DNA of 39,579 nucleotides from positions 1-39,579 of IMG/VR virus record IMGVR_UViG_3300030060_001896; one strand, 5' to 3'. Below, piece by piece: positions 1-39,579 of the stretch. The notes beneath the pieces were generated by a model. It ran no database searches and was not told the origin of the DNA. It saw only the letters and a program-made list of their open reading frames with translations. Numbering within the stretch: position 1 is the first letter of the stretch; each line of letters opens with the position of its first letter. The DNA comes from a virus. The translations under genes were made by a program, and so were the position numbers.

Positions 1-380
1 CCGCCATTCATAAAATCTTTGCCTGCTTTTTTTAATTGGCTTTTTAATAAAGGTTTTGTTGTAGGTGTAGCTTGCCCTATGTCAGTATCATATTCTTTAT
101 CACCTAGACTTGGTTTAAAAGGTTCTCTTTTTGATTTAGGTTTTATAAAAACCCCCACATCTAATTCTTTTCTAGGCACTCGTTCATATGTTGTTGGGTC
201 AAAAACAGTCACTGAACCTTTTTTTGTAAAAGTGCCAGGTTTAGCACCAACAACTAAACCTAACCTTTTAGCCGCATCAAACATTCTCTTTTGCACTGGA
301 GTCAAATCATCATAATCTGACTTGGTAACTTTTTTAAACTTATCTTTAAATTTAGCTCTGTTTTTTGCGTATTTATCCAC
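1..380 (-). CDS. hypothetical protein, C-terminus beyond the window edge
   Basis: An open frame of 126 codons starts with GTG at 380 and runs off the left edge without a stop. The GTG shares one base with the TAG of the 234-residue gene upstream (TAGTG), so the two are translationally coupled. The protein is lysine-rich and basic at its N-terminus (VDKYAKNRAKFKDKFKKV) and has no motif I recognise. It is the fourth cistron of the terminase operon. The plus-strand ORF at 19-315 is its shadow. The frame is certain; the function is unknown. Confidence 0.75.
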   Translation of the reverse strand, partial: MDKYAKNRAKFKDKFKKVTKSDYDDLTPVQKRMFDAAKRLGLVVGAKPGTFTKKGSVTVFDPTTYERVPRKELDVGVFIKPKSKREPFKPSLGDKEYDTDIGQATPTTKPLLKSQLKKAGKDFMNG

Positions 381-1084
381 TACTTCACTCCTCTGAATCT
401 AGTGCCACGCAAAGCAGCACCACCGCCACGACAAACATTAGAGGCAGCACCACCACGCTTAAAACCAGGAACACCTCTGCCACGCAATATATCCTTCTTT
501 GTTACCTTGCCATCACCTGTTAAATCTGGGAAAGCAGCTCCGCCTTTTTTCATTGGTTTTGGTCTGTTTGTAACGCCACCTTTATTGGTGTTAGTTAATG
601 CTTTTTTTATAAGATCTATGTCTGCATTAGAAATAGTACGGCCAGTTTTATCTAATGTTCCCAACGCTTTTTGCAAACGAGCTTTATCTGCATTAGATAT
701 ACCAAAGCCAGTTTCTTTTTTCAGGTCTAATGATTTTTGCATTGTACCAACTTTACCACCTTTCTGTTTGAATACGATGCCCTTTTCTTTTAACAACCGT
801 CTAATTTTAGCGGGACTCATTCCTCCTGTGTCAATGCCCAAAATCTCATCAACGCCTCGTTTCTCGCCAGACTTCAAAAGATCATCCGCTAACTTATCCA
901 TCAAGCCTGGGCTACCGCCTTTTTCCATTTTTTTAGGAAACATACCCAGACCATTAAATTGATGAATGCTATCAGCCAAAACCTCTTTACTCATTCCACG
1001 GGTATTAAAACCTACAATTTTAGCTAATTTTCTTAATTCTTTCATTGACATTTTGTCAAATTTTGTAAGTCCATCGTTAGCCAT
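380..1084 (-). CDS. hypothetical protein with SAP-like N-terminus and EF-hand-like loop
   Basis: A 234-residue protein downstream of the terminase; its ATG overlaps the TerL stop (TGATG). Residues about 13-45 (MKELRKLAKIVGF...MSKEVLADSIHQF) resemble a SAP/HeH helix-extension-helix, a small nucleic-acid-binding fold. A second similar helical stretch follows (MSPAKIRRLLKEKGI). Near the C-terminus, DLTGDGKVTKKDIL looks like a calcium-binding EF-hand or dockerin loop, followed by a Gly/Arg-rich tail. I recall this combination from marine phage proteins of unknown role. DNA binding is inferred from the SAP-like segment only. Confidence 0.85.
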   Translation of the reverse strand: MANDGLTKFDKMSMKELRKLAKIVGFNTRGMSKEVLADSIHQFNGLGMFPKKMEKGGSPGLMDKLADDLLKSGEKRGVDEILGIDTGGMSPAKIRRLLKEKGIVFKQKGGKVGTMQKSLDLKKETGFGISNADKARLQKALGTLDKTGRTISNADIDLIKKALTNTNKGGVTNRPKPMKKGGAAFPDLTGDGKVTKKDILRGRGVPGFKRGGAASNVCRGGGAALRGTRFRGVK

Positions 1085-2574
1085 CAGTAATACTCCTTTT
1101 TGCGCCTGTAACTACTAAACTCATCATCCTCATAATCTGAACGAGTGCGTATAAATCCACCTTGTCTAAAACGTAGTATAGCCTGAGTCATGCTATCCGC
1201 CAAGTCATCATGCTCTCCATTAGGAAAACTAGCGCATTCCTCTACAACTTCCTCCGCCCACCTAGTATCTGGTGTCCATACCATGCCACTTTCAAATACA
1301 GGCGCACACGCATTCATACGAGAAAACTTATCAGAACCACGACCAGGTGTAAATGTACTCACAGGTATGCCCATCTGACGCAGCTCATGTGTTAATGGCG
1401 TACCACTCGACTTCTGCTCTATTAATACCATGTCAGGATCAAAATCATTGTATAACCGCAACGCATTATCCTTTAACTCTGGAAACTCCCAACGACCCTT
1501 CTCAGCATCTAATAATATAATCGCTGGCTCATCTCCCTCATCTGGATAAAATATACCCCATGTGGTTATCGCACTATAGTCAGCACGGTCTGATTTTGTA
1601 AAAGCAGTGTCATAACTTTGTATTATATAATCACATGGAGGTGGAGCGTCCTTCTCCCAGATGTTCCACCACTCCCTTTTTACTATCGCACCCTCTTCGG
1701 CTGTCGGGTTCTGCAAATACTGTGCGTTCCATTTCGACACAGGTATCGAAGCCTTCACACCTTCTAACTCTTCCCTGCTCCAAAATTCGGGCCACAACAC
1801 GTTGTCTGTGTCTGGAAATATGGCTGGAAACTCTACTACTTCCCATTGATCAGCACCCCCCTCTGCCTGTTTGTTCAATACTTTCGCTGTTAAATCACGA
1901 ATACTCCATCTCGTCATAACAATAATAATCGAACCTCCAGGCTGTAATCTCTGTCTAGGTCCAGATGTATACCACTCATAAATGTTATCTAATGCACTCG
2001 GACTTAAAGCGTCTTGTTCGGAAACAGGATCATCAATGATACAAAGGTCAGCACCACGACCAGCCAAAGCACCACCGACACCAACAGCGTAATACTCACC
2101 ACCCTTATTGGTTGACCACCTACCAGACGCTTTCGCATCTTTCGCCAATTCCATATCTGGGAAAATATCCCTGTATATCTCACTATCAAGTAAATTCTTA
2201 ACCTTTCGACCAAATCCTACAGCCAATTCAGCAGTGTGCGTTGCCTGTATAATCTTACGATTAGGTTCCTTGCCCATAATCCAAGCAGGAAATAAATAAC
2301 TCGCAAATTCGGATTTTGTATGTCTCGGTGGCATATTAACGATTAATCGCTTTAACTCGCCACTCGCTACCTTCTCTAGCTTCTTAGCAAAAATGTGATG
2401 ATGCTCGCCAGCAATAAAACTAGGCCAAACATATCTCACAAAATCTAAAAAACTTTTCTGTAACGTATCTCTTTGTTCTAACTCCTGATATCGTTTTAAA
2501 GTAGCCCCTAATTTTTCTAACTCTTCCTGAGTTAAAAAATCTACATCTATGTCAGGTATGGCAAAGTTATTCAT
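1084..2574 (-). CDS. terL: terminase large subunit (TerL)
   Basis: The packaging motor: an ATPase that drives DNA into the prohead, and a nuclease that cuts the concatemer. The 496 residues are full length for the family. Visible motifs: Walker A-like MPPRHTKS (81-88), Walker B LCIIDD (177-182), coupling motif MTRW (220-223), and an RNase H-like nuclease domain with Asp322 in QSYDTAF, Asp332 in ADYS and a C-terminal NGEHDDLADS. The gene starts 1 bp after the stop of the 528-residue gene and overlaps the next start, so it is mid-operon. TerS is not adjacent: the candidate lies about 7 kb away at 9443-9931. Confidence 0.97.
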   Translation of the reverse strand: MNNFAIPDIDVDFLTQEELEKLGATLKRYQELEQRDTLQKSFLDFVRYVWPSFIAGEHHHIFAKKLEKVASGELKRLIVNMPPRHTKSEFASYLFPAWIMGKEPNRKIIQATHTAELAVGFGRKVKNLLDSEIYRDIFPDMELAKDAKASGRWSTNKGGEYYAVGVGGALAGRGADLCIIDDPVSEQDALSPSALDNIYEWYTSGPRQRLQPGGSIIIVMTRWSIRDLTAKVLNKQAEGGADQWEVVEFPAIFPDTDNVLWPEFWSREELEGVKASIPVSKWNAQYLQNPTAEEGAIVKREWWNIWEKDAPPPCDYIIQSYDTAFTKSDRADYSAITTWGIFYPDEGDEPAIILLDAEKGRWEFPELKDNALRLYNDFDPDMVLIEQKSSGTPLTHELRQMGIPVSTFTPGRGSDKFSRMNACAPVFESGMVWTPDTRWAEEVVEECASFPNGEHDDLADSMTQAILRFRQGGFIRTRSDYEDDEFSSYRRKKEYY

Positions 2575-2575
2575 C

Positions 2576-4162
2576 TCATGAAGCGGCTCTCATAGACTCC
2601 AAAAATCTATCTGTAGCAGCCGTTAAAGTATCAGATACAGCACCACCCTCTTGCATACCAAAAGGCTTCGTTAAATTGGAAATCATATCAACTGGAAATG
2701 CAACTGGCGCAACTTGCCCTATAGGAGCAGATTGCCTAGTGCTAGGAACAATAACCTGTGTTGTGGGTGTCGTAGCTGTCGGTGCAGCCGTAATCATGGG
2801 TGTCTGCGTAGCAGTAGACTGAGAAGCAATTGGCTGACATACCCCATTTACTAACTGAAAACCATCAGGGCATGGATCAGTCACAGCTTTGGGAGCCTGA
2901 AAAACATCTTTTGACTTACGATCAAACGGACGTATTAAATTAGCAAAAGGATCATCTACTGAATAATTCGGGTCTTTCTGCCCTCTATAAGTTATTACAC
3001 CAGAAGGACTTAAAACTAACTCGCCTCCTCTACTGCCAACAGGAACAGTGCCAACACCTGTTTCATTGTCATAACTAAAATTAGGAAGAGAAGCCAACTT
3101 CTTAAAATTATCAATTTGACCTTTGTAGAAAAAATCTCCTACCTTTCCAGGCAGTCTAGATAGAAAATTAGGCTCTATTGCTTTTAAAACTGTTGTCGCA
3201 TCTTTGTCTTCATCATCTAACTGCTGAATTTCTGTTCTAGTTTCTATTGGAAATGATCTGTTTTGATTGGTGTCATCTATATTAGCATCCACACCTTGCA
3301 ATCTTGATATTTGTTCACTTAATGATGTGCCTAAACCTGACTGTCTAGGGTCAAGAAAAGTAGCGGCTATACCAGCTCTTGTTAAATCTGGATCCATTCT
3401 TCTTCTATCAACAGGGTCTAAAGATAAAGGCGTAGGTAAAAAAGGCGCAGAATCAGAAAGTTTACCACCAATAAAGTTCAACATATCAAGAGAATCCCCC
3501 TGATTTAAAGCGACTGACTCTAGCGGAGTAATGTAGTCTGGGTCATATAAAGCAGTTCTTCTAACAGAAAGTGGACTGTCTGTGGATGATAATCCAATTA
3601 ATTCTGCTTCTGTTTGAGCGGCAGAACCAGAGCCGTATAAATCATTAGGAAATTCTCCTTGCTGTCTAAGTTCTCTCGCTCTGCGAATAGCATTTTCAGC
3701 ATTAATTTCAGCAGCTGTTCTTGTATCAACATTTAGAATACCACCTCTGTCTCGTATTTTTGGCGGTGTTGGAGTGAGTTTAGGAAAATTCCTTCTTTCA
3801 TTTGAATCATCCATCTGCCTTGCTTTTTCTCTGCGCTCCAAAGCTTTTTGAATGCGGCTCTTCTCTACTTCCTTTCGTTGTTTATCGACATTTTCACGAG
3901 TATAATCCATTTCGGCTACAGGACGATTTGTAATGCCACCTCTCTGCATCATCTGCACAGGTTGGTCAAAAATGTCTATCATGTCGATTGGGGATACGTT
4001 TACAGGTATCTGAGGGGGGCTAATGGGAGGATTCATAGCTGGTTTCGCCCTCATACCCTGCATAAAGCTTTTAAATTGCGCTCTTTGTCCTGGAACTGTA
4101 CGAAACTCCACACTTTGGCTCTGTGGAGGTGCAGCTTGCGGAGGCATTATACCCGTAAACAT
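2576..4162 (-). CDS. hypothetical protein, first gene of the terminase operon
   Basis: A 528-residue protein rich in Pro, Gln, Arg and Asp, probably largely disordered. It begins with a proline-rich stretch (MPPQAAPPQSQSVEFR), has a charged helical segment around residues 85-115, and carries DPCPDGFQLVNGVCQP, a short Cys-containing motif I recall from marine phage proteins. The C-terminus (MQEGGAVSDTLTAATDRFLE) may form a helix. Its position directly before TerL suggests a structural or packaging role, but nothing in the sequence proves one. The ribosome binding site GAGGT sits 8 nt before the ATG, inside an inverted repeat (4171-4195). Confidence 0.85.
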   Translation of the reverse strand: MFTGIMPPQAAPPQSQSVEFRTVPGQRAQFKSFMQGMRAKPAMNPPISPPQIPVNVSPIDMIDIFDQPVQMMQRGGITNRPVAEMDYTRENVDKQRKEVEKSRIQKALERREKARQMDDSNERRNFPKLTPTPPKIRDRGGILNVDTRTAAEINAENAIRRARELRQQGEFPNDLYGSGSAAQTEAELIGLSSTDSPLSVRRTALYDPDYITPLESVALNQGDSLDMLNFIGGKLSDSAPFLPTPLSLDPVDRRRMDPDLTRAGIAATFLDPRQSGLGTSLSEQISRLQGVDANIDDTNQNRSFPIETRTEIQQLDDEDKDATTVLKAIEPNFLSRLPGKVGDFFYKGQIDNFKKLASLPNFSYDNETGVGTVPVGSRGGELVLSPSGVITYRGQKDPNYSVDDPFANLIRPFDRKSKDVFQAPKAVTDPCPDGFQLVNGVCQPIASQSTATQTPMITAAPTATTPTTQVIVPSTRQSAPIGQVAPVAFPVDMISNLTKPFGMQEGGAVSDTLTAATDRFLESMRAAS

Positions 4163-4170
4163 ATCTTTTT

Positions 4171-4195
4171 ACCTCAAAAATGCTCGTATTGAGGT
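4171..4195 (-). promoter_or_regulatory. inverted repeat enclosing the ribosome binding site of the terminase operon
   Basis: Read on the minus strand, ACCTCAA (4195-4189) and TTGAGGT (4177-4171) are perfect 7-bp complements around an 11-nt loop. The right arm contains the GAGGT ribosome binding site for the gene starting at 4162. There is no T-run, so it is not an intrinsic terminator. It could hide the ribosome binding site in read-through RNA, or act as an operator over the start point of the promoter at 4197-4225. Confidence 0.55.
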
Positions 4196-4196
4196 C

Positions 4197-4225
4197 ATGA
4201 TAAGAGATTATTCTACTTTTGACAA
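4197..4225 (-). promoter_or_regulatory. candidate sigma70 promoter of the terminase operon
   Basis: On the minus strand, TTGTCA (4225-4220) is followed after exactly 17 bp by TATCAT (4202-4197). The predicted start near 4190 falls in the left arm of the inverted repeat above. The promoter overlaps the end of the XRE gene. Confidence 0.5.
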
Positions 4226-4552
4226 CAGATACTCTAACTCTCTGGCTGATTGTGCCATCATTTTAGGTATTTTCTCGTTCTGAAAGTCCAAAAACTCAGC
4301 ATCTTCCTTCAAATTGCTTGCTAATGCCTCAATTCTTCTCCTGTCAAAGTCAGATATACCGCTTTTTTCTGATTGGGGAGAAAGAAATTGCCCCTCAACC
4401 GCTAATTTTATCTTTAACGGTATCTCTTTCTCCCCCTTCTCATAATAACAATACATCCTTTTGCTCAGTCCAAGCTTAGATGCCATGTCATCTTGAGTAA
4501 GTTTGTTGTCTTTTCTAACTTTAATTAGAAATTCCCTATATTCCTGGTTCAT
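4208..4552 (-). CDS. XRE-family (Cro/C1-type) transcriptional regulator
   Basis: A 114-residue DNA-binding protein. Residues about 5-58 match the XRE helix-turn-helix: a first helix (REFLIKVRKDNKL), then TQDDMASKLGLSKRMYCYYEKG as helix 2, turn, recognition helix and following helix. The C-terminal half (SDFDRRRIEALASNLKEDAEFLDFQ...) is helical and could dimerise. It overlaps the 78-residue gene upstream by 4 bp (ATGA) and is thus transcribed from the promoter at 4817-4845, which carries the palindromic site shared by eight promoters. It is the only obvious repressor-type protein in the window and therefore the best candidate for binding that site. This pairing is inferred. Confidence 0.88.
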   Translation of the reverse strand: MNQEYREFLIKVRKDNKLTQDDMASKLGLSKRMYCYYEKGEKEIPLKIKLAVEGQFLSPQSEKSGISDFDRRRIEALASNLKEDAEFLDFQNEKIPKMMAQSARELEYLLSKVE

Positions 4553-4785
4553 GATGCAACCCTCAGTATACCAGACCTAAATAAATCTTCGACTAAAGCA
4601 GCTTTTGTGTGGAACCTTATGTTGTTTCCTGTCCAATTGGATGCTGCAACTGCTAAGTTTCTAGGGTTATCTTCTGCGGTAGGGCCAGATGACCAACTTT
4701 GTGCTGCCCAAGCCTCTACAACGTGTTCTGGAGTGTCAGATTCAAACTCTAAGTCACTCCCCATATTTAGTATAAATTTTGTCAT
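4549..4785 (-). CDS. small hypothetical protein, co-transcribed with the XRE regulator
   Basis: A 78-residue acidic protein (MTKFILNMGSDLEFESDTPEHVVEAWAAQ is its N-terminal half, abbreviated here as MTKFILNMGSD...EHVVEAW) with several Trp residues and no motif I recognise. An AAGG ribosome binding site precedes the ATG. It is the first gene after the promoter at 4817-4845 and is coupled to the regulator gene by a 4-bp overlap, so it may be an accessory or antirepressor-like protein. That role is only a guess from position. Confidence 0.8.
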   Translation of the reverse strand: MTKFILNMGSDLEFESDTPEHVVEAWAAQSWSSGPTAEDNPRNLAVAASNWTGNNIRFHTKAALVEDLFRSGILRVAS

Positions 4786-4816
4786 TTGATTACCTTATGT
4801 TGTTAATACTGATACC

Positions 4817-4845
4817 TATGTAGCAATTGTTGCACCATAAGTCAA
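4817..4845 (-). promoter_or_regulatory. promoter with palindromic operator, XRE unit (site 1)
   Basis: On the minus strand: -35 TTGACT (4845-4840), a 17-bp spacer, -10 TACATA (4822-4817). The spacer's -10-proximal part is the palindrome GTGCAACAATTGC (4835-4823), the same element found at seven other promoters. The leader has a variant of the ATCAACAAC element (TATTAACAAC) before the ribosome binding site. Confidence 0.75.
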
Positions 4846-4902
4846 TAACCAAGCACATTGTTTTTGGGAAACTTGGTGCAAATGTGTGTCCGATACAAAC
4901 AT

Positions 4903-4930
4903 AAAAAAAGGGGGGGAATATATCCCCCCC
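4903..4930 (-). terminator. intrinsic terminator of the amidoligase unit
   Basis: Seven C/G pairs (4924-4930 with 4910-4916) around a 7-nt loop, followed on the minus strand by seven T (complement of 4903-4909). It lies 45 bp past the amidoligase stop. Confidence 0.9.
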
Positions 4931-4975
4931 ATTGCCCGATCTGATTTTCGGTTTTTATGTTAGGGTACCTAGGCA

Positions 4976-6178
4976 TTATCTGCCTAGGTCTATTCTTCTC
5001 TGGTGGAAGTATTCAAAGCATTCATCTGACATTGATCCCCATATTGAATCAGATCCAATATGATTCAGATTATGTAATGACAAGCTACCAATCAATTCTA
5101 ATGATCTTAAAACCTCATACCCATTTTGATCATAACGCCCACTTGATGATCCGTAACGATGCCCATTGGTTTGTTGATCATGTTGAACGACTAACCTAGA
5201 ATCAATATCGGGATGATTCCTGATTTCTGAAAATCTAGCTCTGATCGTTGGCGCATCCCAACCTGTACTATTCATTAAGCTTTGTGTACTAGCACCACCC
5301 TCAACTCTTGCGAGTGAATACAAAGTGTGAACTCTTGATCCGTATCTATATAAAGAAGTTGGGCTAGTAAGATTAGTATTATTAACAGAGTCATAATTGA
5401 TTCTGGTCTTATCAGAGTGCTGGAATAGATTGTCTATAAACTCATAATAACGAAAGAGCTTTTCAGTATTGAGAGTCGCTTGGGGTTGCCTAAATTCCAA
5501 TCTACCCTCATTATATTTGTTAAAATTAATATAGTGAAATTTACCACCTATAATATCGTCACATTCTCTAACATTAGATTCCATGAATTGATTATAATCT
5601 CTACCATTAATTTTAATGTTATCAATATCTTTAACATATCTGTGACTCCAACGTGATCGTGGAAAAAATGCGTTAATCTGATCTTTATGTGTTGCGTATC
5701 TTGTGGCAACGTCTTTTGCTAATAACAAAGGCATTTCATTTGCATTGTTAAAAGTGTCCACAACACTAGATCTTATTCTCTCTTCTAAATGTCTATTTTC
5801 TGGCTTGAGCATTTCAGTTGCGTGAGCCTTTGAAGCTTGCCAATGTTGATGAGGAGTCGCATTAACAACAGATTTTAAACCTACATTAATATGACCACCA
5901 TTATCAACTTCACCCACTTTAAAACGCTTATCTGTTAACCATGTGAACAGATCTGCTATATCAGATCTAGCTTGTAGTGAATGATAGCTAAAAGGCGGAA
6001 TGATTAACTCTGTTTTAACATTGTGTTCATGCGTGGCATTTACCCATGTAAATCCATCATTATGTAGATCTCTATGAACATCACGGAAAGATCTATGATG
6101 ATAAGGCGAATCGGAATGAGTAGAGACCTCTTGTTCAGTACCCATTACTAAAAAATCATTTTCTTTGATATAAGTCAT
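4976..6178 (-). CDS. amidoligase-family protein (glutamine synthetase-like carboxylate-amine ligase fold)
   Basis: A 400-residue enzyme predicted to form amide bonds with ATP. The family pattern is visible in order: metal-binding GTEQE (13-17), KTELIIPPF (55-63), GGHINVG (94-100, equivalent to the GxHVHV motif), KFHYINF (213-219) and RLEFRQPQATLN (226-237, equivalent to the family's EFR...GTL). The start at 6178 is preferred over an ATG at 6265: GGAG lies 9 nt upstream of it, and the earlier ATG falls inside the operator. It is a single-gene unit with its own promoter and terminator. Family knowledge: phage amidoligases are predicted to work with gamma-glutamylcyclotransferases or amidotransferases on peptides or proteins. 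A cyclotransferase-like gene is at 12701-13120. The substrate is unknown. Confidence 0.78.
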   Translation of the reverse strand: MTYIKENDFLVMGTEQEVSTHSDSPYHHRSFRDVHRDLHNDGFTWVNATHEHNVKTELIIPPFSYHSLQARSDIADLFTWLTDKRFKVGEVDNGGHINVGLKSVVNATPHQHWQASKAHATEMLKPENRHLEERIRSSVVDTFNNANEMPLLLAKDVATRYATHKDQINAFFPRSRWSHRYVKDIDNIKINGRDYNQFMESNVRECDDIIGGKFHYINFNKYNEGRLEFRQPQATLNTEKLFRYYEFIDNLFQHSDKTRINYDSVNNTNLTSPTSLYRYGSRVHTLYSLARVEGGASTQSLMNSTGWDAPTIRARFSEIRNHPDIDSRLVVQHDQQTNGHRYGSSSGRYDQNGYEVLRSLELIGSLSLHNLNHIGSDSIWGSMSDECFEYFHQRRIDLGR

Positions 6179-6208
6179 TGTTTTTACTCCATTTTTTCGG
6201 TTGTTGAA

Positions 6209-6232
6209 AGTGCCAAAAAATAGGTTGGCACT
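6209..6232 (-). promoter_or_regulatory. inverted repeat in the amidoligase leader
   Basis: AGTGCCA (6209-6215) and TGGCACT (6226-6232) are perfect 7-bp complements with a 10-nt loop. They lie between the promoter and the ribosome binding site, where a hairpin or a second protein-binding site could control expression. Confidence 0.5.
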
Positions 6233-6246
6233 CCTAATTTTACCAA

Positions 6247-6275
6247 ATAATGGCAACCATTGCAAATTATTTGAA
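6247..6275 (-). promoter_or_regulatory. promoter with palindromic operator, amidoligase unit (site 2)
   Basis: On the minus strand: -35-like TTCAAA (6275-6270), 17-bp spacer, -10-like CATTAT (6252-6247). The spacer contains TTGCAATGGTTGC (6265-6253) in the same register as the other sites. The -35 is weak, so it may need activation. Confidence 0.6.
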
Positions 6276-6459
6276 CAATTGATCGGGATTGAAAAATGAC
6301 GAAGGAAGAAAGGAGGGGTGATTATATGCTGAACTTCAATTTGGACAGTAGCCGAGAAGCCCGATCCCGATCCCCGATCAACATATTGTATGCTGCGCCT
6401 GGCGGGCCAGGCGTTATCCGATCAATTGTTCGGGTTTTTGCAGCCAGGTGCTGGAAGCC
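6276..6459. repeat. intergenic spacer with CGATCAATT repeats and GC-rich inverted sequences
   Basis: No gene is visible between the amidoligase promoter and the next terminator. The spacer holds the CGATCAATT 9-mer twice (6277-6285 and 6419-6427), runs of CCCGAT, and a GCCTGGCGGGCCAGGC inverted repeat around 6398-6413. It is more GC-rich than its surroundings. The plus-strand ORF at 6296-6595 is not supported. Confidence 0.6.
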
Positions 6460-6490
6460 AAAAAAAATGGGCGGTATTTCTACCGCCCAT
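6460..6490 (-). terminator. intrinsic terminator after the 128-residue gene
   Basis: A perfect 10-bp stem (6481-6490 with 6467-6476) with a GAAA tetraloop on the minus strand, followed by eight T (complement of 6460-6467). Confidence 0.93.
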
Positions 6491-6504
6491 CTTACGAGGT
6501 ATTC

Positions 6505-6891
6505 CTATTCACCGAAGAAGAACATTTGGGCAAACTCTAGAACTGTTTCGGGATCTTGTCCTGTGGTGCGAGTCCAAGGTGTCCCCCAATCTTGACCCTC
6601 TAGCGTTGCAGTTGATGGCTCTTTGTGTTGGTTTAGCTTTCCTGTGATTCTAACTGAAGGTCCACCCCAACCGAGAAGAATTTCAAATTCCTCTGCTACC
6701 ATCTCGTCACCTAATGAATGCCAACCTGAACGCACTTGAATGCTCAATGGCATTTCGTGGCAACGCTCTACGATTTTTTCTGCCAAAGCGTCTTTGTTCA
6801 AGTGGTTGGCTTTTGCCAAAATTCTCATTAAGCGGTCAATTTCAAAAAATGTTCCCTCGCCTATGTTCTCAATTTTTTTAATATCGTTCAT
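6505..6891 (-). CDS. hypothetical phage protein
   Basis: A 128-residue protein, second gene of the unit that starts at promoter 7056-7084. The N-terminal half is helical and charged (IDRLMRILAKANHLNKDALAEKIVERC), the C-terminal half aromatic and Gly-rich (LLGWGGPSVRITG, TPWTRTTGQDPETVLEFAQMF). I vaguely recall similar uncharacterised phage proteins but cannot name a family. Its ATG lies one base after the stop of the 42-residue gene, and a strong terminator follows. Confidence 0.85.
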   Translation of the reverse strand: MNDIKKIENIGEGTFFEIDRLMRILAKANHLNKDALAEKIVERCHEMPLSIQVRSGWHSLGDEMVAEEFEILLGWGGPSVRITGKLNQHKEPSTATLEGQDWGTPWTRTTGQDPETVLEFAQMFFFGE

Positions 6892-6892
6892 T

Positions 6893-7021
6893 TTATTGAT
6901 CCTCGTTGTAATATTTAATTATTGCTTTTAATGTGTTGATAGCATCTTCATCATCTATCTTTCCCATCTGTAGTTGACCCACTAAGTCCTCTAGGTCTTC
7001 GAGTAGTGTTGTATCTTCCAT
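6893..7021 (-). CDS. 42-residue acidic peptide
   Basis: The ATG at 7021 has a GAGGT ribosome binding site 7 nt upstream and the frame closes with TAA at 6893, one base before the next gene's ATG. The peptide (MEDTTLLEDLEDLVGQLQMG...) is strongly acidic and should be helical. It is the first cistron behind an operator-bearing promoter. It is too short for a confident family match; promoter, ribosome binding site and spacing make it likely real. Confidence 0.7.
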   Translation of the reverse strand: MEDTTLLEDLEDLVGQLQMGKIDDEDAINTLKAIIKYYNEDQ

Positions 7022-7055
7022 AATTTTACCTCGTTTGTTTTGTTGATACCTTTAT

Positions 7056-7084
7056 ATAATAGCAACTATTGCAATAGATGCAAG
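7056..7084 (-). promoter_or_regulatory. promoter with palindromic operator (site 3)
   Basis: On the minus strand: -10 TATTAT (7061-7056) and the palindrome TTGCAATAGTTGC (7074-7062) directly upstream of it. The -35 is weak (CTTGCA with 17 bp, or TTGCAT with 16 bp). The leader carries GTATCAACAA. Confidence 0.65.
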
Positions 7085-7234
7085 TTTTTTTTACTTTTTT
7101 TGTATTTTTTTTTACGAAAGGACGGAGGCTGTCGCTGCTGTGCCTGCACTAAAATTGATCGTGTTTTAGCCAGGAGCTGCGCTGCGTGTTGACGTACAAT
7201 TGATCGGGTTTACTCAAGCAGCGAGTTACTGGGT

Positions 7235-7260
7235 AAAAAAAAGCAGGGTTAATACCCTGC
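7235..7260 (-). terminator. intrinsic terminator after the 65-residue gene
   Basis: GCAGGGT (minus strand 7260-7254 pairing with 7249-7243) with a 4-nt loop, followed by eight T (complement of 7235-7242). Between it and site 3 lie two more CGATCAATT copies (at 7153 and 7198). Confidence 0.92.
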
Positions 7261-7282
7261 CTTTTCTCTGATTAAGTCTAAA

Positions 7283-7480
7283 TTAATTGTCTAATATCTC
7301 TTGAATTACACCGCCTACAACATCTCCATCATTGTCTAGCATTTTTGTTTCACCCGTCTGCAAAACCTCATCTGCATCAAAGTCAAAACGCTTTGCAAGT
7401 TTACGCAATTCTCTTCTGCCCCAGATGGCGGTTCTGCCTTGACCATCTTGAAACCACATAGTAAATTCTTCTTTTGCCAT
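7283..7480 (-). CDS. small hypothetical protein
   Basis: A 65-residue protein (MAKEEFTMWFQDGQGRTAIW...). The start at 7480 has CAGGAG 7 nt upstream. An in-frame ATG at 7528 is rejected because it lies inside the operator and promoter. Residues about 20-40 (RRELRKLAKRFDFDADEVLQ) look like a helix-turn-helix-like helical pair but are too short to classify. It forms a single-gene unit with its own promoter and terminator. Confidence 0.8.
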   Translation of the reverse strand: MAKEEFTMWFQDGQGRTAIWGRRELRKLAKRFDFDADEVLQTGETKMLDNDGDVVGGVIQEILDN

Positions 7481-7509
7481 CGTATTACTCCTGTTGTTGA
7501 TACATATAT

Positions 7510-7538
7510 ATAATAGCAACTGTTGCAATAATAGTCAA
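7510..7538 (-). promoter_or_regulatory. promoter with palindromic operator (site 4), the clearest copy
   Basis: On the minus strand: -35 TTGACT (7538-7533), exactly 17 bp, -10 TATTAT (7515-7510). The spacer contains TTGCAACAGTTGC (7528-7516) abutting the -10. The leader holds GTATCAACAAC immediately before CAGGAG. Binding at this site would block RNA polymerase. Confidence 0.8.
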
Positions 7539-7549
7539 AAACTTTTTTA

Positions 7550-8085
7550 GAGGCTTTTCCCAACGATGCTGCTGTGCCTGGCTGCAACTGATCAATTGAT
7601 CGTGTTCCGAAGTCCCAGGCAGCGAAGTGGGACCGGCTGTTAAAAACTGCTGCCTGGTAAAACTTATACGCTGCTTGTCTTTATCCCGATCAATTGATCG
7701 TGTTCAGGTGCCTGGCAGCAACTAATTCCTGGCTGTGTCCCGATCAATTGATCTTGTTTTGTTGACCCAAGCTGCGCTGTCGCTGTAGCAAACCCGATCA
7801 ATTTCATGCAGCGCTGCTGCTAAGCAGCCGTGCAAAGCAGCCGAGCTTCGATATTTCCCGATCAATTATACGGGTTTGAGCAGGTCGAAGCGAACCCGAT
7901 CCCGATCAATTTATGAAAAACGCCTGGGAAAAAGCTGCGGTAGTCCCGATTATTCCGATGATAATTTCGATCAATTCCCGATCATGCCTCGATCTTCAGC
8001 CCGATCACTAGGAAAAAGTCTCTCCGACCTCACTAGGTTTATGGGTGATAATGGGATATATTGGCTATCTTGTACTATTTCACCC
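7550..8085. repeat. gene-free region packed with CGATCAATT / GATCAATTGATC repeats
   Basis: About 540 bp with no supportable gene. GATCAATTGATC occurs at 7590-7601, 7688-7699 and 7742-7753, and single GATCAATT copies begin at 7796, 7860, 7904 and 7969, mostly preceded by CC and with GTGTT or GGGTT nearby. Between them lie GC-rich words able to pair (CCAGGCAGC and GCTGCCTGG at 7615-7665; GCAGCGCTGCTGC at about 7810). Candidate roles are a replication origin, a centromere-like or protein-binding array, or a repeat of host origin. Confidence 0.75.
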
Positions 8086-8111
8086 AAAAAAAAAGAGGGC
8101 ATAAGCCCTCT
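8086..8111 (-). terminator. intrinsic terminator after the 52-residue gene
   Basis: AGAGGGC/GCCCTCT 7-bp stem (8111-8105 with 8100-8094), loop of 4 nt, then nine T on the minus strand (complement of 8086-8094). The stem touches the TAA of the 52-residue gene. Confidence 0.92.
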
Positions 8112-8269
8112 TAATTTATTTTTTTGCCAATCATTGTTGATTTACCTGATAAATAAATTTGATATTTACCTTTATGTTTTCTTGAAAAAGCTCTCATATC
8201 TCTTGCAGAACCCTCTCTCTCACAAATTCTTGTCTCTACATTAACAAGCTTATAAGATGTACACTTCAT
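8111..8269 (-). CDS. 52-residue basic protein
   Basis: The ATG at 8269 overlaps the previous stop (TAATG) and the frame ends with TAA at 8111-8113, next to the terminator. The protein is strongly basic (MKCTSYKLVNVETRICERE...AFSRKHKGKYQIYLSGKS is its character; two Cys, many Lys/Arg). No family is recognised. Third cistron of the unit from promoter 8693-8721. Confidence 0.7.
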   Translation of the reverse strand: MKCTSYKLVNVETRICEREGSARDMRAFSRKHKGKYQIYLSGKSTMIGKKIN

Positions 8270-8508
8270 TACTTTACACCTCCAATAAATAAAAAACCGC
8301 CACCATTACCTTCTGGATCACGAGATACTTCTATTTTTAATGTCTCATATCCTGATTTTTCTAAAATGAAAGTAGCAAATCCATCATATTTAAAAACTTG
8401 ATCATCAGCCATACCTTCAAATTTTTTAATGGTATAACCTTCTAATTGACCATAATAATTTTGGTAATATTCATCACGTTGCTTTTTAATTGATGTTAAA
8501 TCAGTCAT
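8269..8508 (-). CDS. small hypothetical protein
   Basis: A 79-residue protein with a charged helical N-terminus (SIKKQRDEYYQNYYGQLEGY) and a beta-rich C-terminus (FATFILEKSGYETLKIEVSR). No family is recognised. It lies 2 bp after the stop of the 48-residue gene and overlaps the next start, in the middle of a three-gene unit. Confidence 0.78.
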   Translation of the reverse strand: MTDLTSIKKQRDEYYQNYYGQLEGYTIKKFEGMADDQVFKYDGFATFILEKSGYETLKIEVSRDPEGNGGGFLFIGGVK

Positions 8509-8510
8509 TT

Positions 8511-8657
8511 TTAATCATCCTTTTCTTGTTGTTGATTCCATAAAGTTAAACCAAAATCATATCCTATTTTGTAGAAGTGACTGTTTTTATTTTCATCTAT
8601 TACACCCACTAACAAGCCATCAGATACACCATCTTTAAAATCTTGTATATTTTCCAT
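8511..8657 (-). CDS. 48-residue hypothetical protein
   Basis: The start at 8657 (MENIQDFKDGVSDG...) has GGAG 9 nt upstream. The in-frame ATG at 8702 lies in the operator and is rejected. The pattern FKDGVSDGLLVGV...YKIGYDFGLTLW resembles short phage proteins made of a repeated 'Y/F-x-x-G-x-x-x-G' helix. First gene of its unit. Function unknown. Confidence 0.72.
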   Translation of the reverse strand: MENIQDFKDGVSDGLLVGVIDENKNSHFYKIGYDFGLTLWNQQQEKDD

Positions 8658-8692
8658 TTTAAATACTCCGTATTTTAATTGTTGATAGAGTA

Positions 8693-8721
8693 TCAATAGC
8701 AATCATTGCAATTTATGTCAA
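8693..8721 (-). promoter_or_regulatory. promoter with palindromic operator (site 5)
   Basis: On the minus strand: -35 TTGACA (8721-8716), exactly 17 bp, -10 TATTGA (8698-8693). Operator TTGCAATGATTGC (8711-8699). The leader has CTATCAACAA. The terminator of the next unit ends 2 bp from the -35. Confidence 0.78.
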
Positions 8722-8722
8722 T

Positions 8723-8745
8723 AAAAAAGAGGGGTTGCCCCCTCT
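8723..8745 (-). terminator. intrinsic terminator after the paralogue pair
   Basis: AGAGGGG/CCCCTCT 7-bp stem (8745-8739 with 8734-8728), 4-nt loop, then six T on the minus strand (complement of 8723-8728). Confidence 0.9.
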
Positions 8746-8778
8746 TTAATTAATTTACGATCTTTAATTAATTTACGA
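8743..8778. repeat. perfect tandem duplication of 18 bp
   Basis: TCTTTAATTAATTTACGA occurs twice in direct succession (8743-8760 and 8761-8778). One copy covers the end and stop codon of the 102-residue gene, the other continues into the terminator stem. Confidence 0.9.
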
Positions 8779-9076
8779 TTGATTTTGCAAGCTCTACTGC
8801 TTTTTGAATTGCCTCTTGGCGATTATTACCATGCCACTTAGAATACATTAAATCTCCATTTTTAGTAAAATCAATTCCGTAAATATCTAATTGTTCTGAT
8901 TCTGCTTGTTCTTTTGTTTCAAAAGCAAACAGTTGAACTAAATTATATCCATCTTCTGTTTCTTTCGCTTGAAAAGTAACAGAAGAGGTAAGATCATGTT
9001 TATCTGATGAGTTATACCATAAAATATTTTCATCGTATGCATTTAAGTCTTTAACAAGCTTATCTATGTAATTCAT
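8768..9076 (-). CDS. hypothetical protein, paralogue of the 100-residue neighbour
   Basis: A 102-residue protein. It shares with the next gene upstream the pattern MN-I-K---DL, then Q-FAFETKE-AE-E and a C-terminal W-GNNR--AI-KAVE-A, so the two arose by tandem duplication. No named family is recognised; the fold looks like alternating strands with a final helix. Its ATG overlaps the stop of the upstream copy by 4 bp. A terminator follows. Confidence 0.82.
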   Translation of the reverse strand: MNYIDKLVKDLNAYDENILWYNSSDKHDLTSSVTFQAKETEDGYNLVQLFAFETKEQAESEQLDIYGIDFTKNGDLMYSKWHGNNRQEAIQKAVELAKSIVN

Positions 9077-9375
9077 TTTGTTACCTCATTTTCTGCAAAT
9101 TCTACTGCTTTTTCAATAGCATTGTCACGATTGTTTCCTGACCATTGGTTTAGAAGTTTTCCATCATCATTAACAGACATAACTCCGTAAACACTTGCAC
9201 CTTCTTCTTCTGCTAATTCTTTTGTCTCAAAAGCAAAAAATTGTACTTCTACATCTTTAACATTAGTAATAACTGAAGTTGGGCATACATTAGAATCATC
9301 CGAAAAATCTTTCCAAACAATGTCGCTGCCTGATACTTTGCCTAAATCTGCAATAATTTTTTCTATATGGTTCAT
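9073..9375 (-). CDS. hypothetical protein, first copy of a tandem paralogue pair
   Basis: A 100-residue acidic protein and the first gene behind promoter 9411-9439, with a GAGG ribosome binding site. Shared blocks with the downstream copy are QFFAFETKELAEEE and QWSGNNRDNAIEKAVEFAE. Keeping two diverged copies in one unit suggests either a heteromer or two variants against different targets; this is inference. Confidence 0.82.
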   Translation of the reverse strand: MNHIEKIIADLGKVSGSDIVWKDFSDDSNVCPTSVITNVKDVEVQFFAFETKELAEEEGASVYGVMSVNDDGKLLNQWSGNNRDNAIEKAVEFAENEVTK

Positions 9376-9410
9376 TTTTTTTTCCTCATTTTAAAGTTGT
9401 TGATGTGTAT

Positions 9411-9439
9411 CAAATAGCAACAGTTGCAAATTATGTCAA
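9411..9439 (-). promoter_or_regulatory. promoter with palindromic operator (site 6)
   Basis: On the minus strand: -35 TTGACA (9439-9434), exactly 17 bp, -10-like TATTTG (9416-9411). Operator TTGCAACTGTTGC (9429-9417). The leader has CATCAACAAC. Confidence 0.75.
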
Positions 9440-9442
9440 ACA

Positions 9443-9931
9443 TTATTTTTGTTCATGTTCAATTACATTATTCATTCTATTTTCAGCCAGGCGTTTAAAT
9501 TCGTCTAACTTCTTTAATATTTGTTCTTTTGTCTCTAGGCTTACTTCTTCCTTAATTATGTGTTGCTTGTTTATTAATAACCCCGATGCCTTTAATCGAA
9601 GTTCTTCTGCTCTCAACGCTTCATTATATTTACCTTCTTGCCACGCCTCATCTCTAATCTTTTTTAAATCCCGAATAGATTTATCTATAGACACTCCATA
9701 TCTGGCTTGTGCCTCTAATCTCATCTCTCCTAGACGTTCTTGGACAATTGGATTACGAAGTAGCCTAACTGCAGCTACAGTTTCGTTTTTATATCCAGCC
9801 TCTCTTGCCGCTTGAGTTTGTGTCATATCCCGATGCAGATAGTTATTCAGAAAATCTTGTTGTTGTGGGCTAAGTCTTTTTAGTCCAGCGATTGAATCTT
9901 CTTTACTTAAATTTTCTCCGACTTTTGGCAT
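9443..9931 (-). CDS. terS: terminase small subunit (TerS), Terminase_2-like
   Basis: A 162-residue protein. Residues about 19-70 (LSPQQQDFLNNYLHRDMTQT followed by QAAREAGYKNETVAAVRLLRN) match the N-terminal helix-turn-helix of Terminase_2 small subunits, which recognise the packaging site and load TerL. The C-terminal half is helical and charged, as expected for oligomerisation. GGAG precedes the ATG by 8 nt. It is unusual that TerS lies about 7 kb from TerL with the accessory region between. A cluster of GGTAAGT words directly upstream (9999-10173) is a possible recognition site. Confidence 0.85.
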   Translation of the reverse strand: MPKVGENLSKEDSIAGLKRLSPQQQDFLNNYLHRDMTQTQAAREAGYKNETVAAVRLLRNPIVQERLGEMRLEAQARYGVSIDKSIRDLKKIRDEAWQEGKYNEALRAEELRLKASGLLINKQHIIKEEVSLETKEQILKKLDEFKRLAENRMNNVIEHEQK

Positions 9932-9960
9932 TTATTTTGCTCCGATTAATATTGCGTTAT

Positions 9961-9989
9961 GGGGTATAGGTTATCAGTACCTATACCCC
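9961..9989. repeat. 10-bp inverted repeat upstream of TerS
   Basis: GGGGTATAGG (9961-9970) and CCTATACCCC (9980-9989) are perfect complements with a 9-nt loop; a further CCCC-TATAA-GGGG palindrome overlaps on the right. There is no T-run on either side, so it is more likely a protein-binding site or RNA structure than a terminator. Confidence 0.7.
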
Positions 9990-9998
9990 CCTATAAGG

Positions 9999-10173
9999 GG
10001 TAAGTGGTGGTAAGTTGGTAAGTACGAACAATTTCAATAACTTAATGTCGGTTGCTTCATATTTTACATTAAATTGAAGCAACTGGTAAGTAAGTTTGTA
10101 AACCATTGTTTTAATTACCATTTTTACTTACCAACAGTTTTACTTACCAATGATAAGTTGATAAGTGGTAAGT
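9999..10173. repeat. cluster of seven GGTAAGT/ACTTACC words (candidate packaging site or origin)
   Basis: GGTAAGT at 9999, 10009, 10017, 10085 and 10167, and its complement ACTTACC at 10126 and 10142. Degenerate ATAAGT copies occur at 10153 and 10161. The spacer contains no gene. Repeats of this size upstream of terS fit a TerS-binding (pac or cos) site; iterons of a replication origin are the alternative. Confidence 0.7.
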
Positions 10174-10178
10174 GAATT

Positions 10179-10733
10179 TTATATCCAAGATAGATTTGTA
10201 CGATCAATTTTATCCCTCCTCCATATCATCCAGCAGAACGCAATTTTACCTGACCCGTACCACGCTTCTTCATGATCACCCCGTATCATAGTCAGCCGTT
10301 CCGAGAAAACCAGAACCTCCGCTGGGGCGTGTACATCATAAATTGATCGCCTTCTGGTTTGTCCCTCCAGGTAAGCTAAACGCAAAAGCATAGCAAAGCC
10401 GATCAATTCTTCGTGATAGTGCAGCAAGTCGAGGCACTTTAGTACAAATTCATTAGCCAGTTTATACGGAGGATTAGTTACTATCCATTTGCAATTAGCC
10501 TTAGTTTCCATCAGAAAATCAATACCATGTTTCCCATAACCCCGATCAATTAAGTCCGTGCTGCGTACATTTAGTCCATTTTCCTCCAGCACTTTGGATA
10601 TTGCCCCGTCACCACAAGCACATTCCCAGACATCATACTGGGTATTCCCGATCAATTCTAAGTGCGGTAGCAGCGGCAACACCGCTTGCGGTGGAGTTGG
10701 ATAAAAATCATCTTTTTCCCGATTGTCGTTCAT
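10179..10733 (-). CDS. DNA N6-adenine methyltransferase-like protein
   Basis: A 184-residue SAM-dependent methyltransferase of the type found without a restriction partner in phages. Visible: DFYPTPP (9-15), motif I WECACGDG (36-43) for SAM, an acidic STDLID after strand 2 (58-63), and catalytic motif IV NPPY (87-90). The protein is short and has no separate target-recognition domain, so its sequence specificity cannot be read. It overlaps the 59-residue gene upstream (ATGA). Its coding sequence contains five copies of the GATCAATT word, starting near 10202, 10341, 10401, 10544 and 10650. Confidence 0.85.
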   Translation of the reverse strand: MNDNREKDDFYPTPPQAVLPLLPHLELIGNTQYDVWECACGDGAISKVLEENGLNVRSTDLIDRGYGKHGIDFLMETKANCKWIVTNPPYKLANEFVLKCLDLLHYHEELIGFAMLLRLAYLEGQTRRRSIYDVHAPAEVLVFSERLTMIRGDHEEAWYGSGKIAFCWMIWRRDKIDRTNLSWI

Positions 10734-10909
10734 TTTGATTTACCCCGATAAGAAGCGCATCTTTTCTTATAATTGCTTTTAATCTCTGCAATATCAGAAA
10801 AGAAGTCCCCGATCACTTCATCGCCTGTTTTCCAATACAAGTCTTCGATACAACGCTCTGCGGTTGTTATAATTTGATATACTTGTTTTTGTTCATCACT
10901 CATTTTCAT
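10730..10909 (-). CDS. 59-residue hypothetical protein
   Basis: The ATG at 10909 overlaps the previous stop (ATGA), and its TGA overlaps the start of the adenine methyltransferase. A second in-frame ATG (10903) would give 57 residues. Sequence MKMSDEQKQVYQIITTAERC... is helical with two Cys and a basic end (NYKKRCASYRGKSK). No family is recognised. Coupling on both sides supports a real gene. Confidence 0.72.
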   Translation of the reverse strand: MKMSDEQKQVYQIITTAERCIEDLYWKTGDEVIGDFFSDIAEIKSNYKKRCASYRGKSK

Positions 10910-11097
10910 TGTTTTAAATTTATTCTATCTGCAATCCTATAACTTTCAGATCTTTTCCAACCGCTCATATCTCTAGCTTTTTTGGAGTGTGTTTTGGCTC
11001 TTGTTTGCCTAGTTGGTTTTGGCGGTTGAAAGTTAATTAAATTATCTATAGATCTTTGTAACTTTTGCCTAAACTCTTCGACTGTTTCATTTTCCAT
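10906..11097 (-). CDS. small basic hypothetical protein
   Basis: A 63-residue protein from the ATG at 11097 (MENETVEEFRQKL...), preferred over the ATG at 11118 because GGTGGA lies just before it. It has a helical acidic N-terminus and a very basic C-terminal half (KPTRQTRAKTHSKKARDMSG), suggesting nucleic-acid contact. It overlaps the SleB-like gene by 11 bp. Confidence 0.7.
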   Translation of the reverse strand: MENETVEEFRQKLQRSIDNLINFQPPKPTRQTRAKTHSKKARDMSGWKRSESYRIADRINLKQ

Positions 11098-11512
11098 AAT
11101 TCCACCTATAAAATACATGGTTGTTTATTTGAACTGTTTTTTGTTTTGACTCAGCCCAATCTGGGTACACATAAGTAGCGTGGTAATGAGTTGCACCTTC
11201 TGTAACGTCATATGTTCTCATAGACATAACTCCATACGCTACCATGACAGATGTATCCCATGCGTTACCTTTAGGCGCATAGTCACTCTTACCATCGCAA
11301 AAAAAGCTAAATTGGCATTTGTCCCGAACTGGATAATCTGGCTTCCATGTATATGTTGGACCTTGTTTAACAACGCTACACACATCATCAGGATATCGCT
11401 CATCATATACACGATTAATGATAACATTAGCTACCGCTATTTGCCCGATAATAGGCTCACCTCTGGCTTCAAAGTAAATAGCAGTAGCCAAACATACCAA
11501 CGGATCAATCAT
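11087..11512 (-). CDS. SleB/CwlJ-type cell-wall hydrolase
   Basis: A 141-residue protein matching Hydrolase_2: the active-site segment is AIYFEARGEP (11-20) with Glu15 as presumed catalytic acid, followed by VANVIINRV. It should cleave peptidoglycan glycan strands. There is no signal peptide or membrane segment, so it would need a holin or act in another way. It sits in a non-structural operon, away from the GH108 endolysin in the virion operon. Four residues of coding sequence overlap with the genes on either side. Confidence 0.87.
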   Translation of the reverse strand: MIDPLVCLATAIYFEARGEPIIGQIAVANVIINRVYDERYPDDVCSVVKQGPTYTWKPDYPVRDKCQFSFFCDGKSDYAPKGNAWDTSVMVAYGVMSMRTYDVTEGATHYHATYVYPDWAESKQKTVQINNHVFYRWNYGK

Positions 11513-12696
11513 GACTTAGCCCTCAGATTGTAGTCTTTAATAATAATACCTAATTCAGGATTACCTACAACCTGTTCTTCTATCCACTTCTCTCTTATGA
11601 TACCATCAATCCCTTTATTGCGTCTAAAATGCCCTCTACGAGTATGCTGACGCTTTGGAGTGCCATGCCCTGTAAACATCTGATTATATATCTTTACACC
11701 ACGAGGCTTTGGCAAATTAATGTCAATGAGCTTATACTCATTCTTTGGCATCTTGCGACCCCAACGAACAGAATCTATTTGTTGTGGTGATTGCACGACC
11801 TCTGTGGTGATAAGTGGATAGTTAAGAATTGCAAGAAGGGATATTAGAAAACGCATATCTCCTGCAATCTGCAATAACATTGCATCTGTCATAGATTTTA
11901 ATTTGTGACCGCCATTAGTATTCCAAAAGTTTGCTATTTCATCTCTATCAAACTGCATAGTTGATGCACTAGAAAGACCGATAACACTTCTATTGAGAAG
12001 AAAATTTACATCTTCTTCTCTGTCTCTTTGGAAATAATTTATATATGGTAGTCCAATTAACTTTTTATTAGCATCAATTAAATCATTACGATCTTCTTTT
12101 CTACGCAGATTAATGATATTAATAGGATCAGGAAACAACACAAAATCAGTCATTAAAGGAACAATTTTTTGTGTATCTTTGTCCTTTGTGTATCCTTGGA
12201 AGATAAAACGATCAAAGCTATTCATACCTTTAGTGACATCTAGATTAGGATTGTCAGAGAGTTTTTGAATGTGATACCCAACAAGTGGAGTAAGATCGTC
12301 TAATTGCTCAGTTGCAGTTGACGGCATTAGCTTATCCTGTATCTTTTTTAGATAATTTTTGCGGACATTTTCATCCCATTCCACCCACATATTATTTGAC
12401 GGTGGAATAGCCATCTGCATTGCCTGAAAAAGCTTCTTTGGTTTTACCCAAGACGCACTTGTGGCATGAGCTAACAGGTTATCACTAACAAAAAACTTCG
12501 TGCTTTGCATTAACTCACGAACTGTTTTTCTTTCTATAAACTTACCTTCTTTAGAAGATCTGTATTTTAGTATGCCTCGCTTTGGTTGAGCAAATGCAGC
12601 CATAACTTCATTTATAAAAGCAGTTTGTGGAGTTAAGGCTTTTTTCAAAGCCTCCACTCCATTGTTGATACGCTTATCATAATCAATCATTGCCAT
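11509..12696 (-). CDS. conserved phage hypothetical protein
   Basis: A 395-residue soluble protein, AGGA ribosome binding site 8 nt before the ATG. The C-terminal part (RWGRKMPKNEYKLIDINLP, then RGHFRR and VGNPELGIIIKDYNL) is a pattern I recall from uncharacterised phage proteins. The RRGHFRR segment is basic, and no enzymatic motif is evident. It lies between the cyclotransferase-like gene and the SleB-like gene and overlaps the latter by 4 bp. Confidence 0.82.
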   Translation of the reverse strand: MAMIDYDKRINNGVEALKKALTPQTAFINEVMAAFAQPKRGILKYRSSKEGKFIERKTVRELMQSTKFFVSDNLLAHATSASWVKPKKLFQAMQMAIPPSNNMWVEWDENVRKNYLKKIQDKLMPSTATEQLDDLTPLVGYHIQKLSDNPNLDVTKGMNSFDRFIFQGYTKDKDTQKIVPLMTDFVLFPDPINIINLRRKEDRNDLIDANKKLIGLPYINYFQRDREEDVNFLLNRSVIGLSSASTMQFDRDEIANFWNTNGGHKLKSMTDAMLLQIAGDMRFLISLLAILNYPLITTEVVQSPQQIDSVRWGRKMPKNEYKLIDINLPKPRGVKIYNQMFTGHGTPKRQHTRRGHFRRNKGIDGIIREKWIEEQVVGNPELGIIIKDYNLRAKS

Positions 12697-12700
12697 GTTA

Positions 12701-13120
12701 TTATCCTTTCATCCATTGCAATGCTCTTTTGACATCAGTTGATTCCTCTCTTGCTTTTTCTAACAGAGAAACATCAAGACCAAAATCAAGATATCCTTCT
12801 TTAATGATGTCATAGTAATGATCACTAGGCTCTGATCTTCCATATCTATTCATTTGATATGTCATAAAGCCAAAGACATCTATTCTTCGATAAAGATTAG
12901 GATAGCCCTCATATATATCTAAGCTATACTGATCTCTTTCAGATATATCCCAAAGACCAACGGCTAACTTACTGCCTTTGAATGGAACAATATCTGCGAC
13001 CCCTCGGAAAACTAATTTCCAACCAGGTATATATGCGTTGCCCAATGGCTTTGCATCTGGACAACGATATGCCATCTGATCCATATTTAAGTTTGAACCA
13101 TAGGCTAGGTACTTAATCAT
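12701..13120 (-). CDS. gamma-glutamylcyclotransferase-like protein (GGCT/AIG2 fold)
   Basis: A 139-residue protein with the signature YGSNLN (7-12) that binds the glutamyl group and Glu71 in YEGYPNLYRR as the presumed catalytic residue. Family members release 5-oxoproline from gamma-glutamyl amines or peptides. First gene of its unit, with AGGAGG before the ATG and the shared operator upstream. The phage also has an amidoligase-like ligase (4976-6178), and amidoligases and GGCT proteins have been linked by genome context before, so the two may make and remove gamma-glutamyl amides. That link is inference. Confidence 0.87.
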   Translation of the reverse strand: MIKYLAYGSNLNMDQMAYRCPDAKPLGNAYIPGWKLVFRGVADIVPFKGSKLAVGLWDISERDQYSLDIYEGYPNLYRRIDVFGFMTYQMNRYGRSEPSDHYYDIIKEGYLDFGLDVSLLEKAREESTDVKRALQWMKG

Positions 13121-13159
13121 AGGTAATACACCTCCTATATGATAGTTGTTGATAGTTTA

Positions 13160-13188
13160 TATATAGTATAATCTTGCAAAGATTGCAA
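13160..13188 (-). promoter_or_regulatory. divergent promoter region with shared palindromic operator (site 7)
   Basis: TTGCAATCTTTGCAA on the minus strand (13188-13174) is the most symmetrical copy. For the minus strand, TTGCAA (13188-13183), 17 bp, TATATA (13165-13160) can serve as promoter of the cyclotransferase-like unit. For the plus strand, TATAAT (13167-13172) with a weak -35 TTGTTG (13146-13151, 15 bp) would start near 13180, inside the operator. One bound repressor could control both directions. Confidence 0.65.
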
Positions 13189-13189
13189 T

Positions 13190-13345
13190 ATGGTAAATGA
13201 AAATAATAAAAAAGAATACATTTACAAGTTTGTCCCCCATCAAAAAGTAAAAGAATATAAACGGATGGGATGGGTTGTTGTGTCTACATTTAATAACTCT
13301 CCACAACACGCTAAATATGCAGTAATTATGGAAAAGTTGAAATAG
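13190..13345 (+). CDS. 51-residue protein, one of three plus-strand genes
   Basis: The ATG at 13190 opens a frame of 51 codons ending in TAG at 13343. The core YIYKFVPHQKVKEYKRMGW, followed by VVVSTF, resembles a short protein family I recall from alphaproteobacteria and their phages ('YxFVPHxxVxxYxxxGW'), function unknown. There is no clear ribosome binding site and the predicted leader is only about 10 nt. It starts 2 bp from the operator of site 7. The minus-strand ORF across this region (13157-13381) is its shadow. Confidence 0.68.
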   Translation: MVNENNKKEYIYKFVPHQKVKEYKRMGWVVVSTFNNSPQHAKYAVIMEKLK

Positions 13346-13395
13346 TTGCATTTTTTTGTTGACTATGAATATGCGAATCACTTATGTTCAAAATA

Positions 13396-13554
13396 GGAAA
13401 TAGTGCGAGACCTATCACATTTTAGAGACAAACTATTTCCAAGCGGTTTATTGGTGAGTGACCTCTGACCCTGAACAAGGGTACGTTATTCACATACAAT
13501 ATAGAAGTAAGCTTGAACTCTGATGATTGAGAAACAACCTTACTTCAGCCGCTT
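13396..13554 (+). ncRNA. candidate structured RNA with a three-way junction
   Basis: No ORF fills 13346-13625, but the plus strand folds on paper. Helix A: GGAAATAGT/ACTATTTCC (13396-13404 with 13432-13440). P1: AAGCGG/CCGCTT (13441-13446 with 13549-13554). Inside P1 are P2, GTGAGTGA/TTATTCAC (13454-13461 with 13486-13493), capped by ACCCT-GAACA-AGGGT, and P3, GAAGTAAG/CTTACTTC (13504-13511 with 13539-13546), extended by UUG/CAA and CUC/GAG. P2 contains two G-U pairs that would be A-C mismatches on the other strand, which favours the plus strand. It may be co-transcribed with the 51-residue gene. Confidence 0.5.
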
Positions 13555-13584
13555 ACTCCTAATTTTGGTTAATGTGTTAAAAGG

Positions 13585-13632
13585 GGGGGTAGCTTTTTTC
13601 AAGGCGTTTAAAGTTACCCCTTCTTTTATTTT
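13585..13632 (+). terminator. candidate terminator of the plus-strand unit
   Basis: GGGGTAGC (13586-13593) pairs with GTTACCCC (13613-13620), eight pairs including one G-U that works only in plus-strand RNA, followed by TTCTTTTATTTTTT. The loop is about 19 nt, so the hairpin is less compact than the others. It may also stop minus-strand transcription after 13626. Confidence 0.5.
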
Positions 13633-13718
13633 TTACTACTTACACCTGATACTGTAGCTTTAGCATCTTTTCTATTAGGGTTAAAAAAAGACATAATTTT
13701 CTTTAAAAATTTAATCAT
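13626..13718 (-). CDS. 30-residue basic amphipathic peptide
   Basis: The ATG at 13718 has AAGGAG at ideal spacing, and the frame ends with TAA at 13626. The sequence MIKFLKKIMSFFNPNRKDAK... starts with a short amphipathic, Phe- and Lys-rich helix that could touch a membrane. No family is known. The strong ribosome binding site and its position 10 bp after the preceding stop support translation. Confidence 0.6.
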   Translation of the reverse strand: MIKFLKKIMSFFNPNRKDAKATVSGVSSKK

Positions 13719-13728
13719 AGCTATCTCC

Positions 13729-13893
13729 TTAATCTTTTTTATGATTAAAACATTGCCAGGTTCTTCCATAATCAGAGCTATACCACGCTTGTTTACTATC
13801 ACAATGCGAACAAATTTTTTCTTTAATTACGGGTTTTTCCTGCGCTGCTGGCTGCTTCTTAAATTGATCGGGTTTTAAAAAACGTAAACTCAT
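13729..13893 (-). CDS. 54-residue zinc-finger-like protein
   Basis: The ATG at 13893 overlaps the stop of the primase-helicase (ATGA). Cys28-x2-Cys31 (CSHC) and Cys48-x2-His51 (CFNH) could bind one zinc ion in a ribbon. The N-terminal KPDQFKK is encoded by a CCCGATCAATTT copy of the genome-wide repeat. It may bind nucleic acid or assist the primase; this is inferred from the Cys/His pattern and position. Confidence 0.68.
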   Translation of the reverse strand: MSLRFLKPDQFKKQPAAQEKPVIKEKICSHCDSKQAWYSSDYGRTWQCFNHKKD

Positions 13894-16046
13894 ACATTAT
13901 CTCTTCCAGTTGTAGCCTCGTAAATACCACGAGACATATCTCCGTTTATAGAGCCTAACCATATTTTACCGCCAGTTGGTGTTAACTGGTATTTGTCAAT
14001 CTTGTTTCTTGACTGTAAATCACGCACATAACGCTCTATTGTGCTTTTTCCTATGCCTTGTAGTATTTCAGGGCAATCAGCGTCCTCAGTACGCTTAAAA
14101 ACAGCATTATTGCCTGTCATATGCGTAAGAGCTATTCCATCTCTTTCACATTGAATAATCCAAGCTTCTAATGCGTCTAATTTTGTTTCTCGCATTGTAC
14201 CACGCTCATTGCTTAAAATACGCTCAGTCATATCCACAAGAAGTCCTGTCATCGAGTCTCGTATGAAATGCCTGACATTACGCATTGCTGGTCCGTTAGA
14301 CTTAACAACCGCACCATCAAAACAAGTATTTCTTTGGTACGGAACACCAATAGTATCACATATCTTCTGACCTCTTTGTGTATCGACTTGCCACAACGCA
14401 AATGCAGAACGAACACCATCCACTAATGCTGACGTTCCTCTGATAAACTGTCGAGCTTGCTCTGGTGTTTTAATGACCGCATCATCTTTAATCTTAGTCA
14501 TGTGGTGACACATAAGAACAGATGCTCCTGTTTCTGTAGCCATCTTAGACAATAAACCAGTAAGAGCAGCTCCTGCCGCTGGATCGGCATTTACATCTGC
14601 GTGAACAAAAGATGCCAGCGGATCAAACACGATCAATTTAAGATTAGGAACCTGGAGTATTTGTTCGTATATCTTTTCAAACTCAGCAGTAGCACCAAAT
14701 TCTCCACCCTGCTCAGACATGATCGGGAAAACGCCTCCTACATTCGGTAACGGAACAATTCTAATCTCATGTGGGTATTTAAATCTTTCTCCCGATGGAT
14801 CAAGGCGATCAATTCTACGGTGCATTTCAGCTTCGTCATCTTCTGCTGTAAATATAATTACGTTTCCATAAGTAGCCACAACACCGCCAAAACTATTAAT
14901 CATTGGTCTTCCCGATGCCACCTTCATACCTAAGTCTAACGTCATCATACCCTTACCGCTATCACCAGCAGCACAAAACATAATTGGCACTCCTAGTGGA
15001 AACGTATCTGATATTAAGAACTTTTGAACAGGAGCTTCCCCCGAAAAGCGATCAATTAAAAGGCTATCGTCCAGCAGATTTATATTTCTTTTTGTAAGCT
15101 TAGACTTTGTATGCAAGAACTCTTCTATGTCGAAACCTTCTTGTATAGCATCAAACGCATCCCATTTTTCGGGTTTACCTCTTGGAGGCGTAAGCATAGT
15201 AACCGATCTTGCATTTGCGCTTAGAGCTAAGTCCTGAATTAAATCCGCCAGTTTCTTGCCTGAAGCATCATTATCAGGCCATACGATCAATTCTTTTCCC
15301 TGCAATGGAGAGAAATCGTACTGGCTGGCTGTTTTCTTTGTTAAAGAACCAGCCCCACCTAACGTACAAGTTGCTGTGTAACCGATAGAATTAAGTGCAT
15401 CTGCACACTTTTCGCCCTCTACCCAAATAACACGCTCCGATGCCAATATGTTAGGTATGTTGTATAACGGCCTAATGTCAGGAAACTTTGAGTAAGGAGC
15501 ATTAGGAATAAATGGTCTAAACTCTTTTTTTGGTTTGCCCGATGTATCTAATACAGGGCTGCCATCTGGATTCTTTACATTATACCTACGAACCGAAACG
15601 ATTACTTCGCCATCTCCATTTGCATATACATACTCAGAATCATATGGGCTATTAATGTTATATTGTTGCTTGGTTGGTTTATTATCCCGAACAATTTGTG
15701 GTGTTTGCTGGTCAAGATAGTCAGAAAACATCTCTTTTATTTCAGGAAGACGCATATTTTTAGCTTCCATAAGTATTTTAACAATACCCCCGATGCCCAC
15801 ATTGCCGTTGAAGTCTTGACCTTTCATAAAATTTTTGGACAATGGATCTATATTTATCTTCATAGAACTTCCTTGTTCACCGAAAATTGATCCTATATAG
15901 AAAGTATTGTGTGCGATTCGCCCAGACGGAAAGATATCTTGAAGTATGCGAATTTGTTCGTGTTTAGGAACACGATCAGATATCGTTTTTACTAGGTCAT
16001 GTGCTGACATACTATATTTAGTGTTGTCAAAATTAATTACAGACAT
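13890..16046 (-). CDS. primase-helicase (TOPRIM plus RepA-like AAA_25 ATPase)
   Basis: A 718-residue replication protein. Residues about 205-280 form a TOPRIM domain (VEGEKCAD 209-216 with the conserved Glu; DNDASG 258-263). Residues about 345-560 form a RecA-like hexameric helicase of RepA type: Walker A AAGDSGKG (359-366), Walker B LIVFDP (471-476) and CHHMTK after it. A C-terminal region about 610-700 looks like a winged helix (IGKSTIERYVRDLQ). It probably primes and unwinds at the phage fork. The coding sequence contains four CGATCAATT copies (near 14631, 14807, 15050 and 15285). The leader has TATCAAC twice and a GAGGT ribosome binding site. Confidence 0.9.
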   Translation of the reverse strand: MSVINFDNTKYSMSAHDLVKTISDRVPKHEQIRILQDIFPSGRIAHNTFYIGSIFGEQGSSMKINIDPLSKNFMKGQDFNGNVGIGGIVKILMEAKNMRLPEIKEMFSDYLDQQTPQIVRDNKPTKQQYNINSPYDSEYVYANGDGEVIVSVRRYNVKNPDGSPVLDTSGKPKKEFRPFIPNAPYSKFPDIRPLYNIPNILASERVIWVEGEKCADALNSIGYTATCTLGGAGSLTKKTASQYDFSPLQGKELIVWPDNDASGKKLADLIQDLALSANARSVTMLTPPRGKPEKWDAFDAIQEGFDIEEFLHTKSKLTKRNINLLDDSLLIDRFSGEAPVQKFLISDTFPLGVPIMFCAAGDSGKGMMTLDLGMKVASGRPMINSFGGVVATYGNVIIFTAEDDEAEMHRRIDRLDPSGERFKYPHEIRIVPLPNVGGVFPIMSEQGGEFGATAEFEKIYEQILQVPNLKLIVFDPLASFVHADVNADPAAGAALTGLLSKMATETGASVLMCHHMTKIKDDAVIKTPEQARQFIRGTSALVDGVRSAFALWQVDTQRGQKICDTIGVPYQRNTCFDGAVVKSNGPAMRNVRHFIRDSMTGLLVDMTERILSNERGTMRETKLDALEAWIIQCERDGIALTHMTGNNAVFKRTEDADCPEILQGIGKSTIERYVRDLQSRNKIDKYQLTPTGGKIWLGSINGDMSRGIYEATTGRDNV

Positions 16047-16105
16047 TATATTGTACCTCGTAAGCGTTTAGTTGATACTCGTTTTTACATAGTTGTTGAT
16101 ACATT

Positions 16106-16144
16106 TACCGCATAGTCTATCTCTCATGGCTATGCGGTATTTTT
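16106..16144 (+). other. 10-bp inverted repeat with a plus-strand T-run
   Basis: TACCGCATAG (16106-16115) and CTATGCGGTA (16130-16139) are perfect complements with a 14-nt loop. Five T follow on the plus strand only, so as a terminator it would face against the flanking genes. The right arm contains the TAG of the nuclease gene. It may instead stabilise the 3' end of that mRNA or bind a protein. Confidence 0.6.
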
Positions 16145-16888
16145 ATTCCAACAAGTTTGATAGAAGTCACACATTTTGCAAAGATAAAAATCATCATTCT
16201 GTGCAATTCTTGGTAAAATCTCATTAGCTTTCGTTGCTTCTAAGATGTTTACCGCCTTGTCACTTGTCGTTTGTGCTAGGTTTTGATTGAAGTCAATAAG
16301 CTCAATATATATGTCACTATTGTTCTTATTCATAACCGTGAACATACAGGGATTTTCAGTTAAATCCATGTAAGCTTGGTACAAAGCTACTTGTGCTGCA
16401 TAAACTGGATTTGTATTAGCTACTCCATTTTTTACAAACTCATTGAACTTTTTGTCATTAGCCGACTTACATTCCCATAACATTGGGTATTTCATATTTA
16501 AGGGGCCACCTACTATAACACCATCAATGTGACCTCTTATCTCTCCTCCACCCGTTTCAAAACCAAATTGTTCGTTATTTTTCTCTGTCTTTAACAAGAA
16601 CCCACAATCTCTTATATACATTGCCATTAGGTCTTCTATCACATGACCCATTGCAAATATGCGTAAAGTCTTTGCGTTAAACTTTTTGTCAACGTCTGGC
16701 TTTATGCCCATGTATCTGTATTGTATTTTTCTACTACATTCATCTCCCAAAGAAGATGCTCCAAGATATTTTCTTTTAGGAATTTTATCTTGCTTTTCTA
16801 AAATACCACGATCAATTTCACGCAGTATGTCATCAGTAGGTTTTATAGTCGAAGTAGATATCTGTGAGATTTTGTTCCAGATAGACAT
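16130..16888 (-). CDS. Cas4/RecB-like PD-(D/E)XK nuclease with Fe-S-type cysteines
   Basis: A 252-residue exonuclease-like protein. The catalytic core is GHIDGVIV with Asp122 and LWECKSA with Glu139 and Lys141; His82 precedes it. Cys51 plus C-terminal Cys237, Cys240 and Cys246 (YLCKMCDFYQTC) have the spacing of the 4Fe-4S cluster of Cas4 and AddB/RecB-family nucleases. In phages such proteins resect DNA ends. The operon also holds a Sak4-like ATPase and an SSB-like protein, so it fits a recombination module. No Cas genes are nearby. Confidence 0.87.
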   Translation of the reverse strand: MSIWNKISQISTSTIKPTDDILREIDRGILEKQDKIPKRKYLGASSLGDECSRKIQYRYMGIKPDVDKKFNAKTLRIFAMGHVIEDLMAMYIRDCGFLLKTEKNNEQFGFETGGGEIRGHIDGVIVGGPLNMKYPMLWECKSANDKKFNEFVKNGVANTNPVYAAQVALYQAYMDLTENPCMFTVMNKNNSDIYIELIDFNQNLAQTTSDKAVNILEATKANEILPRIAQNDDFYLCKMCDFYQTCWNKNTA

Positions 16889-17003
16889 CAGAAAGCCCCT
16901 CTTTGTCTGTGTGTAGCATAATTGCTAAAATTTCTTCTTCCTTTAAATCAGATAATTTTTTATCCCATCCTATTTTTGATATCACACTAGATATCTTCTG
17001 CAT
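16833..17003 (-). CDS. 56-residue hypothetical protein overlapping the nuclease gene
   Basis: An open frame from the ATG at 17003 (or TTG at 17012, which has GGAAGGA 7 nt upstream) to TGA at 16833. It fills the gap after the 84-residue gene and overlaps the first 56 bp of the nuclease gene in another frame. Sequence MQKISSVISKIGWDKKLSDL... is helical with an acidic KEEEILAIML segment. It is likely real because it fills the gap and has a ribosome binding site. The function is unknown. Confidence 0.55.
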   Translation of the reverse strand: MQKISSVISKIGWDKKLSDLKEEEILAIMLHTDKEGLSDVYLEQNLTDIYFDYKTY

Positions 17004-17008
17004 CGCAT

Positions 17009-17263
17009 TCAATTTATTATCCTTCCTTGTTTGCCCTTAATTTCAATCGCTATCTCGTAAATTATATTTGAACTCTCAAAATGTATTTCACTATATACCT
17101 GAGTAACTTTATCATTGTATAATATTTCTTCTTCCAAATAATTCATGAATTTTGCTTCAACTTCAATTTTATCTGTGGGATCAGAAATTTGCATGATGGA
17201 TTGATATCTTTCAACATCTTCTTCTGCATCATTCATCAATGCCATAAATATTTCAGCCCTCAT
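17009..17263 (-). CDS. small acidic hypothetical protein
   Basis: An 84-residue acidic protein, two helices followed by strands (MRAEIFMALMNDAEEDVERY at its start). It overlaps the methyltransferase stop by 11 bp and the next small gene's TTG by 2 bp. No family is recognised. Confidence 0.75.
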   Translation of the reverse strand: MRAEIFMALMNDAEEDVERYQSIMQISDPTDKIEVEAKFMNYLEEEILYNDKVTQVYSEIHFESSNIIYEIAIEIKGKQGRIIN

Positions 17264-18827
17264 TTTCTGTTTCCTTTATTGCTTTAAATATTTCAGCTAC
17301 CACTTGCGGCACTATACTATTACCTAAAGATTTTAATCTATTTGCTCTGTCTTTTACGCCTATTTCTATTCTAGGTATATCTTCGGGTTCTACTTCCCAT
17401 CCTTCAAAACTGTCCAGTTGCGAGGGTATCCCATCATCCACTCTACGAATCCAGGATTTAAGCTTCCTTTTTTCCACTCCTCTTCCGTATTCCCTCTTAT
17501 GTCTGGATGATTCCCTAACATTTTTTGCATTTTCCCTTGAGGTCTTCCGCAAGCATCCTCGTTTGCTGTCGGTGTTGGAAACATCTTTTTGTTCTGATAC
17601 TCCACTACTGCGTCCAACCTCGCTCCGTATTTCGTCCCTGTCGTGTTGCTCTGCCGAAACAGTTTTCCGTTCTCCTCTTTGATTGTTCCGCTTCCCCCCT
17701 TCCAATCCCTTGCACTCGGAGTTGGTAACATCATCTGAACTGAATCCGCTAAATTCAAGCTGTGACTGCTCTTGCCATCCTTGCTCAGTCTGCGTCCTGT
17801 CTCTGTCAACTTTGCCTCTGGATGTTCTATCTCCTGTGTTGTTGGTGTTGGTAATAAACCTGGATTGTCTCTCACTGCTTGATTCAGAGTGTATTGTGCG
17901 TGATGCCCACTCGGTCTGTTCTTTGTCCAATTCGGTTGCGTTCCCCTTGATCCCATGTTTGCATCTGGTGTCGGTAGCATCAGTACTGCCTGTCGAAGCG
18001 AAACCATCAGATTGATTCCCTCTTCCTTTTTTTTCTCTCTTCGTTTTTCCCATTTTTCCATTGGTTCGGGAGCATTCGAGTCCCTCCCTGTTGGTGTGGG
18101 CCATAGTGCCATTGCTTTTTCGCTTACTTGTTCCCTCAGATTGCTCGGTCTGCTTCTGCCCTTGCGATGCCCCTTTGCCATTTTCTTCATACTCTCTTCT
18201 GACCTCTGTGGAAGATAATCCATCGTGTTCGGAGTGGCTAAAAGACCCCAACTCCCTCTGTCTCTGGTATTCATGGTTGGAGTCATTTGATTCGCTGTTG
18301 CTGTTGGTGTGTGTATTAAGTCTTCCAATGATCCAGATTCGATCTCTTCGATGGGGTGCGTTTTTACTCGCAGCTGGAAGTACAATCGGTTGTACGGAGT
18401 AACCTTCGCTTTCCAAATCAGCTTGCACCTGCTCGAATAAAAGACCCCCTGCGATGTTAACAAGACCTGTAACATTCTCTGCAATGATCCACTTCGGTTT
18501 GCAACCTTGTACAACTCTAAACATTTCTGGCCAGAGCCAACGATCATCTGCATCTCCTCTTTGGACACCTGCAACGGATACGGACTGGCATGGGAATCCT
18601 CCGCAAACGATGTCCACAATCCCTCTAAACTCATCTGCATATTCAGCTAACTCCTTTACGTCATCTATTATAGGCACTTCAGGCCAGTGTTTATTTAATA
18701 TTTTCTGACAAAATTGATCTTGTTCACAAAATGCTACCGTTCTAAACCCACCTACTATCTTCTCAGCCGCATAACTAAAACCACCTATGCCTGAAAATAG
18801 GTCTAACATTGTTAAGTCATTGTTCAT
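17253..18827 (-). CDS. dcm-like: DNA (cytosine-5) methyltransferase with low-complexity target-recognition region
   Basis: A 524-residue m5C methyltransferase. Visible motifs: I DLFSGIGGF (9-17), IV GGFPCQS with catalytic Cys80, VI ENV (117-119), VIII RRDRIW (160-165), and at the end X NRLKSLGNSIVPQVVAEIF. Between about 170 and 465 the expected recognition domain is a Ser/Thr/Asn/Glu/Arg-rich stretch without hydrophobic core, carrying repeats of the type TNT/TNS (AHTNREG, ATDTRCKHG, ITNTNNTG, DVTNSECKG, DVSNTDSKRG). That odd composition is explained by a second gene in the +1 frame (17390-18640). No restriction endonuclease is adjacent. It overlaps the helicase gene by 11 bp. Confidence 0.92.
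   Translation of the reverse strand: MNNDLTMLDLFSGIGGFSYAAEKIVGGFRTVAFCEQDQFCQKILNKHWPEVPIIDDVKELAEYADEFRGIVDIVCGGFPCQSVSVAGVQRGDADDRWLWPEMFRVVQGCKPKWIIAENVTGLVNIAGGLLFEQVQADLESEGYSVQPIVLPAASKNAPHRRDRIWIIGRLNTHTNSNSESNDSNHEYQRQRELGSFSHSEHDGLSSTEVRREYEENGKGASQGQKQTEQSEGTSKRKSNGTMAHTNREGLECSRTNGKMGKTKREKKGRGNQSDGFASTGSTDATDTRCKHGIKGNATELDKEQTEWASRTIHSESSSERQSRFITNTNNTGDRTSRGKVDRDRTQTEQGWQEQSQLEFSGFSSDDVTNSECKGLEGGKRNNQRGERKTVSAEQHDRDEIRSEVGRSSGVSEQKDVSNTDSKRGCLRKTSRENAKNVRESSRHKREYGRGVEKRKLKSWIRRVDDGIPSQLDSFEGWEVEPEDIPRIEIGVKDRANRLKSLGNSIVPQVVAEIFKAIKETENEG
17390..18640 (-). CDS. nested LPTP-repeat protein inside the m5C methyltransferase gene
   Basis: A 416-codon frame, shifted +1 and lying entirely within the methyltransferase gene. 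The ATG at 18640 has AAAGGAG (18657-18651) 10 nt upstream. The protein has a globular N-terminal part (about 1-105, with CKLIWKAKVTPYNRLYFQL), then about seven LPTP-type units (HTPTATANQ, LATPNTMDY, WPTPTGRDS, LPTPDANMG, LPTPTTQE, LPTPSARDW, FPTPTANED), and ends in LNPGFVEWMMGYPRNW. I recall the same repeat and ending in phage proteins encoded beside cytosine methyltransferases, so this frame is probably a true gene. Its function is unknown; assisting methyltransferase recognition is a guess. Confidence 0.72.
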   Translation of the reverse strand: MQMSLEGLWTSFAEDSHASPYPLQVSKEEMQMIVGSGQKCLELYKVANRSGSLQRMLQVLLTSQGVFYSSRCKLIWKAKVTPYNRLYFQLRVKTHPIEEIESGSLEDLIHTPTATANQMTPTMNTRDRGSWGLLATPNTMDYLPQRSEESMKKMAKGHRKGRSRPSNLREQVSEKAMALWPTPTGRDSNAPEPMEKWEKRREKKKEEGINLMVSLRQAVLMLPTPDANMGSRGTQPNWTKNRPSGHHAQYTLNQAVRDNPGLLPTPTTQEIEHPEAKLTETGRRLSKDGKSSHSLNLADSVQMMLPTPSARDWKGGSGTIKEENGKLFRQSNTTGTKYGARLDAVVEYQNKKMFPTPTANEDACGRPQGKMQKMLGNHPDIRGNTEEEWKKGSLNPGFVEWMMGYPRNWTVLKDGK

Positions 18828-20493
18828 TTACCAAGCTTTCTACAATGTTATTTATTTGAATACGATTCCAACAATAATTCAAGGTACAAGCAGCTCTATA
18901 CTTAGTCCAACTAAAGTCAAAAGCATTTACTTGAATATTTTGTTTTGAGAGCATATCACGTTGTTTGTCTGACATTCTATCATCCAACCATCGCTTTGTT
19001 TTCTTGGCACTCGCACTATCTTCAGCCTCTCTCATAAAGTCATCTGCAGCCGAAATTGCTTGAACTTTTGTGCCTATGCTAATTGTTCTGCATCGCCCAT
19101 GCTTTTTCCTAACGATAGCAACATGATTGTCTTCTACCTCTATTACCATAGCAAAGCCATTAAACCCTGTGGCAGCAACACATTTATTCGTGCCAAAAAT
19201 ATCAATCCATCTAAATGGGCTGCGATCCATTAGCTCAACTTCTGTCATGCTAAAATCACTTATAGATTCATTGTCGCCATCTTTTTGAAATACATGACTG
19301 CAAAAAGGACACTCACGTACAGACAAAGGAACAAAGCTATCACACTCTGGGCATTGCTTTTCTGGTGCAAGTCCGCTTTGTAGTGTGCCATCAGCCCCAT
19401 CAAGATTAACTGATTCATCTAAAGAACCATGTGTTAAGATGCTTGTACCGAAATCTAAAACTACACAATCTGTTTTAATAACATTTGGATATTCTTCTGT
19501 ATTTATTGTGCGTAGACCACGACCAATCATTTGAACCATTGTGCTTTTGTATGAACATGGTCTGGTTAAAACTACACAAGATACTGGTGGCGCATCAAAT
19601 CCTTCTGTTAAAACTGCTACGTTGACAACAACTTGTACTGAACCATCGCTTAAACTTTTGAGTATTCTTTCACGATCAATTCTACTTGTTTCGCCCGTTA
19701 CAATATCACAATTTACACTAGCTAATTTAAATTCATCACACAAATCCATCGCATGATTTATGGTACTACAAAAAACTATTGTCTTTCGATCATGAGCATA
19801 AGACTGCCATTCTTCTACGACCTTCTTATTGATCGCTCTTTTGTTCATAATTTTTTCAACAGCATCCATATCAAAGTCTGTTATTGTTTTACGAACCTCG
19901 TTTAAATCTCTTTGAACCCCTACATCAATAACATATGTCTTGGGTGGAACTAAGAACCCTTCATTAATTAACGTGCTAATTTCTATCTGAGTTGAGCAAT
20001 TATTGAATATATCCTTCAAACCCTTGGAATCACCACGATTCGGTGTGGCTGTAAAGCCAACGATTTTTATGTTCTCATTAGCTGTTTTTGCAGCGTTTAT
20101 AATTCTTTGATATGTGTCAGCGACTGTGTGATGAGCTTCATCAACTACAATCATATCCAGTGATGGCATTTCTTCTAGATTGTTACTTCTAGATAAAGTT
20201 TGCACCATCGCAAAAACAGAATCACCATCCCAATTTTTATCTGTAGCGTTAACAACGCTTGTGTTTATATCAGGATTTACCTTCTTAAACTTTGATATGT
20301 TTTGGTTAACTAATTCATCTCTATGTTGAAGAACTAATACATTTTTATCTTTTTTCTGACGCTTACCAACAAGTGCTGATAGCATAATCGTCTTACCAGC
20401 ACCTGTAGGTGCTACAACAAGTGTGTTATTATACTTGTCCAATGCGTCAGAGGCAGCATTTACTGCTACCTCTTGGTATTGACGCAATAGCAT
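18817..20493 (-). CDS. SF2 DEAD/DEAH-box helicase with zinc ribbon
   Basis: A 558-residue helicase. Motif I APTGAGKT (28-35), motif II DEAH (118-121), motif III FTATP (147-151), motif VI QMIGRGLR (321-328). A four-Cys zinc ribbon follows (CPEC 381-384, CPFC 395-398), then a C-terminal region of unknown fold. This arrangement is common in phage helicases that remodel replication or recombination intermediates. It starts 3 bp from the previous stop and overlaps the methyltransferase start by 11 bp. Confidence 0.93.
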   Translation of the reverse strand: MLLRQYQEVAVNAASDALDKYNNTLVVAPTGAGKTIMLSALVGKRQKKDKNVLVLQHRDELVNQNISKFKKVNPDINTSVVNATDKNWDGDSVFAMVQTLSRSNNLEEMPSLDMIVVDEAHHTVADTYQRIINAAKTANENIKIVGFTATPNRGDSKGLKDIFNNCSTQIEISTLINEGFLVPPKTYVIDVGVQRDLNEVRKTITDFDMDAVEKIMNKRAINKKVVEEWQSYAHDRKTIVFCSTINHAMDLCDEFKLASVNCDIVTGETSRIDRERILKSLSDGSVQVVVNVAVLTEGFDAPPVSCVVLTRPCSYKSTMVQMIGRGLRTINTEEYPNVIKTDCVVLDFGTSILTHGSLDESVNLDGADGTLQSGLAPEKQCPECDSFVPLSVRECPFCSHVFQKDGDNESISDFSMTEVELMDRSPFRWIDIFGTNKCVAATGFNGFAMVIEVEDNHVAIVRKKHGRCRTISIGTKVQAISAADDFMREAEDSASAKKTKRWLDDRMSDKQRDMLSKQNIQVNAFDFSWTKYRAACTLNYCWNRIQINNIVESLVNEQ

Positions 20494-20495
20494 TT

Positions 20496-20831
20496 TTAAT
20501 CGCCAGGAAAGAAATAAAGATATTCTTTTTTATCTTTGTCATAGTGCTTCAGTATTTCAATGCCAGACTTTCTAATTTGAGACATCTCATGATGAACAGT
20601 TAATTTAGTTTTACCTGTTGCCTTCATGATCTCTTTAATAGATTTCATCGTGCCATTCTTGTTAAGAAAATCATATGTTTCTTGACAGTAATCTGGGTAT
20701 TGAAAAGGTTTTGCCACAGGAATTTCTTTTAATTCAAAAGGCTTGCCTCTGAGATATCTTACTTCTTTTGGCTCTTGGTTATGAACAAAAAGATTTTTGA
20801 TTTTATCAATAAAAGAAATTACTTCGCCCAT
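20496..20831 (-). CDS. hypothetical protein with winged-helix-like region
   Basis: A 111-residue protein. Residues about 48-90 (CQETYDFLNKNGTMKSIKEI, then MKATGKTKLTVHHEMSQIRK) look like a winged helix-turn-helix for DNA binding, preceded by a short basic region. It overlaps the SSB-like gene by 13 bp and sits in the replication and recombination operon. A role as a replication accessory protein or local regulator is possible. Confidence 0.78.
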   Translation of the reverse strand: MGEVISFIDKIKNLFVHNQEPKEVRYLRGKPFELKEIPVAKPFQYPDYCQETYDFLNKNGTMKSIKEIMKATGKTKLTVHHEMSQIRKSGIEILKHYDKDKKEYLYFFPGD

Positions 20832-21430
20832 TCTGGAACACTCCCTGCTGTAGCCGTTGTATTTGTTTGAACAACAGGGGTTGCAACAGGATTTGCTGGT
20901 GCAACTGTTTGTTGGTTTCCAACGATATAGCCTTCCATATCAGGAGTAATAACTGCTCCCAAACGATTTTTGGCTGGGTAATTATCATCAGCCTTTTGAA
21001 TGCCGACACGAAAACAAAACTCAAGGTTATCTAATTGATGAACCCCAGCTAGATTACGTTTAGCACTCGCTTCAGCACTATTATCAGTAGACTTAATATT
21101 AAACGCACTATCTACAATTTGACGTAGTGTACGAATGCCAATCTCTTTTGCAATTGAAACACCATTGGCATTTAATTTAGGTCCATCTACAAAAATATTT
21201 TCCCAAACTTTTCTGCGGTCATGAGGCCCACCTATAATTGTGAACTCCATTGGCAACCAAGTAGAGCCTGTGTTAGCAGACCGTTTAAAATAGTTACCAG
21301 AACCAAACTCTTGCTTCTCAACTTCGCCACCAACAAGTTTAATGACGGCTCTCACAATAGTTCTATCAGGGATTAACTCAAAGCTTTGAGTATTATTGTT
21401 CTCAAGGTTTACGTTGTTTAGATCAAGCAT
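20819..21430 (-). CDS. single-stranded DNA-binding protein-like
   Basis: A 203-residue protein with a beta-rich core (about 15-160) and a disordered Pro/Ala/Thr-rich linker (VAPANPVATPVVQTNTTATA) ending in a short conserved tip VPEWAK. Phage SSBs next to Sak4-like ATPases have this architecture, and the tip may bind partner proteins. The call rests on architecture and neighbours rather than a sequence signature. GGAG precedes the ATG, and the gene overlaps the ATPase gene by 8 bp. Confidence 0.65.
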   Translation of the reverse strand: MLDLNNVNLENNNTQSFELIPDRTIVRAVIKLVGGEVEKQEFGSGNYFKRSANTGSTWLPMEFTIIGGPHDRRKVWENIFVDGPKLNANGVSIAKEIGIRTLRQIVDSAFNIKSTDNSAEASAKRNLAGVHQLDNLEFCFRVGIQKADDNYPAKNRLGAVITPDMEGYIVGNQQTVAPANPVATPVVQTNTTATAGSVPEWAK

Positions 21431-22280
21431 TAGCTTCTCCTACTAGTTTTACATTATTTGGATCTACAAATTCCATGTCACGCTCTGTTGATACGGTGGA
21501 CATTTTAGCAAATAGTTTCTGAAGATTTGGTTCTTCAAGAAGATTAAGCTTCCCAGATCGATCCTTGGCTGGGTAGCCCCATTGATTCATGGTATGACAG
21601 ATAAAAGCTCTAAACTGCTTGCCATCATCACTTGTTAAAGAAGCCATAGTAATAACTTCATCAACTATGCCTGGTAATTCTCTGCCTGTCTTAGAACCTT
21701 CTATTTGCAACTCAAAATTAGTTCTTCCATACTCATCAATCTTCTTATCAAGAATACCAACAAATACTACATTTTTAGAACGAATGTGTTGCAAATGTGT
21801 CAACCACTTCATCATCTCAATTCCGTGCATACCATAAACTGCACGAGTATCTAATTTACCTGTGCGATCAGATCGGTTCTCAGGTTGATTGCTACACCAA
21901 CCAAAACACAACCGACCAGCAACAGTAATGGAGTCAATAAATATGGTATCATATTTATCAAGCATTTCATTTGGATCTCCATAAACCGAACACACATAGT
22001 TATAATGTGCTTCGCTATATGCAGAGTCTTCCGAAAGAGATGGATTAAATCCACCTAAGAATGTAGCAAAGTCTCTGCAATCTTGCCATGTTGAAGGACG
22101 TATTACATCAATAGGTTCACCCTCAATGGCAGCATCACCAGCCTCTAGATCCATAAATAGAGTAGTTTTAGGATCAAGTGTTTTGGCGAGGGAAGTCTTG
22201 CCAATGCCTGACTCCCCTGCGATTACAAGTTTAAAACCACGCTTCTCTTTAGCACGTTGATCAGCAGTAATAATCTTCAT
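21423..22280 (-). CDS. Sak4-like (AAA_24) recombination ATPase
   Basis: A 285-residue RecA-like ATPase. Walker A AGESGIGKTS (21-30), MDLEAGDAA after strand 2, Walker B DTIFIDSI (111-118) and a later VVFVGILDKK (about residue 180). Phage proteins of this type (Sak4) promote single-strand annealing together with an SSB. The SSB-like gene directly downstream supports this. Its ATG overlaps the stop of the coiled-coil gene (TAATG). Confidence 0.85.
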   Translation of the reverse strand: MKIITADQRAKEKRGFKLVIAGESGIGKTSLAKTLDPKTTLFMDLEAGDAAIEGEPIDVIRPSTWQDCRDFATFLGGFNPSLSEDSAYSEAHYNYVCSVYGDPNEMLDKYDTIFIDSITVAGRLCFGWCSNQPENRSDRTGKLDTRAVYGMHGIEMMKWLTHLQHIRSKNVVFVGILDKKIDEYGRTNFELQIEGSKTGRELPGIVDEVITMASLTSDDGKQFRAFICHTMNQWGYPAKDRSGKLNLLEEPNLQKLFAKMSTVSTERDMEFVDPNNVKLVGEANA

Positions 22281-22702
22281 TATTTGCTCCTTATATCAAC
22301 AGATACAGTGCCTGGCTCAACAGTCCTGTGTTGAGATAGCTTTGCTTTAACTTCTGGTGTTGCATTGTTAAACTTTGCTTCAGGAACAGTAATGCTGACT
22401 TTGGCAAAGTGCTTTGCCTCTTCAACTGACATCTCATCGAGAAGCTCCATAAGACCTTCTTGATTCCATGTTACCTTTTTCTTCAAAGAGACTTTTACTT
22501 TGAAGTCACCAGAATCAATTGTGGCATCTCCAAAATCTTGTCCTTTGTCAGCAAGTTTAGTTTTAGCATCGTTCTCAAACATATCAATAAGAGTGTTATC
22601 AATAACAGACAACTCTTTCTTGAGAACCTCAATTTGATCTTTGATGCTATTTCTTCTCTCCACAATGTTGGAGAGATCGTTTATCAAGTTAATATTTTCC
22701 AT
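22280..22702 (-). CDS. hypothetical coiled-coil protein
   Basis: A 140-residue protein from the ATG at 22702 (MENINLINDLSN...), chosen because AGAGGT lies 5 nt upstream; the ATG at 22729 lies too close to the predicted transcription start. Residues 1-45 are a heptad-like coiled coil (IVERRNSIKDQIEVLKKELS), followed by a beta-rich part (GDFKVKVSLKKKVTW). It resembles small phage proteins encoded before Sak4-type ATPases. Function unknown. Confidence 0.75.
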   Translation of the reverse strand: MENINLINDLSNIVERRNSIKDQIEVLKKELSVIDNTLIDMFENDAKTKLADKGQDFGDATIDSGDFKVKVSLKKKVTWNQEGLMELLDEMSVEEAKHFAKVSITVPEAKFNNATPEVKAKLSQHRTVEPGTVSVDIRSK

Positions 22703-22734
22703 TTTTACCTCTTTTAGTTGAAAATACATTTTAA

Positions 22735-22763
22735 GATGTAGTGTGCAATGATTGCTATGTCAA
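22735..22763 (-). promoter_or_regulatory. promoter with palindromic operator, recombination/replication unit (site 8)
   Basis: On the minus strand: -35 TTGACA (22763-22758), exactly 17 bp, -10-like TACATC (22740-22735). AGCAATCATTGCA (22756-22744) lies in the spacer, 3 bp further from the -10 than in the other sites. The leader has TTTTCAACTAAAAGAGG, a degenerate form of the shared leader element. Confidence 0.65.
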
Positions 22764-23110
22764 TATCTTTTTTGAGAAATAATGATCTCAATTTCATGAA
22801 CTGCTTTCATCAACTTCTTTTTTATTTTAAAAACAGGCGTTTCTACTCCTTTTGCGTCCTCAACTATTTTTTCTTGAGAACCATCATCATTGATTTTGAT
22901 ATACACAAAATCAGCAACGTATGTTGTTATCAATTGATTGTTTACTTCTAATTTGTACCGAACTTGACGTTCCAGGTCTTTAATTAAACCACCTTTTTGC
23001 ATGGCAATCAACTCACCATATCGATTCGCTTCTAGTTTAGAATCAAACTTTATATTCATATATTCTGTTTTTTTAGCATTGTATTTATTTCTAGAAAAAT
23101 ACTTTTTCAT
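22760..23110 (-). CDS. DUF1064-like phage nuclease
   Basis: A 116-residue protein with the DUF1064 layout: KYNAKKTEY, then FDSKLEANRYGEL with the conserved Glu, IKDLERQVRYKL, YVADFVYIK and IVEDAKGVETPVFKIKKKL. The Glu, Asp and ExxK-like positions suggest a small PD-(D/E)XK-type endonuclease, and phage members have been proposed as Holliday-junction or structure-specific nucleases. It starts 43 bp from the divergent plus-strand gene. Confidence 0.85.
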   Translation of the reverse strand: MKKYFSRNKYNAKKTEYMNIKFDSKLEANRYGELIAMQKGGLIKDLERQVRYKLEVNNQLITTYVADFVYIKINDDGSQEKIVEDAKGVETPVFKIKKKLMKAVHEIEIIISQKRY

Positions 23111-23153
23111 AGGTTATAATCCATTATATTGTAATTTTATGGGATAAATACTA

Positions 23154-23333
23154 ATGACAGACGCAACTAAAGTAAAGTCAGTTTCAATGGGGCATGAAGC
23201 TTACAACAAGTTATTAATAATTTGTGACAAGGAACACAGGAGTTTAAAGCATCAACTAGAGAAACTAGTTGTAGATCACTATAATGAACATTACTCTAAT
23301 AGTAAGATTGGTTTAAATGCGGTTAATGTATGA
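23154..23333 (+). CDS. 59-residue ribbon-helix-helix-like protein
   Basis: A plus-strand frame from the ATG at 23154 to TGA at 23331. KVKSVSMGHEAYNKLLIICD, then a charged helix (KEHRSLKHQLEKLVVDHYNE), fits a beta-strand followed by two helices as in Arc/MetJ-type regulators. It overlaps the next plus gene (ATGA), forming a two-gene unit opposite to all neighbours. A TATAAT at 23115-23120 is a possible -10. Its targets are unknown. Confidence 0.68.
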   Translation: MTDATKVKSVSMGHEAYNKLLIICDKEHRSLKHQLEKLVVDHYNEHYSNSKIGLNAVNV

Positions 23334-23446
23334 CTGAAAATATATTTTTATCTATATTTTTGTTAGTTTCAATGTTCTTGATGTCTTGGTTTGTACAGCA
23401 AGGTATATCAATGAAACTAGCTATTTGGTTACTTGCACAACTCTAA
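23330..23446 (+). CDS. 38-residue single-pass membrane peptide
   Basis: The ATG at 23330 overlaps the RHH-like gene's stop. The peptide has one clear membrane segment (IFLSIFLLVSMFLMSWFV, residues about 5-22) and a second hydrophobic end. Its last 18 bp overlap the end of the convergent endolysin gene. The position beside the lysin suggests a holin or lysis regulator, but the opposite strand and small size leave this open. Confidence 0.58.
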   Translation: MTENIFLSIFLLVSMFLMSWFVQQGISMKLAIWLLAQL

Positions 23447-23938
23447 AGCAGAGTCTTTTGCTTCTTGATTGCGCCTAGTCCAACCTTTGCCAAAGTGTTC
23501 AAAGGTTTTTAGTTTTTCGTAAAAATGCTGACGCTCACGGTGTAGCTGGTCTATGATATGTATAGAGTCCTTTTCGTTGGCAGCAGCTATTGTAATGGGG
23601 CCAATAGAACCATCAATGGCACAACCAACTGCGCCTTGTAGATATTCTGCAGCTCTTTTAGGCCCACTATTAACACCAAAATCAAAAATAAAATAGGCAA
23701 CGCCTGGGTCTAATTCATCGCATTTCATACGATCCCAATAGTTACGTTTATAAATAGGCTCGACATCATCAACTGTTAAATCTTTCATGTCTTTTGGATG
23801 AAAGTCTTGTTCCATACACCATTGCGTATATGTTTTTTTAGTCACCCCTAGATTAGTCTCTCCTCCCAAATCATTTTTATCGTTCACATATCCGCCTTCG
23901 TGTTTTAAAACTTTTTCTAGTGCCTCTCTAAAACTCAT
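23429..23938 (-). CDS. GH108 endolysin (muramidase)
   Basis: A 169-residue lysozyme. The N-terminal HEGGYVND holds the catalytic Glu14, followed by GGETNLGVT, the GH108 signature. The C-terminal half (GAVGCAIDGSIGPIT) is the peptidoglycan-binding extension typical of the family. There is no signal peptide, so a holin is required. It is the last gene of the virion operon and overlaps the previous stop. It would release progeny by breaking the host wall. Confidence 0.93.
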   Translation of the reverse strand: MSFREALEKVLKHEGGYVNDKNDLGGETNLGVTKKTYTQWCMEQDFHPKDMKDLTVDDVEPIYKRNYWDRMKCDELDPGVAYFIFDFGVNSGPKRAAEYLQGAVGCAIDGSIGPITIAAANEKDSIHIIDQLHRERQHFYEKLKTFEHFGKGWTRRNQEAKDSALELCK

Positions 23939-26880
23939 TATAATAGCCCTTGTGTTGACCCTGTAATTCCTAATGCGTTAGCCACTTGTGGGTTTTCTGC
24001 TGCCCTTTGTCTTATAGAAGATTGTTGTGGCTGTAAAACATCTACTTGCCCTATGCCCGTATTTGGAGCAGGAGATCGTATTGCGGACAATTGATCGTTT
24101 ATAGCTCCCAAGTCAACTCCTGCGCTCTCTAAACCAGCAGTAACTTGTTGCGCTGTTTCTCTAGCTCCTTCTTGTCCTTGCTGTACTGTAAACTGAACAA
24201 GTGCTGAACCTATAGCATCTCCTAATATTTTAGATCTCTGTGATGGTGTTACACCTTTTATTCTAGCATCATAATCCTTTAATACAGCTTTGTATGTTGG
24301 GGCATGAGTAAACAATCTGCCTACAACTGCAAACCTAACTAAATTAGCAATATTTTCTAGTGGAGCTGCTGCAATATTGGCGGCTATCAAATCACCTCCA
24401 TCTGCTGTTTTGGTGTTTAATTCTAAAACCTTGCCAAATCGCTCCATTTCAGAACCCATCTCTTCACCAAATATGCTTTTTAATTTACCACCTTCAGCAG
24501 CTCTATTAAAAGATTTAGCCATTGCTTTTAATTGTTCGCCTCTTATCAACACATCAGGTCCGAAATCATCTAATAGATTTTTCATATAAAGACCTCTGAC
24601 TGCATTTTTACCCTCATCGTCAAGCCTTTTCATAACTTCTTCTATATCACTAGCTTTTCCAGCCGTAGCAAAATAAGAGGCAGCTTCATCAGCACCTACG
24701 GACTCATTTCTAGTTATCTTTGATATAATATTATTATCTTGAAATGTTTTTAGAGCAGCTTGTTCTGATTGTATTTTTCTTAAAGTATCTACCAAGGCAT
24801 CAGGTGCTTGACTGTTAATAGCACCATCTAAAGCTCTTTGAACATCAATAACACCAGTTTGACCAGGAATAGTTGTTTGTCTAATTTGATTAGCTAATGA
24901 CTTAACTTGATCAAAATTATCTCCAAATAATAATTTTCCTGTGTTGTCTCCTAGTCTATCAATTGCTTGTGAAAAATTAGCTCCTTTAAATGAACTAACG
25001 TCATCAGCTTTAAATTGAGTTTTATCAAGAGCCTTTTTAAGATATTGTCCAGCTAGTCGTTCTCTTAATATATTACTTTGATCTGCTCCTAATTCTTTTT
25101 TTACGAAATTTAATGTTCTTTTAAGAGCTTCTGGTTTTTCAGGTTTAACTATTCTATCAAGAAATTTAACATCGGGTGGTATTGATTGATTTTTACTAAC
25201 TATTTCATGAAGATTTCTTATGCCAATAGCATCTTGCATATCTTCTATTGCTTCTCTTCCTTTTTTGAAAAAATCCCTAGCATCTGGTATTTCATCTGCT
25301 GCTTTTTGTAATAAAGCTGCTTGTTCATTACTTAAACTAACATTTTTTAATGAAGATGATTTAGTTATAGATTCCATCATTTTTTCAGAACTTAATAAAG
25401 AATCTATCTGTAGAAAAGCATCTTTTAATTGTTCTCCTCCACCTCTTCCACCAAAGCTAAAAGAAGCATCAAATAATTCTCTTCTTAAATTATATAATTG
25501 AGTAAAACTAGCCTTTTTAGGTAAAGCTTCAAATCCAGATACGACAGCATCAACTGCCGCAGCCTCAGATTGTCTTGTAGGAGATAACCCTATAGATGCT
25601 TTTGCAGCTTTATTTCTTTCTTTTAATTTTTTAGATATTTCTTTTAAAGCACCAGTATCAATAATTCCAGCATCCCCAACTCCTCCAGCAGGGCTTTTTA
25701 AAATTGCATCTATAGAGGCAAACTTATCTGTGTTTAAATCATTAAAACCTTTTATAGCTTTGCTCAAAACACCAAAAACAGCGTTATCTAAATCATTATC
25801 TGTTGCAGCTTTTGCTCCAAGATCCGTAGCAAAATCTTGAAATGTATCCAAAACTCCTTGTCTAGCCGCTTTTTCTGCTTCTTTCAAAGATTTATCTTCA
25901 TCAAAAAGAGTTCTTTTTAAAATTTCACCAGCTTCTTCATCTGTTATCTCTGAAATTTCTCGACCACCTGTTGATAATCTTTTATATTCGTTAATTTTAT
26001 TTGTTAAATTTTTAAAGTTTTTAGATAATCTTTTTGAACCACCTAAAACTTTTTCAATAATTTTTTGTTGTCTTGCAATAAGAGATGATCCTCCAATCGC
26101 ACCTATAGTTGGGTCTATTCCAAATTCTTGCATTGAATCATAGGCAACTTTTAGAGTTTCATCATCTAAAGGTTTTCCTTTTAAACCTCTAGCAAATGGA
26201 GCGAGTAATTTTATAGCTCCACCTACTGCAAGTTCACCAAGAGAACCTAATAAAAACTCTGTTCTTAAATCTTTCCCAACCTCTCCAAGAGTTTGTTCTT
26301 GTATTCCTGTGGCTGTTTCAACAGCTTCTTCTGCAGCTTGCCCCCCTGCTGCACCAAAACCACCACCTAATGCACCGCCTATAAGCGTTCCTAAACCAGG
26401 AAGTATAGCAGTTCCTGCTGCGGCTCCAAGTAAACTGCCTCCAACACCACCAGCGAGTTCTGGAGCTATGCCAGCTAAATCAGCAGAGAAATCATATCTG
26501 CTAAAACCTTCTTCATCTACCAGTGTTGTCCTATCTAAATTAAGACCTAATTTATCACCACCAGATTTAGTGATAGCAAGTCTGCCTCTATTATCTCTGG
26601 TAAAATCTTCATCATCCAAGCCATAATTTTTGCGAAGAATATTTTCTTCTTCTTCTTTTTTCTCAGCACCAGCTAAAGCAGCTCTTAGTCCAAATTTTCT
26701 TATTCCAGATTTTCTATCTAAATCACGAAGAGTATCACTACCCTTGGGTTTTGATACTATATTTGCTTTTCTGTTTTCTAAGATAGCTTTTATTTTATCA
26801 GCTTCAGTAAATGTAGGCTCATCGCCTTTTATTTTAAACTGTAAAACATCATCTCCATCTTTTATTCTGATGAAACCCAT
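23938..26880 (-). CDS. large internal virion-type protein
   Basis: A 980-residue protein. The N-terminus is charged. Residues about 130-190 form a Gly/Ala-rich membrane-inserting stretch (GGVGGSLLGAAAGTAILPGL, then GTLIGGALGGGFGAAGG), and the rest is mainly helical. Large proteins with a glycine-zipper segment next to the lysin are typical of short-tailed phage internal proteins that enter the envelope during DNA ejection. I see no lytic transglycosylase motif. The role is inferred from size, position and composition. Confidence 0.72.
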   Translation of the reverse strand: MGFIRIKDGDDVLQFKIKGDEPTFTEADKIKAILENRKANIVSKPKGSDTLRDLDRKSGIRKFGLRAALAGAEKKEEEENILRKNYGLDDEDFTRDNRGRLAITKSGGDKLGLNLDRTTLVDEEGFSRYDFSADLAGIAPELAGGVGGSLLGAAAGTAILPGLGTLIGGALGGGFGAAGGQAAEEAVETATGIQEQTLGEVGKDLRTEFLLGSLGELAVGGAIKLLAPFARGLKGKPLDDETLKVAYDSMQEFGIDPTIGAIGGSSLIARQQKIIEKVLGGSKRLSKNFKNLTNKINEYKRLSTGGREISEITDEEAGEILKRTLFDEDKSLKEAEKAARQGVLDTFQDFATDLGAKAATDNDLDNAVFGVLSKAIKGFNDLNTDKFASIDAILKSPAGGVGDAGIIDTGALKEISKKLKERNKAAKASIGLSPTRQSEAAAVDAVVSGFEALPKKASFTQLYNLRRELFDASFSFGGRGGGEQLKDAFLQIDSLLSSEKMMESITKSSSLKNVSLSNEQAALLQKAADEIPDARDFFKKGREAIEDMQDAIGIRNLHEIVSKNQSIPPDVKFLDRIVKPEKPEALKRTLNFVKKELGADQSNILRERLAGQYLKKALDKTQFKADDVSSFKGANFSQAIDRLGDNTGKLLFGDNFDQVKSLANQIRQTTIPGQTGVIDVQRALDGAINSQAPDALVDTLRKIQSEQAALKTFQDNNIISKITRNESVGADEAASYFATAGKASDIEEVMKRLDDEGKNAVRGLYMKNLLDDFGPDVLIRGEQLKAMAKSFNRAAEGGKLKSIFGEEMGSEMERFGKVLELNTKTADGGDLIAANIAAAPLENIANLVRFAVVGRLFTHAPTYKAVLKDYDARIKGVTPSQRSKILGDAIGSALVQFTVQQGQEGARETAQQVTAGLESAGVDLGAINDQLSAIRSPAPNTGIGQVDVLQPQQSSIRQRAAENPQVANALGITGSTQGLL

Positions 26881-26894
26881 ATTACAATTCCACT

Positions 26895-28763
26895 CTATGT
26901 ACCGCTAGTCGTTACATCATAATTAAAGACCACAGTACCATCATCATCTTTGGTTATTAAATCTTTACCCACTATTATTTCTGTTGGACTTATAACATTA
27001 TATATATTATTTCTAAATCTTTGATAAATTTTGTCTGAAGCAAAATTATCTTCTACTAACATTTCATCCAAAGTTCCACGCAAAATATCTCTATTTTGTG
27101 TAAATCTTTTCTTTAAAACATTAAGACTCATAATGTTCTCTGAAAGAGGTCTTCCTATTACAATAGCTCCAGCTTCATCTTTTATACCCTGAACATCAAC
27201 ATTAGAAATTCCATTACCTGTCTCTTGTGTTAAAAATCTTTTAGAGCTATTTATAAAACTTCTAGCTAAAATATCAAAACTGGCTTCAGGAGTTAACTTT
27301 TCATCTTCAGCTAAAAATGGATTTAAGGTGCTTGCAAACCTTTTTACTCTGTCAATTAATATTTGCCCTGCTTGACCACCAACCGTACCTTGACTAGCTT
27401 GTTGAAGTTCTCTTAATGTTTCTTCCATTTCATTTAAGATACTAATTTTAGTTTCCATCTCTTTAAAACCAGAGGCCACAGTATTAGCATCATTAGGATT
27501 AAAATATACAAATCCCTCACCACCTTTTTCTGGCAACATACTAACTGTCATATTAGTTCCTTGCAAAATTGTATCTGTATGAGGTGAGCCAAATTCCTTA
27601 TCATCATCTATGGGTTCTAATTGCGCTTCAAGTTTTAATATTTTTCTTTCAGCTTGATTTTCTGCTTCAATTAAATCTAATGCAGCTTGTTGTGCGGTTG
27701 TTTGATCTTCAATAGTTTCTATTCTTTGTAATTCTCTAAGTTTTAAATCATCTTTGACTTTTGTTAAATAATTTCTTTGTTCTATTATAAAATCTTGTCT
27801 TGCCTGTTTATCTCTATCTCTGGCCTCTATGGCAAATTTTCCTGCTGCTATTTTACCTTCTTTAGCTTCTTTTCTAGCCGCTTCAAATACTGGCAATGCT
27901 TTCTCTCCAGCTTTACCAACATCAGATAATATTTCACCTACGTTAAATTCTTTTCCTGCTCTATTCTGCATTAGAGCAGTTCCAAGAGCTATTAGAGCAG
28001 CTCTATTATCAGGCTCTCCTGAAATATCTATTCCTGTAGCTTCACTAAATTCTTTTTTATATTCTTCAATGCTTCTAGCTCCTTTAGGAGCTATCTTGCT
28101 ATCTTTACCTGTTATTTTGTTAAATTCATTTATAGCGGATTCTATTAAATCTGCGTATCCTAAAGATCGCTTTTTTTCATCGCTTCGTTTATCTTCTTGT
28201 GAAGTTGTATCTGTTATAGTTGGTAAATCATCAAATGCAGTATCAGGTTCATCAAGACCACTTCCTTCTTCAACGCCAAGATCTGCTTTACGATCAATTG
28301 TGCTGGTGGCACTTTTATCTTTTGAAGATTTAGTCGAGGTTCCAGTTGTAGACTTATCATCAGTTGTTGTGGTTGTTGTTGGACTTTGCTGTGAAAGACC
28401 CAAAGATACTAAATCTCGCATAGATTTTGTCGGAGAATCAATAGCTTCGTCAAAAGGAACTACTCCTACATCACCAACGCGAAAAATATCTTTATCTGGT
28501 CTAGATTCTATAGTAGGAGACACTGCGCCATAGCGTAGGGTATTAAAGCTTGGTGTTGTTCTGCCAGCTTGAAAAGTTCCTAATCCACTTCCAGGTGCTT
28601 GTTGAAATTGACGAGCTAATCCTTTACCGCTAATTAAAGCATTTAAAAGAGGATTTGTTTTAAAAGCTTCAATTATTCCAGACCTTGTAAAAGGAACATC
28701 TCTTGTGCCGTAATCTGGATTACCTTGAGATACTGCTCCAATTCCTGTATTTCTAATAGCCAT
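26895..28763 (-). CDS. virion-associated hypothetical protein
   Basis: A 622-residue protein. It has a Ser/Thr-rich low-complexity linker at about 130-175 and a long charged helical region at about 265-380 (many Arg/Glu/Gln, coiled-coil-like), followed by a mixed C-terminal domain. It shares its first base with the stop of the 300-residue gene. Its place among ejection-type proteins suggests an internal or tail-associated role. No family is recognised. Confidence 0.72.
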   Translation of the reverse strand: MAIRNTGIGAVSQGNPDYGTRDVPFTRSGIIEAFKTNPLLNALISGKGLARQFQQAPGSGLGTFQAGRTTPSFNTLRYGAVSPTIESRPDKDIFRVGDVGVVPFDEAIDSPTKSMRDLVSLGLSQQSPTTTTTTDDKSTTGTSTKSSKDKSATSTIDRKADLGVEEGSGLDEPDTAFDDLPTITDTTSQEDKRSDEKKRSLGYADLIESAINEFNKITGKDSKIAPKGARSIEEYKKEFSEATGIDISGEPDNRAALIALGTALMQNRAGKEFNVGEILSDVGKAGEKALPVFEAARKEAKEGKIAAGKFAIEARDRDKQARQDFIIEQRNYLTKVKDDLKLRELQRIETIEDQTTAQQAALDLIEAENQAERKILKLEAQLEPIDDDKEFGSPHTDTILQGTNMTVSMLPEKGGEGFVYFNPNDANTVASGFKEMETKISILNEMEETLRELQQASQGTVGGQAGQILIDRVKRFASTLNPFLAEDEKLTPEASFDILARSFINSSKRFLTQETGNGISNVDVQGIKDEAGAIVIGRPLSENIMSLNVLKKRFTQNRDILRGTLDEMLVEDNFASDKIYQRFRNNIYNVISPTEIIVGKDLITKDDDGTVVFNYDVTTSGT

Positions 28764-29665
28764 TAGTTACTTAAATTCCCTGATCTTGGCTGAACACCTT
28801 GAAGTGCTGTATAAGCACCAACACCAGATAAGAACGGATTAGGATCAGGTGTTGTAGCAGATTTAAACGTAGATGCTAAATCACCAGAAGGTAGTCCAGA
28901 AATTAATTGTTGACCTAATTGTAGGCGAGTAAATGGATCTTGTTGTTGTTGTAATAAGTTGGCTCTTTGGGCATCAAGAAACTGTTGCTGAAACTCTCTA
29001 CCTAGCCCACCTAAGTTTGACAACATACCAAGGTCTGCTCTTCCTAATTCTGACTGCACACGCCCCAAATCAGCCGTTGTACCAGCTAATTGGTTTAATG
29101 CTTGTCCAAGACCACCAGATAGCTGTGCAGCCCTCTGTGAAGCTGTAACAGCGTCTGTAAAACCTTTTCTTTGAGCTTCACTAACAGCACCTAGTCTTCT
29201 GCCTTCTTGCTCGGCTCTTTGAATACCCTCTCTGCTACCACCAAACGCTCCTGATCTAACAGCTTGTGCGTTTAATCTGTTTTGCCCTATTTGAGCTTGT
29301 CTATTGATTTCATCAATAACAGATTCTTGAAAAGGGTTCATGAAAGCTTGAACACCAACATTAGGATTAAGCATACCTAAACCGCTGGCTATTGCTTGTG
29401 TTCCTAAACCTGTTTGCTGACTAGCACCTTCAATAAAAGGTCTGTAACTGCCTACCAAAGATGGTGCTAAACCAAATGCAGCTTGTTGTAGTGGGTCTAA
29501 ACCAGCTAATTGAAACTGTGGTAAATTAAGAGGACTATCTAAAAGACCTGGAGATGTTTGCGTTTCTCCATCAAATATACCAAAAGCAGATTGCAAAAGT
29601 CTTTTTTGCAATCCTTCTAAATATGGGGGCAGTCTTTGAACTTGTTGTACAGTTTGAACAGCCAT
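28763..29665 (-). CDS. marine-phage structural protein (tail/ejection type)
   Basis: A 300-residue Gln/Ala/Leu/Gly-rich protein. The segment MNPFQESVIDEINRQAQIGQ, followed by AVRSGAFGGSREG, is a pattern I recall from many marine podovirus structural proteins. The C-terminal Gln-rich part (LLQQQQDPFTRLQLGQQ) is disordered or helical. Start and stop overlap both neighbours. The exact role is unknown; tail or ejection complex is inferred from position. Confidence 0.72.
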   Translation of the reverse strand: MAVQTVQQVQRLPPYLEGLQKRLLQSAFGIFDGETQTSPGLLDSPLNLPQFQLAGLDPLQQAAFGLAPSLVGSYRPFIEGASQQTGLGTQAIASGLGMLNPNVGVQAFMNPFQESVIDEINRQAQIGQNRLNAQAVRSGAFGGSREGIQRAEQEGRRLGAVSEAQRKGFTDAVTASQRAAQLSGGLGQALNQLAGTTADLGRVQSELGRADLGMLSNLGGLGREFQQQFLDAQRANLLQQQQDPFTRLQLGQQLISGLPSGDLASTFKSATTPDPNPFLSGVGAYTALQGVQPRSGNLSN

Positions 29666-30462
29666 TATGCCATCCTTTCAAAAGAATCCATCATTGAATA
29701 CATACGATCAATTCCTCTATCTAAATTACCACCGCCAGCCCCTTTGACGGCATCTCTTGTCATAACAAACTCACCAGCATTTAACATTGCTGGTACATCA
29801 TCTTTTGTTCCAGAACCTTCAGATGGGTCTATTCCTCCTGTTCTTCTAGGAAAAGACATAGGACCACCTTGTTGTGCATAAGTTATTCCACCTAATTGAC
29901 CGCTAGGACCACCAGCACCAAAAGGCATTTGACTGTAAGATTGTTCAAACTCCTCTTCATCTTCATCAAATAACTTTGATAAAGCGGTGGCTGCTAATCC
30001 AGCTGCTACACCCTCTCCAACTTTAGTATTTAGTAAATTAAACAATAAATTTGGATTGTCAGGAGTGCTTTGTATGCCCAAACCAGATAATAACCTAGCA
30101 GACATAGTTTCTGGTTGAGTTACACCAGCAATACCTTGTTTAGATATTTGCTCTAAAATTTGTTTTTGTGCTTGTTCTCTAGCTACATCCTCTGCAATAC
30201 CTCTTTTGACAATTTCAGCCGTTAAAGAGTCAACCGTCTGTGGTGCTATTTGTTGCGCTGCCTGTCTGCCAAAAGAAAAAGAAGGAGTAAAAGTTGATCC
30301 TATACCACCTAATAAAGCGTTTCTAAGAGCGTCTTTAGTTTTACCACCAGTAGCAACAGTTCCTATGCCACTAAGTAATGCACCTACAATAGGATTACCA
30401 CCAGATGCAATTGAGCCTAAAACTGTTGGAGCCGCAGATTTTAATATATCACCTAAACTCAT
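29665..30462 (-). CDS. structural protein with conserved DDVPAMLNAGEFV motif
   Basis: A 265-residue protein. The N-terminal 60 residues are Gly/Ala-rich and hydrophobic. Near the C-terminus GTKDDVPAMLNAGEFVMTRD matches the 'DDVPAxLxxGEFV' motif found in many phage tail and virion proteins, followed by a helix (DRGIDRMYSMMDSF). Overlaps the 76-residue gene by 4 bp. Confidence 0.75.
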   Translation of the reverse strand: MSLGDILKSAAPTVLGSIASGGNPIVGALLSGIGTVATGGKTKDALRNALLGGIGSTFTPSFSFGRQAAQQIAPQTVDSLTAEIVKRGIAEDVAREQAQKQILEQISKQGIAGVTQPETMSARLLSGLGIQSTPDNPNLLFNLLNTKVGEGVAAGLAATALSKLFDEDEEEFEQSYSQMPFGAGGPSGQLGGITYAQQGGPMSFPRRTGGIDPSEGSGTKDDVPAMLNAGEFVMTRDAVKGAGGGNLDRGIDRMYSMMDSFERMA

Positions 30463-30689
30463 GTCACTACCTTAACAGTTCCGTTATCATTAAACAATGC
30501 CCCTGTTTCTAGACCATCAGAAGACGTAGGTAAATCTGTAAGCGTAATTTTCGTGCCTCTAATTTCGCCTGGATTATTTATTTGTACCACAAGTTGCGTT
30601 AAACTACGAACCATATCATTAAAATACGATACATCATACTCTTCTGGAGGTAAAGAAAACTGAGCTAAAGGAACTTTGTTAACACTCAT
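30459..30689 (-). CDS. small virion-operon protein
   Basis: A 76-residue protein (FSLPPEEYDVSYFNDMVRSL; ends with TGALFNDNGTVKVV). The pattern 'Y...ND.VR.L' followed by a beta-rich end recurs in short marine phage proteins placed after the tail gene. It overlaps both neighbours by 4 bp. Function unknown; it may cap or connect the tail protein. Confidence 0.75.
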   Translation of the reverse strand: MSVNKVPLAQFSLPPEEYDVSYFNDMVRSLTQLVVQINNPGEIRGTKITLTDLPTSSDGLETGALFNDNGTVKVVT

Positions 30690-32293
30690 CTCTTTCCATC
30701 ATTCTTTATATCTACTCTAGGCAAACCTAATCTCCAATTTATTTGTGCATTACTAGATTCTACACGCAAACCAAATGAACGACCTCTTAATCTAAGATAG
30801 CTTTGTGTGGCACTGTCATCAACAGTAACGGCCTTAGAAGTTTCAAATCCAGTCCCAGGGAATCTTTGACCTTTTAAAGTAAAAGTAGCTTGATTGGTTG
30901 CACCAGTATCAGAGTTAGCAAAACTTATGTCTGGAATTAATCTTTGTACAAAGGTAAAGTTGTCACCCTCACCTATGTCCATAGGACTAGATTCTATAAA
31001 TGAAGACATTGCACTACCATCATCGTCATTTGTTTTTTCATGATTATATATTAATGTTTCAACAGAAGCCATTGGATACTCATATACCCCTTTATCTGTC
31101 CATGCGGTGCGTCCGAAAGATCCAACATACCATATTTTTTGTTCATAGTTATATACTACATATTTATCATTTTCTGTAGATGAACCAGAGGGATAAAACC
31201 AAAACACTTCACCAAACTCAGAATTTACGCCTGCTACTATTTTTTCTACAGCATCTTCGTTAAGATTGTTAAACACATGATCTCTAACTGTGCAAGGAAT
31301 TGGTTGCACACGACCTTGGTATACATAAAATCTATTTTTACCCATCCAAAATACGGCATCCTCTACAGCCACCGCCCCCATAGGAGATATGGCACTTATA
31401 TTAGAGGATATTCTGCTAATTCCAAATGTAAAAGGTGGTCCTATGAATTGCATACTATGAACAGAAGTATCTGTTAAAACAATTATTTCTCTTCTTGTTT
31501 TTATGGCTTGCACTATTGTGGAACCATCTTCAACTCGCAAGTCTCCTGCTGTATTAGTAGAGGTAGGAAGCCAATCAAAAGGATCTTCTTGATTACTAAA
31601 ACGTATAAGAAGCCTATCTAAATCAGTAGAACCTACAGCAGTTGTGCCGAATACAACAACGTGCCTGTCGCTTGTAACCATAACTTGCCTGTTTTTTAAA
31701 GGAACTGTGGTGCTAAAATCACTTATTGCAAACGCTCGTGTAGATAAGCCATCGTTTTCACGCCAGAAAAATAACTCGCCTTCTCTGGGACATAATATTA
31801 AATCTTCACCAAAATTATCTTGTGTGTAAATGCGTAAACCTGTAGTTGTAGAGATTGTTTCTGAAGAAGCTAATCCCCAACCATCCGCACCCCATGTTCC
31901 TGCACCCCAACCAGAACCTAAAAGTTGTGTAGTTGATCCTCTGTTTAATTGATATTCAGCTTCTATCAACCCTGAGTTTGTAAGAGTAGATAAGGGATTT
32001 GAAGTTAAGGTAATTGTATATTGAGATGAACTAGTAACAGTAATTTCATGTTCTTTTTCTAAAAGTGCAATAATAGAACTTAATTCGGAGGGTAAATCAA
32101 CATTAGTGAATGTAACAAAATCACCTGTTAACGCACCATGATTGGTATGATTAATCGTGCAAGTAGTGCTATCTTTAACAGAACTAAAAGTAATAACTGC
32201 TCCGCTAATAGGAACAGTATCTATTTGTATGGTAGGGCTTCCAACGCTTGCAGTAGCTGTAACAGTAGTTGGATTAACAGTAATATTACTCAT
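30686..32293 (-). CDS. tail protein, larger C-terminal part of an interrupted gene
   Basis: A 535-residue protein. It opens with an Ig-like stretch, then GSGWGAGTWGADGWG and a beta-propeller-like body with repeated Trp/Phe and short strands (FWRENDGLSTRAF; SNQEDPFDWLP; DAVFWMGKNRFYVYQGR). Related phages, as I recall, encode one tail (P22 gp10-like) protein with the neighbouring N-terminal part. Here a TAA directly precedes the ATG in the same frame, with AGGAG 5 nt before the stop-start pair's ATG, so translation can restart. Confidence 0.82.
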   Translation of the reverse strand: MSNITVNPTTVTATASVGSPTIQIDTVPISGAVITFSSVKDSTTCTINHTNHGALTGDFVTFTNVDLPSELSSIIALLEKEHEITVTSSSQYTITLTSNPLSTLTNSGLIEAEYQLNRGSTTQLLGSGWGAGTWGADGWGLASSETISTTTGLRIYTQDNFGEDLILCPREGELFFWRENDGLSTRAFAISDFSTTVPLKNRQVMVTSDRHVVVFGTTAVGSTDLDRLLIRFSNQEDPFDWLPTSTNTAGDLRVEDGSTIVQAIKTRREIIVLTDTSVHSMQFIGPPFTFGISRISSNISAISPMGAVAVEDAVFWMGKNRFYVYQGRVQPIPCTVRDHVFNNLNEDAVEKIVAGVNSEFGEVFWFYPSGSSTENDKYVVYNYEQKIWYVGSFGRTAWTDKGVYEYPMASVETLIYNHEKTNDDDGSAMSSFIESSPMDIGEGDNFTFVQRLIPDISFANSDTGATNQATFTLKGQRFPGTGFETSKAVTVDDSATQSYLRLRGRSFGLRVESSNAQINWRLGLPRVDIKNDGKR

Positions 32294-32761
32294 TTAATCT
32301 CCTACAGGAACTAAAACGCCTGGTTCAATGGAAACTTCTACTGTTCCAAGAACTGTAACACCAACCACACTATTTCTTGTTTCTATCACTTCAGGATCTA
32401 ATGTAACGCTATTTAATGAAACGGTGGTCCCAACACCATTAACTGCTACAGAAACATCAACAGATTTTTTGACACTTAAACGTATTGGGGTGATATCATT
32501 GTAACCACCACCTGACTCTATGTAATATTTACGATCAGTTCCTACTGCCAAAAATTTATCACTCGCTAAATTAGTCCAAGCGTGTAAGGTTCTAGGAAAA
32601 CCTAAATAGGTATTATTTGAAAGTTTTTCCCAACCACCTATTTTTTCTGGATAGCCAAAACGAAACCTAACTTTATCACAATCATTCCAACCACCTTCAT
32701 TACTATAAGCAGTAGTCTCTTTATTGATTCCTGGACGAAACTGTAATTTAGCTAATGGCAT
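32294..32761 (-). CDS. tail protein, N-terminal part of an interrupted gene
   Basis: A 155-residue protein starting MPLAKLQFRPGINKETTAYS, then CDKVRFRFGYPEKIGGWEK: the conserved N-terminus of a marine phage tail protein. After residue about 95 it continues into a Val/Thr/Gly-rich stretch (SVAVNGVGTTVSLNSVTLD) that looks like an inserted repeat, then stops with TAA at 32294. The downstream gene continues in frame. Either two polypeptides assemble, or the stop is a mutation or a regulated read-through site. Confidence 0.78.
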   Translation of the reverse strand: MPLAKLQFRPGINKETTAYSNEGGWNDCDKVRFRFGYPEKIGGWEKLSNNTYLGFPRTLHAWTNLASDKFLAVGTDRKYYIESGGGYNDITPIRLSVKKSVDVSVAVNGVGTTVSLNSVTLDPEVIETRNSVVGVTVLGTVEVSIEPGVLVPVGD

Positions 32762-32763
32762 TT

Positions 32764-33750
32764 TTAACTCGTTTTACTAGGATTTAAAGAGCGACCTATT
32801 TCATACATATTAGTGCCGTCACTTAAAAATACTAAGATATCTCTAGCACTCGCTGTAGTTGTTAAAGTCGGGACCCTACTGGCAAATTTATACGTACTAT
32901 TAAAGGTAACTGTGCGACTTCCTGTACCGTCTTGTATTATAGTAAGTACATAAACTCCCCCTTGCACTTGGTTAGTTGCCGCACCTAATGTTCTATTTGC
33001 GGTTAGGGTAACTTTAGTAACTTGATTAGCACTTGCATCCCAAGCAATAGTGCTTGCGTCTGTCAAAGTAGTTTCGTTAAAATTTTGTGTAGCCGTAAAC
33101 TCTTGGGCAGTAGCCAATAAGGCAGGAGTACCACTATTTAATGTTCCTGTAATTGTTAAGTTGCGTATGCCGCTGGTATCTTTGTTTGAGTCCACAACAA
33201 CTGCTTTAGAAGCTGCAACTGTTCCTGCCGTGGTATCCACATAATTTAACTCTGATGTGGTTGCTGTAACGCCATCTAATAAATTAAGTTCTGCGGCAGT
33301 AGATGTTATTGCTGTGCCACCTAAACCGATACTTAACAAGTTTGTAAAATCACTTACTGCGGCTCCTGTTCCTGCACCGTCTGCATATATAATCTTTGCA
33401 GAACCTGTAGTGATGCTAACATTAGCTCCTGAGCCTTGACTGAAAGTAGCTGTTTGCCCTGAGTTATTATACACAAAATATAATTTATCTGCGGTGTTTG
33501 GTGATATAGTTATAGTATTAGTGCCACTTGGAGAACCACCTAAAACTAATACTTTAAACATACCATCCGATAAACTTCCATCGCTAGTAGTCAAAGTATG
33601 TGTAGTGCCAGATAAAGTAACTGCACCAACACCATTTAAAGCACGGTCAATTATATCAAAATTAGTGTTTGTTGTTGTACCCCAAGTTCCAGCTTGTTCA
33701 CCTGTAGCTGGTTTTTCTATACCTGTATTTGATGTATATGAACTTGCCAT
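32764..33750 (-). CDS. tail fibre protein with AQEFTATQNF C-terminal domain
   Basis: A 328-residue protein from the ATG at 33750 (MASSYTSNTGIEKPATGEQA), chosen because it overlaps the previous stop (TAATG) and has GAGG upstream; an ATG 21 bp earlier is rejected. The N-terminus 'GIEKPATGEQAGTWGTTTN' is a common marine fibre start. The middle has STAAELNLLDGV repeats. The last 110 residues (AQEFTATQNF...DGTGSRTVTFNS...FEIGRS-like) have a close copy in the gene at 38361-38855. Confidence 0.82.
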   Translation of the reverse strand: MASSYTSNTGIEKPATGEQAGTWGTTTNTNFDIIDRALNGVGAVTLSGTTHTLTTSDGSLSDGMFKVLVLGGSPSGTNTITISPNTADKLYFVYNNSGQTATFSQGSGANVSITTGSAKIIYADGAGTGAAVSDFTNLLSIGLGGTAITSTAAELNLLDGVTATTSELNYVDTTAGTVAASKAVVVDSNKDTSGIRNLTITGTLNSGTPALLATAQEFTATQNFNETTLTDASTIAWDASANQVTKVTLTANRTLGAATNQVQGGVYVLTIIQDGTGSRTVTFNSTYKFASRVPTLTTTASARDILVFLSDGTNMYEIGRSLNPSKTS

Positions 33751-35459
33751 TATGCCGCTTCCTCTGTCCAATTAGGGTTTTGTGATGGTGTTGTCTCACT
33801 CCAAGAAGGTGTTTGACTAGCCGCTTCTTCAGACCAAACAGGATTTTGATCAGGCACAACTAATCCCCATATTGCAACAATACCAATATTTCCTTGGATT
33901 GACAATCCTGTGACTGATACAACAGCACTACCAATAGGTGTAATATTACCAGCAGTAGAGTTACTACTAACTCCAGTTACTGATACGGTTTGTAATAAAT
34001 CAATACTTACCGATCCTATAGCAGAGGTGGCTGATACACCTGTGGGGATAATAATACTTACAGTATCTATTACTACTGTGCCTACAGAAGTTGTACCTGA
34101 TACACCTGTAACACTAACTACTGAAGAAAGTGAAACAGTTACATCACCTACAGCACTATTAGCTATATTTCCTATTGCATCTAAATTAGCATCACCTGTT
34201 ACAGACTCTTCACCTAATCCACTTGTTGTAGCCTGTCCACTTACCCCAGATACAGCATCACCAACAACCGATGCAGAACCAACACTTGTTGTTCCTGTTA
34301 CAGCGGTTGGGCTTACGACTGTTTGAGCTAACTCTGTTGTGTCCCCTAATGCACTGGTAGCAGTTACACCTGTTACAGCAAAAGTAGCTCCAGCTAAAAT
34401 ATTAGGTGTGTTGACCGCACCTGTAGCTTCTACTCCTGTAACAGAAAATGCTGTGATTAATTCTATCGAAACAGAACCAACAGTCGTAGTCGCACTCGCA
34501 CCTGTAGGAACAATCACACAACTACCGACTTCAGTAGTATTACCTAGACTACTTGTTGCCGCCCCTAATGTAACATCAACATCTGAGTTACCACTTACAG
34601 TAAAATTACTACCAACAGCAGAAGTAGCAGCTTGCCCTGTTACATTTAAACTCACCGAGCCAACAAAAGTAGTATTACCTACTGAACCTGTAGAAGACAC
34701 ACCAGAAATACTAAATATAGAATTACCAGTAATTGTTGGGCTACCAGTAGCAGAAGTGCCAACAACACTCGAAACGGTAACAAACTCATCTCTGGTGTTT
34801 GATATTTGAGGAGTGCCTAACTGTCCTGTAGAACCTACACCTGTTACAGATACATTGGCTCCACACCTTATAGATTCTTCACCAAGACTTGCCACACCGC
34901 CAGAGGCACTAACACCTACGACTGCTGCTCCTGTTAAATTTGCAGAACCAGCCGTTGATGTGCCTTCCGCTCCTGTAGGTATTGTCTTTGCTGTGCCTGT
35001 TACAGTTTCACTACCTAATGCACTTGTAGATGCAACTCCTGTTGCCGATACAGACACAGAGGTAAAGGCAGTCTCATTACCTAAAGCAGAGGTAGCAGAA
35101 ACCCCTGTTGCCGATACCCCTACTCCAGCACCAATTTGCTCATTGCCTAGACCACCGACTAATTCAGTCGTACTGCCTACGCTTAAAGTAGCTGAACCTG
35201 TGACAGTCTCGGAACCTAAAGCGGATGTTGAAGATACACCAGTAACACTAAAGGCTACATTCTCAGTGGTTGATACTGTTTCATTACCTAAAGCAGAAGT
35301 TCCTGCGGAACCTGTGACTGCAACCGTTACATTTTCAGTGGTTGATACTGTTTCATTGCCAAGGGCGGATGTTGCCGCAACACCACTAACACTAAAACTT
35401 ACGCTTTCAGACCCCGAATCAGCAAATGCAGCCGCAGCAAACGGTAGGGTTGAAAACAT
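33750..35459 (-). CDS. fibre-like protein made of about 23 repeats of 22 residues
   Basis: A 569-residue protein. After a short start it consists of about 23 repeats near the consensus VSVTGVSATSALGSETVTGS, nearly free of Lys, Trp and Cys, which should stack as a beta-solenoid or fibrous shaft. The C-terminus changes to three short Trp units (QNPVWSEEA, QTPSWSETT, QNPNWTEEA) that may form a tip or anchor. Similar repeats occur in marine phage fibre proteins. Repeat number can vary by recombination. Its role in host binding is inferred. Confidence 0.82.
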   Translation of the reverse strand: MFSTLPFAAAAFADSGSESVSFSVSGVAATSALGNETVSTTENVTVAVTGSAGTSALGNETVSTTENVAFSVTGVSSTSALGSETVTGSATLSVGSTTELVGGLGNEQIGAGVGVSATGVSATSALGNETAFTSVSVSATGVASTSALGSETVTGTAKTIPTGAEGTSTAGSANLTGAAVVGVSASGGVASLGEESIRCGANVSVTGVGSTGQLGTPQISNTRDEFVTVSSVVGTSATGSPTITGNSIFSISGVSSTGSVGNTTFVGSVSLNVTGQAATSAVGSNFTVSGNSDVDVTLGAATSSLGNTTEVGSCVIVPTGASATTTVGSVSIELITAFSVTGVEATGAVNTPNILAGATFAVTGVTATSALGDTTELAQTVVSPTAVTGTTSVGSASVVGDAVSGVSGQATTSGLGEESVTGDANLDAIGNIANSAVGDVTVSLSSVVSVTGVSGTTSVGTVVIDTVSIIIPTGVSATSAIGSVSIDLLQTVSVTGVSSNSTAGNITPIGSAVVSVTGLSIQGNIGIVAIWGLVVPDQNPVWSEEAASQTPSWSETTPSQNPNWTEEAA

Positions 35460-35462
35460 ACT

Positions 35463-35951
35463 TTATCCTATAAGTGGCTCTGGCCAGTCATTTATCGGTG
35501 CGTTGCCTGTTTGTTTACCCTCACTGTCAACTGGAGTATTCCACAAGGCTATAAATGCCGCATGGTCAGCCGCATTTGTTATGGATGTTTCGATTTTTCC
35601 TGAAGCAGTCCTTACTGCCGCACGATAAGTAGCAACATCGGTTGGAATAGTGGTTGTGCTATCCTCTGCTTTTCGTATTATGTACCAATCTGTAGGGGAC
35701 AGCAATGAATCTGCTGTATTTTTTGTATTAGCTATCCAAGCTGTTTTTAACTCAGCTACATCTCTAGGATTACCAGCTGACAAGTAGAACCTGCTATCAA
35801 AAGGTGTAGGGTCAGCTTCCCATTTAAGACCTACAGCTTTCTTTTCTGCATCGGTAGTAAGTGCTAACCAATTACTTGGATACTGATTACCAGAACTATC
35901 CGTCCAACTTCTTCCCAGATTAATTGTTTTTGTACCTAATTTCCAAGGCAT
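35463..35951 (-). CDS. tail fibre assembly-like / tail accessory protein
   Basis: A 162-residue protein. The C-terminal half LSPTDWYIIRKAEDSTTTIP followed by DVATYRAAVRTASGKIE matches the 'TDWYxxRxAE...IPxxVxxYRxxVR' motif of many phage tail accessory proteins encoded beside fibres. It lies between two fibre genes with 3-bp and 10-bp gaps. It could be a chaperone or a minor component. Confidence 0.78.
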   Translation of the reverse strand: MPWKLGTKTINLGRSWTDSSGNQYPSNWLALTTDAEKKAVGLKWEADPTPFDSRFYLSAGNPRDVAELKTAWIANTKNTADSLLSPTDWYIIRKAEDSTTTIPTDVATYRAAVRTASGKIETSITNAADHAAFIALWNTPVDSEGKQTGNAPINDWPEPLIG

Positions 35952-35961
35952 CGTTTATCTC

Positions 35962-38364
35962 CTATCTTGCATTCGCATATTTAAAAGGCATCTCAGCAAA
36001 TGCCATGTAGATGTATGTACCACCAGACCCATTAATGTTATTGTGGTTTGTTCTCAATTTAAAGCCATTTGATAAAAAATCTACATTTCTAAGTGTGCTT
36101 GATGCTTCTGTAGTCGTACTATTTGGAAATATTCCTCTACTTGTTGGATTTATAGGATCACGTTCTTTATCAAGAATTACCCAACTGGCATTAACACCAC
36201 TTGAAGAGCGTTTTAACATGACCCATGCAGGACGAAAACCAGTGAAAACAAACGTACCATCAGCGTTTCCATTTCCTTGGTAACTATCAAATTTAGAATA
36301 TCCATCAACTTCATGAAAACAGTATGTAATATATGTCGTTCCTGATTTATTAACGCCATTATAACTACCTGCAACAGCAAACAATGCGTTACCATTATTA
36401 TCAGAAAATGAGGAATCAACAAATACGTTAGATGCCGCTACGGTATCTGTATTAAACAAAGTCATATATTTTGATGGTGATGCTGTTCCAAATGCTGATT
36501 GCCAAACAAACCAAGCATCCGTAACACTATCATTTGTTCGATTTTTAAGTATCACCATATCTGGTTTCTTTGTTAATCCACACCCTATAGTCCTAGTAGC
36601 AGATGTACCATCTCCAGTATAACCTACTATACTAAATCCAGCTTCTGTATTTGCTGAAACAGAGCTTGTAATATCTCCTGCTGAGTTACTTGATGCCGAA
36701 CCTCCTGCAAGCCAGTTCCAAGAAACGAAAGATTCATTGTTAGTGTTGACTTGCGCTAACGAGCCTACAGTAAACCCATCTGACCCAAACGCAGTTAATC
36801 CTTCAGATTGAGTTGTTTCATCAGAACCACTGTTAGTTTCGATTTGTTTTGTAACACCCCTAACAACGTCATATACAGAGTGGTCATCTGAAGCATCGCG
36901 ATTTTTAATCCAGACCCAATCTGGTTGAAACCCTACACCAGTAATTGCCTGACCGCCTGAGCCAATCGCAGTTCCATCACCTTCATAAAGTACCGTATTA
37001 AAATAATCCTCTGGAATATCATCATCCCTTGGTGAGATACTTGGTTCTGATAGATTGTCTGAGTTTAATGCGAGAAAACCAGATGGTACGGAATATTTAA
37101 AGTTACCTTGTCCGTTAGCATCTGTGTTACCACCTGCTGTTGTAAGACCATTAAATGTTTCATTTTGTCCAAAATTTACTGTTGATGTTACTGCTGCCGC
37201 CGCCCCAAAATCAGGGAAGTATTCACCATCAACTATGCTTTCTGTTCCTGCTGATACTCCATTTTTAAAAAGAGTTAACTCATTATCATCAGCATTATAA
37301 GCAAGTGAAATCACATCAGAGTCATCAAATGTTCCTAGATTTGTTCCTGATGTCGTACCTGTATAAAAAAGTCCATTTGAACCATACCAATGATAACCAT
37401 TTGCAATACTACTACTAGAAGGATTAGCAGTTACTTCAATTAATCCATAAGCCGCATATTGTGTTGATTGTTTTACTTCCCAATACCATTTTCCAGAAGA
37501 TATTGCGAATGTTGCAGGTTGCTCACCACCACCACTATCATGAAGAAGCTTTAAATTTCCTTCAGACAGTGTAGCTCCTGCATGGGTATTTATAGGATTT
37601 AAAACAGCATAATTATTAGTTGGGCTATCAGGAACTACGTCATGGGTTGATAAGTTGGTTGCAGCGAAATCATTTGTGTTACCGCTAGTATCGTCACCAA
37701 TCGCACTGCTATTACCAAACTCAAGTCTAAAGCCATTCGTGCCAAATGTTAGACCACTTGTGTCTTTAGGTATCCAAACACCTGATTTAGTTTCGCCAAA
37801 TGATGATGGAGTTAAAGCCTGTCCGTCAATAAAGTTAATTTCTGCTAAATAACCGTCAAACTGCGAGCCACTAGGATTTGCTCTTTTACCAATTTGATGT
37901 TCGATAGCTGTATTTATTTTACTATTTCTATTTTGAGATGGGTAACTGCTTGAATCAAAAGTTGTTATTTCTGAGCCATTTAAATATATCCTCATTCTAT
38001 TGGACGAAGTTGCATCTGAAGTATTCCATACAAAAACAACATGATACCAAGCACTAGGGTCACGAAGTTTTGCAGTAGAAATAAGATAGTTATTGTTACT
38101 CCCATCATAAAATTCAAAATACAACCTATCAGAGCTAAAACCAATTTGATTAGAGTTGTAATTTGCTGTAAAAATCATGCCACTGGAAAGATTACCACGT
38201 TTCACCCAAGCACTCCATGTCCAAGTAGTAAGACTATCGCCTGAACCAGAAGGTGTTCTTGTCAATACAGGACTACTACCATCATCGAAACGCAAAGAGT
38301 TGTCTATCTTATACGGATAAAACTCTGTTTCGCCTCCTGCCGCTATATTAAGTAAACTACTCAT
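35962..38364 (-). CDS. tail fibre with LamG-like and SPRY-like domains
   Basis: An 800-residue protein. Residues about 25-205 form a LamG/concanavalin-like domain (SLRFDDGSS, TWSAWVKRG, WYHVVFVWN, GYLAEINFIDGQ). Residues about 285-400 look like a SPRY domain (ISSGKWYWEVK, NADDNELTLFKNG, YFPDFGAA). The rest has repeats of the type GFQPDWVWIKNRD / KPDMVILKNRT / FRPAWVMLKRSS. Such glycan-binding fibres are very common in marine phages and probably contact the host surface. Ends with FKYANAR. Confidence 0.88.
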   Translation of the reverse strand: MSSLLNIAAGGETEFYPYKIDNSLRFDDGSSPVLTRTPSGSGDSLTTWTWSAWVKRGNLSSGMIFTANYNSNQIGFSSDRLYFEFYDGSNNNYLISTAKLRDPSAWYHVVFVWNTSDATSSNRMRIYLNGSEITTFDSSSYPSQNRNSKINTAIEHQIGKRANPSGSQFDGYLAEINFIDGQALTPSSFGETKSGVWIPKDTSGLTFGTNGFRLEFGNSSAIGDDTSGNTNDFAATNLSTHDVVPDSPTNNYAVLNPINTHAGATLSEGNLKLLHDSGGGEQPATFAISSGKWYWEVKQSTQYAAYGLIEVTANPSSSSIANGYHWYGSNGLFYTGTTSGTNLGTFDDSDVISLAYNADDNELTLFKNGVSAGTESIVDGEYFPDFGAAAAVTSTVNFGQNETFNGLTTAGGNTDANGQGNFKYSVPSGFLALNSDNLSEPSISPRDDDIPEDYFNTVLYEGDGTAIGSGGQAITGVGFQPDWVWIKNRDASDDHSVYDVVRGVTKQIETNSGSDETTQSEGLTAFGSDGFTVGSLAQVNTNNESFVSWNWLAGGSASSNSAGDITSSVSANTEAGFSIVGYTGDGTSATRTIGCGLTKKPDMVILKNRTNDSVTDAWFVWQSAFGTASPSKYMTLFNTDTVAASNVFVDSSFSDNNGNALFAVAGSYNGVNKSGTTYITYCFHEVDGYSKFDSYQGNGNADGTFVFTGFRPAWVMLKRSSSGVNASWVILDKERDPINPTSRGIFPNSTTTEASSTLRNVDFLSNGFKLRTNHNNINGSGGTYIYMAFAEMPFKYANAR

Positions 38365-38855
38365 GATACGTTAGCTGCCCTACCTATTTCGAACATATTT
38401 GTTCCATTACTTACAAAAACCAATACATCTCTAGCACTTGCAGTTGTGCTTAATGTAGGTGCTGTTCCTTTAACAAATTTGTAGTTACTATTGAAAGATA
38501 AAGTTCTAGATCCTGTGCCATCCTGTATTATAGATATAACGTACACCCCACCATCTATCTGATTACTGGCCGCACCTAGTGTTCTATTACCCCCAAGCGT
38601 CACACTCGTTACTTGGTTGGCACTTGCATCCCAGGAAATAGTAGAACCATCTGATAATGTCGTGGCATTAAAATTTTGTGTGGCTGTAAACTCCTGTGCT
38701 GTTTTAAGGTTTGCTACTGCAAACCCTCCAGCTTGCGAACCGTCATGAACAACAACAGTGTCTTTATCTGTGTCAACCGTAACTTCTCCAACGGCTCCAG
38801 TAAAAGAACCTGTTTCTGATGTTGTGCCTCTTCTAAACTGTACTTGTGTAGCCAT
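38361..38855 (-). CDS. short fibre protein, paralogous to the C-terminal domain of the gene at 32764-33750
   Basis: A 164-residue protein. The N-terminus TQVQFRRGTTSETGSFTGAV, then VDTDKDTVVVHDG, is the 'RRGT' module found at the start of many phage fibre segments. The remainder (AQEFTATQNF to the end) is roughly three quarters identical by eye to the last 110 residues of the 328-residue fibre. The gene overlaps both neighbours. Confidence 0.82.
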   Translation of the reverse strand: MATQVQFRRGTTSETGSFTGAVGEVTVDTDKDTVVVHDGSQAGGFAVANLKTAQEFTATQNFNATTLSDGSTISWDASANQVTSVTLGGNRTLGAASNQIDGGVYVISIIQDGTGSRTLSFNSNYKFVKGTAPTLSTTASARDVLVFVSNGTNMFEIGRAANVS

Positions 38856-39579
38856 TATGCAACCGATCCAAAATCATCTGTTCCTGTTACAGAACCTGTT
38901 ACTAAACCAAAATCTAAATTAGCTAACCCTAAATCAGATTTAACTTCTGCCGCAGAGCGACTTTCTAAACCATTCGCAGTGAATCGTGCAAACTCGTTAT
39001 CTGCTACTGAACTACTGTCTATTTTGACTGCATTAGTATTACTGATACCAAATGTTAAAGATGCTTGTGCGCCTATATCAGATAAAACCTCACTAGCAGA
39101 CCTACCCTCTATAGCTGTGCCGTCTACTCGTAAAAAGTCATTGTCTGCCACACCGCTTGTAAATTTGGGTACGTTATTATTTGATATTCCTGTGGATAGA
39201 GTGGCAGTTGATGTAATCGATGTGCCATTAAGGGTCATTGCATCTGCCTCTAATGTACCATCTACATCTACATTTCCAGATATGTCTAAATTAGTAAACA
39301 CAGAAGTTCCTGTACCAGTTATAGTGCCACTAACGCTTACATTACCACTAGCATCTCTAAACACCGCTTTTTCTGCTGGCTGAGTGCAAAACAGTGTTTT
39401 TGTACCAGAACCCCAATTAACAGCGTTATCAGAGTTACTAGACTGTAGTATCGTAGTTCGAGCTAACGTAGTGCCAGAGGAGGTATAAGTGCCTATACCC
39501 ACCTCAAAATCAGAACCAAGAGTGCAAGCGTAATAAGTAGTATTGCCATTACCGATTGAACCAAAAGACTCAAACCCAG
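38855..39579 (-). CDS. tail fibre protein, N-terminus beyond the window edge
   Basis: The frame is open to the right edge: before the GTG at 39502 it continues with GFESFGSIGNGNTTYYACT, then LGSDFEVGIGTYTS, so the gene starts outside the window. It reads RTTILQSSNSDNAVNW and KTLFCTQPAEKAV, a pattern I recall from marine tail fibres, then Gly/Thr/Ser repeats of the 'SGNVDVDGTLEADAMTLNG' kind. It overlaps the following gene by one base (TAATG). Confidence 0.82.
   Translation of the reverse strand, partial: GFESFGSIGNGNTTYYACTLGSDFEVGIGTYTSSGTTLARTTILQSSNSDNAVNWGSGTKTLFCTQPAEKAVFRDASGNVSVSGTITGTGTSVFTNLDISGNVDVDGTLEADAMTLNGTSITSTATLSTGISNNNVPKFTSGVADNDFLRVDGTAIEGRSASEVLSDIGAQASLTFGISNTNAVKIDSSSVADNEFARFTANGLESRSAAEVKSDLGLANLDFGLVTGSVTGTDDFGSVA

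Follow-up and report, generated by a model that had tools for sequence, protein, structure and literature searches.

A repeat-built island 3' of TerS

Short spurious ORFs aside, every gene in the window, the whole 39,579-nt stretch of viral DNA analysed here, lies on its minus strand (Table 1). Because this strand encodes the terminase small subunit (TerS), we refer to it as the top strand. The main gene-free block has a GC content of 0.485, compared with 0.381 for the whole window, and the two smaller spacers have 0.505 and 0.471, in line with an earlier note that described a composition unlike that of the neighbouring DNA. The 9-mer GATCAATT occurs seven times in the block, at 7590, 7688, 7742, 7796, 7860, 7904 and 7969, and its first three copies are full GATCAATTGATC palindromes, as had been counted before. 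With up to 2 mismatches allowed, there are 14 matches in the window versus 2.56 expected, a number reached in 0 of 100 shuffles. The GC-rich pairing words reported between the repeats are present as well, CAGGCAGC (7616) and GCTGCCTG (7649) once each and AGCAGCCG twice (7823 and 7836). CCCGA, which is dense in the block on the window plus strand, corresponds to TCGGG on the minus strand.

Table 1. Features of the window discussed in the text (strand as in the window;., none assigned).
Feature	Position	Strand	Remarks
Terminase large subunit (TerL)	1084..2574	-	Late region; coding strand avoids TCGGG
Amidoligase-like gene	4976..6265	-	Downstream zone edge
Small spacer 1	6276..6459	.	Sites 6273-6284 and 6420-6431, plus CCCGATCCCGATCCCCGATC run
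Strand-polar zone	6300..16046	-	28/30 of the window's minus-strand TCGGG
Intrinsic terminator	6464..6493	-	Bounds first spacer
Promoter-side element	7040..7076	-	At second spacer; 92% identical to 7494-7530
Small spacer 2	7100..7235	.	Sites at 7153 and 7194
Terminator-like hairpin	7243..7260	+	Bounds second spacer; A- and T-runs on either side
Promoter-like element	7494..7540	-	Of gene 7283-7528
Main gene-free island	7550..8085	.	3 full palindromes and 4 further GATCAATT half-type sites; dense CCCGA
Palindrome GATCAATTGATC	7590..7601	.	Extended half (..CGTGTT) towards higher coordinates
Palindrome CCCGATCAATTGATCGTG	7685..7702	.	Both halves; left end of 54-bp deletion in relative L009
Palindrome CCCGATCAATTGATCTTG	7739..7756	.	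Site polarity switches about here
Four sites (7793, 7857, 7901, 7966)	7793..7980	-	Conserved half CCCGATCAATT or CGATCAATT, towards lower coordinates
Terminator	8093..8112	-	Bounds main block; scored on both strands
TerS (Terminase_2)	9443..9931	-
DNA primase/helicase gene	13890..16046	-	Upstream zone edge in window and relatives

No credible gene was found in the block: overlapping ORFs have TTG starts, and the alignment with relative L009 is broken by scattered indels, including the 54-bp deletion, which joins the palindromes at 7685 and 7739; the block is therefore non-coding, as previously proposed. An Rfam search of the block returned no match at the gathering score, and no related DNA turned up when the region was compared by blastn with phage records. 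The main block and both small spacers are each flanked by a terminator and by the promoter-like element of the next gene. When the three spacers were compared, no full-length alignment was obtained; they have exact motif copies of 12-14 bp in common, and spacers 2 and 3 also share a 37-bp promoter-side element (92% identity). The earlier suggestion of one element that spread between transcription units thus stands as regards the recurrence between units, but the small spacers are not fragments of one block.

The earlier note had proposed an origin or a protein-assembly site. Cumulative GC skew is monotonic through the block with no switch, which speaks against the origin, in a test in which coding-strand bias dominates the skew. 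What does find support is a special, selected, repeat-built non-coding element that fits recognition at the level of the DNA. That note did not foresee the placement of each block between terminator and promoter, the TerS-side position, the strand polarity, the pentamer or its avoidance in late genes. Nowhere is the strand-polar TCGGG zone, which covers roughly 10 kb of a marine phage genome, denser than in the block, and it is TCGGG/CCCGA, not GATC, that forms the key word.

Related islands and the polarity of their sites

The blocks recur in contigs 3300044232_003001 and 3300044238_001470, with an identity of roughly 78-89%, while several of the intervening genes differ, indicating that islands are retained as cassettes are exchanged. 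GC-rich gene-free islands occupy the same position in TerL relatives. A scan with ACAATTGTTCGGGTT gave at least 120 stretches. The family consensus, drawn from 425 instances, is TAACCCGAACAATTGTTCGGGTTA, whose left half is degenerate; it describes the motif across more than 100 related marine phage contigs. The window carries a GATC variant of this motif where relatives have GTTC, and the exact window palindrome clusters only within the window's own species. Among 109 loci with at least 2 sites, TerS is present in 95, the amidoligase in 86 and gamma-glutamyl cyclotransferase (gGCT) in 75. Judged by this gene content, the loci with the family motif belong to a single phage lineage, in which the island directly follows the 3' end of TerS. 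The amidoligase-like gene and gGCT (12701-13120 in the window) are kept in most relatives, and the side and orientation of gGCT around TerS vary among them. Scanning bacterial genomes for the motif gave scattered single matches with no TerS, TerL or amidoligase nearby, which looked like chance.

Two other accounts of the motif were rejected. GATC/Dam methylation is not its point, since relatives have GTTC. A terminator hairpin is incompatible with the degenerate left half and with a site orientation that is independent of the genes. As for fixed genome ends at the polarity switch, no clustering of contig ends was seen at the island, in loci that were chosen to span it and with assembly able to bridge ends, so that no fixed packaging end is visible.

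The sites are oriented. In the window, five sites point up (6277, 6424, 7153, 7198 and 7594) and four point down (7793, 7857, 7901 and 7966), with both halves present at 7688 and 7742, so that polarity switches inside the block although gene direction is unchanged. We scored the orientation of the first versus the last site in 72 non-redundant loci with at least 3 sites. The polarity of exact sites far from the island was left out of consideration, as some may be shared by descent. The outer sites are convergent in 51 loci, divergent in 3 and equal in 18 (binomial 3e-12), and neighbouring sites less than 150 bp apart are convergent in 47 cases and divergent in 5 (binomial 1e-9). Between two convergent sites, the L175 and L195 islands contain non-coding repeats that resemble decayed tail-fibre-type coding sequence (GGTTACGCTGCCGGG...).

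One-strand distribution of TCGGG and a second word

Within the window, 28 of the 30 top-strand TCGGG copies lie between 6300 and 16046 (binomial 2e-15), compared with 6 of 15 on the bottom strand. With the motif masked, the strand bias of the word is strong around TerS and reversed in late genes. In homology-confirmed genes, top versus bottom counts are 202 versus 74 for zone genes on the TerS strand (plus), 123 versus 15 for zone genes on the opposite strand (minus), and 0 versus 84 for late genes. A codon shuffle that kept amino acids and codon usage predicted 73 top-strand words for the first group (z 17), 61 for the second (z 13) and 65 for late genes (z -10, with the opposite strand neutral), and for TerS 54 against the 220 observed (z 28); at 50% identity nearly all of these loci fall into one TerS cluster, so that the z values overstate independence. 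Codon usage as the cause of the pattern was rejected on the basis of these shuffles. TCGGG ranks first among 1,024 pentamers, its avoidance in late genes holds regardless of the flanking base, and the change of 6.60 observed compares with no more than 1.71 in gene-label permutations.

Around the TerS stop, the word is enriched 2-4x from -9 to +2.75 kb, is neutral far upstream, and is at 0 in all bins from +3.5 to +20 kb. The zone edges are sharp and fall at the primase start and the amidoligase start; at the latter, a density of 10-19 per kb gives way to 0.0 per kb inside the gene, and in the stretch past the amidoligase the word is present again. Part of the loci were found via the motif itself; loci selected by TerL only agree, with the same layout and at most 1 late top-strand word per locus.

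The gGCT gene separates strand from gene direction. Where it lies upstream of TerS and reversed, the word is antisense to it (47 observed versus 19.8 expected), and where it lies downstream and forward, the word is in sense (138 versus 42). Late minus-strand ORFs are still low in the top-strand word (2 versus 7.9). An explanation at the level of the mRNA of each gene was rejected in view of the minus-strand genes and gGCT. The sequence statistics show that the word tracks the DNA strand and not gene direction, with selection favouring it in the zone and disfavouring it in late genes. They likewise show the putative signal unit to be TCGGG on the TerS-coding strand, either alone, in tandem arrays with a spacing of mostly 6-9 bp, or within the palindrome AACCCGAACAATTGTTCGGGTT.

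Since the TCGGG loci are close to one TerS cluster, the real independent replicate is essentially a second clade that has a different word. Here, in the isolate HTVC027P, whose host is Pelagibacter HTCC1062, and in about 40 relatives, GCTTG changes more strongly than any other pentamer, with 531 top and 204 bottom copies in the zone and 89 top and 717 bottom copies in late genes. Codon shuffles gave 164 observed versus 79 expected in zone plus genes, 49 versus 25.5 in zone minus genes, and 42 versus 82 in late genes. The HTVC027P islands contain GCTTGNN runs in 7-bp phase, and such arrays occupy one strand of the TerS-side spacers at 16506-16630 and 17396-17440 (L390). The same pentamer comparison gave no clear equivalent word in HTVC023P relatives and no equally clear one in DSL-LC04 relatives. 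DSL-LC04 does have a 700-bp GC-rich gene-free island ahead of TerL (L369:11209-11911), and DSL-like relatives have tandem CCTGG/CCGTG words on one strand upstream of TerL; this is perhaps a third version of the TCGGG/GCTTG layout.

Possible readings of the strand-polar word

The one-strand pile-up and the avoidance in virion genes suggest that something reads phage DNA in one direction. The explanation we favour, credible though somewhat short of probable, is a polar DNA signal zone that would extend around TerS from the primase to just before the amidoligase and be read by a one-direction machine. This reading draws on the codon shuffles, the position profile, the pentamer rank, the gene-label permutations and the gGCT switch, together with the 51 versus 3 convergent sites, the TerS-side islands, the TerL-selected loci and the GCTTG pelagiphages. 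It also draws on the Chi interval of lambdoid phages, where Chi is crowded between replication genes and terminase (PMC3784561), and on the presence in the window phage of genes for a Sak4-like annealing protein, a Cas4-type exonuclease and a helicase. The machine may track along the DNA one way, from the late genes towards TerS; its path through the late genes would have to be free of the word, encounters would be expected in the zone, and farther on the word would no longer matter. On meeting the word the reader might change its action, by a terminase cut or packaging stop, or by a Chi-like attenuation of degradation and start of recombination, an event that would be wanted between replication and packaging genes and harmful inside virion genes. 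Because the word differs between phage lineages, the reader is probably phage-encoded, and candidates are the terminase or the set of phage helicase, Cas4-type nuclease and Sak4.

Several observations count against this. The edges coincide with gene starts, and the word returns past the amidoligase, which pure tracking does not predict. Contig ends are unclustered, the loci amount to about one TerS cluster, and HTVC023P-like phages lack a clear word.

In its fuller form, to which we commit still more tentatively, the proposal is of phage-encoded directional DNA reading with lineage-specific pentamers: a Chi- or KOPS-like signal would be placed on a single strand between the replication genes and the terminase and erased from virion genes, and could steer packaging, end-processing or recombination by strand and place. 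A five-letter rule on one strand, enriched in one half of the genome and near-absent from the other, is a strong footprint of some unseen machine that acts on the DNA of the phage, in abundant marine phages and, with a second word, in pelagiphages of cultured SAR11. The question of DNA processing, recombination or packaging is directly testable in culture with HTVC027P on HTCC1062. As with pac or cos sites, the islands are adjacent to TerS, here directly 3' of it. The pac sites of P22, P1 and SPP1 are recognition arrays at or inside the TerS gene, with TGATCA/G words in P1. The present zone differs in covering about 10-12 kb, and in having GATC only in the window's species; no cut end was seen in the loci, which were chosen to span the island.

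The main rival, rather unlikely in our view yet deserving real weight, places the signal in RNA. The word in rightward (TerS-strand) transcripts would be a termination, roadblock or cleavage signal, similar to stoperators or to targets of RegB or mRNA interferases; cassettes would be insulated and middle genes shut off, and late messages would be immune because they lack the word. The strict avoidance in rightward late genes, the zone edges at gene starts and the islands between terminators and promoters all fit, and stoperators provide a precedent for oriented asymmetric sites that block elongation (PMC6550527). However, in zone genes on the opposite strand the word is antisense and the message itself is neutral, its strand in gGCT homologues changes with their orientation, late minus-strand ORFs are depleted in the top-strand word, and site orientation flips within an island of constant gene direction. 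An RNA signal thus does better than a DNA-reading machine on the sharp gene edges and worse on the minus-strand genes. The stoperators of Cluster A mycobacteriophages are similarly numerous, oriented, asymmetric and dispersed, with a sequence that varies by lineage (PMC6550527, PMC9283540), but they are 13-14 bp long and oriented with transcription, whereas the present word keeps to the DNA strand whichever way the genes run and is found inside genes hundreds of times across relatives.

A replication feature, either a Ter-like polar fork barrier or an origin region in which late-side forks would be arrested, seems improbable. The two convergent groups of sites do resemble a fork trap and the zone begins at the primase gene, but the block shows no skew switch, the pentamer is selected on one strand only, and no Tus-like protein was identified.

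The word could instead literally be the Chi of a host AddAB or RecBCD that protects or recombines phage ends, which we judge highly unlikely. It is G-rich, pentamer-sized and variable between phage lineages, its interval matches the Chi zone of lambdoid phages (PMC3784561), and orientation-specific reading is known from AddAB, which in Caulobacter reads chi directionally (PMC5443536). As for a Chi, one strand appears, from selection, to be the functional one and the opposite is neutral. In a complete 1.21-Mb, 29.7% GC genome of a rhodopsin-bearing, SAR11-like alphaproteobacterium, GCTTG is neither over-represented (rank 728 of 1,024) nor biased towards the leading strand (732 leading versus 855 lagging). 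Six small rhodopsin-bearing alphaproteobacterial genomes contain no full AddA, no AddB and no RecC, and AddA and AddB are present in three alphaproteobacterial controls. A literal host Chi is therefore not supported in SAR11, and it would by itself leave the absolute late-gene avoidance unaccounted for; a reader brought by the phage is preferred. Lambdoid Chi crowding is a close likeness, a short one-orientation word in the same genome interval (PMC3784561), but here the pentamer is lineage-specific (TCGGG or GCTTG), one strand is enriched while late genes are empty on that same strand, and the word is built into non-coding arrays of 0.2-0.7 kb with a palindrome.

We give very little credence to passive repeats, that is, a platform for homologous recombination and cassette shuffling without a polar reader. 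The L009 spacers are conserved while the genes between them differ, and a deletion there joins two palindromes, but the codon-controlled enrichment inside genes, the strand specificity and the late-gene avoidance are left unexplained, and the codon shuffles and gGCT pattern are hard to reconcile with it. The PeSL mobile regulatory cassettes of T4-type phages are spacers, made of a promoter and a stem-loop, on either side of gene cassettes that are swapped; the present islands are longer, have polar arrays and lie beside TerS.

Least probable of all are palindromic repressor operators of the SPBRE or LexA cheo-box-like type. The family consensus does have the CGAAC-N4-GTTCG form, but the window variant has GATC in place of GTTC, the sites have no link to promoters, and neither polarity nor the bare pentamer in genes is accounted for. 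SPBRE sites of the Bacillus prophage SPbeta are reportedly dispersed intergenic palindromes bound by MrpR, and we know of no polarity or pentamer domain in them.

AT-rich gaps, several of them just upstream of TerS (L037:1708-1964, L036:2279-2536, L075:2941-3177, L078:356-593 and L057:1444-1935), contain lineage-specific repeated 9-mers (TGGTTACAT, GGTTAGCAA, TACTTACCT) that look iteron- or operator-like. A DNA methyltransferase ORF of 524 aa (17253-18827 in the window) is covered by its family profile over about 266 positions; the extra segment of about 250 aa has an unusual composition (GC 0.46-0.49 and AT skew of about -0.4 at 17501-18500) and is perhaps an insertion.
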